Positions 1 through 64,000 of a DNA stretch of 64,000 bases are shown piece by piece. How positions within the stretch are numbered: position 1 is the stretch's first letter; each line of letters begins with the position of its first letter. Position numbers and translations under genes: made by a program. The notes beneath the pieces were generated by a model. The model had not been told where the DNA came from. It searched no databases and was given only the letters and a program-made list of their open reading frames with translations. The DNA lies in assembly GCA_963855995.1 (NCBI GenBank), contig OY979716.1, positions 37,845,624-37,909,623 on the forward strand, read 5' to 3'. This DNA comes from Muricea muricata (taxonomy: Eukaryota; Cnidaria; Anthozoa; Malacalcyonacea; Plexauridae).

Positions 1-3000
1 TACACTACACTACACTACACTACACTACACTACACTACACTACACTACACTACACTACACTACACTACACTACACTACACTACACTACACTACACTACAC
101 TACACTACACTACACTACACTACACTACACTACACTACACTACACTACACTACACTACACTACACTACACTACACTACACTACACTACACTACACTACAC
201 TACACTACACTACACTACACTACACTACACTACACTACACTACACTACACTACACTACACTACACTACACTACACTACACTACACTACACTACACTACAC
301 TACACTACACTACACTACACTACACTACACTACACTACACTACACTACACTACACTACACTACACTACACTACACTACACTACACTACACTACACTACAC
401 TACACTACACTACACTACACTACACTACACTACACTACACTACACTACACTACACTACACTACACTACACTACACTACACTACACTACACTACACTACAC
501 TACACTACACTACACTACACTACACTACACTACACTACACTACACTACACTACACTACACTACACTACACTACACTACACTACACTACACTACACTACAC
601 TACACTACACTACACTACACTACACTACACTACACTACACTACACTACACTACACTACACTACACTACACTACACTACACTACACTACACTACACTACAC
701 TACACTACACTACACTACACTACACTACACTACACTACACTACACTACACTACACTACACTACACTACACTACACTACACTACACTACACTACACTACAC
801 TACACTACACTACACTACACTACACTACACTACACTACACTACACTACACTACACTACACTACACTACACTACACTACACTACACTACACTACACTACAC
901 TACACTACACTACACTACACTACACTACACTACACTACACTACACTACACTACACTACACTACACTACACTACACTACACTACACTACACTACACTACAC
1001 TACACTACACTACACTACACTACACTACACTACACTACACTACACTACACTACACTACACTACACTACACTACACTACACTACACTACACTACACTACAC
1101 TACACTACACTACACTACACTACACTACACTACACTACACTACACTACACTACACTACACTACACTACACTACACTACACTACACTACACTACACTACAC
1201 TACACTACACTACACTACACTACACTACACTACACTACACTACACTACACTACACTACACTACACTACACTACACTACACTACACTACACTACACTACAC
1301 TACACTACACTACACTACACTACACTACACTACACTACACTACACTACACTACACTACACTACACTACACTACACTACACTACACTACACTACACTACAC
1401 TACACTACACTACACTACACTACACTACACTACACTACACTACACTACACTACACTACACTACACTACACTACACTACACTACACTACACTACACTACAC
1501 TACACTACACTACACTACACTACACTACACTACACTACACTACACTACACTACACTACACTACACTACACTACACTACACTACACTACACTACACTACAC
1601 TACACTACACTACACTACACTACACTACACTACACTACACTACACTACACTACACTACACTACACTACACTACACTACACTACACTACACTACACTACAC
1701 TACACTACACTACACTACACTACACTACACTACACTACACTACACTACACTACACTACACTACACTACACTACACTACACTACACTACACTACACTACAC
1801 TACACTACACTACACTACACTACACTACACTACACTACACTACACTACACTACACTACACTACACTACACTACACTACACTACACTACACTACACTACAC
1901 TACACTACACTACACTACACTACACTACACTACACTACACTACACTACACTACACTACACTACACTACACTACACTACACTACACTACACTACACTACAC
2001 TACACTACACTACACTACACTACACTACACTACACTACACTACACTACACTACACTACACTACACTACACTACACTACACTACACTACACTACACTACAC
2101 TACACTACACTACACTACACTACACTACACTACACTACACTACACTACACTACACTACACTACACTACACTACACTACACTACACTACACTACACTACAC
2201 TACACTACACTACACTACACTACACTACACTACACTACACTACACTACACTACACTACACTACACTACACTACACTACACTACACTACACTACACTACAC
2301 TACACTACACTACACTACACTACACTACACTACACTACACTACACTACACTACACTACACTACACTACACTACACTACACTACACTACACTACACTACAC
2401 TACACTACACTACACTACACTACACTACACTACACTACACTACACTACACTACACTACACTACACTACACTACACTACACTACACTACACTACACTACAC
2501 TACACTACACTACACTACACTACACTACACTACACTACACTACACTACACTACACTACACTACACTACACTACACTACACTACACTACACTACACTACAC
2601 TACACTACACTACACTACACTACACTACACTACACTACACTACACTACACTACACTACACTACACTACACTACACTACACTACACTACACTACACTACAC
2701 TACACTACACTACACTACACTACACTACACTACACTACACTACACTACACTACACTACACTACACTACACTACACTACACTACACTACACTACACTACAC
2801 TACACTACACTACACTACACTACACTACACTACACTACACTACACTACACTACACTACACTACACTACACTACACTACACTACACTACACTACACTACAC
2901 TACACTACACTACACTACACTACACTACACTACACTACACTACACTACACTACACTACACTACACTACACTACACTACACTACACTACACTACACTACAC

Positions 3001-5572
3001 TACACTACACTACACTACACTACACTACACTACACTACACTACACTACACTACACTACACTACACTACACTACACTACACTACACTACACTACACTACAC
3101 TACACTACACTACACTACACTACACTACACTACACTACACTACACTACACTACACTACACTACACTACACTACACTACACTACACTACACTACACTACAC
3201 TACACTACACTACACTACACTACACTACACTACACTACACTACACTACACTACACTACACTACACTACACTACACTACACTACACTACACTACACTACAC
3301 TACACTACACTACACTACACTACACTACACTACACTACACTACACTACACTACACTACACTACACTACACTACACTACACTACACTACACTACACTACAC
3401 TACACTACACTACACTACACTACACTACACTACACTACACTACACTACACTACACTACACTACACTACACTACACTACACTACACTACACTACACTACAC
3501 TACACTACACTACACTACACTACACTACACTACACTACACTACACTACACTACACTACACTACACTACACTACACTACACTACACTACACTACACTACAC
3601 TACACTACACTACACTACACTACACTACACTACACTACACTACACTACACTACACTACACTACACTACACTACACTACACTACACTACACTACACTACAC
3701 TACACTACACTACACTACACTACACTACACTACACTACACTACACTACACTACACTACACTACACTACACTACACTACACTACACTACACTACACTACAC
3801 TACACTACACTACACTACACTACACTACACTACACTACACTACACTACACTACACTACACTACACTACACTACACTACACTACACTACACTACACTACAC
3901 TACACTACACTACACTACACTACACTACACTACACTACACTACACTACACTACACTACACTACACTACACTACACTACACTACACTACACTACACTACAC
4001 TACACTACACTACACTACACTACACTACACTACACTACACTACACTACACTACACTACACTACACTACACTACACTACACTACACTACACTACACTACAC
4101 TACACTACACTACACTACACTACACTACACTACACTACACTACACTACACTACACTACACTACACTACACTACACTACACTACACTACACTACACTACAC
4201 TACACTACACTACACTACACTACACTACACTACACTACACTACACTACACTACACTACACTACACTACACTACACTACACTACACTACACTACACTACAC
4301 TACACTACACTACACTACACTACACTACACTACACTACACTACACTACACTACACTACACTACACTACACTACACTACACTACACTACACTACACTACAC
4401 TACACTACACTACACTACACTACACTACACTACACTACACTACACTACACTACACTACACTACACTACACTACACTACACTACACTACACTACACTACAC
4501 TACACTACACTACACTACACTACACTACACTACACTACACTACACTACACTACACTACACTACACTACACTACACTACACTACACTACACTACACTACAC
4601 TACACTACACTACACTACACTACACTACACTACACTACACTACACTACACTACACTACACTACACTACACTACACTACACTACACTACACTACACTACAC
4701 TACACTACACTACACTACACTACACTACACTACACTACACTACACTACACTACACTACACTACACTACACTACACTACACTACACTACACTACACTACAC
4801 TACACTACACTACACTACACTACACTACACTACACTACACTACACTACACTACACTACACTACACTACACTACACTACACTACACTACACTACACTACAC
4901 TACACTACACTACACTACACTACACTACACTACACTACACTACACTACACTACACTACACTACACTACACTACACTACACTACACTACACTACACTACAC
5001 TACACTACACTACACTACACTACACTACACTACACTACACTACACTACACTACACTACACTACACTACACTACACTACACTACACTACACTACACTACAC
5101 TACACTACACTACACTACACTACACTACACTACACTACACTACACTACACTACACTACACTACACTACACTACACTACACTACACTACACTACACTACAC
5201 TACACTACACTACACTACACTACACTACACTACACTACACTACACTACACTACACTACACTACACTACACTACACTACACTACACTACACTACACTACAC
5301 TACACTACACTACACTACACTACACTACACTACACTACACTACACTACACTACACTACACTACACTACACTACACTACACTACACTACACTACACTACAC
5401 TACACTACACTACACTACACTACACTACACTACACTACACTACACTACACTACACTACACTACACTACACTACACTACACTACACTACACTACACTACAC
5501 TACACTACACTACACTACACTACACTACACTACACTACACTACACTACACTACACTACACTACACTACACTA
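1..5572. repeat. (TACAC)n pentanucleotide satellite, about 1114 perfect copies
   Basis: The first 5572 bases are the pentamer TACAC repeated without any visible substitution or indel, then break into unique sequence at 5573. The array is open at the window's left edge, so its real length is unknown. The C-containing strand runs inward from the left. If this edge were a chromosome end, that would be the usual telomeric polarity (G/T-rich GTGTA strand running 5' to 3' outward). The splice donor of the neighbouring minus-strand exon points into the array, so it could instead be an intronic satellite. Complete purity suggests recent expansion or a collapsed/consensus assembly. Confidence 0.98.
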
Positions 5573-5630
5573 GCTTCGTAGCCAGAGAAAAGCCAGAAAG
5601 GACTGATGAATGTCAAGGTGAGCAGCTTAC

Positions 5631-6317
5631 CTCAAAAACAGGATATAAGTTTAAATCCTTTTGTAGTGGTCTAATGTACCCTATAGCCTGGCCCAATGTT
5701 TCTTTCAGTTGTTGAACTGTGTATCCAGTAGCTGGGACATCAACTGGTTCTAAACCTCGATTTGTACCACTGCTACGAAGAATTTCAAATCCTCCTGCAT
5801 CCTTAATTTTTGGAAACACTGATTCCAATGTTTCTTTTACATGGGCATGTCCACCCCGTTTGTTTTTGAATACCACTCTAAATTCGCCAAGCCCTGCATC
5901 TTTCAAGGCACGTTTCTCAGACCGGTTTGGGACGTTGCAAGTTCCAACATTGGAGAGGCAAACGAACTGATGTGTCCAGGTATCTTTTGGCTTCCATGAT
6001 TTGTATGTATACGGCGCTGGCCATGAAAATCTACTACCACTACCACTTGCACAACCTGAGCCAAGAGCTTTCCCTACTGAATCTCTCCTGTAAGGAGAAA
6101 ACAGCCGATCCATTTCGCTTCGTGCACTGACAACGGCAGGAGTGTTGGAAACAGTTGGAGGACTTTGCATTGCAGTCTGGCTAGGGTTTCGTACATTAGC
6201 TGCAGTATGGTCTAGTACAGTAGCTGGAACAGGGCTTCGCAATATGTTAACAGCTTCTGTCAAAAGCGAAACGGCTCTTTGCTGTTCATTACTTCGATTA
6301 TTTCGATCTGACGCCAT
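5631..6317 (-). CDS. Exon of a G2E3/HECT-like protein (N-terminal region)
   Basis: An open frame of about 229 codons from an ATG at 6317 to a consensus splice donor (GAG|GTAAGC) at 5631/5630. Read through the donor it would stop six codons later, so the exon end is the better choice. The first 110 residues are Ser/Asn/Pro-rich and look disordered. The C-terminal half has a WTHQFVCL segment, an Lys-rich stretch, then GGFEILRS and YIRPLQKDLNL. That pattern resembles the region before the HECT domain in G2/M-phase-specific E3 ligase-like proteins of fish and cnidarians (from memory). No HECT domain is present; it would lie beyond the (TACAC)n array. The frame itself is intact. Function as a ubiquitin ligase is inference. 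Confidence 0.55.
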
Positions 6318-6477
6318 TTTGACTTTTAATGCAAAAGAACCACGATTTAATCGCTAATTCAGTAAAATTAGTCGCGCCATTTTTAATTTTTTCAGGACTT
6401 ATAATTATTCCAGATATTTTAGAATAATTATTTTTCATGACATAATTATTCCCTAATCTCAAAAACAGACATAATAT

Positions 6478-6660
6478 CTTCAATACACATAATGCGACTC
6501 TTACACATAATGTCACTCGTCTACACATAATGTGATTCTACACATAATGTTCGTATACACATAATGTCATTGTTGGCATGGTTAATACTACAAATAATGT
6601 CTTCAATGTTGACATAATATTATGCTTTAAACACATAATGTTAGTTGCCAGGCGAATGAT
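6478..6660. repeat. Irregular array of about nine ACACATAATG motifs
   Basis: The decamer ACACATAATG (often followed by T) recurs about nine times in roughly 180 bp with a variable 13-25 bp spacing and unrelated spacers. Weaker variants such as ACAAATAATG and GACATAATAT occur among them. This is not a tandem repeat in the normal sense. It looks like iterated binding sites, such as the subterminal repeats near the end of a DNA transposon, but no terminus was found beside it. Confidence 0.6.
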
Positions 6661-6765
6661 CTTTTTGATATGAAAACCGCTTCATAATATACTACAATAT
6701 ATCAGGTTTATCAATGATGTTGAAAGATCATGTTCTTTTATAGCAAATTTGATTGCTCCCTGTTA

Positions 6766-6946
6766 AGGCAGATTTCCATTCAGTGCATAATGTCACATGC
6801 TTGACTTTTAGTGAGCGCTTTCTTTTAAATTACAAACAGTCGGGCGGAACAAATCTCATTAGCTGTGGTTGACTTAAAAAATTTCAAAAGAAAGCGCTCG
6901 CTAAAAATCGATTGCGCGACATTTTACACTGAATGGAAATCTGCCT
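6766..6946. mobile_element. 181-bp MITE with TTA target duplication
   Basis: The terminal inverted repeat starts AGGCAGATTTCCATTCAGTG at 6766 and its reverse complement ends at 6946. The inner arms also pair around GAGCGCTTTCTTTT. Exact TTA duplications lie at 6763-6765 and 6947-6949. TTA/TAA targets are typical of PIF/Harbinger-type elements. There is no coding capacity. Confidence 0.85.
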
Positions 6947-8948
6947 TTATTCTTGAATGGCAGGAATGTTTTATTGCTTAGTACAAATGTCTATGAACAT
7001 AATTTATGTGTGTTTGCAAACTTATTTTCAAAAGTCCTGATTTTACAAGCATTTAGCAAAAAAGAGGTATCAAAAACAACGAATTATATTTAAACTTTAT
7101 CCTCGTTACTTTTAAGAAATTTTATTAAAATATTCATTTTTCTTATTTATGTGTCAATTAACACCAAAATTAATATATGTTTAAGAGAATAAAGTATTTT
7201 GCACGTTTCTTCCAAATTTTATACTGAAAATAAATATGACTGGTATTCTGTGGTACCAAGGTATTCTGTGGTACATATACCTGTAAAGACATCATTTACA
7301 TCTTTGGTGTAATTTTTATAGTTTTCTGAAAAAGTCACCATCCTTTGGATAGCACTGTCCACCTTTCATGCAACCAGCCCCGGAGTTAACTTTTAACATG
7401 TTAAACTTTCCACAAAACATTATGCTAAACATATATATACAATGTACAAACCTGAATAAATTTTCTCTAATATTTTAGCAGAAGTTTTTGTTGTGATATT
7501 TTCCATTTGTGCAAAACTACTTGATTAATTCGATAAGTGCAGGACAATGCACTGATAATAAATGTATGGTACTAGTAGAAAATGGGGTCACAATCTATGT
7601 ATGGCTACTTTCCAACTGACACATATAAAATTCAAAATCATTGTCCACTGTTATTAAAAATACCATCTTGTTGATCATCTTCATCATCACTTTCAAAAGC
7701 AGGATAATAAAGTAAAATGTTTTTGGTGTGTCTGTCAATCCAAGACCGAAATTTAGCACTGTTGAAGTTCTTTGTTGGATTAGGGGAATATTCTGAAAAC
7801 TTCAAACTCTCTACCAACAATCTTCTTGAAAGTTCTTAAATCTCTCAAGTCTTCAAGTAAAGTTTTCTCATCATTCAACGCAGACTGATGAGAATGGGCA
7901 GAGGACTTTCTGTCAATATTTACCTGGACTTCAGAAGATTCAGCAGTCTTTCTCACACCAGTGCATGCTTGGCTTGCTCAAGAAATAGCATTCTCTGATT
8001 TGTTGGCTCCCATAGCTTTAATCATTTTTTTCGTTTCACTATTCTGGTTCCCTTGAAATAGACCAATTTCAATGTTCTTATGACAACAACCATTCCAATT
8101 TACCGTTGCTGCCCACTACACTGATGTGCTTCTTGTTCAGTGAGAAGAACTTGACACTGCAATATGTTGGTCAACATCTCTATAGCAAATTCATTGTAAC
8201 CAGGAGTGCTAAAAAAATGTACGAGGAGCTGCTTTCGTAACACCGCTAGATAGTCCCCATTGCCAGATTTTACAGCATCCTTAAAATCAGCCAATACCAA
8301 AGAAAGAAACAATCAAATTAACAGCATATGAATAAACACCATCTCTTGAAGTGGCATCCTCGGAATCCTCAGTGGCAGAAAAAACATACTCATCAAGGAA
8401 CTTTTCAATGGTAGAGATGATGTACACATTTTTCTGTTCTTCATTCAGACAACTGGGGGCATTCTGCAAAGGTGTTTGCTTAGTGTCAGCCATTTGGAAA
8501 AACTCCAAAAGGGCTTCAACTATGAAACACTTACCAATGCTCATGAACAATTGTTTGCAATCCTTAAAATGCTTCACATCGACAGTTACGTTGCGTCGAT
8601 TCAATTTCTGTCTAAAATACCTGATGGTACCTTTTTCTCTAACAGAGCTCTTGTACAATCTTTTGAACACACTCTATAAACATTAAAATAAAATTATCTA
8701 AGCATACAAGGGTAGAAGACTGCAGAGGCTGAATAGATATGCAAACCCAATGCAATTTAATTATTACAAAATGCAGTTACTTACAAACTTTGATTTCATA
8801 CAGTTATTTGGTAAAAACACAATGTAGCATTGTAAACACTGCATTTTAATAACAGAATAAACATGAAATTGCATGAGAAGCGTTGTTCCACCTTTGTTTG
8901 TATTTTGATACTTACAATGTTATTTTGGGCATTATAATCTATGTACAA

Positions 8949-9891
8949 GAAATACATGCATGCAGCAACCCCTCGCCACTAACTAAGAGCATGCAAATAT
9001 TTTTGGAATTACATGAGGTACTTGTATAGGTTGTTGTCATAGCAACACGGCAATTGTTATTCTTTCTGTATATTTTTTCAAAATGACAAAATATTGAATT
9101 TTTAATCATTGTTTTATTGACAATTTTTTAAAATGGCACAACATTTGTCATTGGTATATTATTACAGCTAATGTAAGCTTAAATTTGGCATAAAATACGA
9201 CCTATTAATTACATCTATTAGTTTGAAATAACACCATTTCAAGCCAATTTTGTATCTTCGCTCATATTCTTTTACGTGTAAAATTTGTCAATATTTTGAA
9301 ACACAGTAATAAGAAGACAGTCTTGCATTTACAAAACGTAAACTCTGGAATTTAAACAGTGAATAGACTGGAGGAGTACAGCTATGCCGGCCTTTATAAA
9401 GCATTAAAACACAAGTATAAATACGCATTATCAACATACTTCCCTTGTGTTTCACCCCATAGTCAATTCTTGGCGCTTCTCTGTATTTTCCCAGAATTAA
9501 TCTCTCATCAAGAGTCTTGTCGCAGTCGCTTTCATCTCAGTTCTTGCCATATTCTTGAGGTCATAAATGACCACCCTTCCATGGTTGTAAAAGTAACCAA
9601 ATCTTTTTGCAAAAATACAAAATATTGTAGTGCAAAAAGCAAATTTAGATATTTGCTGTCAGTTGAATTCGTGATTAATCAATCAACAATAAATTTTAAA
9701 TCAGGCCAATCAGTGTTAGCCATTCATGATAGTCCACCATATTGTTGAGATCATTGAGGATGACGTCATGACATACCAATCTAACTACCTAACTGCCATG
9801 AGCAACGACTTTGAACTCCCACTAGTACGAAATTAGTAACCCTCGCCCCAGGCTTACACCCGAAACAACGCTTCGCACCGTTGGCTCAGGG
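8949..9891. mobile_element. 943-bp insertion in the third intron of copy A (class unknown)
   Basis: The boundaries come from comparison with B, whose intron runs straight through the homologous site. The insertion is flanked by ACAA at 8945-8948 and 9892-9895, a 4-bp target duplication. Its ends (GAAATACA... and ...GGCTCAGGG) are not inverted repeats. AACCCCTCGCC and AACCCTCGCC occur in direct orientation near the two ends. The 129-codon plus-strand frame inside (9359-9748) has no recognisable domain and I do not call it a gene. A solo LTR or SINE-like element is possible; I cannot decide. Confidence 0.7.
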
Positions 9892-11120
9892 ACAATGCCA
9901 TTAGCATGCATAATAGCAGAGCCACACTATTTACCTTTAAATAGCTCCTCTTCGTGTGCCAGTCAACTATGCAGATTGGATACAAATGATCAAATCGTTG
10001 TTGAGCTGTATGGCAGCCAACACAAAGATCTTTTGCGCCAGCCAGCCGGACCCGAGTAAGCTGTTCACTAAAAATTTAGACCGTAACTCCATGCAATGGG
10101 TCTTCAACACATGAAGTAGGTGGCACATGAGGGCCAGAGCCAGGTTGTTCAGGTCTAAAATGCAGTTGTATGGCTGAGGGAGTTGTAGGTGTGATTGGTG
10201 GTGGTGTAGGTGAGGCTAAAGCAGGAACTGAATCTGAATGGGTTGATTCATTCATTTGAATTTTCACAGAGTACACTTGACGCGCCCAGCGCTCTAACTG
10301 GTCCAGCAGATCAACACATTCAGCATATTTCTTTTCATCCTTCGTCACATTGGGCATAGTGAATGTTTTTCACTTCTCTGTCATTTCATCAGAATAACGA
10401 CAAGGGGTAATATGAGGAGACAAACCATTTTGGAAGGAGCTGAAGAATGGAAAATGTTTAAACAGTAGAATTTGTAGGATAATACGATAATGCTTTCTTA
10501 TGCATCCCATCTCTGAGACGTTGACCTTAACTAACTGATGAACATTACATTTTCTCAAGTCTTGCTGTGGGGCTACAGGTAATTTTTCATCAGGAATTCG
10601 ATTGAAGATAATAGTTGTTGCCATCGCATGCACACTTTTGTTTTGGTTATCCTTTCTCATGTCGTGAACCTTCTCATCCCAGTCAATATTGTCCAAAACG
10701 AATACAAATTTGTACCCAGACTTGACTAATTCAATGGCCTGATCCAGGAGACCTTGACCAATGTCATTAAGGAGGTTATACTTCTTTCTTGGATGTAGAC
10801 AGATGCCTTATTTATTTAAGCGATCAATCAGCTAAAAAAGAGAATACATTATACCTTAAGTAAGAAATTATATATATATAATAAAAGTAAAATCAGGCCA
10901 GGTAGTTCTATTTATACATAGTCAAATTATAAGGATTGACTTGGTATATACAAGTAACTTCTGAATAAGACAATTTACCATTAGGTATACAATGTACAAT
11001 GATTAATGCAAGAACAGTTGTCAAATGAAGAGCATTAAAATAGTCAAAGTGAATAGCAATAATGGGTTATTTGATGATTTGTTTAAACTATTAATCACCA
11101 CTGTCATTACCACATCAATA

Positions 11121-11230
11121 GCACTTATGCAGGTTTTCCCTAAGGCTGTTGTGCTCACCAGATAAATTTCCTCACATCAAAGTGAGACTTGGTGGTAAGG
11201 ACAATAGCATTAGGGAAAACCCACATAAGT
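11121..11230. repeat. Small inverted-repeat MITE in DUF6589 intron 2 (copy A)
   Basis: Arms built on GCACTTATGCAGGTTTTCCC pair with the reverse complement at the far end. The same element occupies the homologous intron of copy B (48972-49103), so it was present before the two copies diverged. Confidence 0.75.
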
Positions 11231-11560
11231 TCTATTTTATGAACAAAATTCAGACTTGATCTTGTGCAAAAGGAAAACTTGAAATGCTTTGCATTTATTG
11301 CATTTGCAGAATAAGCAATTTAGGCCGTAATCTGTGCCCGATTTTCATTCAGTTTCGTTGCCCTAGTTTCCCAACTACTTTTTCTCAATATGATTCTGTG
11401 GACTTTTATGTGCTGAATTCGAATTTTAATGTTGTCACTTCCAAAAACCTGCAGTTTTTTTGTAATTTATGATCATAAATCGATCTTTTTTTCCCCTTGA
11501 AAACTTCATGTTATTTACAATTATTGTACTAGTCCAAGCCTCTTAGCAGGGGGTTTCTCG

Positions 11561-12268
11561 AACACCGCGGAAAAACGTCTGCGCATGCGTCAATTTTACT
11601 GAGATTGGCTTGATGAATCGGTGTTTCGAGCTTGTTTATCTTGCAATATGGCGGCGAAAAGAAGTACCTCACATATGTGCCTTTGGAGTAAAATTGTTAG
11701 CAAACCAACGAACGTATGAACTTAAAAACAAGAAATAATTGTAGTTTACATGCCTAGAAAATAATAGTATTTTAGATGCCGGTCAAAGGTGAGTAATGAA
11801 AAATTTATTGTTACGAAAGCTGCGCGACCGAATGAACATGCAAGGAAATTTTCCATAGGCTAATATTATCCACATTTTTGCCAACAACTTTTTTTGCGTA
11901 GCATCAATAATTATTGCGTTGAGCCTAAGTAAACTTTGGTATTTATTCGAAATATTTAGCAACGTTAAATGCTTATATTTTTGATAATTTGCTTGTATTT
12001 TAAGCTTGAACGAACTGTCAATATAGTACGAAGTCCTTGATGCATGGGTGCCGAAAAACAATGTTTTTGGCCTTATATAAGTTTCTTTACTCATTTTGAA
12101 CATCAGAGGCCTTAACATTGATATAAGTCCTAGCCGTTCACTAAATTTTTCTTGGGTTGTTTACTTACCTTAAATTTTTAAAAACCAAGTTTTTGTTTAC
12201 AAAAGTGGAATTTAGATTTTCTGCCATTTTTTGTTCTCGCGCATGCGCAGACCTTTCTCCGTGGCGTT
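11561..12268. mobile_element. Nested 708-bp element (hAT- or Mutator-like) inside E1
   Basis: The termini AACACCGCGGAAAAACGTC... and ...CTCCGTGGCGTT are inverted repeats that both lead into CTGCGCATGCG. The flanks GGTTTCTCG (11552-11560) and GGTTTCTTG (12269-12277) form an 8-9 bp target duplication with one mismatch. The opposite E1 arm runs uninterrupted through this site. The minus-strand frame at 11783-12118 shows no recognisable domain. Confidence 0.75.
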
Positions 12269-12465
12269 GGTTTCTTGCGGATACAGGCATTTTTGTATTA
12301 TTTTGATCATTGAGTTCATTTGAATTCATACAATTTAAAAAAAAATAGATACGAACATACGGGAAACATTAGCTTTTAAAGAATTATCATTTGTATTTGC
12401 AAAGATTCTGCAGTTACTTTTAGCGGCTTAGGCCCGTTTAGCAACTTAAAGGTATGTTGTTTCAT

Positions 12466-12770
12466 GGCCGTAAGAACCACGGGGGCAGGGGGGGCTCGGG
12501 CCCCCCTAACTTCAAAGGCAGGGGGGCTGAGCCCCCCTAAAAAAGATCTTTCAGTCCCGAAGTTAATACATGCTTTTAATGGTTTACAATGTTACACATG
12601 TATTAATCCAATGATTATGGTAAAACTAACCTCAAAAGGGCAGAAAAGCATGTTTGAATGTGTTAAAAATAGAAAAAAATTTCTGGGGGGCGTGTCCCCG
12701 GACCCCCTAGCAGCACTTGTGTCTTCATCGCTCGAAGAGCCCCCTTAACTTTTTTCATCTTCCTACGGCC
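12466..12770. mobile_element. G-rich 305-bp insertion inside the E1 left arm
   Basis: It starts GGCCGTAAGAA and ends TTCCTACGGCC, short imperfect inverted termini. It contains several GGGGGG(G)CTCGGGCCCCCC-like palindromes unlike the AT-rich surroundings. E1 arm similarity resumes beyond it. The plus-strand frame over it is an artefact of the repeat. No clean target duplication is visible. Confidence 0.55.
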
Positions 12771-13505
12771 TTGTGTTGTTTTGTATTTTATGTAAGATAA
12801 TTGTGGACATTGGCCGAACATTTTGCTATGCAAATTCACACGACCTTATTTTCCTCGTCAGTGTTGTAAGTCATAATTTTTCTCAGTAGCATCTTTTTAA
12901 TTTAATGGTGTTATTTAAATATTTGTTTCAATGAGGCTATTGATTAGTTATTAATCTGAGTCATGTTTTTGCAACATCCAGCGAGAGTGGTATACAACAG
13001 CTCTCAATAAAACTGGGATTTTTTGGTAGTTTAGTATAAATGGAGGTTTATTGATACCTCACATATAATAGTTGACTTATAAGATTAATCTCTAAATTCT
13101 CTTGCACAGACCTTGGAAAATTTTTTAGTTTTAAAATATTAGTTTCTAGTATTTGATACATGTATTAGGGCACCATTGGCTTCTTAAGACCCTAGCTTAA
13201 TAAGTGTGCCCTGCTTATTTTTCTAAATTTTTTAATGCCAAACAATTTAAATTGTCAGTGGAACAGTTCTGAAGTTTAATGGATTAATTGATTTAAGTGA
13301 CATTTAAAAGTATATTCAGAAGTAGTCTTCCTCCCGATCCTGTAGCAACAGAGCTGTGTATGCAAGCTGGCTTGGTTGAAACACATAGCTTCATATCTTA
13401 GTTTTTAAGATTACATAGTATAGGAGCTACAACACAGTTAAAATCATCGATGACAATAAAAATCAAATTCCCTTACAGATTCCCAGAAATAAATGTAGAA
13501 GCTTA

Positions 13506-13652
13506 CAGTAGATTAGCCAGCCTGAAGATTTAAGTCCTGCAATGCAAATATTTTTATATTCATTGACTGTGAAAAGAGTCCATTCGTAAGAAACGAATAA
13601 TGACAACAACTTGAAATTTGCATAGCAGGACTAAATGGTCAGGCTACTGGGG
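13506..13652. repeat. MITE, family 'TTTAGTCC', copy 1
   Basis: An inverted repeat with inner arms ...AGTCCTGCAATGCAAAT and its complement around ATTTGCATAGCAGGACT, enclosing a conserved CATTCATTGACTG-like segment. A second copy lies at 33083-33238. This copy sits in the interior of E1. Confidence 0.7.
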
Positions 13653-13878
13653 GCTGAGTTAGTTATTATAGCAGCTGAGTTAGAGGCTTTGTAGAAGACT
13701 GTAGCATACCATTACAGTATCATACTGGAAATTTCAACTGCACAGTGTGTAGTGTTAATACGATAAATTTCTCAGCTGAAAAGCGAATGTAAAAGTTATA
13801 CTATTAAGTAACGCCTGGAGATACATCTGCACACTTTAACACCATGTAATGATGTCATATTTGTAGCTCTCAGAGATC

Positions 13879-14079
13879 TTACACAGCCAAAAATCAGAAG
13901 CTGTTGAAAACAGTATGCAACAATGTTTTGGGGGCAACATTGTTCAATGTTGTCAGCAATATTTATTGTTCAGTCTTGTTATTGCAGGCTAATTCAGACT
14001 CAACAATATTGTTGACAACCAAGGAACAGTGATCCTGTTTTCAACAACCTTTTACAACGCATAATTTCTTGCTGTGTAA
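13879..14079. repeat. 201-bp palindromic MITE with TTACACAGC ends
   Basis: The outer ends TTACACAGC/GCTGTGTAA are perfect inverted repeats. The inner arms TGTTGAAAACAG and their complement, plus multiple CAACA/TGTTG blocks, continue the foldback. No coding content. It lies inside E1. Confidence 0.65.
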
Positions 14080-16569
14080 TATAACTGTAATGCTTCGAGC
14101 CACATCAGTGATCATTTCCAATCTTTTTTTCTTTCGTTATACAATATTGTGTTAGTACATTGTTGGTTTGGATATTGGATAGCACTATCAACCAGATAAA
14201 TATTTTAAATCAACACAAAAAATTTTTACAAAACTAGAAAACTAGCAGCTTAATAAAAAATCAACTTTACATGGTTTTATAAATACTATAGAATTTAATG
14301 ATCTTAGTTTGAGTTTTACCATTAACTAAACAATTTCAGAAAGTTTAAAAAACTATCATGTGCATAGTGCCATCCACGTTTAGTAGAACTTTTACCTGGA
14401 ATGTAAAACCTACTATAACCCAGATACACTTGTACTGAAACATTTCTCAATGGTGATATCTTATCATTTGTTAACATTCAAGTATAAGGTAAAAATGCAC
14501 TACAGTAGTCTGTGCCTAATATGCAATGTTTAGTACTTTTTACACCTTTAACACTACTCACACTTCACACTATTAACAAAAACTGAAATTAATATAATAT
14601 AATTATATATATCAAAAGTGATATTAATATGACTGACAGCATATATACAAAATAGGGTAATAAAAATTGCGTAGCAGACCATTTGGCCAATGTCCACAAT
14701 TCTCTTGCATAAATAAACAACATAAATAAGAATACATAAATATGGAATCATCAAGCCAACATTTTATATGTATTTTTCGTTGGAAAAGTATGATTTCATA
14801 AAGTCCGTGACTAAAACAATACAAAAATGCCTGTATCCACGAGAAAACCCCTTGCTAAGAGACTTGGACAAGTACAATAATTGTAAATAACATGAAGTTT
14901 CCAGGGGGGAAAAGGATCGATTTTTGATCGTAAATTACAAAAAAACTGCAGGTTTTTGGAAGTGACAACATTAAAATTCGAATTCAGCACATAAAAGTCC
15001 ATAGAATCATATCAAGAAAAAGTAGTTGGGAAACTGGGGCAACGAAAATCATTTTCTAAATGACTTTTGAAGTCACAGAATACGGCCTAATTCTATTACT
15101 ATTAAACCAATCGAGCCACAATGCACCCCAGTCCAGCTCACTCATATTTTTTACTTGTCTTATGCCAGATTATTCTATTTACTCTTCAACAGGAAAGCTC
15201 TGCATCATTATGGCTAAGACAATTTAGTAATTAGCTGTACATATTTTAATTAATTTTTTAACGTTACTTATAAAAAAACTATAATATTTTTTTGCATAAA
15301 AAGATTCAATAAATTTTGCCTAAGTTAAAAACAGATGCAATTATTAATCAAACTTTCATTTACAGGAGCCTGACCATGGGTAAGGAGAATGGAATTGATT
15401 CATTGTATTCTACTTAGCTCATGGCATCTTAGGTACATAATGATGCCATAAATTAAGCATAAGGCAGGCTCTTTTTTCTCACTTTTATATCCAGGAGCAC
15501 AGACAGGATATTGTTCACCACAGGAAATCTGGTAGACAATTCATTTTTTACATCAGACATCCAATTATCGATTGTCATTTTTTCATATGACCCCTCTCAT
15601 AAAACCGACGGTTCAGTTCGTCCAGCAACTTCTGCGAGCTCTTTGTTAGCCTTATCTATTATAGTTCATGAATCAACCTGATGAACAAATAACATATTTG
15701 ATGATAGAAAGAATTCAGTCCTACTTTTAACAGAAACAGGATATAAAATTACACAAAACAGATGTTGCAACAAAGGCATGCATTATTTAAGATTTGATAC
15801 AAATGAATTATTTATGAGATTCAAAGTCAATTGACTCACATTTTTGGGCATAGGCCATGATATCTGTTCGGTTGGTACAAGGGATGATCATTTATCACCA
15901 GTGGAAGAAACGTTTGCGGAGTCAAACATCAAATGGCATCTGCGACTTTCCACTGCAGCAACTTTGACAGAAGGTCTCAAGACGGATGGAGATATTTCGA
16001 CATATCGCTTTGAGCAAGAATCTTTTAATAAGGATTTCTGTGTTTCAGAGATAACATTCTTGAACGAAATTGTATTATTCACTCTTCGTTCACAAGGTCG
16101 GCAGACTAAAGACGGAAAGCCATCAACATGCGAGAGATCCTCGCCAAGAATTAATTTGACGTTTTTCAAAATTATTTGATTTTTGTTGCTGAATAGGTTC
16201 TTACAGTGTCTTGGATCTTGTACACCATTACATAATCGGCAACGAGACAAATTTTCAGTTGAAGTATTTTTATAAACCTTCTTTGGCATGCTTTTACTAG
16301 CCATCGCCCATCAGCGTAACTTTGCCAAATATAAGTGTCGATACACTTAAATTTGATATATTCATTTTCCTGGTGAGTAATTTAATACTCTTTCAGCAGG
16401 GACACATAATTATTAGTCGATATTTCACCAATTTCTTTAAAATATTTGTTAACATAGTCTTGCAAACAATCATTTGCTTTAATTACAAAAATTTCAATAT
16501 GTACCAATTCATTTACTTCCCACTTTTCCCTAAGTGACAATTCTACTTAGCACCCAAAATCTGGGAGCC

Positions 16570-16636
16570 ACATGACCAGCAGGAACCAGGGTTATTCCGC
16601 AGCGAGAGCGAAGTTATTACCTTGGGTACGAGGTTG
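16570..16636 (-). repeat. Degenerate TIR of element A
   Basis: The reverse complement begins CAACCTCGTACCCA and follows the TIR of element B for its full 67 bp with about seven mismatches, including the inner GGAAT...CCCTGG segment. The outermost base is 16636. It abuts a broken coding fragment, whose CCGTTCGTG (16637-16645) is the likely 9-bp target sequence. Confidence 0.85.
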
Positions 16637-17112
16637 CCGTTCGTGCAGACTTGTAATTTCAACATCGGCAAGTGCATTGGTAAATTGGATATGATAACTC
16701 ATGCGCTTTGGTTCTAAACTTTTTCGTATTCACTTGCCTAACACTCTCAATGTAAAACGGCCCTTGTTGTCGTCGTCAACTTCGCCACGACCCATTTGCA
16801 AAGCTCGTTGGTACGAGGTGGATGGCTCTTCGTCCATCATTTCGTCGTACGTTCGTTTCTCACCACTTCTATAATATACAAGTCATCATTACAGTCATCT
16901 AAAAATCTTTGTCTCTGTTCGGGCGTCCACATATTCGAGATGGTAGGTTCAAGAATGTGCATTTTGTTCTCTTCTCGCCAACATTGAATTCGCATGAAAA
17001 TCTAAAGACGCCTCTCAAACATCAGACCTTGTTCGTCCTCGTTCAGCGAGTGTGTTCTTTCCAACTCCTCAAGCTTCGATAACATTTGGTAGGCGTTTAT
17101 TTTCTCTTCCAT
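16637..17112 (-). pseudogene. Broken N-terminal coding fragment cut by element A (possible Maverick/PolB-associated ORF)
   Basis: An ATG at 17112 opens a charged helical segment (ELERTHSLNEDEQGLMFERRL) that meets a TAG. It continues in the same frame with MWTPEQRQRFLDDCNDDLYI, shifts frame near 16870 into GEKRTYDEMMDEEPSTSYQ, and after a TGA ends in DVEITSLHE directly at the TIR of A. The last segment resembles the start of a conserved region in large cnidarian ORFs that I associate with Polinton/Maverick-type DNA polymerase proteins, but this is weak recollection. At least two stops and one frameshift make it non-functional. A inserted into it and the other half is absent. Confidence 0.45.
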
Positions 17113-19116
17113 CACTAAACAAAATATTTCTGTATATATTAAACACTCACCTATAACTTTCGTATATATTCTCGCTTGTTATAGCACGCTCACCTAAAAG
17201 TTTTGTATGTATTCTCGCTTGTATTCATTTCAAAATCTTCGCACAATTAATTCGTTTTGTGTATTCTTTTATCTTTATGTACTTGTCTTAACCAATTAAA
17301 AACATTAGAACGTCCGAAATCTCACGAGAGATTTTTTAACGTTAAATCTAAGGTTAAATCTAACAAGAGATCTAACGAATGGTGTGAAGCGAACCTTATA
17401 CTGTTTAATGTGAGATGTTTAATGTGAGATCTCACAGGGGTCCGCATGAACTACTTGCATAACGACTCGAAACTCGCGAGTCGTGAGTGATATTAGATTT
17501 GCAGTTTACGAGTAGCGGGTACTCGCGAGTAACAAGTCAAAACGAGTACTTATTGCACTCGAGAATACTCACTACTCGCGAATGGATGTACTCTTACTCG
17601 TGACTGGTACTGATGGTTTATCCCGAGTGACCGGGGACAGTTTTTCATTTTGACGTTATTCGCTTATAATGCACTCCAAACTCTGTGCATAATATGATTT
17701 TGTTTGTTAAAAGTATATTAATTTTTAGAAAATATAAATCTTTAAATACATTACTTTTGAAGATAATATTTTAGCAAAATAACAATGTATTCTTGCTTCT
17801 CAAATTGTATCTGGTGAGCATCTCATTGCACTTCTCATAAAAATGCAAATCAAACCGGGATGAAAAACGTCTTATCCTAGTTTTAAAATTCTTGTGGAAG
17901 GCAGCACCCCCATCCCCTACGCCCTGCCTCGTACGCCTATAGAAAATTTAACTTTTCATTCATCTTGAACATTTTGCTACATGCACATAGAGTAATAATA
18001 CAAAAGTAATTACTTATTTTATCATGCCAGGTAAATTAGTAGTATTTTACTAAAGATTGTGTCTATTGAAAATAAGACATCTTGCTTCATATTTTGAACT
18101 TGTACTCTTATGACTTCCCAAAATTTTACCCGCATGCACATGCTGTCATACAAATCAAAACTTACTGCGTTAGAACAACCAACGTACTTTGAACAAAATC
18201 AGTTTTAATTTTCGTATTCAAAGAAAGTAAAATTCACAAGACTATATAGTGTGCATACCACAAAAGTACGTTTCAAGTACCTGTACATTGTCTATGTTTA
18301 TTTATCACGACTTTCATTGGTTGAGAGCAGTAAAAACTGCCAGTACAACATGTCATTTTTAGCAATGATTACCAAATGTTTCGGCTGGGTTAAATTTGCG
18401 TTGCCGCACAGGGTGCATGTATAATTTGTCATTTCCCGGTCCAGCAAAGTAGTGTACCAAGTAACCGATAACTATTGTGTCAACATTAACAGCTAGGAAG
18501 GCATAGTACATTCAGAAATTTTCTTGTGTAGCCTGAAACACATAATAAGGCATTATCAAAACAGACTTAACTTGTTGTATCTCCAAACATTAACAAGACC
18601 CAGTATCTTGCAGCTCGATAGGGAAATGGCTAATATTTTCGGTAAATAAAGTACTAAATAATGGAAACTCTGATTATTTAATAGTTATCAACATTTATCA
18701 TGAGGGAGCTTTACTGGTTAATATACCTGTACATGATTTGTGTTTTTGTTTGTATAAATTAATAATGTATCCAAACTGTATTTCATGTGAATACGTTTAG
18801 AGTGCAAACTGTTGGAAAGCAATTTTTCAAGGTTCAAAACCATACAAAAATTTATAAATAGCTGGTGTAAATGCAAGAACTTAAGTAATTTGCAATTAAA
18901 TTATGAGATGTTTCACTAGCAATGATTGCAAAACCCACTTGCAGCAAGTCTTTGTATTTGCTTAGAACCACGACTCCAAAAAAGTATATTTACCATTATT
19001 TTAGTTACACATCAGACAATTACATATGAGTACTTGCTATTGCTGTTATTAGATGAAATGTTCCATAATTCTCATCATTGGTGGATGACGCTGCGTATTG
19101 CTATTAATTTATTTTT
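17113..19116. other. Non-coding stretch with two local repeat clusters
   Basis: No gene seen. Positions 17140-17225 hold two imperfect copies of a roughly 50-bp unit ending TATTCTCGCTTGT. Positions 17465-17620 hold a dense irregular cluster of ACTCGCGAGT-like sites. The rest is AT-rich with no open frame that looks coding. Confidence 0.6.
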
Positions 19117-20430
19117 GAGTCAGTTTTCTTTGGCATACACTACTGCGGGTTTTATGTCAGGTAAGTATACCTTGAATAAATAATTAGGTCAAACTTGTGG
19201 AAAAATCTCGAAGAATTGCGACTTACAAAAATTGTTTAAAGTCAAAAGATTCTGCTAGAAAACCTCATCAAAAACACACCCAATAAATTAAATACTTCGA
19301 AAGTCAGGATTTATATCATATAAAGCCCTCTTTGTCCTCGAGGGTTTTATATGACATTAACCCCCCCCCCCTCTTGGTATTCACCGCTAACTTTGGTAGA
19401 TGAATTACAATTTTATATTTTGATGTATTTTTAGTATCACACATGCTTGGAATCCTTCGCAGTAGTGGCAGTTACTATAAAGGATTATCAAGAAACACAA
19501 CAATTGACTGTATTGCTTTCCTGTTGTCGTCTGTACAGCGCATGTAGAAGTAACTTGCATATCCACTAAAAACTCAAATAAAAACGCTTTGGCTTATTAA
19601 CTACATCTAGGTATTACTAAATATACAAGAGGCATCAGCTTTTCCTTTCTGAAATTGCTGCCGAATCTAGGCCTATGAATAATTAATTAAATGATTTTCC
19701 GATAGCCGTGACTATCACACAAACTTAGTATATTCTTGGATAATAAGTTTCAATTGATTGGAAATTGATGATGCTTCCATGAAACCTAGTCGAAATTCCT
19801 GAAGTCACTGGTACAACATGGATCTGTATGGCTATTTACAATGGCAAGTTGCGAGCCATTGTTAATACCCTTATCAAGAAATTTGGAAAGAAATACATGG
19901 TTTAATCAGTGTCTGTACACTGATACAGGACAGTCCTGATTTACATAAACTTTCTCGCAATTTTTTATGCTTTTAACATTTGTTGTTTTTTTCTTACGTA
20001 ATTTGAAAACCTACTTTGTTTTATGCAGATGCTTGTGCTTTTGTACTGTTTATACAAGTTAGCCAACAATTAGTTGCAATTCGCCACGTCTGAATTTACA
20101 AGAAAGTTAAATGTTTTTTGAGGCAGTAACAATAATAATTATTAATTCATTTTTGAGTCGGTTTTCTTTGATGTACCGCAGGTTGTATATAGGTTATTTA
20201 CCTTGAATAAATCATTAATCAAAGTTGAGGAAAAATCTCGATGAATCTCGACTTAAATTGTTTAAAGTCAAAAGACTCTGTTAGAAAACCTCTTCAAAAA
20301 TAAATTAAGTTAGTTAAATACCTTGAAAGTCGGGATGTATGTCACATACAGCCCTAAGACGCTGCGCTTCCTCGGGGGTTGTATATGACATACATCCCTC
20401 CTTCTCGGTATTTAACTCTGACATACTCCT
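19117..20430. repeat. Direct pair of roughly 285-bp repeats (19117-19400 and 20146-20430)
   Basis: Both copies run from a TTTTGAGTC(A/G)GTTTTCTTTG block through AAATCTCG(A/...)A..., GTCAAAAGA(T/C)TCTG and AGAAAACCTC to a terminal hairpin with arms GTCGGGATGTATGTCA and TGACATACATCCC (clearest in the second copy). They look like two copies of one repeat's end, roughly 80% alike by eye. The unique DNA between them shows no gene. Confidence 0.65.
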
Positions 20431-21047
20431 GGATATGTTCGGTAAGCAGGACAGGACAAGGCTGGAGAATGCAGTTAATAAAGCAAATACGCTCGCTTGG
20501 TGTCAGGGCTTAACTGGGATAACGAATTCACACAGTGGAACATGAGTGTAAAAGTCAGATATATATACCATATATACCATTGGCACAAAAAATTGTTTGC
20601 TGCTAATCACAGTTTCTAAACAGTAATCAACTAAAACACAAATGCATACAACAAACTGAATATATTTAAAAACAATTTTTTTACAATGATTACAAGTAAA
20701 CGTTGGCAATTGCCTTTTAAATGTATAAATGTGTGACTGTAAATGCATTGCCTTATTTTTTTGTATTTTTGTAGTTGTATCTGATTCACTGGGTTTACCA
20801 TGAAAAATAATTAAGAGACGACTCTGGATCAAATGTGCATTCTTATGATTAGTAGTGTAACCTGCCTGACAATGAATACCTCCATGCAATCAACATATAT
20901 TCATTTTTTGAGTAAACATAATTAATTTGTAAAGAAATGAATAAACTCGTGATTCATCTAAAATTTGCATGGCGATACGGCATTATCGATCTGGCTATCC
21001 TACTGCCAGTCTTAACTTCAAACATTTGCCTTTTATCTGAGTTTTCT
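20431..21047. other. No supported gene
   Basis: A 128-codon minus-strand frame at 20503-20889 has no recognisable domain, no compositional support, and overlaps AT-rich sequence; I do not call it. Nothing else stands out. Confidence 0.5.
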
Positions 21048-23151
21048 TCATTCATACTTTATGCGATTAACCAGCTGTTTAACATGCAGATTCTCCAAGT
21101 GTAATTTCCCTTCTTTGGTTTCCGAGCACCTTTTTTCTATTTCAGCCATGGAGATGGGCTTGTTAGCGGCGATCATGTCCGAGAAGATGGTTTTGATGTC
21201 AGCAACTGATTCTTCTGAAAAAACTCCATGTGTCCTTTCGGTTGGCATTACTATGCTTACGGAGGATGGTTGTTCTAAGGAAACAGAGGGTAGGTTGTCA
21301 GGTTCACCCATTTCGGAAACACCGCCATTCGTTCAATCCGATCCTGCAAGGTCTCACATTCAGTTGGCAGTCCAAAAGAGGTCACAGGAAGAGGAAGTTT
21401 ATCTTGCAAGAAATATTTCTTTAACTTGTCGTATACACGCCTTGGCAACATACTGTTTAGTTCCACATGTGACTGTGTTTTTGCACGAACAACAGGAAAT
21501 GACACGTTCCTTTCCTCTATTTCTTTTTCGAAGATTTTTGTTATTTTTTCAAGTTCTGATTTTTTCCACGGAACTCGCTGCAGTTGTAAAGTCCTTGTGT
21601 CCCCCCTATTGTTGTTGCTGGATTCACTCTCTGCACCTTCTGTTTCTGCAGAAGTAGACTCTGCTTGTATGAGTCTAGACAGGTGTTGTGAATCTTCAAC
21701 TGACGCTTTAGTTTTTTCGGATAGTAAATAATATTTGCTTGCTGTAGCTTCGTTGTGAGCCATTAAATTTGCCAATTTGCCGCTCATCTCGGGATTTCTT
21801 TCATGCACATTTGTTACAGCAGCTTTACGAAATGAAGTGGAGGTTATCTTTGTGGAAACAGTTGCTTTTTTGAAGACAGACTGTAATGCCTTGTTAATTT
21901 GGGACGGACATTGTTAGCCAGGCTTTTAACTTTTGGCTAAGGACGGTGTGTGCTAGTCCATGAATGTGCGCTGTTTTGTGCTTCATTATGGATACAACGT
22001 TGCCATCGCCTTCTTCGCTCATGTCGTTAAATTCTTTCATAGTCATGCATGATAACACTCCTGGTCTGTTGGCATTATCGATGAAAATCTGGACAAGTAG
22101 GAAGTCTCGAACAAGGGTGTAGTTGGCTTGAGTGACATTCTCCTTTCCATCGATACCCGCTTTCGACAACTCACCGATTATTTTCGTGGCTTCACGTGCT
22201 GCTACACTGTTCTCAAACTCCTTGATATCAGACGGGTGCAGAAGGTTTGATTGGTCTTCTGCAAGTTTTACCCACCATCGTGTACGCGTTTCTTTTTTGT
22301 ATGACGTACTTCAAAGACGAACCTTCTCTCTAGTTGCTCTGACGTTGTGCACGTTAAAATGGAGATCGCTCGGTTTATCTGACAGCAGAAATGTTTAAAA
22401 ATGTCGTAGACTCATCAGGTATGATTTTATTGTGCCAGCCTTGTAATTCTTCTTTTTTACGTACGAGTCGAGAAACACTGACGATACTACGTTCAAATCA
22501 AGCAGAGAATATATGTCACAAGTTTTGTCGATAGCGTTCAATAGACCGACCATTTGAGCGCTATGTTGCTTCAACGTCTTCGAATCTCTTTTTCCACTGT
22601 CAGGTATCTGCAGCCATACTTCGAATTGACGCAACACGGGATATGCGATAACTTTTCGTGAGGTATGTTCTGGTTGCACGCCTGTATTATGGTCTGCTTG
22701 CATTGTCGATGGCTCTTCGTCGTCGTCACTTTCCACAGCCATGTTAGTAGAAACAGTCTGTGCATGTTGTTGTTTCCATTTTGAGGGCATGTGCTGCCTT
22801 TTTGAAGCAACTCTGGAGGATTTTATGGCATCGGAATAGGCTTTAGACGTCTTCTACAATTTGTGGACTTTTTGCAAGTGAGTGGAAAGTCTGAGAACAA
22901 TGGAAAAGCAGCCTGGAATTGGACAACGTCTGCGGAGATGGCCATCTTTTTGTTGATTTTTCTCTGTTTTGCGAATGTTGCAGTACTTTTGTTGCCGCTC
23001 TCTTCGTCCAGTTATGCACATTTCGCATGTGACGAGGCAAGTGAATAACTTTAGCTTTGCAAGACAACACGTGACAACTTATTTTGTGCCTAGCAGCTGA
23101 AGGTGTTTGACAGGATTGACCATTGCTCTCATTTTCTTTTGGCTTTTCCAA
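21048..23151 (-). pseudogene. Zinc-finger tyrosine-recombinase (Crypton-like) pseudogene
   Basis: One coding region read in several frames. The N-terminus (23151-22860) has two C2H2-type fingers, CHVLSC...HMRNVH and, after a frameshift, CPIPGC...HLQKVH. The middle (22790-22170) is a helical SAM-like region with two in-frame stops (near 22392 and 22310). Positions 22169-21894 carry the first catalytic Arg context NRPGVLSCMT and an HKTAHIHG segment. After a frameshift near 21900, FRKAAVTNVHE and MAHNEATASKYYLLSEK supply the second Arg/His and the nucleophilic Tyr expected of a tyrosine recombinase. A basic C-terminal tail follows, with another frameshift near 21310. At least four frameshifts or stops make it dead. 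Crypton assignment rests on the YR motifs plus DNA-binding fingers; no terminal repeats were found. Confidence 0.7.
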
Positions 23152-25215
23152 GAAACGTTCTTCTGCGACAGCAGTGTCGGATTCTTTAGAAAAAATGGGT
23201 AACAGATAATTATTATATAGCTTTATATGTAGTATTTTGATATTCTAACTTGGAATTGTAGTAGTTTAATAATAAAAAATAGAAGATAGTCCAAAGATTA
23301 GCATCTTGAAACCCAGTATAGGGATTAAAACATGACGAGAATAAGTTTTTGACATTTCAGGCAGGCTGAAGTTACAATAACGCGTGTCGGAAATTTGGTG
23401 GACTGACAATTTATTCTGGACTGCAGGAATTTTAAGGTCAATGTGTCTAAATGCCACATTTTAAACACAACATGACCCTTTCAGACACACACTGTGGCTT
23501 TTAAACACAATATGTCCGTTTGGTATGCAAATTAAACACATCCTGTTTGTTTCAGGTTGAAAACAAACACTTTGTGTTTAATAGTATCTGAAAACAAACA
23601 CAATGTGCTTGTTTTCTGTAACACCAGACTAAGATGAAAACTAAGACGGAAATCCATGCATAATTCAATTAAGTCGATGACAGGCAAACACTTGATATAA
23701 AAGATAGAAATCTTATTTATTAACTTCTGTACTTCTGTACCATATTTTTAGCACGATATTTATGTTTGTACATGTTATGAAGCATTTTGGTGCAATAATT
23801 GAATCGAATGAACATCTTAGAAAAATATAGAGGACATATGAATGGCTTAGTATAGAGCACAATCAGACTAAGTTAATATATTCGGAATCATGCATGAACA
23901 CTGACAAAAGCGCGAGGTAATACGAAGGCTTTCTATGCTATAGCCTAAAATAATAGTAATTACAGCATTGAACGAAAAGGCGAACAATTTAAATCACTAT
24001 AAACGCCAACCATAAACAGTGTCGCAGTGATTAACCCGCGCTATGTTATTGCCTACATATAGGTACACCGTACCCGCAACTATCGGTATATACATTTCGT
24101 GGACATTCACAAACCCTTTGGACTTAATATTAAATCCGCGCAAACATTCTATAGTCAACACATATATTAACAAGTGAAATGAAATGAGATCGTGTTTGTT
24201 TAGAATGTGGATTTTAAACACAATGTGACTGAAATGCAAGTCAAGTGTTTACTTGTTTTTAGATCCAGTTTAACGCATTAAGGCATTGATAAACGAGGAC
24301 GCTATGTCAAAAATACACGTTCGCGTAAAATACTGCTTTTAACTGCAAATATTTAAACTAATAGACACGCCACGTGTGATATGACTTCCTACATGCAGGG
24401 TGTGATTAATAGTTGAACATCGTTTGTCTCTAATAAACTTAATTTCCGATGCAAAGTATCCAGAAAAATCAGCAAGTCTACTTTCATAGCCCGACTATAG
24501 GGGGTTTATTCGGTTTAAGAATTGTATTTGAATCAAATTCAACATAAATTTTAACATCGAAATGCATCATTTACATTTACGTTATTAATCGACCTAAAGC
24601 AATAGTTATAATTTCTGTCTGTTTTTTTTTCGCGCAAGACTTATTCTCCCATGCGTCCACTCTAAATTTTACCAATTGTTACAAGTCTTACAGGCCTAAT
24701 TAGGCTTATCTTTCTATGCGTCTCAATGCAAACAAAACGGCAATCCGCTTTTTATGTGTACTCGATCGAAACAAAATGGCTGTATATAAGCTTTCTAGGC
24801 GTACCCGATAAAAACTAAATCACCATACACAGATACGCTTTCATTAAGACTGGTGTGGTGGAAAATGTACTGTATTGTGATTGCAAACGTGCGTTCTAAC
24901 ATGCGTACTCGATCCGTGTAACTCGATCTCGATAGAATTAAGTTTGATAATGTTGATACACGTGATGGTGGTTATTTGAATCAAACTTGATCGAATAGAG
25001 AAAACGAAGTATGCGTATGTCATGTCGGTTAGTTGTGATCAGTGTTTGAAGCCTATAAGCAGCCATTTTCGTTTGGATTGAAAACGCAGAGAAGTTTATA
25101 GAAATCGTACAGCCGTTTTGTTACTATGTACTAAAAATGGCCTCATTGACATTGTTAAAATCTTGATGTGATATTACGGCACAGCTTGCATACGTATTTA
25201 CGCCATCAATATTAC

Positions 25216-26250
25216 GTTCGGTACCAGAAGCCATAAATAAACGCTTATCCAACATATCATCAGATAAGAATGCTTTTGACTAATTGACTCAACTGTTTCC
25301 CAATACCAAGAAGCTTTACGTAGAAGCGGCTACAATTATGAACTACAATACAACCCCCAATCATCAAAACCCAAACGCTCAAGAAGCATTAATGTCACAT
25401 TAATAATGTGATACGGATTAACCCTCTCTACAATTCAACAGTAAGCACCAACGTTGGCTATAAATTTCTGTAAGTTATCGACGATTTGTTTGGAGAGTCA
25501 TCATCCCTTAGACAAAATATTCAACAAAAATACTTTAAAATAAGAGTACAAGACGCCTGCCAAAACGAAAATGGGCATTGGCTGTAACTAGAGCGTTCAA
25601 TGGGGGGTATGGTATATTCACTTATTTCTGTTCTGCCAAACGAATTCCTTTTTAAATACAGTTATTATTAGGGTACCTTCCAAGGCATTTTAAGACATTG
25701 CTAGCACATCTTATGTAATCACTAAGATAACCAAAAATCAATGTCTGGACTTGCCAGGCACTCTGCCCAGAGTCCTAGCAAGATTGCATTTTTCAATAAT
25801 TCACAAACAAATGAACACAGTGACGGATTAAACGCGTGACCAATGCAACTGCCGCCAACAAGGATGTCTGTCCTTTCCAGAATAAGTGTTTAATGACTAA
25901 TGTTGTTTACCAAGCAACGGTTACGACAAACGAAAGGCAAACGTATGTGGGGCACACAGCGGGAGAGTTTAAGACACGATACAGCCGGCACACCAGCTCC
26001 TTCAGAAACTCCAGATACAAAGGCATGCGATGGAGTTGAGCAAATTTATCTGGCGTCTCAAAGATTACAACATAAAATATTCAATTATATATAAAAAAGT
26101 GGGCAAAATTAGCAAAATGCAACAGCTGCTCGAATAAAACCAAACGCTGTCAACTATGCCTGCACGAGAAATTTCTGATTATCTACCATCCGAACCTTGT
26201 CTCTTTGAACTCTAGAATGAACTTTTATTGAAATGTAGACATCGCAACAA
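25216..26250 (+). pseudogene. Penelope-like element remnant: RT C-terminus plus GIY-YIG endonuclease (left arm)
   Basis: At 25216 a VPEAINKRLSNISSDKNAF-like segment matches the region after the reverse transcriptase palm in Penelope-like elements. It degenerates through several stops to about 25560. The GIY-YIG part starts near 25836 with CPFQNKCLMTNVVYQ, then TYVGHTAGEFKTRYSRH (the YVG...R..H core) and SSFRNSRY, and loses frame at KGMRWS. The expected continuation (LSKFIW, then a KCRHRN-like tail near 26230) is readable only in other frames. Usual PLE proteins are well over 500 residues, so this is a 5'-truncated, dead copy. Confidence 0.75.
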
Positions 26251-26362
26251 AACCCCCTTGAGCAATAAACAGTTTATTGAAAGCATTGCAATACTATCCG
26301 TTTAGTATAATCGCAATGACGTCAAACATGTATATCCTAGGCAACAATGCGCGCGAATATTT

Positions 26363-26427
26363 AAATTCACCTGATGAGTGAGGCAAGCTTCTGCTTGTTA
26401 AACGAAATAAATTTGTATTGAATTAAA
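26363..26427 (+). ncRNA. Degenerate hammerhead ribozyme (left arm)
   Basis: Order of parts: stem I strand AAATTCAC, core CTGATGA (26371-26377), an imperfect stem II with AAGC/GCTT and an inner mismatch, core GAAA (26404-26407), a TAAATTTG segment, TA, then TTGAATT as the second stem I strand. Compared with the right-arm copy, stem II has two mismatches and stem I one, so activity is doubtful. It lies about 100 bp after the GIY-YIG remnant, where Penelope-like elements are known to carry hammerheads. Confidence 0.6.
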
Positions 26428-27728
26428 ATTCAAATGCAATAATTCAAGTCTGACTTATTCTGATGATCGCCTATATAAGCGCGTGAAACTCCAAGTAGCG
26501 AAAGAAAAATTAAGTATTCGTTGTCCTTCTTGTCTATATATATAATAAAGAATGACACAAAAACTTAGCAAGCTTTGTTTGGCATATTTATTATTTATAT
26601 ATAGTTCGTACTACACAATTAACGTAGCACTCCTCAGATAAAATAGCCTGTGTTTGCCCTCTAGCTTCTAACAAACTTTTTAAATATGTACAGATGGTAT
26701 ATATGTATGCTTATCTAATTTCAGGTCAATTAACACCTCAAATAGTGTCACGAAAAAATTCGTGTCAGGTTATGAAGTTTTCAAGCAAATATTTCTCAGT
26801 GTGTCTACACTCCACACGTGGAGACATGACGCATCGCAATCAGAGCGCGGCTGAGCAGTTTTGCTGTAGTGGCTCGAGTAACCATGGGAAATAATGTCAG
26901 TATAATAGGTCATGCGAGTTGGCTTTACACCTATGGCATATCATGAATACTAATTAGGATTGCACATTTTAGAGTTTTTCACGTTCATTAGTATTCTTTA
27001 TATAATGTTACATCCTAAAATTTGGCATTACTATGCGGAGTATTCAAAACACCAGAACTAACGTCGTATCATATCTAAAACGCTTTGCTGCCCGTCGTGG
27101 TTTAAATGTGATACAACACTTAATATTACATAAAATAGCAGATAGTGCGAATGCAGGAGCAGCTGATAAATAATGAATGTGATTATACTTGAAATTCTGT
27201 TCTAGTTTCAATTACAGATGTTATTCAAGATGGTGAGCACACATCAATGTACAATGCCCTGTTTTGTGATGAATTTCATTGCTACAAATTAACACAGTGT
27301 GATTAAATCGGTATAGACTATAGTTAAATAAAAACGTTTGATGATAACACATGTCACATGCAATAATTACATGCTCGGTCATGTAAAACTAATCACACAT
27401 AGTCAAGCAATGTCGAAAAAATATGAGCAGGTCAAATTTAATAACCTGACAACAGGAGGTTTATGTTTCGTGTGTAGAACGAAATAAAGCGAATTCAAAC
27501 AAATTTAAATCAAGTTCAAATATATAGTGTAAATGTCGTCTGTTGCTATATAGTATAAAAATATAGTATAAATGTTGTCTATTTCTTTTTTCTAGAAATT
27601 AGTAACTTTCGTAGCTCGTCTTGGTTTAACAAAAGTATTATTCCACCCCCCCCTAAACTCAAGCTCAATTTTAGTGCTAAACACTTGAGATAGATCAAAA
27701 CTGTCTATTGACCTTACTTGATTTTGTC

Positions 27729-30700
27729 TCACTTTATATCGGTTTCCATCATCTTGTATGTGAAGGATGCCTCTCCTGTTCCCGTTGTCATGTTTGTAAC
27801 TCTGCCAATGTATAATGTGCCAGTGTCATAATCCACCGCTACCCAGTCTCCTAATTTAATCTCCTCCTTAATAAAATTCACAACAAACAAATGAAAAACG
27901 ATGGTAACAGATTTAAAAGGAAAAATAAAAAGGCTGAAATTTAATTCATAATTTAACAATAAGCAAACTGATTTTGTAATTACTATGTGCAGTTTTATAT
28001 CATGAAACACTTTATCCAAATCCTCTAAACTTGACTGAACAAACATTTGGAGGCATATCACGACGAAAATTAAAGCTTACTAAAGATTTTCCACTACAAT
28101 TCTCGTCTTCCGCCCTTTTTAGTTCTGGGGTCATTTGATTTTCTTCGATATCTGTATCTTTTGCAGTTAGTTCCTCTACAACTTGTTTTTCTGATATGTG
28201 CTTTGCAAGTTTGGGCTAGAATAGAATGCATATATGTAGGTTGTAGCTCATTTAATGAAACATCCCAGACTAGCGTTATGTTTCATAAACAGCAGAATAC
28301 TGTACATTGTTCAAAATATTAAATACTCAGAATTCTAATTAAACTAAGGGGCTTTAACCTGAGGGAAGGGGAGTGGCGACCCTAAAAGTTTTGCTTTTAA
28401 TTGCGGCCAATTTTGGCGGTACCTGCAACTCGTGGGAAACTGCTTCTAAGCCCCTATCCATGAATCAACACTTTCGTTTATACCTTGTCTTTTTCCAATT
28501 GCTTTGCCTTATTTTTATGGCTGGTGCGAAGTTTCGTAATTTCAGCGTCCTATATATATATGTATATAAATATATTGGAATCATTATCAGTAAGATGAAC
28601 TGTTATATACAGTTAGAATGTTGGAATGGATTAGCATTCGAAGTACGAGTCAAATTGTTATACCATTAATAATCCCATACCATTAATTGTTCTTTGCCAG
28701 TTTCCTCTTGTCTAACTTTCGTCGAGCGCTTATATTCCTAACACAAAAGTAAAATAATAAGATTAATGAAACATGACAAATAACAACAACAACACCTTTA
28801 ATATATATTATAATAATATTTTTAATATACATTATAATAATATAATGCCAAATAATGAACGTTTTTATTATACCTTGCGAAGTTGATTCAAGTTTTCTTT
28901 GACGTTATCCAACTGCTATATTTTGATGTAAACAATGATAGAATAGAACATGTGAGAAATGAAATACAAAACTCAGTCGGCATATGCCTGCACTTAGAAG
29001 CGATAAATGTAGCGTCCGTGCACTTACTTTTCGAGAGGACTCATACGACGATGCAAGGTATTTATTATCGCCTTCACTTCTTTCAAGTTCCTATACAATC
29101 AAATTAAAGAATACTCACATAGGCTCTGTGTACCCAAACATATGATATTAACAGGCTTATTGTTTTTTATAATAAATTTAACTCACATTAGTTACTTTTT
29201 GCAACTCGTTTTTGAGACGACAAATCTCGGCACATTTTTCATTTTCTACCTGAAAATATATATATTTAACGGCGAAACGTCTGAGGATTTTATAATAAAT
29301 AATCTTACAATTTGCCTGAAGAAGTCCTTTTCTTTGGTTTAAATAAACCAGCCAACAGACATATATATATACATATATATACACTTCTAATCTTTGTACT
29401 GTTACTTCAGTATATAGTGAGTTTAAAATTCTGATTAATTACCCTTTCCAGTTTTATTACTTGTTGTTTCAAGTCCTTGTTAGCTTTTTTTACGGTATTC
29501 AACTCCTATCAATTGAACAATAAAGTGTATTGTTTAAACACGTTTTCTATATAGATATGAAGGAGAAAACCTATGCTGCAATCGCCCTGATTGGATAGTG
29601 AATCAAAGGACTATCCTCAGTATATGTAATAAAACAAACGTAGATTTTCACAACATCTATATTGAAAATTCTTTCGCAAACAAACCTGACAAGATGGGTA
29701 TACAATGGATAGTTTTATTCCACATCATTTAACACACTCGAACGATCGCGTTTTATCATATCTAAAACTCACCGCTGCGCCTCACGTTTTAAATATGATA
29801 AAACGGTCTTTCTCGTGTAGTAAATATACATAAAAATCCGCAAGGTTAGGTGGCCGAATATCAAAGTTGGATCTTGATGTAATGCGAAAGCGTTAATATT
29901 CCTATACAATTACATGCATGAGCGCACGAGCGCAAAAGTTATAGCAATACTGTAAGTATCTATATGGTCGTAATTGATTCCTAGTGAATCGAGATCAATT
30001 CCAAGTTAGAAAATGTTAAAATAAATTTCGACGTAGTATTTATAGCAATATTCATAATATACCTTAATCTTGCCGGCCATCTTCTCTTTCGCCTGTCTTA
30101 ATTGAAGTTGGAGGTTATTGATACGTTCGTCTGTGCTCTATAAATATACAAAACTTTTAAAAATACTGGCTCTAAGTGTGTAGTAATCGTGTAGGTCCTG
30201 TTAAAAATCTGTTGTGCCTTGACGATCAAAACCTTGCAGTTCGCTGCAAGAGAAGGGACGCCCAGTCGATCTCACCTTTCTGGTCGTCGTATTCACTTTT
30301 ATTGTTTTGCGGTCTGGTTTTCTTTTATTTTCCATTAAATTCTGGAGCACATGATGCATTTCATCTTCGTTCTTCAATGGGTCCAGATTGTAGAGAAAAT
30401 TGAAATAAGATCCGTGGATGGTAATGATCGTTTTTTCTGTTTTCTTTTTCTTCTCAAGTTCCCCCCCCCCCCTTCATACATATCCATTATTTTCTCGGCT
30501 AATGAATAACAGCTTGGTGACATCGCAGCCAATTTAGTTGCAATGGCTATTGCAGATGTATTAGTGTTAGGCCGTTCGCCGTGACCTGATATCGTTCACT
30601 TTCATTAAGCATGTCGTGGAACTGAGGAAACTTTACAGAACATAACTTTTTCAAACACGGGGAGTTCGAATCTGAAAAGTTGCCGCTCCTCCGACCTGCA

Positions 30701-33700
30701 GTTTTTTCATAAAATCCGTTTTAATTCCACTCTTTCGACACGCTTCAAATAATCTCCCGCCATTTTGAATTCTCTAATATTCCGTTTGCAATCACTCAGA
30801 ATGATGATTATTCCGTCCCAGATCCCTCAACTCGCGGTAAATTGTCATTTTAACCGATGGAATTGCTAAAATCGTTAGTTTTGTAAACACATGGTCCTTA
30901 CAAAGGTGCTAGTCATGTTTGTGTGTGTGAAGTCCATTTCCATGGCAAAAATGGAGAAATTAGAAGGGATATTAGCAAAAATTTTTGAGACATAATAAAG
31001 CAGTGCTTACATACGTCTTTATCATAAACAGAACTCGCAAAAGTCTGCTATTCAGACAAGTTTACTATATTACAAGTAACCTTTAAAGAGAGAGCTAAAG
31101 CCATCCTTGCCAATGCTGGACGAAAATGTTTGTAATAGGAAAGCAACGGACAAATTTATTCTATTTCCAGTTCTGAAAAAGGTAATAGATTAATTGTCCT
31201 TATCCATCTTCAAATGTTTTCCCTAAATTTGCTCAATCTGTAAACCACCTGGGGCTTTAGACATCACAGATATGACATTTCCATCTGGCTTACCTTGAAT
31301 GGAAGTTGTCACAATGCAACATACTATCTCAGACAGTAACTATTACAAGCGATTTCTGATTTCGGGGATAATGTATTGATAAAAGTATAACAATAGCATG
31401 CTTTTCATAGCCAGCATAAAACTGTAGAGCTGCTACTGGTTTTTTCTGATGCAAAAAAAAACTTGATTGTTTTGATAAACAGGAACAAGACGCCTGCTAG
31501 AGCTTTCACTTCGCCTGCCAAGAGTAGAAGAAAATGAGCACAAGGGAAGCCAACAATTCCCTTTTAAAATCAGTTGTTATTAGGGTCAATTGTATATGTG
31601 ATTCTAATGTAACACATAGGTTGGAAACAAGTTAGAAACACCTCTCACTTCTAAATACCTTCCAGGAAAATTTAATTAGGCATTGGCTTGAGAGATACCC
31701 CTCTTGCAACTTGTAACTGGGGGGTATTACCCCACCAGTGATATCGCAACTGCTGCAATAACACTCCATTGTAAAAACGATATTCGGTGCACTATTTTGT
31801 CACTTTGTTTATATATATTGAACAGGCATTGTTTGTATATATTGAGCAGCCTCTTAGTGAAATTAATGGTCACTTAGTGAGCTATAAATTGTGTCTCTTT
31901 TATGGGAGGTTTGGATGAAAACCCCCTTTATTGAAGATTGTTCTGTCGGTTTATTTTCAACTTAGGTTGATAAGTGTTTTAGTACATGTTACTGTTGGTG
32001 TTTCAGACCTCATGTTTCTTGTGCACTGAAGTAACTGGACACATTGAAGACAATATATATTTTATTTGTAGTTCTAATAATATTATTAGAAAGTGAGGAA
32101 CAAAACATTAAAGCAGAAGTTTCAAGCGTTAACGCTTAATGAATACATGAAAACAATTGTTGCAAAACTCTCTGATATTAAAAAATTGTCAACTAATTAT
32201 TTATCCTTGGAGGTTATGTACAGTTAATGAATGCATGATGAAGGTGGACTATTATTGATTTTACCTATTTTTGGTCAAAGCTAAAGGCAACATTTTTGCT
32301 GCAGTCATACTTGGCTCTTAAGTACAACATTGCTGATAACTTATTATTAGTTATACTTTCCTGGTTGTCCGATGCTTTCCTCTGACAAACGTTTTCGACC
32401 AGCATTGGCAAGGGTGGTTTTAGGTCTCTCAAGCTTACTTACATTACCTGAATCGTCGATTTCTGTGAGTTTTTTATATGATAAAAATAGGTTTAAGCAC
32501 TTGTTTTCTTATGTCTCAATAATTTTTGCTAATATATCCCTTTTGGTAACTCTTTTATTTCTGCATTTGCCGTGGAAATGGACTTCACACACACAAACAT
32601 GACTAGCAGCTTTGTAAGAAGCCATGTGTTTACAAAGTGAATAATTTTAAGAATTCCATCGGTTAGAATGACAATTTACCGCGAGTTGAAGGATCTGGGA
32701 CAGAATAATCACCATTCTGAGCAATTGCGAACGGAATATTGAAGAATTCAAAATGGCGGGAGATTATTTGAAGTGTGTAGAAAGAGTGAGAATTAAAATG
32801 GATTTTATGAAAAAACTGCGGGTCAGAGGAGCGGCAACTTTTCAGATTCGAACTCCCCGTCTTTGAAAAAGTTACGTTCTGCAAAGTTACACAACATGCT
32901 TAATGAAATTTGTTTTCTAGCTACATTTTCGAACTACGGCGAACGGCCTATGTGCTGAAAATAAGCATATGCACAGATCATATATACACATTACGTTACT
33001 TATGAGAATGTACCGAGTGTCACTTAAAAAGTACTCCTGCTTGATTTTATATTTTAGTAAAACTAAGATACTTATTACCAATAGCGTAGCCAGCTCGACG
33101 ATTTAGTCCCGCTATGCAAATATTTTCACATTCATTGACTGCGAAAACAATGAATTTTTTAAGAAATGAATACTAATAAAAACTTGAAAATAACTTTAAA
33201 TTTGCATAGCGCGACTATATTGTCGGCCTAGGTACGCCAATGCTTATACAGGTAACTAAATTTCGTCTTATATTCCGTGAATCGTGATCTAAATGTGTTC
33301 CGTGAATCATGAAGATCTATAAAAATCTGGCATAGGCATTTTAATTTTATATTTTGCCATTACTTATAGATGTCCACGTTCGACTCCAAGTAAAATGAAG
33401 GTCAAAATATCAAAACCTTTGCTTTCTGATTCACTTGAATCATTTCCCACACTTTTTAAATATGCAGTTTTCATACTGTTTAAAACTGGCGTGTTTGAAA
33501 AAATAGTAAAAATGAAATCATCTTCCTGATTCCTGAAATCTGAAAAAGATCACCTCCCTTCTCATCTCCCAAATAAAACAGTTCTGCATAAGAGAAAAAT
33601 TTTGCAAGTTGTGAAGCATTACGAATTGAATGTTTATAGATATGTAAATCCATTCGTAAATCGCAGCTACTTAAGTAAGAATTTGTATTTTGGAATAATA

Positions 33701-34299
33701 CTGCGGTACTACAAGTAGAGCGAACCAGAACAATATAAGTCAAATTTTGCGGGCTCGGTATATCAAGTAAATTATAAACTGATTAACAAAACTAGTTAAT
33801 AAACTTACGGGTATTTTGTGTTTTAAATAATAATACTTTCGCAACATAGCAACATCATCACTGTCCCAGTCAGCATCTTTGCCAGTTTCATTAGTAATTG
33901 TTCTCCTCATTGGTGAACCAATGGTCGAAATGGAGGAGGCCACCCTTTTGCTCCAAATGACACACCGTGTTCTTCACTACGATTTCGGACATTTCTTTCC
34001 CACGCCAGCGTTCCTCTCCTTTTATTTACCGGAAACCAATGGTCTTTTCCGTTTTCCTTTTGCCTTCACTTCATTACCATCGTTTTTTCTTCACACTCAC
34101 CCCCAGACATAGAAGTGAAAGACATTTCATTCAAATCCCACGTCACATCATGCAGCTCTTCGCCATGAACTTCTTTCCAGCGCTTTACAAAATCATCCGA
34201 ATTTAGAGCATGACCATCAAACTGAGAAGAAAATTCATTGTGATTTTCCTCAAAGAGTTTAAGGTCAAGTAATGCGTCTTCCCCATCGGTAAATGACAT
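27729..34299 (-). CDS. Coiled-coil gene of many small exons, interrupted by E2
   Basis: Exons supported by AG/GT signals, in transcript order: a first exon from an ATG at 34299 (LLDLKLFEENHNEF; acidic), one ending KYYYLKHKIP at 33809, a long one beginning at 32954 and resuming after E2 at 30567-30276, then 30137-30063, 29505-29443, 29249-29187, 29090-29028, 28915-28874, about 28738-28694, 28215-28081 and 27866-27729 with a TGA stop. The middle exons are 63 or 42 bp, all phase 0, and encode 21 or 14 residues of heptad-like Glu/Lys/Leu sequence: a dimerising coiled coil. The last exon has LGDWVAVDYDTGTLYIGRV, an SH3/chromo-barrel-like strand pattern. The 33950-34080 region and the poly-G run at 30461-30472 disturb the frame. 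The family is not recognised. Divergent pairing with the DDE-like gene suggests an accessory protein of the same element. Confidence 0.55.
30568..32950. mobile_element. E2: 2.4-kb foldback transposon, TAGGCCG termini, inside an exon
   Basis: TIR starts TAGGCCGTTCGCCGT at 30568 and its complement ends at 32950. The inverted arms are roughly 580 bp each (30568-31150 against 32370-32950) and include a GGGGAGTTCGAATCTGAAAA block. The target duplication is TGT (30565-30567, 32951-32953). No transposase frame is visible in the 1.2-kb centre. It sits four bases inside an exon of the coiled-coil gene, right after its splice acceptor. It shares the terminus and 3-bp duplication with E1. Confidence 0.88.
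33083..33238. repeat. MITE, family 'TTTAGTCC', copy 2
   Basis: An inverted repeat with inner arms TTTAGTCCCGCTATGCAAAT and its complement near 33197-33219, plus outer pairing around GACGA/TTGTC. The centre CATTCATTGACTG is shared with copy 1 at 13506-13652. Confidence 0.7.
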
Positions 34300-34369
34300 C
34301 TATATATAGAAAACGAATTAACATGGTTATGAAAATCATACGGCGTTCCGGTTATTTGAAAAAGCGAAA

Positions 34370-34472
34370 TGGTACAATCATAGAATACCTGGTCACATAG
34401 GGTTAGTGTTAGGGTTTGGGTCAGAGTTAATGTTAGGGTTTTGAACTGGCCAGGTATTCTACAATTGCTCCA
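34370..34472. repeat. 103-bp MITE with a degenerate TTAGGG-type core
   Basis: Inverted arms TAGAATACCTGG (34381-34392) and CCAGGTATTCTA (34450-34461) extend outward with mismatches. The loop contains four GGTTAG/GTTAGGG-like units, similar to the metazoan telomere repeat. It lies upstream of the coiled-coil gene's first supported exon. Confidence 0.6.
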
Positions 34473-34499
34473 GCGAAATTATTACAACAGAAGTTTTTT

Positions 34500-35150
34500 T
34501 TAGTGGGGTATAAAGTACCTTGACAAATTCGTCTCATTCGTCGCTGTCGTCTGGTGGCACATCAACGCTGGTGATACTCCCGTGGCCAAAATTTTCACCA
34601 TTGAAGAGGACAATTGCTCGTTTTCTTCCAATTTGAGCACAGTCCAAAAATATTCTGACATGTTGGATGAAAATTTTATTGCAAAAATGCTAGCTATTAT
34701 TTGATTGACTGCAGAGGTTTCTTGATTCAATGCAATGCACGAAACGCGATTCTGAACATAACTGATCACTAATCTCGTATGTTATATAGTCTTGGCCCAG
34801 GAGCGAAGGGCAATGTGTCGTATGATTTTCCAACCAAGCAGGATGGGAGTGTTCGAATTTAATATAGCTACCCGAACATTTGTTTCCTGTTCGTGTATAC
34901 CAGTCACGATATAAAACTCAAACTCATTGAATTTACATATTCATAATTTTCTGCAAATGTATTGAATTATACGGGAATTTTTTTCCGTCCTTGGCCTTGC
35001 AAATCATCACGACATTTGTGAGCCAGTATCCAGGTGCGTTCCAAAAACCAGAAACTAGAGCCGCCATTGTATGACAATGTTTATAGCGTTTGATATATGT
35101 CTCAAAATCATGCGAATTATATTTTGAACTATCAAGACGAATTTCCATTC
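34500..35150 (-). other. Possible decayed 5' exons of the coiled-coil gene
   Basis: A VDVPPDDSDE-then-TGA-DEFVK reading ends at a GT donor (AAG|GTACTT near 34519) just before the 34299 exon. It resembles the acidic N-termini of transposase-type proteins but contains a stop. The 34933-35148 frame has no recognisable domain. I cannot decide whether either is translated. Confidence 0.3.
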
Positions 35151-37565
35151 CAGTGCGAAATGTCGCATGATTAACGTTGGCAATCCCTTTCTTTTAAAAT
35201 GTGAACAGCTAATAATATTCGCTCCGTTCGTATTTAATTTGAGAGGAAATTTTTTAGCTCAGTTTCGTTTCAAGTAAGTTATTTGAAAGCTCAAAATTAG
35301 AGAAATTTGGTAATGCAGTTAGCTATGTGAGAAATATTTACAATGGTTTCATTGCGTTTGTTAAGAGATAAATGCAATGTTTCAAAAATTCCCATGCATA
35401 CAAATGAATCCCATCTTACTTCAACGACGGCATGCAGGTTGATATTGTACGAAAATCATGTTCACCATGCATGTGTTTGTCACGCATGAAAGAGTTACGG
35501 TTGCCAAGCCCGACCAGTTAAGCAAAAAAGCCACATATTGTTATCGTTGTTTGTGGCCTGAGTCAGCACTTTTCATGCATCAAAGTTGATAGTCAAACTA
35601 TGCATCGCTAACAGAAAGTGATCGTGCATAGCCAAAAACATTAAAATTGGAATATCGTGCAGCAACAGACAACATCTTCTATCTATGACACTGCTGCTGA
35701 TTGAGAAGTTTCAGGTAGGCAAGAACTCGATACGCAAAAATTTTAATAAGCTCGCTGCTTCTGAGGCAGTGCCCCAAACTGTTTGCATATTGATTAGCAC
35801 CGAAGGTAAACAACTAGTTAAAGTCAAGTTTTAGAAACAAACTTCCTAAGCAATATCATTAGTTTGTATGGTGGTGTGGTATTTTAGAACATGCAGCGTT
35901 CCTGCTGAGCTACGTAAGACAAAATATATACGTAGATTCAACTGTAATATGTTAAAATTCTGATATTTAAAAGTCCATCATGAGAAAATGCAATTTTTAT
36001 TCCATTTCACATTCTTACAAGTACCAAACTAAGAACAGTATACATCCGTACGACTTGTCCTATCTTGTAAATCGGCCTTTATGCTTCAAACTCCGAATGC
36101 GCAGTAAGTGGAGGAAACACAGACACTATGTGTTTGGCTGCAGCATAGCAAAATGTTATTGCACGGAAACGAAAAACGACACTTTGTCTAAATTATGCGC
36201 ATTCATTTCATTATTTCGCCGCTCCGTTTGTTATACCATTTGCTGAAAATGTTCAACTTCTGTTTCACATCTTTAAAAGCGCAGCTGTGAAAAATAATGA
36301 TGGATCTATATATGATTGTGACTAAAGACGGATTTCTATTCACGCAAATTATGAATGACGGATATTATTTGGCATAAAGTACGAGTCTGGCTTTTAAAAT
36401 CGGAAATTAATGTAATATTATGACAACATTTTGTGATTTGCGTGTATTTCGTGTTTTTTTTTGCCGTCGCAAGTCGTGCACATGCTAGCCACATTTCAGC
36501 ACTTGGATGAATTATTCAAATCAGGAGACTTGGATCAGTTTTCATCTGTAATTTTTCCAATACTCATTGGCTACGCTTAAACAGTTGGTTTTGGTAGCTT
36601 TTTAGGATTGGGTTTAGTAGGTTTTGAATTTGAAGTCAGGTTTCCAGTTTTTATTATGCACTTGTTGTGAAAAATTGCGAAACTCACTCGTTCGCTGCGC
36701 TCACTCATTCGTTTAGCAATCTTTCACAACTAGTGCATAAAAATCGTATGCACTCGCCAACCATGCAGTAATCTCTATATATAATCCTCTAATTAAATAA
36801 CGTTGTAAATTGTTGTTATTGAAATTAACAGTTTCATTCCACGACTTTGAATTTCTTTATACATTTGCTGAAAGGAGAATTTGAAACCGGCAATTTAGGC
36901 TTGATTTACTGCAACCTGAAACAGTTTAGATGCAGTCGCTAAACGCAATTCTAGGCTAGCTTTGGGCTACATTGATCGAGGCAATATAACAAAATCTACC
37001 ACCACAGCTGGAGAGAGCATTCAAAAATTATTGAAATTGCAAAGTTTGGTCGCAAAATACTATAAAATACGTTAAATATACGAAAGCCCTGCAGGTAAAA
37101 ATGTAATGAAACTATACAGCTTGTTTAACTACCTATAAAACTATGAAAATTTCCCAGTGAAATTTCCATCGACGTTCGCGGACGGTATTTAGCTACTATG
37201 ACCGGCTTACAGCTAAATATATGAAGAGTATATTGACAACTTGATCATTTGCCAAAATGTATATGCGCCAGATGTTGTACTTGTGGGTTGTAATTATAGT
37301 ATAAACGACGTCAATGATAATTTACTAATTTAAGAGTGTGACAGAAAATTATTCTATTGACTCTCATATACTTGCGCTGCTTGCCATATAACGCTCTTTG
37401 AATTTTATTTAATATACAGTGCAACATTTTGGATTGGAACTTAAACTATATGAGCACTAACACTATAGACTTATCTGCTTTTGAATATCACAAAAAAATC
37501 ATGCTTGTAGCTGCATGGACATATATGATGACGACAGTGAGACGACTTCATTGGCAACATAATTA
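35151..37565. other. Intergenic region between the two divergent genes
   Basis: No coding sequence seen apart from a short unconvincing frame at 35980-36246. It must contain the promoters of the divergent gene pair if both are expressed, but I cannot place a TATA box or initiator with confidence. It holds one 86-bp palindrome, listed separately. Confidence 0.5.
36655..36740. repeat. 86-bp palindrome with CTCACTCGTTCG loop
   Basis: Arms TATGCACTTGTTGTGAAA and their complement TTTCACAACTAGTGCATA enclose TTGCGAAACTCACTCG and its near-complement CGAATGAGTGAGCG (read on the other strand). It could form a long cruciform or hairpin. It has no coding content and resembles a minimal foldback MITE. 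Confidence 0.7.
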
Positions 37566-37994
37566 AGGGCCGACCGATTACATGGAGACCGAGAGTTTGC
37601 TGTCAGTCCGGTTTGCTAAGCTGAAATTTCAGCTTGGCTATATAAAGACTAAAATCGTAGTAAAATGTAAATGGTAAAATTTCAGCACGGCTTGAGCTAT
37701 CTGGGCTGAAATTACAGCCTGGGCTGAGCTCACATGTAATCGCTTCAGCCCGGGATGAAATTATTGTTAACACATCGTTTAACTGTGTTTTCGTGTTTTA
37801 TTTCTTTCATTTTGTTTTTAAAACACAACAGTAAGTCACACAAGTGCAATAAAGCTCTGGGCAAAATTTAAGCAGCAAAATAAGGCAAAATAGCTCCATT
37901 TCCACTTTCCAGGTCTCATTGAATGTTGCCGTGTAATCGTGAAACATTTTCAGCTCGGTTAAGTGGGCTGAAAACTTTTTGTTTAATCGGCCCT
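37566..37994. mobile_element. 429-bp MITE with TTA target duplication
   Basis: TIR AGGGCCGACCGATTA at 37566, complement TAATCGGCCCT ending 37994. TTA flanks lie at 37563-37565 and 37995-37997. The interior has several CAGCCCGGGCTGAAATT-like palindromic blocks. The target is PIF/Harbinger-like. It has no coding capacity. Confidence 0.8.
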
Positions 37995-38656
37995 TTAGGC
38001 CTTAATAGGCTTATACTCAGTGGACTAATCTTTATCATTCTCAAATTGTGCTAATATGCACAAGTATATACTTTCAATAGAAACAGTCGCTGCCAGCATT
38101 ATTTAACAGAAATTTATACGATAGAAAGTTATCGTTTGAATTGTAGAAAGCCTGGTTCGCCGGCTAAAGGCCCTTCATAAATCAAGGTGCATCACTCATA
38201 CCGTGTTATCTGTGATACAATGTTCCGTATATGGAACTAAACGATGTCTGCTATGTTGAACTTAGGTCTAAAAATATTTTCTTAAGGATCTTTATGATAT
38301 AATCAGGATGCTGTTGGCAGGTTCTGACGTATTAAAAAACAGCGCAATTTGGAGGGAAATTCAAATAATCGTGCGCGTTCGCAAGGTTCAGACTTCAGAA
38401 CACAAATAGAGAAGAATTTTTACAACATTATCTCAGTACAGTTCGAAATGATTTGTTCTTGGTCATTTCGTTCAATGATTGTATACCTATTATTAACGGT
38501 AGTGGTTGTCGATTTGACGTATTTGAAATCTTTGAAGACCAGTAAGGTGATGTACCGTAGTGTGTATTGCTTGGATTCACGTGTATGTACTATATTCGTA
38601 ATTACTTGAATACGAACAAGTTTTCTTATAAGCACTTCATACTGTATATTTCACAG

Positions 38657-41600
38657 GATAATATTCCTCCATTTGAAGCGAGGATGTTTAATAAGCAACC
38701 TAATAAAATGACTAGAAACGAGGTACGTACAGTGTAATCAGTGTACAACTGTGTGCACTCGGGTATATAGCTTATGTTATGGCTGCATCTAAAGCATATT
38801 ATAAATGTCTGTGTATAGAAAATCTATGAGTGGGTTTTAGAGCATGCATCGATAAATTGTTCAATAAATGTATAGTTAAAGTTAGTTTGCTGGCATGGGT
38901 AAAAAATGAGATTGAATAAAAAATCGACGTTTAGGTAACCAGTGATGAAGAAGAGTATTGGGATTGCAATTGCACAATCAAATGCAGTTGTCTTGAGAAG
39001 GCAGAGGAAAACATTATTAGGATGGAGGATAAAGCAATGGCGGTAATGCATTAACAATTAGTAAATCACCTGTAGTTAAGAGTATTATTTCTAACAAGGT
39101 ATAATATGTACTGTTTTACAGCTGAACACATCCTGTTGTGAAGTAGACGAGAACGTGGAAGTTGAAGATCCGTTTGCATTTACGAATTCCATTGCAGATG
39201 TTCTGAAGCATTTTTGGAAATCATCCGGGGTGAGTATTTAATAGGGACTGTTTTTCAGTGTTAGTCTTGCATTTTTCTCTGCACAAGCACGGATCTGACC
39301 CTCTTAATAAGGCTCTTCTGTTACTGTAATTGTTAATAATAATAAGTACGCATATATCGATTAGTGGTTCGCAGTATGAGGAAGCACATGGTTGAGTAAT
39401 TTATCTTTAACCATAAATAAATTAATCCTTTATCCTTAACAAATTCAAAGTATCTTTCATCACATTTTAGGGAAAGGGGAAAAAGGCAAAAAGTAAGTTT
39501 TATATTACGTACACCAAATATTATTGGTATAATTTTGAAAAAAGATGATTAAGAGTTCTTCCACTCCTTTCCACCCCCATTTAGATATTAGATTAATATT
39601 ATATAAACACAATATTAGCGTTTTACAAGTAAATCATGTGACTGTATCAGTAAACGATTTCTGGCTACTTTGATAAACGTCGGCAATTTTTCTGCATTGA
39701 CAATTTTTTGTAGGTGTTGTGGAATCACCTTTAGTTAGAAAAAAATTTCCGCCGAAACCGTACTAAAAGATTCGCGAAAAAAATGCTGCAGTGATTCCTG
39801 TCTAACATTAATCCCAGTCCACGACATAGTGGAACAACGCAAGAGATTCTGGGGTAAAACCTGCATTGAACGAGGGAATTACCTGGACAGCATGATTAAG
39901 CAATCAGAACTTGGTCGAGAGTTACGATCTGGAAGGGCACCGACCGAGAAACGAATGATTTTTAAAGGTGTGAAAATGTGTGTCGGTGCATGGTGCACTA
40001 CGCATGGGGTATCACGCTCAAGGTAAAATGCACAATGTTAATGAGAAAAACACATACTATTTTTTGAATTAAAACCGTATTTGCGGACAATTTGTCAAAT
40101 ACTTTTCTAGTTTTCAATAAATTTAAATTGCCTGACCAAGAGTTTAACAAAAAATGTAAATAAAATCTTTGAAATTGTGTTCAGCGCATGTTAAAACCGC
40201 GGCCTGTGTCATCAGAGTTCTAATGGGCAACTATAAAACAATGAGTGTATATAATAAAAAATTCTGCACTATTCTTACCTATTATTATTACGATATTTTT
40301 TAAAATTTCATTGATAGTTTTTTCGAGCATCAGCAATTGGTGGTCGAATCTGAACGCAAGAGCAAGTCAGCAAGATCACTGCCTTGTCGGCGAAGAAAAT
40401 CCCAAGAATACGAAATAGCCCGCATGTGGTTCAAGCGCTTTATAAAATTTGCGGACTCAATGCCGAATAGCGATGTAAAGTGTCTGCCTTCCTGCCTCAC
40501 AAAGCTATCCGTGTATAACATTTACGTTAACCAAATGAAGGATCAGAAGAAGCTGTCACGCACTCAATTTGTATATGACATGTGGAAAAAAATTTTCCAA
40601 ACGTATATATACCAAAAGTGAGCGTTATTCCATTTAGATTATCATGTGTAAACTATAGGGAGAAAATGGTCTGGGATTTGGATCAATTTTTCGCCTTCAT
40701 CAATGGGCCTATTGTATAGGATCAGGAGTAATCATTTTTAGTCATTCCAGCATTATTAGTCAGCAAGACTAAGGTACACATACATTTAAATATATATGTG
40801 CAAGTGATAAAACATGCATCTATCTAATTTTCTTGTATAGCAAAGCCACTTTACTAAATGCACAATATGTGAGCTTCTTAAACAGAAGATGCAAAACTCT
40901 CGTGTTTCTTGCGACAAGAGAAAAGAATATAAATTGATGCGACAAGTTCACATTACTCAACAGATGTAAGCAATTATAATTATACATATAAACATAATTT
41001 TAGGTGGTCATTGTTAGCACTGTTATAGCGAGTTTACAGGATCGATAGACTAGATTAGAATAGTCTATATAGCATTGACGCGCTTGCTAAATTAATTACG
41101 GCTATATATATATAGTAAAACATTTATATGGATCGCAAACACATCAATTATCGATTATCTAAGTCTTTATGAACAATTGTCATTAGAGAAAGTTAGAGTT
41201 CTCACTTCATTAATGCAGTTTTAATACTCAATTTGAAGAGATGAAAAGATAAATTAAATGACCGAATACAATGCACGAGTTTTCTTAATATTGCTTATCT
41301 CCCTTATTTTATAGGGCTGAAAGGGAAAAATATTACAAGCATGGGTTAAAAGGAAAAAAAGATTGTGATAAGGACCTGTCGTTGATAATAGATGGAATGG
41401 ATCAATCCAAACATAATTTACCGCATTTTAATGTGATGACAAAGGTAGGAGATATGGCCAAGTCTCTTTTAACGCCGGAATAACTTGTAACATCTTAAAA
41501 GTAATATGAATGCAATATGATTTTATCTTGTATAACAGGCAGACACTACAACTTCAAAACTCAAGACCCATGTCACAGGCATTTTAGGAAATGCTCGTAG

Positions 41601-44299
41601 CGCAGCACTAACATTTATTGACTGTTGTCAGTGGCCACATGACTCAAATTTAACCATCAATATTCTTTTGCGGACGTTGGTATTTTTTCAAACAAAGGTA
41701 CTTTAACTTTAATTGCATGTGTGCATAAAAAAGCGAAAAAAAATAAGAGTTAGGCAAAGTCATCATGAGAATATCGCAACAGGCACAATAACACCATATA
41801 TAGAAAAGATTTCCTTGATCATTTCTAGTCTTATGCAACTTCAATAATTTGTGATGTACATATAGCTGGGCAAAGGTATGGTAATGTTGACCGGTGTGGC
41901 AGGCAAATTTTAATGATCACGATAAGTCTGTAATAACCAATTATCTCTTTGACAATTATTTTTACAGTTTGGACAGCTTCCTCCGATTTTGTACATTCAA
42001 ATGGACAATTGCTATCGCGAATGCAAAAACAAATATGTACTGGCTTTTTTAAGCATTCTTGTTAAGATGGGATTCTTCAAAAAGGTACACATTAATTCAT
42101 ACACTGCCGTTAATGTACGTGCTTCCCACAAGTTTAGTCATTAGACATTATATATGTTTGATAAGCAAAATGTTCGCTTCACATAAGCTTTCGTTTCGGG
42201 ACACGTGCATCAAAGTTTTTAGCCACTATTAAGAGAAACAGTATTTAAACACACGTCAAAATACATATTTTAACGTTTGAAAATGTCAGAGAATAAAATA
42301 ATATGTTGTAATTAAAACGGTATATTAAGGCCCGCCGATCACTGACGTTGAACTTTTCGTGTGCCGAATCTAATGCGAGTAAACATTAGGCTCGGCACAT
42401 GAAAAGTTTGGCGTCTGAAACAGGCCTAAATTTATAAAATAAACTTCTCGTAAGTAAATTGAATTTCTTCAACACTCGGAATAAATTTATATTTCCTCAC
42501 AATTATGTAAAATATTCTCTTTATATACATATATATTTTTAAATCAAGCTTTCATTTCTGATGGTCGGTCACACTCATGAAGATATCGACCAAATGTTCT
42601 CGTGTTTCTCCCGCCATCTCAGCAAACAGGACGCTCGAACTTTGCCTAAACTTACGGCTGAAATGGCAAAAGCATACACACCAGAGCCATCAAACATCCT
42701 TCTTAATTGCATGTTGGATGTTAAAAAGTGGATGGATTGTCATATTGAGCAAAAAGTTTCAGGTCACATTAACCAACATCAGTTTAAATTTATAACCTGC
42801 AATGGAGAAGTGGTCACATTTTATAAGAAGTGGTCAACATCACCGAAATGGCTACTCTGCAGCCCACCTGATGAAACCTGTGGGTTGACATTGGTACATA
42901 GCTTGCCTACAGGTATACTTGAGGTCATTACACCAAATTGCGACAAAATACCCTTGGCCAAACTCAAGCAAGATATTGGCAAACTTTCCGCCAAGTTTGA
43001 CAAAGTCACGGACATTTGGTGGGAAAATTTTTTAAATGACCTGGAGCACTTGACAACTCGAATAGAAACATGGTTTCTCGAGCGTATAAAGAAGATCGAA
43101 GAAGGCTTGCCGACACAGCAGAGCAACGTTACTGATGAGGAAGTCAGAATAAGCAATCAAATCGAAACTTTGATGGAGAAGGGAACTGCTGAAACGGAGG
43201 TATTATATGTTTCCTTAATTCTTTATATATGCAGTATACGATGTTGTAAAATTAACAATAAGCCTGCTAAGCCCTAAGGCGGTCATTCCGCATGCCTCCT
43301 TGTGCTGCTCAGAAGACACAAAAAGCCTTTTGCTCGTTCCTAAAGAGCTATGCCGTTGTACCAGCAAAAGATTTGTGATATGCTGAGTTAACGAGTAAAA
43401 TTTAAAGTTTCTTAGGTGGAAATACGCTGGAAACATTGTCTATTGTGTAACTCAAAACTTTATAAATTGAAGCGCATCTTGCTCCTAAAGCTACGCAACA
43501 GAACTTATCATTTGAAATTTGTCGTTTCAATTTTTAAGACATTTCATTTGGGTCGTTTTGCATAAAGAACCTTCTTAATTGTCGCTTTTGCTCACAATAT
43601 CGATGCTAAAAAGATATTTCAGTATAGAAAATGAGTTTGATAATCTGATTGGCAAGTGCGTACGATTCAAAACTTCCTCACATTGACCTTGCTCCTTCGC
43701 GATCTATATTCGCGTGAACCTGTCAAAATTTGTGGTTTCAAATTAAAACATTTTGAGTGACAATTAGTGCACAGAAAACCTTGTCACCATTTCAGTATTC
43801 ATGTTAAAGTACTTGTTAAGATATTCTGCAAAAAAATGCGTTTAAACGTTGTGTTTATCGCAGGAAGCTATAGCAGTATCACCAATGAGCAGGCGCCTAA
43901 CTTTCGACAGGGGATAAAACAGAAACGGGGGAACTTATGCCCTAAGATAAGGCAGGTTATTAATTAAGAGAAAACTTTGCATGCTGTATTACCACGGCAG
44001 TTATGTATGTTCGTATTTTTGATTTTTCTGTTATATCATACAGCGAAACTCCAGTGGTGTCTATTCACATCAGTGAATGATGCCGATTTAAACTGATCAT
44101 AGTGGTAAAAATATTTTTGCGTGATTCTTATAACATCTGCCATATCTCCGTCTGTTTTATGTTGACACAACCAACACAAAACTTTAATTTTTGATTTTTT
44201 AATTTTCAGGTTGTTATACATGCGCCGGAAAACAAACGAAAAGCTGCGGCCAATATAATGGAAAACGCAAACAAAAAGAAAAGAAAGACCAAGAGATAA
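38657..44299 (+). CDS. DDE-like transposase-type gene (DUF7869-like), 12 exons
   Basis: Exons: 38657-38722, 38935-39042, 39122-39229, 39471-39492, 39714-40022, 40318-40618, 40841-40965, 41315-41444, 41539-41697, 41968-42084, 42549-43199 and 44210-44299, ending in TAA after a Lys-rich tail. Every junction has AG and GT and the phases fit. An acidic N-terminus precedes a Cys-rich CNCTIKCSCLE patch. KCTICELLK is a second Cys pair. Three acidic sites, IDGMDQSKHNLPH, IQMDNCYRECKNKYV and MVGHTHEDIDQMF, have the order and spacing of an RNase H-fold DDE triad (my inference). The family resembles DUF7869 proteins abundant in cnidarians. Frame breaks are confined to three A-runs (39741, 39777, 40585), so it is either a young pseudogene or intact with assembly indels. 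A start at the ATG near 38684 is plausible but not proven. Confidence 0.72.
42327..42427. repeat. 101-bp palindromic repeat in an intron of the DUF7869-like gene
   Basis: Arms containing GAACTTTTCGTGTGCCGA and the near-complement TCGGCACATGAAAAGTTT close on a short loop, with outer AGGCC/GGCCT ends. It sits in the intron between 42084 and 42549. Confidence 0.65.
43200..44209. other. Last intron of the DUF7869-like gene
   Basis: 1010-bp intron with GTATTA donor and TTTTCAG acceptor. It contains two loosely similar segments of about 250 bp (near 43480 and 43690) sharing CTTGCTCC and ATTTCAGTAT-type blocks, perhaps an old tandem duplication. No exon seen. Confidence 0.5.
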
Positions 44300-45413
44300 A
44301 CTATACATGCATGTTATAGTTGTAACATAACCTGTGTTATTTGAGACGTTTTTGGGCAAATTAACAGGTAGAGAAGTTTACAAAACATGCAATCCATGTT
44401 GTTCCAGCACTCGTTACCAATGGCTTGCAAATAACTGGCTTTATTGATACATTACTCTTAAATCACATTGCGTTTAAAATAGTGAAGTCAGGTTGTGTTT
44501 GAACTCCACATTCTAAACCCATTGCTATCCCGCAGCGCATAGTGTTTATCACAAAACAAGGCATTGTACACTGATGTGTGCTCTCCGTCTTGATCTGTAA
44601 TTGAAACTAGAACAGAATTTCAAGTATAATTACATTTATTTCTCAGGTGCTCCTGAGTGCACGTTCATGCATGTATAGTTTATCTCTTCGCGCTATCTAC
44701 TATTTTACTACTGTAATATTAAGTGTTGTATCATATTTAAACCGCGACGGGCAGCAAAGCGTTTTAGATGTGATAGGACGTTAGGCTGGTGTTTTGAATA
44801 CTCCGCATAGTAATGCCAAATTTTAGGATGTGGCATTACATAAAGAATACTAATAAAAGTGAAAAATTCTAAAATGTGCAATCCTAATTAGCATTCATGA
44901 TACGCCATAGGTGTAAAGCCACCTCGCATGACCTATTATACTGACATTATTTCCCATGCTTACTCGAGCCACTACAGCAAAACCGCTCAGCCGCGCTCTG
45001 ATTGTGATGCATCATGTCTCTACATGTGGAGTGTAGACACACTGAGAAATATTTGCTTGAAAACTTCATAACCTGACACGAATTTTTTCGTGACACTATT
45101 TGAGGTGTTAATTGACTTGAAATTAGATAAGCATACATATATACCATCTGTACATATTTAAAAAGTTTGTTAGAAGCTAGAGGGCAAACACAGGCTATTT
45201 TATCTGAGGAGTGCTACGTTAATTGCATAGTACGAACTATATATAAATAATAAATATGCCAAACAAAGCTTGCTAAGTTTTTGTGTCATTCTTTGTTATA
45301 TATATAGACAAGAAGGACAACGAATACTTAATTTTTCTTTCGCTACTCGGAGTTTCACGCGCTTATATAGGCGATCATCAGAATAAGTCAGACTTGAATT
45401 ATTGCATTTGATT

Positions 45414-45480
45414 TTAATTCACTACAAATTTGTTTCGTATGACAAGCAAAAGCTTGCCACACTCATCAGGTGAATTTAAA
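45414..45480 (-). ncRNA. Hammerhead ribozyme, type I, near-perfect (right arm)
   Basis: Read on the minus strand: stem I strand AAATTCAC, core CTGATGA, an 11-bp stem II (GTGTGGCAAGC pairing GCTTGTCATAC, two G-U pairs) closed by TTTT, core GAAA, palindromic stem III CAAATTTG, then TA as the cleavage dinucleotide (GUA), then GTGAATT, which pairs perfectly with the first stem I strand. All invariant core residues are present. The very short, self-complementary stem III is the arrangement known from hammerheads of Penelope-like elements, which act as dimers. Located just downstream of the GIY-YIG remnant. Confidence 0.85.
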
Positions 45481-45639
45481 TATTCGCGCGCATTGTTGCC
45501 TAGGATATACATGTTTGACGTCATTGCGATTATACTAAACGGATAGTATTGCAATGCTTTCAATAAACTGTTTATTGCTCAAGAGGATTTTGTTGCGATG
45601 TCTAAATTTCAATAAAAGTTCATTCTAGAGTTCAAAAAG

Positions 45640-46420
45640 ACAAGGTTCGGATGGTAGATAATCAGAAATTTCTCTTGCAGGCATAGTTGACAGCATTTGG
45701 TTTTATTTGAGTAGCTGTTGCATTTTGCTAATTTTGCCCACTTTTTTTATACATAATTGAATATTTTATGTTGTAATCTTTGAGACGCCAGATAAATTTG
45801 CTCAACTCCATCGCATGCATTTGTATCTGGAGTTTCTGAAGGAGCTGGTGTGTCGGCTGTATCGTGTCTTAAACTCTCCCGCTGTGTGCCCCACATACGT
45901 TTGCTTTTCGTTTGTCGTAACCGTTGCTTGGTAAACAACGTTAGTCATTAAACACTTATTCTGGAGAGGACAGACATCCTTGTTAGCGGCAGTTGCATTG
46001 GTCACGCGTTTAATCCGTCACTGTGTTCATTTTTTGGTTAATTATTGATTTATTGTGGCTAGACATTATGCATTTCACGTTAGGCATACAGCTGTAGGTT
46101 GATTTTAAACTATTTCTGTTGAATATTTTATGGAAGGGATGATGACTAGGAAAACAATCGTTGATAGCTTGCAGAAATTTTTAGCCAATGTTGCTGTTGG
46201 TGCAATTCAACAGAATTGTAAAGAGGGTTAAACCATATAACATTAATGCTTCTTGAGCGTTTGGGTTTTGATGATTCAGGGTTGTATTGTAGTTCATAGT
46301 CGTAGCCGCTTCTACGTAAAGCTTCTTGGCATGGAGAAACAGTTAAGTCAATTAGTCAAAAGCATTCTTATCTGACGATATGTTGATAAGCGTTTATTTA
46401 TGGCGTCTGGTACCGTACGT
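45640..46420 (-). pseudogene. Penelope-like element remnant: RT tail plus GIY-YIG (right arm)
   Basis: Inverted counterpart of 25216-26250. The GIY-YIG segment reads CPLQNKCLMTNVVYQ...TYVGHTAGEFKTRYS at 46005-45802 and breaks at the same RWS point as the left-arm copy. Upstream, the RT tail is present with similar decay. It is non-functional as a protein. Confidence 0.75.
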
Positions 46421-47352
46421 AATATTGATGGCCGTATAATATTACATCAAGATTTTGACAATGAGGCCATTTTCAGTACATAACAAAACAGCTGTACGAT
46501 TTCTATAAACTTCTGCGCGTTTTCGATCCAAACGAAATGGCTGCATATAGGCTTTCAAACACTGATCACAACCAACCGACATGACATACGCATACTTCGT
46601 TTTCTCTATTCGATCAAGTTTGATACAAATAACCACCATCACGTGTATCAACATTATCAAACTTAATTCTATCGAGATCGAGTACGCATGTTAGAACGCA
46701 CGTTTGCAATCACAATACAGTACATTTTCCACCACACCAGTCTTAATGAAAGCGTATCTGTGTATGGTGATTTAGTTTTTATCAGGTATGCCTAGAAAGC
46801 TTATATACAGCCATTTTGTTTCGATCGAGTACCCATAAAAAGCGTATTGCCGTTTTGTTTGCATTGAGACGCATAGAAAGATAAGCCTAATTAGGCCTGT
46901 AAGACTTGTAACGATTGGTAAAATTTAGAGTGGACGCATGGGAGAATAAGTCTTGCGCAAAAAAAACCCAGACAGAAATTATAACTATCGCTTTAGGTCG
47001 ATTAATAATGTAAATGTAAATGATGCATTTCGATGTTAAAATTTATGTTGAATTTGATTCAAATACAATTCTTAAACAGAATAAACCCCCTATAGTCGGG
47101 CTATGAAAGTAGACTTGCCGATTTTTCTGGATACTTTGCATCGGAAATTAAGTTTATTAGAGACAAACGATGTTCAACTATTAATCACACCCTGCATGTA
47201 GGAAGTCATATTACACGTGTCTATTAGTTTAAATATTTGCAGTTAAAAGCAATATTTTACGCGAACATATATTTTCGATATAGCGCGTCCTCGTTATCAA
47301 TGCCTTATTAATGCGTTAATAAACTGGATCTAAAAACAACTAAACACTTGAC

Positions 47353-47419
47353 CAACCTCGTACCCAGGGTAATAACTTCGCTTCGCTGCGGAATTACCCT
47401 GGTGCCGGCTGGTCACGTG
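47353..47419 (+). repeat. Left TIR of element B with internal hairpin
   Basis: 67 bp identical to the reverse complement of 54315-54381. Inside it CCAGGGTAAT and ATTACCCTGG are inverted, so each terminus can itself fold into a hairpin with a TTCGCTTCGCTGCGG loop. It likely contains the transposase-binding site. Confidence 0.95.
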
Positions 47420-47688
47420 ACACCCATATTTTGGGTGCTAAAAAAATTTGTCACCTAGGGAGGTGTAGCATGTAAATGAATTGTTACATACGGAAACATT
47501 TCTGAAATTTTTGTAAAATAAATGGTTACTTTTGAAGCGTTATAACAATATTTTACTGCTAAAAGAAATTGCTTAAAAACCTACAAATAATTATGTGTCC
47601 GTGCCGAAAGAGTATCAAATTACTTGACAAGAAGATGAATGTATCACATTTCAGTGTATTCACACTTGTATTCGACAAAGTTACGCTG

Positions 47689-50600
47689 ATGGCCAGCAAA
47701 AGCACGCCAAAGAAGGTTTATTCTACTTCAACTGAAAATAGTTCTCATTGTCGGCTATGTAATGGTGTACAAGATCAAAGACACTGCAAGAACCTATTCA
47801 ACAAAAAAAAATCAAATAATTTTGAAAAACGTGGAGTTAATTCATGGCGAGAATCTGCCGCATGTTGACGGTTTTCCGTCTTTAATCTGCCGACCTTGTG
47901 AACGAAGAGTGAATAATTCGATTCTTTTCAAGAATATTATCTCTGAAACACAGAAATCCTTATTAAAAGATTCTCGCTCAAAGCGATGTGTCGAACTATC
48001 TCCATCTGTCTTGAGACCTTCTGTCAAAGTTGCTGCAGTAGAAAGTCGCAGACGCAGTTTGACGTTTGACTCCGCAAACGTTGCTTCTACTGGTGATAAA
48101 TCATCATCCCTTGTACCAACCGAACAAATGTCATGGCCTATGCCCAAAAATGTGAGTCAATTGACTTTGAATCTCATAAATAATTCATTTGTATTAAATT
48201 CCTAAATAATAATGCATGCCTTTGTTGCAATCAATGCAACATCTGTTTTGTGTAATTTTATATGCTGTCTATTTCATATCCGTTAAAAGTAGGACTGAAT
48301 TCTTTGTATGATCAAATATGTTATTTGTTTATCAGGTTGATTCATTGGCTATAATAGATAAGGCTAACAAAGAGCTCGTAGAAGTTGCTCGACGAACTGA
48401 ACCCTCGGTGTTACGAGAGAGGTCATATGAAGGAATGGCAACCGATAATTGGATGTCTGATGTAAAAAATGAATTGTCTACCAGATGTCCTGTGGTGAAC
48501 AATATCCTGTCTGTGCTCCTGGACACTGGATATAAAAGTGAGAAAAAAGAGCCTGCCTTATGCTTAATTTATGGCATCATTATGTACCTAAGATGCCATG
48601 AGCTAAGTAGAATACAACGAATCAATTCCATTCTGCTTACCCATGGTCAAGCTCCTGTAAATGTAAGTTTGATTAATAATTGCATCTGTATTTAACTTTG
48701 GCAAAACTTATTGAATCTTTTTATGCAAAAGAATGTTGTAGTTTTAATAAATTGTCTTAGCCATTATGATTCAGAGCTTCCCCATTGAAGAGTAAATAGA
48801 ATAATCTGGCATTAGACAAGTAAAAAAAAATATGAGTGAGCTGGACTGGGGTGCATTGTGGCTCGATTGGTTTAATAGTAATAGAATTGCTTGTTCTGCA
48901 AATGCAATAAATGCAAGTCATTTCAAGTTTTTCTTTTACACAAGATCACGTCTGAATTTTGTTCATAAAATAGCACTTATGCGGGTTTTCCCTAATGCTA
49001 TTGTCCTTACCACCAAGTCTCACTTTGATGTTAGGAAATTTGTCCGTCACTACGAGGCTTGGTGGTGAGCGCAATAGCCTTAGGGAAAACCCGCATAAGT
49101 GCTGTTGATGTAGTAATGACAGTGGTGATTAATAGTTCAAATCATCAAAGAACCCATTATTGCTATTCATTTTGACTATTTTAATGCTCTTCATTTGACA
49201 GCTGTTCTTGCATTAATCATTGTGCATTGTATACCCTAATGGTAAATTGTATAATTCCGAAGTTACTTGTATATACCAAGTCAATCCTTATAATTTGACT
49301 GTGTATAAATACAACTACCTGGCCTGATTTTACTTTTATTATATATATAATTTCTTACTTAAGGTATAATGTATTCTCTTTTTTAGCTGATTGATCGTTT
49401 AAATAAATATGGCATCTGTCTACATCCAAGAAAGAAGTATAACCTCCTTGATGACATTGGCCAAGGTTTCCTGGATCAGGCCATTGAATTAGTCAAGTCT
49501 GGGTACAAATTTGTATTCGTTTTGGACAATATTGACTGGGACGAGAAGGTTCACGATATGAGAAAGGATACCCAAAACAAAAGTGTGCATGCGATGGCAA
49601 CAACTATTGTCTTCAATCGAATTCCTGATGAAAAATTACCTGATGTAGCCCCGCAGGATTTGAGAAAATGTAATGTTCATCAGTTGGTTAAGGTCAACGT
49701 CTCAGAGATGGAGTGCATAAGAAAGCGTTATTGTGTTATCCTACAAAATCTACTGTTTGAACATTTTCCATTCTTCAGCTCCTTCCAAAACGATTTGTCT
49801 CCCCATATTACCCCTTGTCGTTATTCTGATGAAATGGCAGAGAAGTCAAAAACATTCACTATGCCCATTGTGATGAAGGACGAAAAGAAATATGCTGAAT
49901 GTGTTGATCTGCTGGACCAGTTAGAACACTGGACACATCAAATATACTCTGCTGCTGGAATGTGCCATTTGAATGAATCAACCCATTCAGATTCAGTTCC
50001 TGCTTCAGCCTCACCTACCTGGCTCTCATGTGCCACCTACTTCATCTGTAAGACCCATTGCATGGAGTTAGGGTCCCAATTTTTGGTGACCAGCTTACTC
50101 GGGTCCGGCTGGCTGGTGCAAAAGATCTTCGTGTTGGCTGCCATACAGCTCAACAACGATTTGATCATTTGTATCCAATCTGCATAGTTGACTGGCACAC
50201 GAAGAGGAGCTATTTAAAGGTAAATAGTGTGGCTCTGCTAGTATGCATGCTAATGGCATTGTACATAGATTATAATGCCCAAAATAACATTGTAAGTATC
50301 AAAATACAATCAAAGGTGGAACAATGCTTCTCATGCAATTTCATGTTTATTCTGTTATTAAAATGCAGTGTTTACAATGCTACATTGTGTTTTTACCAAA
50401 TAACTGTATGAAATCAAAGTTTGTAAGTAACTGCATTTTGGAATAATTGAATTGCATTGGGTTTGCATGTCTATTCAGCCTCTGTAGTTTTCTACCCTTG
50501 TATGCTTAGATAATTTTATTTTAATGTTTATAGAGTGTGTTCAAAAGATTGTACAAGAGCTCTGTTAGAGAAAAAGGTACCATCAGGTATTTTAGAGAGA

Positions 50601-51571
50601 AATTGAATCGGCGCAACGTAACTGCTGATGTAAAGCATTTTGAGGATTGCGAACAATTGTTCATGAGCATTGGTAAATGTTTCATAGTTGAAGCCCTTTT
50701 GGAGTTTTTCCAAATGGCTGACACTAAGCAAACACCTTTGCAGAATGCCCCCAGTTCTCTGGATGAAGAACAGAAAAATGTGTACATCATCACTACCATT
50801 GAAAAGTTCCTTGATGAGTATGTTTTTTCTGCCACTGAAGATTCCGATGATGCAACTTCAAGAGATAGTGTTTATTCATATGCTGTTAATTTGATTGTTT
50901 CTTTCTTGGTATTGGCTGATTTTAAGGATGCTGTAAAATCTGGCAATGGGGACTATCTAGCAGTGTTACGAAAGCAGCTCCTCATACATTTTTTTAGCGC
51001 TCCTGGTTACAATGAATTTGCTATAGAGATGTTGACCAACATATTGCAGTGTCAAGTTCTCCTCACTGAACAAGAAGCACATCAGTGTAAGTGGGCAGCA
51101 ACGGTAAATTGGAATGGTGGTTCTCATAAAAACATTGAAATTGATCTATTCCAAGAGAACCAGAATAGTGAAATGAAAAAAATGATCAAAGCTATGGGAG
51201 CCAACAAATCAGAGAATGCTATTTCTCGAGCAAGCCAAGCTTGCACTGGTGTGAGAAAGATTGTTGAATCTTTTGAAGCCCAGGTAAATGTTCGCAGAAA
51301 GTCCTCTGCCCATTCTCATCAGTCTGCTTTGAATGATGAGAAAATTATACTTGAAGACTTGAGAGATTTAAGACCTTTCAAGAAGATCATTGGTAGAGAG
51401 TTTGAAAGTTTTCAGAATATTTCCCCTAATCCAACAAAGAAATTCAACAGTGCTAAATTTCAGTCTTGGATTGACAGACACACCAAAAACATTTTACTTT
51501 ATTATCCTGCTTTTGAAAGTGATGATGAAGATGATCAACAAGATGATATTTTTAATGAAAGTGGACAATGA
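47689..51571 (+). pseudogene. DUF6589 / ZAD-like transposase-type gene (copy B), nearly intact
   Basis: Four exons with good splice signals: 47689-48151, 48336-48662, 49387-50219 and 50534-51571. Residues 1-60 form a ZAD-like zinc module (CRLC...CRPC). Exon 2 carries a WMSDVKNELSTRCP helical region. Exon 3 holds the DUF6589 core with LDNIDWDEKVHDM, and GDQLTRVRLAGAKDLR in the other frame. Exon 4 carries REKGTIRYFREKLNRRNVT and an acidic C-terminus. The LDN and GDQ aspartates are candidate DDE metal ligands (inference). Lesions: one extra A in an A9 run near 47805, and a deletion with small indels at about 50010-50045 that removes a Pro/Thr-rich linker still present in copy A and shifts frame. 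Otherwise open throughout. Presumed role: the transposase of element B. Confidence 0.85.
48972..49103. repeat. Small inverted-repeat MITE in DUF6589 intron 2 (copy B)
   Basis: Arms GCACTTATGCGGGTTTTCCC and their complement AGGGAAAACCCGCATAAGTG. Same element and position as in copy A, so inherited from the common ancestor of A and B. Confidence 0.8.
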
Positions 51572-51813
51572 TTTTGAATTTTACAAATGCCAGTTGCAAA
51601 GTAGTCATACATAGATTCTAACCCCATTTTCTACTAGTACCACATTTATGTACAGTACATTGTCTTGCACTTATCCAATTTATCAAGTAGTTTTGCACAA
51701 ATGGAAAATTTCACCACAAAAACTTCTGCTAAAATATTAGAGAAAATTTATTCTGATTTACACATTGTATATACATGTTTAGCATAACGTTTTGTGGAAA
51801 GTTCAACATGTTA

Positions 51814-52086
51814 CAGTCGATTTCAGCTAGCTTTTCACTGTAACACTCCGAACTTTGTTGCGAAGTTTGGAAGTTCGTTGCGAAGTTCAAAAGTTCATTT
51901 CAGAATTCGCAAACCGGTTTGTAAACTAAGCATTTGATTGGCTTCTTTGAGTCCAGGGGCCAATCACAATCTTAGTTTACAAACCGGCTTGCGAATTCTG
52001 AAACGAACTTTTGAACTTCGCAACGAACTTCCGAACTTCGCAACGAAGTTCAGGTGTTACAGTGAAAAGCTAGCTGAAATCGACTG
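51814..52086. mobile_element. 273-bp MITE with TA target duplication, private to copy B
   Basis: TIR CAGTCGATTTCAGCTAGCTT at 51814, complement ending ATCGACTG at 52086. TA flanks lie at 51812-51813 and 52087-52088. Copy A has the undisturbed site. The interior contains GTTGCGAAGTT-like repeats, themselves in inverted orientation. The TA target suggests Tc1/mariner-type mobilisation. Confidence 0.88.
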
Positions 52087-52101
52087 TAAAAGTTAACTCT
52101 G

Positions 52102-52312
52102 GGGCTGGTTGCATAAAAGGGGGACAGTGCTATCCAAAGGATAGTGACTTTTTCAGAAAACTATAAAAATCACACCAAAGATGTAAATGATGTCTTTAAC
52201 TTGAAAATAGTGATCTGTTATCTTAAAGTTAGTACAGCTACAGAAATTTGACAGTTTGAAAAGGTCACTATCCAGTGGATAGCACTATCCACCTTTCATG
52301 CAACCTGCCCCT
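52102..52312. repeat. 211-bp inverted-repeat element in the B 3' region
   Basis: Arms GGGGCTGGTTGCATAAAAGG and GTGCTATCCAAAGGATAGTG pair with the complement ending ...CATGCAACCTGCCCC. In copy A only the first half exists (7276-7390), and this is exactly where A is truncated. Confidence 0.75.
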
Positions 52313-52483
52313 GTTTCCTAAAATATGTTTTTACAAAAAAAGCTATTTAGTCCTGTCAATTTGAATCACATTGGGATATTAAGTAAATCTTTTTATATCA
52401 TTATAAAATTATTTGTACATATTAAATATAATCAACAAAACAAAACACAGGTCGAACTAAATCTTTGAGTACAAAATTTCTGT

Positions 52484-54061
52484 TCACAATTCTTCAAAAT
52501 CTTGAAGTATTTGTTCAAAACACTCTGAACACTTGCATGCCTTCTCACATACAGAGCAACATAGGTGTAAAGGTTCTTTTACAATGTTATAATCATAATC
52601 AAGGGCCTTAAGAAGTTTTTTCCTCAGGCAATCATTAGTTGCATGGCAAAACTCTCTCATATCACTTTGCATGATTGATCGATTTGTAGCAATATCTCTG
52701 TTATTGTAGTATAAAATTGCGTCAGCTGGTTTGCCATCACGACCGGCTCTACCTGTTTCTTGGAAATACTGTTTTACAGAACAAGGGGGGCATACATGAA
52801 TAACTTGACGGATATTTGGTACATCCACTCCCATTCCAGTAGCAACTGTTGCAAATATGACATGAACAATGCTATTAGTTGAGCACATCTGCTGCAGGAT
52901 TTTCACTTTCATCTGTGATGTTTGAGGTGCATGGAATTGTGCAAACAGCCTGTTTTCTGGTATTGCACGTGCACCTTCAGGATAATACTGATTCTGACCA
53001 AGGATTGACAATCTATAATAACTGAAATAACCTATAAGCAAAGCCACACCATCTAAGAGGCAAATAAATGACTGTTAATGGGAAGTTCTGTTTTGATGTC
53101 AACAATTGGTCGGCAATTGGTTTTAAAATAGACTGGACTATATCAATGTCCTTTCCAGATCGAAAAACTTTTCTATAGAAAATATTTGATCTGTTCGGGT
53201 TGCTAGTAACCAACTTGCATCTTTTTAAACCAACTGATTGTTTTATTTTACCAATATCAGACACACTGGCTGTTGCCGTCATTGCAAGAACAGGGATGTC
53301 TGGAAAAGATGTACAGACAACACCAAGTTTTCCATAGTCTGTCCTGAATTCACTGCCCCTAAAATGATTTAAAAATATGCGTTGAACGGCCTTAAAAATA
53401 GACTGCAATTTACACACAATATCTGCAGAAATACCCAATTAAATCTCCTCAAGTTAGGCTAGAACATAATGACTTACCAATCCAATATACAGTGTGCCTT
53501 GTCGACAACAATGGAAACAATGCGCTTTTGGTAGACCTCACTAAGGATTAAACTACGTCCAAATCTGGTTGATATAAGCGACTCTGGGTGTGCAAATACA
53601 ATATGGTATTGTCCACTTTCGAGTTGATCTTTCTCGCACAGTCTGAAGTCACAGTCATATGAACTATCAACGTTCTCTTCAACAGGGTTCTTCACATCTT
53701 TGACAGAAATGGCTGACGCTCGGAGACCACTTAAACCCAGTCGAGATATCTGATCTTGTATCAGGGCATTTAATGGCGATATCACAATAATAATTGATGA
53801 AACCTCTTTAGCAGTGATTCCAAGCGCTTTCCATCGAACAATTAAGTCATCTTGTTTATTATTTCTTGCGAACATTAAGCATGGAATAAGATGAAAAATC
53901 AAAGATTTCCCATAACCGGTTGGTAGTATGCAAATAAGATCGTTGCCCATATAAATAGTTTCCAAACAAACGACTTGTTTGGGCTTTAGAATTATATTAT
54001 TGTACGCACTGTTGAGAATTGCGAATTCCAAACAAGTCAAAAAAGCGATAAATTCGAGCAT
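52484..54061 (-). pseudogene. RecQ-like superfamily 2 helicase gene of element B
   Basis: Two exons, 54061-53478 and 53358-52484, joined in frame through a GTAAGT donor and a TTTTAG acceptor (DW|GSEFRTDYGKLG). Motif I is ILPTGYGKS, motif II is DKAHC (the usual DEAH Glu is Lys), motif III is MTATAS, motif V is VIFATVATGMGVD, motif VI is QETGRAGRDGK, followed by a Cys-rich CCSVCEKACKCSEC tail like the RecQ zinc region. One frameshift near 53030 separates the domain-2 start from the rest. With the Walker B substitution and frameshift this copy is probably dead, but the family is clear. It converges on the DUF6589 gene and lies wholly within B's TIRs, so it belongs to the transposon. Presumed role: strand unwinding or end processing during transposition. 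Confidence 0.85.
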
Positions 54062-54314
54062 CTTCTTGCGCTAAATTAACGTTTTGCCAAAGATGAATGA
54101 ATACATTTAAGGGTCTACCGCAACATGTGGCAAGCAGGCAACATGTTTTCACGCAAAATACCATCAATGTAAGGCTTTGTAAGCTCATGTTACACATGTC
54201 ATACCTGTCTGATTGATAAACAAGCGCGATCGCTTCCTGTAGTGGAAGCGCAAAGTGGAAGCTTTGTAATTTGATACTTGTCTACCCCCCTTGGTAATTA
54301 AAACATTCTCGAGC
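54062..54314. other. Short region between helicase gene and right TIR
   Basis: No further exon is obvious. An ATG-led minus frame (54197-53997) overlaps the helicase start and looks like a shadow. It presumably holds the helicase promoter. Confidence 0.4.
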
Positions 54315-54381
54315 CACGTGACCAGCCGGCACCAGGGTAATTCCGCAGCGAAGCGAAGTTATTACCCTGGGTACGAGGTTG
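54315..54381 (-). repeat. Right TIR of element B
   Basis: Reverse complement identical to 47353-47419 over 67 bp, including the internal CCAGGGTAAT/ATTACCCTGG hairpin. Followed at once by the target duplication ACACTTGAC. Confidence 0.95.
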
Positions 54382-54390
54382 ACACTTGAC

Positions 54391-55560
54391 TTGCGTTTCA
54401 GTCACATTGTGTTTAAAATAGTGAAGTTAGTCAGGTTGTGTTTAAAATCCACATTCTAAACAAATTGCTATCCCGCAGTGCATAGTGTTTATCGTATGCA
54501 AATAAAATTGTGCCAAGATTGCAAACTGCAGCACTATGCACTGACATATAAGTATCAGCAAAAAGTTAGGAATAAAAATGAACAAAGATCTAATATCCAA
54601 AAGAATTGGCTGTAACAAGGCACACAAACTGCAAACATGGATGGGGATTAAACAAAGCTAAAAAGGTAAATTTTCATATATTGTAACCATTTATTCGTCA
54701 CTTAGCGCTGTTTTCGACAAGCGGACCGCATTTGATGCAAATGGCTACAAACGATCTCATTTCATTTCACTTGTTAATATATGTGTTGACAATAGAATGT
54801 TTGCGCGGATTTAATATTAAGTCCAAAGGGTTTGTGAATGTCCACGAAATGTATATACCGATAGTTACGGGTACGGTGTACCTATATGTAGGCAATAACA
54901 TAGCGCGGGTTAATCACTGCGACACTGTTTATAGTTGGCGTTTATAGTGATTTAAATTGTTCGCCTTTTCGTTCAATGCTGTAATTACTATTATTTTAGG
55001 CTATAGCATATAAAGCCTTCGTATTACCTTGCGCTTTTGTCAGTGTTCACGCATGATTCTGAATATATTAACTTAGTCTGATTGTGCTCTATACTAAGCC
55101 ATTCATATGTCCTCTATATTTTTCTAAGATGTTCATTCGATTCAATTATTGCACCAAAATGCTTCATAAAATGTACAAACATAAATATCGCGCTAAAAAT
55201 ACGGTACAGAAGTACAGAAGTTAATAAATAAGATTTCTATCTTTTATATCAAGTGTTTGCCTGTCATCGACTTAATTGAATTATGCATGGTTTCCGTCTT
55301 AGTTTTCATCTTAGTCTGGTGTTACAGAAAACAAGCACATTGTGTTTGTTTTCAGATACTATTAAACACAAAGTGTTTGTTTTCAACCTGAAACAAACAG
55401 GATGTGTTTAATTTGCATACCAAACGGACATATTGTGTTTAAAAGCCACAGTGTGTGTCTGAAAGGGTCATGTTGTGTTTAAAATGTGGCATTTAGACAC
55501 ATTGACCTTAAAATTCCTGCAGTCCGGAATAAATTGTCAGTCCACCAAATTTTCGACACG
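54391..55560 (-). repeat. Right inverted arm (C2), outer part
   Basis: Continues the arm beyond element B. It carries iterated TTGTGTTTAAAA motifs (54396-54445 and 55340-55480), mirroring the left arm's outer end. An extra segment of about 330 bp at 54418-54747 is absent from the left arm; its start is similar to the inner edge of this arm near 44470-44540. Confidence 0.82.
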
Positions 55561-55934
55561 TGTTCAATATAATACACGGTCCTATATACATCCCATATCG
55601 CATGATGTCATTACAATGGAATTTGTCAGTATGGGTGAAATCACCGTACCACCAAGTGCTCAATTTGTTTAGCAACAATTGTCTGTTCAAAAACCAAGAC
55701 CAGAAACTAAAATTATTTATGTCTTGGAATGGCTTTCTATGCACAATTAGAAGTTCACTAATTTCAAAATTAAAAACAAACCATCTAATACCTACCAAAC
55801 TCGCTTAAAATGGAGATCGCTGCATATCACTGCCTTTAGTAATCAGACCGTTAAGAACAAATTCCTTTGTAATGACGTCATGTGAGAATTGTTGTATATA
55901 AGACCGTGTGTTCATATTGTAACTTTAGTTTGTG
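55561..55934. other. Unassigned stretch outside the right arm
   Basis: Overlapping frames exist on both strands (55475-55808) but none has a recognisable domain or splice support. I see no gene here. Confidence 0.5.
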
Positions 55935-56700
55935 ATGATGATGATGATGACAACTTTATTTAATGAGGGTTACACTATACAATTAAGACTGATAAACACG
56001 TGACCCTCAATACATATATAAGATATTAAAACTAATACTAGAAACTATGTACAGTAAAATGCTAAAATGAAATATAGACATATGAAATCTGAATATACTA
56101 AGCAGTTAATTCGGTATGAGCTAGTAAAATCTACGTAGTATAATAATGAGTACGTATAGCTCTATAAAAGGAATTATAAGACTCCTTTTTCCTAATGTTA
56201 GCTGGTAGCGTGTTCCAAAGTTTTGTCCCTGAGACCTGAAATGATCTACCTCCTTCAGACTCTCTCTTATATCTAGGAAAAACTAAGTTGATGTTGCAAT
56301 GTCTAGTCGATCTTGAATGGGTGTCAACGTTCCTTACGAGAATATTATCTATATAATTTGGAGTTAAGCCGTTAATTCTCTTACAAATTAAACAGCATTT
56401 CCTGATTTTCATTTTGTCACTGATTGTCGACCAGTTAAGTTGTTTAAAAAGAGTCACTACTTTCACAACTATGTGCATCCAAAATTACACGGGAAGCTTG
56501 TTTCTGTAACTGAGAAATTTTTTCAATACATTCACGTGAGCAGGAGTCCCAGACTGTACTACCATATAGCATTACAGGCTTTATCATTGAATTGAAAAAC
56601 AGAAATCATTCTTTAATAGGAAGATTCTTCTTAATGTTCTTCAAGACACCAAATCCAGATTTGATAACGATTTTGTAATAAATTAAAAATATCAAACTCA
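55935..56700 (-). pseudogene. LINE (non-LTR retrotransposon) 3' end, RT ORF C-terminus
   Basis: On the minus strand a MLYGSTVWDSCS segment (56570) leads, after a frameshift near 56440, into LICKRINGLTPNYI and GRSFQVSGTKLWNTLPANIR, the familiar C-terminal region of L2/CR1-like LINE ORF2 proteins. A 3' UTR follows and ends at 55935 in about five TCA/ATC trinucleotides, the microsatellite tail such LINEs use. Catalytic RT motifs are missing, so it is a 5'-truncated dead copy. Confidence 0.8.
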
Positions 56701-58253
56701 TTCTCTTCTTGTTTTAATCTGTTTCCTTCGTCTTTTGATGCTAATTTTTGGATTATGTTTTACGCTCTTTTTTCAAATTGTTGGTTTGTATTGGGGTTTT
56801 TTTGAAATTTAATAAGATACAAAGTGATGGATATTAAAACATTTATTGGTGGCCATTTTGGTTTTTGTGCCGTAAAGGATTGGTCAAAGCACACCTCAGC
56901 CAATCAGCATTTGTCATTTCGCCACAGTGTCTCTTGCCATAATTATAATAAAAGCTATTACAGTTGACTGACTTGACTGTTCTTTGTGGACAATTCGTTA
57001 TTATGGACATCTAGTTTTGAAGCTCCACCCATACAAAACCCAATTAAAAATTGCATTACAATTTCTCTTGCTGTAACGGACTCTCGTTATTACGAAATTG
57101 CGGACACAGGGTCCCAAGCAAACATTTTTGTTGTTCTTAGGGTGAAAAGTGATATTCTGTATTAAAATTTTACGTCTATTGCATGCAAATTTTACATCTA
57201 TTCCATGCTGACTCACGTTATTCCGGACACTAAAATGACTGTTATAATGTCCATGTCTTGTGTACACCAATACATAGTATACATCTTGTATTTTTGTGTA
57301 TATTTGGTATCATAGTCATGCAGATAAGTGAAAACAATTTGCACTTGATGATACAAGCATAAAACTTGCCATGCAGTTAGAACAAGTCGTGAGTGTGTGA
57401 TTTAGCTACAGGGCCATTACTGGTTTACATCTACTTCTCAAAAAATCACGTTTTTGTCACCTTTATCTGTTAATTTACTACACGTTATGAAAAAGTGAAA
57501 TTTCTGGTTCAATTTTAGTAAAAGCTTCCAACATGAATAGAAAGTTTGCGAAAAAGTACATATAAGACAATTATGCTATTTTTGCTATTTTGTTTGTCTG
57601 CAATGAGATATTTGTGCTCAAACAGGTTAAAAATGCTGCAAAATACTCCAAAGTCGTACCAAAGTCGTAGTCAAAACCCGTACTTTCCCCTTAAATATCT
57701 TATATTTAGTTTTTCCCAAACTTTTTATAAATATAAGTGGTTTTTGCTCATTATGCAACAGAAATTTCGTTTTTTTGAAGGAATAGTAATTGAATATATC
57801 ATTAGTAAGAAAACTCGATTTTGTTGCATCTACAACAAAACCTGTTATGGCCCTATAGCAAAAATGCTTTTCTTAAATATGCTCTACAATCATGGCAAGT
57901 TGTGTGCTTCTATCATAAAATGCACAATGCTTTATCATTTTACACCAATCGGCTCGACTATCGTGTGTTTGGCACATGAACATACAACTAAAGCGCTGAG
58001 CTGTATTAATAAATCTGGAGAATGCACACTAAAATAAGTGTAGATTGCAAATACATGACAGACTGACGTCATTGTTGGCAAATTGGTGGATGAGTGCCGC
58101 TTTTGATTGGTTGTGAACAAACCATTACATAAAATGCAGTGCTTTTCGCCACCCGGATGCTATCTTTGCCTGTTTGACTAAAGCTACAGAAGCGCACTCT
58201 CTAGATATAGTAATAGAGCTCGGGGATCTCCAGGTTGTCCGCTGCATGTAACC
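56701..58253. other. AT-rich stretch with no supported gene
   Basis: The 163-codon plus frame at 57546-58037 is Phe/Leu/Lys/Tyr-rich, matches nothing I know and has the composition of its AT-rich surroundings; I do not call it. GTTATTACG/GTTATTCCGGACAC-like motifs at 57085-57230 hint at an old DNA transposon end. Confidence 0.45.
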
Positions 58254-58634
58254 ATTGGATAGTTAAAGAAGTGGATATGACACTAGCTGGCGTCAGTGTT
58301 GAACCTATTTGCTATTCGTGATGTCATGTGTGATTGTTAATGTTGTAACGGTTTTAGATATTTTTTATTTGGCTCTTTCAAGCAATATATTGAAGCATTA
58401 GCCTAAATTGGTCTTGAAATATTTGCTAAAATGGACTGGGATACTTTGATATTTCATAATAGAATGCTTAGACAAATTTATTTGTTTTGGAATGAAAATG
58501 TTCATTGATCTGTATTATTGCTAAACGTGCAGTTATTTGAGCCTTTGGTGATGCCATAATTTGCAACCAGGTTCAAACGGCATCAACATGCTAAAAAATA
58601 ACATTCGACATTTCCACTTCTTTAACTATCCATG
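58254..58634. repeat. 381-bp inverted-repeat element
   Basis: Outer arms GGATAGTTAAAGAAGTGG and the complement at 58614-58631. Inner blocks around GTTGAACCT...TTGC pair as well. Probably a MITE; no clear target duplication. Confidence 0.65.
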
Positions 58635-58676
58635 ATGTAACAAGTGCAATCTGCATAGATTCAATTTGTTGGCCTA

Positions 58677-59727
58677 CCTTCATCATCGACGACTACTTCA
58701 TGTTGGAAATCATTGTTGGCTGTCACAGTCGGCTTCCAGCTTTCATCACTCACATCATCAGCTACATCGTTGTCTTGTTCATCCTAAAATGGTTGAGCTA
58801 AACACCACAACCCCGAAAAAGTGCAAGAATTGTGCAACAATACTATGTACATATGTTAGACACCTCCCCAGGTGTATTCACTTTACCTGCCCGCTTCACA
58901 CATTTCTCTAAAGGGCTGTGCCATTTTACAGTGTCTATGCAGAATGCTTAAATGCAATGTTTCTGACTTAGAAAGTTTATAAGGATTACTCCTTGTCAAA
59001 GTTTATAAGGATTACTCCTTGTCAACTTGTGACGTTCGCAAAATGTCTGATTGAGATGATATTAGAAAATCGATAAATAAATCATACGGAATAAACAAGT
59101 ATCCTGGCCGTGTGCATAATTGGTTTCATTATTTTCCAATCTGCATGGTGGGTTGATCCAAGTCAGCATTTTAATTTGTCGTAACGCCAGATAGTATTTG
59201 TAGAGCAAAAAGAACAAAAACACAGTGATATGAATAACCTTTCTGATATTTGGCTCTAATAAACAAGCGATATCAGTATTATATTAAACATGCAACAAGT
59301 TAGAGATCACTTCTTTTATACTATATTTTTTACATTGCCTGTTCGAATTTTGTTGCCAATTTCCTTGATGTTAATTAGCCAAAAAGACCAACTCCCTGAA
59401 TACCTGCAAATTTTCATTAATTTATCTTGAACGGTGTAATTTTTTGCACACAATTCAAATGCCACATAAAAACTATTTATTATTAGCATTAACAGCCAGG
59501 TAACTACTTGGTATAAATGAAGACGGTCTTGGTTAAAAAGTATTTAAAAACGTATAATGATCAAAATTGATTGTGTGACATTAAGCGCTATAGCAGTCAG
59601 CAACTTACAGGGGAGGGGGAATTTTTGCTGTCTGACTCATCGTGGTCTTTTTTCCATCTCATTCGATCTTCTTCCTGCACAAGCTCAATATTTTTTAAAA
59701 TTGCATCAATATCGTCCTCAAATTCCT
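58677..59727 (-). CDS. Two orphan exons of an acidic protein
   Basis: The upstream exon 59727-59609 (EFEDDIDAILKNIELV, then EEDRMRWKKDHDESD) has a TTTTTAG-type acceptor and a GTAAGT donor. The downstream exon, 58783-58677, begins after CCATTTTAG, encodes DEQDNDVADDVSDESWKP and ends at GAAG|GTAGGC. Both are open, acidic and look like the N-terminal part of a larger gene. Acidic 'DESWKP'-type stretches occur near the start of several transposase-like proteins, but I do not recognise the family. Neighbouring exons were not found. A tandem duplication of 26-28 bp at 58970-59025 lies in the intron. Confidence 0.5.
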
Positions 59728-59759
59728 AAAAATATTCAAAATGACATTATTTAAGAGAT

Positions 59760-61640
59760 GTTGTACGGGTCATTATTACTTACCCCCCTCCCCTCATTTC
59801 ACCCGATTCGTTTTCAAAACTTATAGCTGAAATTATGAAATTTAACTAATTTGAATTGAACGGTGTCTCAAAAAAACTTTGATTTATTAATCCGCATGCT
59901 ATAAAATTTAACCAAATTCCAGCCAGTATTAAATATGGATGGTATATGAAATTAACCAAAAATTTGCATGTTTACGTCTCAGTGAGAATTTGGCCGTTGC
60001 TCTTTTTAGAAGGTAGAAAATGCATTGCAGAATTGCGGCAATTGTTGCGAAAAGTGGAACCTGATACTACTCCGTGCAATTCTTCTTGCAACAAAAATGT
60101 TGAGTGACTTTACAATTGCGAGGCATGTTACACCTTGCAATTTCGCTTGCAACTTGTGTTGCAACAAAATTGCAAGACAATTGCATAGTATAACAGCGCC
60201 TTAAACTGGATAAACCCAGAACATGGGAATTAAAGTTAAAGGTGACTAAAACTTGCCAGTTAAAAATGATAATAGTATAAAATGTTTAGCAATAAGATGC
60301 ACACTACGACTACTAACATTAATTTTAGAAATTTGGTACACACTAGTGCCCAAAGTGAGCTGTAACGTAACCACACGACAGATCTGATGAAAGACGAGAG
60401 CTTGGCATGTAAAATTAAGGCGCAAAACCCTTGTTCGCATTATTTATTACGTGTCTTCTTGTTTAACACTCCTCTTAGCTAAGCACTGTGATTTTAGGCT
60501 CTTATTAATGATTATTTCTGCGATTTTATCTGCATGATCTTAAACCACTTTGTGTGAACCTATGCATTCTGCCAATACATAAGTAATACATAAAATGAGC
60601 TTGTAAGCTGGTACATAAAGTATGTCCAAACGTCTTACATATGCAGCGCGCACCCGTGCAGCGCATCTTAGACTTAGTTAAGTCTTAGACTTATTTGTCC
60701 GCATAAATGGTGTGGTGCATGTAGTTGGTAATCTTATACTCAAATATGCCGCTTATATATGGGATATGCCTAAATCTAAATTATATATAGCAAATAAAGT
60801 TACATTATCCTATCTGGTAACAATATTGTTTATTCCCACTGCATGCACACTGAATCTCCAACAAATCAGCAATTGCAAAAATCAACTGAAAATGTTGGGA
60901 GAAAAATCAGCAATTTCAAAAATCAACTGAAAATGTTGGGAGAAAAATCATTAATGATACACTAATACAGCAAAAAGGTTTTTTCATTTTTACTGTTAAG
61001 TAATATTATTTATTTCCTTTTTGTGTACATGCTCAGATAAATGATGGCATTACAGTGCTCTTGGTGTAATCAGCTATATACCTGGGATTAATGCAAACAT
61101 TTGACACGAACAAGCAAGATTTTTGTATGTTTCTTGCATTTCCAATATAACTAACTAGTGATTGTACCAACTTGGCTCGTGTCCTGATGCATGTGTCGTC
61201 TGAATGCACACAAGTTGGCCACAGCATAACCTTAATTTTAAACATTTGAAAGCAAAATTTCTATATGTGTCTTGCAATAGACGATTTGCATGTTAAACTA
61301 ACTTTCAATCTAGGCAAGACGAACAAAATCTTTTACTATAGTTAAAAAGAGCATCCTAAAATTAGTAGAATTGCCAAGTTTGGTGGCGAAATGTTGTAAA
61401 ACATGGAAAATATGGCCTCGCAAAATTTGCAAATTTGTATATATTTGTATTAGGCGAGGAAAAAGTTACCATTTTTGATACAATTCTATCACATGACCAA
61501 GGCAGGAGATCCCATGAGAAGCACTGCGCCTGCATGGAATCATTGCACAGCAAACGTGGATTACATCGGACGAAGATATTTTTCAACGTGAAGAAATAAC
61601 AAAATTTGTAAAGAAAACCACATCAAATCCTAAAACAAAG
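59760..61640. other. Non-coding stretch before the DIRS element
   Basis: No supported gene. Positions 60013-60190 are a cluster of TTGCAA/CAATTG motifs, perhaps a MITE. Positions 60865-60950 contain two copies of a roughly 40-bp unit ending GTTGGGAGAAAAATCA. Confidence 0.5.
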
Positions 61641-61651
61641 AACAACGGCTT

Positions 61652-61722
61652 GCATCCAACGTAGTTGGTATTGCATATATTGACATTTATATAATTAAAG
61701 CGTCCAACGTGGTTGGTATCGC
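61652..61722. repeat. Two 23-bp direct repeats upstream of the DIRS ORFs
   Basis: GCATCCAACGTAGTTGGTAT and GCGTCCAACGTGGTTGGTAT occur 48 bp apart, each with an internal palindrome (CCAACGTNGTTGG). A third related site, CTCAACGTAGTTGAG, follows at about 61734. They may be part of the 5' terminal repeat of the DIRS element. Confidence 0.55.
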
Positions 61723-61793
61723 TGACCAGAACTCAACGTAGTTGAGTTTCATTCGGGGTTCTCCCACGCAGCACCAGTGAGGCAGTAGGCCAC

Positions 61794-62696
61794 ATGGCTG
61801 AGCAATCAAGGGAAAACATGCCAAATAGTGAGAGTTTGCCAAGCGAATCACCCACAGATGAACGAGGTACAACATCATCGTCGCTCACTGACATGTTCTC
61901 GTTGTTATTGCAAGAAATGAAGAGTATAAACTCTGGCATTTCGGCACTGCAAGATGCCCGCCTTTTTGACGAGGACGTTGAAGAGGTGTCACTGTCAACC
62001 GACGAGGAAGGTCAAGTTGAAACAGAACACCGAGATGCGGATGTCGAATCCATAGACACTCGGGTAACTAAACTGGTCGAGAACCAGAGCAAACCTAATC
62101 CAAACCCAGACATCTTGACAAACATCGCACAAGAGTTCGCGATTAAAGAGAACACGGGTGAGGAAGTAAACAAGAGCTTAGCAGACATTGTTTCCAGCTT
62201 GGTTAAAACCCGTCTTAGCGAGGATAAGTTGAAAGGAAAACTACAGAAATATCCTCGGCCGGCAAATATCGCAGGGCTTATAACCCCACGGATCAATCCG
62301 CTTATTTGGGGTCAAATATCCTCCAATACTCAGCAAAGTGATGCAAAATCACAGAAAGCTCAGCATACTTTGATTGGCGTCGCGAGCGCCATTGTAAAAT
62401 CTGTCGATCATGTTTTGAAAACTGACAGCAGCAACAAGGAGCTGGTCTCTATGCTCACTGACGCATTGGCATTCGTTTTGCAATGCAACCATGACACAAA
62501 TCATTTGAGACGTCTGGCTCTCAAGAAAGATTTGCACAAAGATTTCGCAGCACTGTGTAATGTGAATACCCCGGCAGGGGAGTATCTTTTTGGCGATTTG
62601 TCAAAGCTGACAAAGGAAATATCGGAGGCAAATAAGTTAGCCAAGAAAGTTCGACCCCCCGCAAGCACCAGTCGTTATAAGAAGCTGGTAGATTGA
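61794..62696 (+). CDS. DIRS retrotransposon ORF1 (gag-like)
   Basis: Intact 300-codon frame from the ATG at 61794. The N-terminal third is acidic and Ser-rich. The conserved gag-like part runs from ILTNIAQEFAIKENTGE through LKGKLQKYPRPANIAGL and INPLIWGQISSNTQQSD to the C-terminal LFGDLSKLTKEISEANK. These blocks match the putative gag of DIRS1-type elements (from memory). The ORF ends in TGA within the start region of ORF2, which is read in the -1 frame relative to it. It likely makes a nucleocapsid-type protein that packages the RNA. No disabling lesion is seen, so the element could be young. Confidence 0.88.
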   Translation: MAEQSRENMPNSESLPSESPTDERGTTSSSLTDMFSLLLQEMKSINSGISALQDARLFDEDVEEVSLSTDEEGQVETEHRDADVESIDTRVTKLVENQSKPNPNPDILTNIAQEFAIKENTGEEVNKSLADIVSSLVKTRLSEDKLKGKLQKYPRPANIAGLITPRINPLIWGQISSNTQQSDAKSQKAQHTLIGVASAIVKSVDHVLKTDSSNKELVSMLTDALAFVLQCNHDTNHLRRLALKKDLHKDFAALCNVNTPAGEYLFGDLSKLTKEISEANKLAKKVRPPASTSRYKKLVD

Positions 62697-64000
62697 GACA
62701 GCATTTGCCTGCATGGCAAGAGCTGACATGTGATCACACCATATTACAATGTGTCACAGGTGTGAAAATTGAATTTAAAAACAATTCCCCTCCCACTTGG
62801 GAGAATATTTATCCTAAGCAGTCATGCATTAATTCTGCAAAGATAAGTGCTGTTAGAGCCGAAATACAAAACCTTGTGCACAAAGGGGTGATAAAGCCCT
62901 CAACTCACGAAGAAGGTGAAATTATATCCCCTATTTTTGTACGCCCTAAAAAGGATGGCACGTACAGACTCATTTTAAATTTGAAACAACTTAATGAATA
63001 TGTTGAGTATCACTATTTTAAAATGGACACACTAGAAGCTGCCATCAAATTAATGAAACCGGGCTGTTACATGGCCTCGATAGACTTAAAAGATGCTTAC
63101 TATACAGTAGCAGTTCATTTTGACCACCAAAAATACCTAAAGTTCATATTTGAGGGGACCCTGTATCAGTACACATGCCTTCCAAATGGTTTATCCAGTG
63201 CACCTCGCTTATTTACAAAGCTTCTTAAACCAGTTTATGCCACTTTGCGTAGCATGGGCCACTTAAATTCTGGTTACATTGATGATTCTTATTTGCAAGG
63301 GGACACATTCAATGAATGTTCTAGCAATGTCACAGCTACTGCTGATATGATGACTAGTAGGGGGTTTACCTTACACCCTGACAAGTCAGTTTTTATCCCA
63401 ACTCAAGTTTTAATATTCTTGGGGTTTATACTGAACTCTATTGATATGTCTGTGTCCCCTACACCAGAAAAAATTTCTAAAACTATCGACTCTTGTAACA
63501 GACTTCTGCAAACTTGTGAGCCGTCTATAAAGTTTGTCTCAGAAGTGATTGGTATTTTAGTTTCTAACCTACCTGGTGTAGAGTATGGCCAACGACACTA
63601 TCGTTCACTAGAAATTGACAAAATTCAGGCTTTGAAATCTAAGCAGGGAAATTACAATGCCAATATGACGTTATTGTCTCAGGCAACTCAAGACCTTATA
63701 TGGTGGGTTGCAAATATGGCTAAGGCATACAAGCCCATTTCCCGACCAAACCCATCCAAAGTTATCCAATCAGATGCATCTAAACTTGGATGGGGTGCTG
63801 TTTGTGGCACTCAAAAGTCAGGTGTTAGGTGGGCGCCTGGTGAATGTGAGGCACATATAAACTATTTGGAATTATTTGCGGCCTTCCTAGCATTAAAAAC
63901 TTTTTGCACCAGAGATAATAACACCCATATACAACTACAACTGGATAACACAACTGCTATTGCCTATCTGAACAATATGGGTGGTACAAAATCTATTGAA
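62684..64000 (+). CDS. DIRS retrotransposon ORF2: reverse transcriptase and RNase H (runs off the window)
   Basis: Open frame without a stop to the window edge, overlapping the end of ORF1 in the -1 frame. It starts with the typical AGRLRQHLPAWQEL segment and GVKIEF, then RT blocks: FVRPKKDGTYRLILNLKQLN, MASIDLKDAYYTV (catalytic Asp), a YIDD box at about 63279, and FLGFIL. RNase H follows with QSDASKLGWGAV, YLELFAAFLAL and LDNTTAIAYLNNMGG (D-E-D). DIRS elements then carry a methyltransferase-like and a tyrosine recombinase region, which would lie beyond 64000. The true start codon is unclear; expression may need frameshifting or re-initiation. All visible catalytic residues are present. Confidence 0.92.

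Follow-up and report, generated by a model that had tools for sequence, protein, structure and literature searches.

hAT elements and the P element duplicate 8 bp of target DNA, Kolobok elements duplicate TTAA, and MULEs make duplications of about 9 bp and have long terminal inverted repeats (TIRs). Kojima is said to have reported in 2020 (Mobile DNA 11:15) that AcademH belongs to the Academ superfamily. According to passages of PMC10045372, AcademH makes target-site duplications (TSDs) of 9 or 10 bp and AcademX of 3 or 4 bp, a difference that these passages relate to the presence of a helicase as against a nuclease. Sections of PMC10799480 trace helicase domains to AcademH, KolobokH and Helitron, with DEAD and Helicase_C given for AcademH, and according to sections of PMC10294476 its bivalve Academ consensus elements average 5565 bp. 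The KolobokH passages of PMC9587614 describe a RecQ helicase gene in KolobokH, which that survey records from fungi alone, and one red-algal Kolobok with its RecQ helicase on the complementary strand.

Here we describe an element in a window of 64,000 nucleotides from Muricea muricata, by which we mean the whole stretch of DNA analysed. It has defined ends, 9-bp duplications and a matching empty site, and its two genes, one for a DUF6589 protein and one for a helicase, are carried together in many copies. Like hAT elements and the P element, whose transposases are the nearest fold neighbours of DUF6589 (Hermes for hAT), it probably encodes a DDE enzyme, but it has no sequence-profile match to either, duplicates 9 bp rather than 8 and has a helicase partner. 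The TTAA of Kolobok likewise differs from its 9-bp duplications of varied sequence. KolobokH resembles it in joining a DDE transposase to a RecQ helicase but is restricted to fungi in the survey passages cited above (PMC9587614). Helitrons also bear a helicase, whereas this element has TIRs, 9-bp TSDs and a helicase of the RecQ family. With AcademH, as far as the excerpted descriptions go, it shares the 9-bp TSD, the helicase beside the transposase, the DEAD and Helicase_C domains and its presence in animals. The window most likely holds one copy of a multi-copy class II DNA transposon family of about 7–8 kb of the AcademH kind.

Ends, empty site and genes in the window

The TIRs of the element, at 47353–47419 (plus strand) and 54315–54381 (minus strand), are identical at 67/67 bases and differ at the 68th, confirming an earlier note on this DNA that had described perfect 67-bp repeats; the left repeat has an inner near-palindrome. 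Directly outside the two ends lie copies of ACACTTGAC (47344–47352 and 54382–54390), the 9-bp duplication that the note had also seen. The terminal bases are identical in sister copies at other places in the genome, and the boundaries in the window are therefore not due to chance. The locus is an inverted duplication (23379–27273 versus 44545–55564, from a self-comparison that left out the simple repeat with which the window begins), and only one arm has the element, which accounts for an empty site in the other. This site has one ACACTTGAC at 24240–24248 on the minus strand, and the joined flanks of the element align with it on both sides; the earlier note was right that such an uninterrupted site exists but had placed it slightly off, at 24225–24240. 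Slightly outside the element, the right arm has about 300 bases more than the left.

The two genes converge between the TIRs, as had been claimed, with ZAD and DUF6589 on the plus strand and DEAD and Helicase_C on the minus strand; exon limits of both genes were set from GT/AG sites and relatives and are approximate in that sense. On the plus strand, exon 1 (47689–48151) encodes the zf-AD (ZAD) domain, with a Pfam match of E 2.4e-5 and 24.9 bits against a cut-off of 28 that the relatives P0001, P0002 and P0005 exceed. Exon 1 has a frame break near 47805, and the ZAD region is open in a second copy in the window (copy 2). Exon 2 (48336–48662) is followed by exon 3 (49387–50219), which holds the aspartate codons of the LDN (49525) and GDQ (50088) motifs and two frame breaks near 49990–50045 that are absent from copy 2. 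Exon 4 (50534–51571) encodes the DUF6589 domain (E 9.4e-23, Pfam scan) and a candidate catalytic glutamate (codon at 51155). All three candidate catalytic acids are thus present in the window copy. The gene has three frame breaks in total, which are private to this copy because copy 2 differs at those places.

On the minus strand, the 5′ part of the helicase gene (53477–54061) encodes the DEAD domain (E 2e-12), with the Walker A motif LPTGYGKS at 53903–53926 and VVDKAHC at 53489–53509. The 3′ part (52484–53357) encodes Helicase_C (E 1.5e-10; both matches are from the Pfam scan only), with QETGRAGRDG at 52733–52762 and a frame break near 53020–53030. Walker B reads DKAH in the window copy versus DEAH in 5/5 other TIR-paired copies. 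Between the genes lies a nested MITE-like insertion (51814–52086) with long inverted arms and an apparent TA duplication, which copy 2 lacks. The element had been called a complete transposon. Its structure is complete, but the frame breaks in both genes, which had gone unmentioned, rule out a coding-intact copy; as read, it appears unable to make either full protein, an assembly error being possible.

Copy 2 (about 7284 to 16636, minus strand), of which the earlier note makes no mention, is truncated and decayed. It has one TIR, with its outer end at 16636, is interrupted at 8967–9892 and 11353–15089, and has a flank that differs from that of the copy at 47353–54381. Stops in its DUF6589 gene and changes of the second and third candidate catalytic residues rule it out as a working copy, and no helicase match was found in it.

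Copies and gene linkage across the genome

Searching the 453-Mb assembly with the TIR gave 14 matches, forming six pairs and two singles; this DNA search skips very common words and may have missed short non-autonomous derivatives. In all six pairs, of which the window copy is one, the two genes lie convergently between the TIRs. The singles have one gene each beside them: the first is copy 2, with DUF6589, and the second (L015) adjoins a decayed helicase gene within the 9.9 kb fetched. Exact 9-bp duplications border every pair, and the six sequences all differ (ACACTTGAC, TATTGTTCA, CTTGCACCA, GTTTCTGTA, TGGCAAATT and TTGGACTTT). This joint carriage in six TIR-bounded copies bears out the proposal that the DUF6589 and RecQ-like families are parts of one mobile element.

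The six elements fall into two subfamilies. One comprises the window copy and those on C2, C1 (23.8M) and C15, with pairwise identities of 98.6–99.7% across about 7.0 kb; the copy on C15 is 4.3 kb longer. The copies on C48 and C3 are 95.8% identical to each other and about 76% identical to the first subfamily over the alignable 3–4 kb. In one sister copy (L009), the aligned exons of both genes are free of stops. The presence of several near-identical copies suggests fairly recent movement of the family.

We also sought DUF6589 (PF20231) and helicase loci separately in the genome, independently of the TIR, and then merged the loci. There were 104 PF20231 matches (best 102 of 515 candidates scored) and 140 helicase matches (best 109 of 882 candidates scored), and none of 14 control genomes had a DUF6589 match. 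Among the merged loci from these best candidates, 42/102 DUF6589 loci had a helicase match within 10 kb, in favour of the co-occurrence for which the earlier note had proposed a check. The pair was convergent in 40 of these 42, at a median distance of 2.6 kb. When the helicase positions were shifted, by contrast, linked loci averaged 1.8 and never exceeded 6 in 2000 trials. The observed count is a lower bound, since C1:23.8M and C3:42.3M, both among the six TIR-paired elements, are missing from the PF20231 list.

Twenty linked loci were fetched, and termini like CAACCTCGTACCCAG were accepted with up to three mismatches. Two such termini were found in 10/20 loci, with an exact 9-bp duplication in nine of these ten and four mismatches in the other (L027). 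Over all copies with both termini, the TSD is thus exactly 9 bp in 15/16, extending to many copies a length first read from one. In L024, L030 and L031, a second pairing of ends is possible, with mismatches at 7 of 9 bases, and the matching pairing was counted. The ten copies not found through the TIR were picked for their linked genes, and helicase carriage is judged on the six TIR-found copies only.

The two proteins and a possible mechanism

The predicted fold of DUF6589 resembles DDE transposases, with Hermes and the P element as best structural neighbours, and contains an RNase-H-like core. Both proposed aspartates, those of LDN and GDQ, show almost no variation. On the predicted fold, D302, D495 and E759 are placed on the expected strands and helix, and all three are nearly invariant. 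These observations support the suggestion that DUF6589 is a DDE transposase with LDN and GDQ as candidate aspartate sites, and we add the glutamate of IEIDLFQE as a third candidate catalytic residue. The sole match of the DUF6589 profile among solved structures, O43_dn18A (E 3.1), was taken as chance, and a viral structure library gave 102 matches at E ≤ 10 but none at E ≤ 0.001. A chimeric relative, P0022, matches DDE_Tnp_4 in Pfam. ZAD is regarded as a characteristic domain of transcription factors in arthropods. None of the 12 publications listed out of 641 has a ZAD–transposase link by its title, and the literature collection searched had nothing on Academ together with XPG.

We assign the convergent second gene to the RecQ helicase family on the basis of a profile that covers the core in relatives, together with DEAD and Helicase_C in the window. 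Against the RecQ-family model TIGR00614 (cut-off 219.8), the relatives P0031 and P0063 score 239.5 and 228.6 bits. Among solved chains, those closest to P0031 are RecQ, RECQ1, BLM and WRN.

The probable route is that the ZAD-tipped DUF6589 transposase binds the TIRs, with ZAD perhaps acting as the DNA-binding or dimerisation part. The enzyme, RNase-H-like with a helical insertion and with D (LDN), D (GDQ) and E (IEIDLFQE) as putative catalytic acids, would cut at the CAACCTCGTACCCAG ends and join them to target DNA through strand cuts 9 bp apart, and host repair of the gaps would leave the 9-bp duplications. The helicase would probably unwind or process the ends, or resolve a gapped or branched product. 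Such a route is probably cut-and-paste rather than replicative. The near-identical copies could serve to study the part that a RecQ helicase plays in DDE transposition and the reason for the longer target duplications of the helicase-bearing lineage.

Placement among DNA transposons

Very probably, the element is a transposon that combines a DDE transposase (DUF6589) with a RecQ helicase. We put the probability that it belongs to AcademH at roughly three in four. This placement draws only on the 9-bp TSD (15/16 copies) and the helicase beside the transposase (6/6 TIR-found copies), both of which PMC10045372 ascribes to AcademH. The lineage has probably been described already under another name; the point added here is that DUF6589 is very probably its DDE transposase.

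A less likely explanation is that PF20231 is the transposase of a eukaryotic superfamily separate from Academ, a P/hAT-like DDE lineage with a 9-bp TSD that acquired RecQ independently and became a two-gene machine with ZAD as its DNA-binding part. Hermes and the P element as best structural neighbours are consistent with this, as is the fact that the term DUF6589 was not found in a search of a partial literature collection. However, AcademH has the same combination of a 9- or 10-bp TSD and a helicase in the passages of PMC10045372 and is named as a source of DEAD and Helicase_C domains in those of PMC10799480, and we consider a separate superfamily unlikely. If it were true, transposons may have been what spread the ZAD domain.

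It is highly improbable that a MULE (MuDR), P or hAT element captured a host helicase, even though the fold neighbours are hAT and P and the TSD of about 9 bp and long TIRs are those of MULEs. No such family appears in Pfam at E ≤ 0.1 among nine relatives, seven of them with DUF6589, and a MULE transposase domain is not listed at that threshold for these or for the eight ORFs of the window. hAT and P duplicate 8 bp. Both subfamilies, which are about 76% identical over the alignable 3–4 kb, have the helicase in one and the same convergent arrangement, and it therefore does not reflect a single capture.

Even less probable is an element of the KolobokH type, which would join a Kolobok DDE transposase to a RecQ helicase. 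TSDs of 9 bp and differing sequence in 15/16 copies stand against the TTAA of Kolobok, and we consider KolobokH ruled out on TSD length. In the passages of PMC9587614, KolobokH does encode a RecQ helicase and the red-algal Kolobok helicase is on the complementary strand, but KolobokH is limited there to fungi. D[VI]KH occurs at one place in 9/18, and one point against KolobokH is therefore weak. That the two genes are chance neighbours and not one element is negligibly probable and was ruled out: 60/102 DUF6589 loci have no helicase match within 10 kb, but six TIR-found elements hold both genes and linkage far exceeds the shifted controls.

DUF6589 relatives were found in the octocorals Dendronephthya and Paramuricea, the stony corals Montipora and Desmophyllum, the sea star Patiria and the pearl oyster Pinctada, among the proteins listed (23/23 in one search and the best 120 of 204 in another). 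The TIR core had no match in viral contigs, in which none of 46 DUF6589 pattern matches was confirmed. The Pfam family of unknown function DUF6589 is likely to be part of a mobile element, and so are many coral gene predictions that bear RECQ1-, Werner-, Bloom- or mediator-subunit-34-like names among the best 120 of 996 helicase relatives; recognising this would clean up their annotation. Across nine same-contig pairs including the window, DUF6589 and helicase distances correlated with r 0.27 (p 0.17), rising to 0.82 (p 0.0005) without P0153/P0082 and standing at 0.57 (p 0.03) when one of the two nearest pairs was also left out; as a test of joint descent, these distances appear mixed and carry no weight in our conclusions. 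Taking equal contig size to indicate the same contig, we compared 128 listed DUF6589 proteins with the listed helicases minus P0087. Eight of the 128 DUF6589 contig sizes recur among 118 helicase contig sizes; when offsets of 1 to 50 bases were tried as a control, there was a single near-coincidence. In Dendronephthya, LOC114541922 (DUF6589) and LOC114541921 (helicase) have consecutive locus numbers and lie on contigs of equal size (126242).

Helicase copies and their gene names

The RecQ-like helicase has at least 140 matches in the Muricea muricata genome, which merge to approximately 104 loci. Among the matches listed, helicase relatives from corals carry RECQ1-, Werner- or mediator-subunit-34-like gene names, and many coral genes named in this way are probably of transposon origin. 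A second, more distant helicase lineage likewise adjoins DUF6589, as found at two loci of the same genome, L032 (C63:1-10000) and L033 (C1:65322000-65331999), and in the protein pair P0153/P0082, which probably shares a contig. The helicases at L032 and L033 share 47-48% identity with the helicase P0033, and no paired termini were found at these loci within the fetched stretches.

Domains joined to DUF6589

A ZAD (zf-AD) domain is joined to the DUF6589 protein in three relatives from the protein search (P0001, P0002 and P0005) and in the second, truncated copy of the element in the window (copy 2), where the domain lies at 15888-16304. According to one published source, many arthropod zinc-finger factors contain ZAD (PMC5081699); the ZAD-fused protein of P0001, P0002, P0005 and copy 2 is probably a cnidarian transposase. 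Another relative, the predicted protein P0022 of Dendronephthya gigantea, carries THAP, HTH_Tnp_4 and DDE_Tnp_4 together with part of DUF6589, an architecture that suggests either a chimera or a gene model spanning nested transposons. Elsewhere in the window, an ORF with a DUF7869 domain (42561-43277; E 2.1e-28) may be a further mobile-element gene.

Insertions, palindromes and flanking repeats

Copy 2 is interrupted by an insertion of approximately 3.7 kb (11353-15047) with inverted arms of approximately 208 bp at both ends (93% identity), which, judged by its shape, appears to be a transposon. Comparison of the two window copies showed that a palindromic insertion resembling a MITE, with what looks like a TA duplication, lies between the DUF6589 and helicase genes (51814-52086) and is missing from copy 2. 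A palindromic stretch within an inferred intron of the DUF6589 gene (48969-49106), perhaps an old foldback insertion, is also present in copy 2.

The host locus itself is duplicated in inverted orientation (23379-27273 versus 44545-55564), with 89-98% identity in pieces and arms approximately 17 kb apart. The window opens with a perfect (TACAC)n array (1-5572; approximately 1,114 units, 100% match). A pentamer array of this length with no mismatches could have arisen through the assembly or could represent a satellite of very recent origin.
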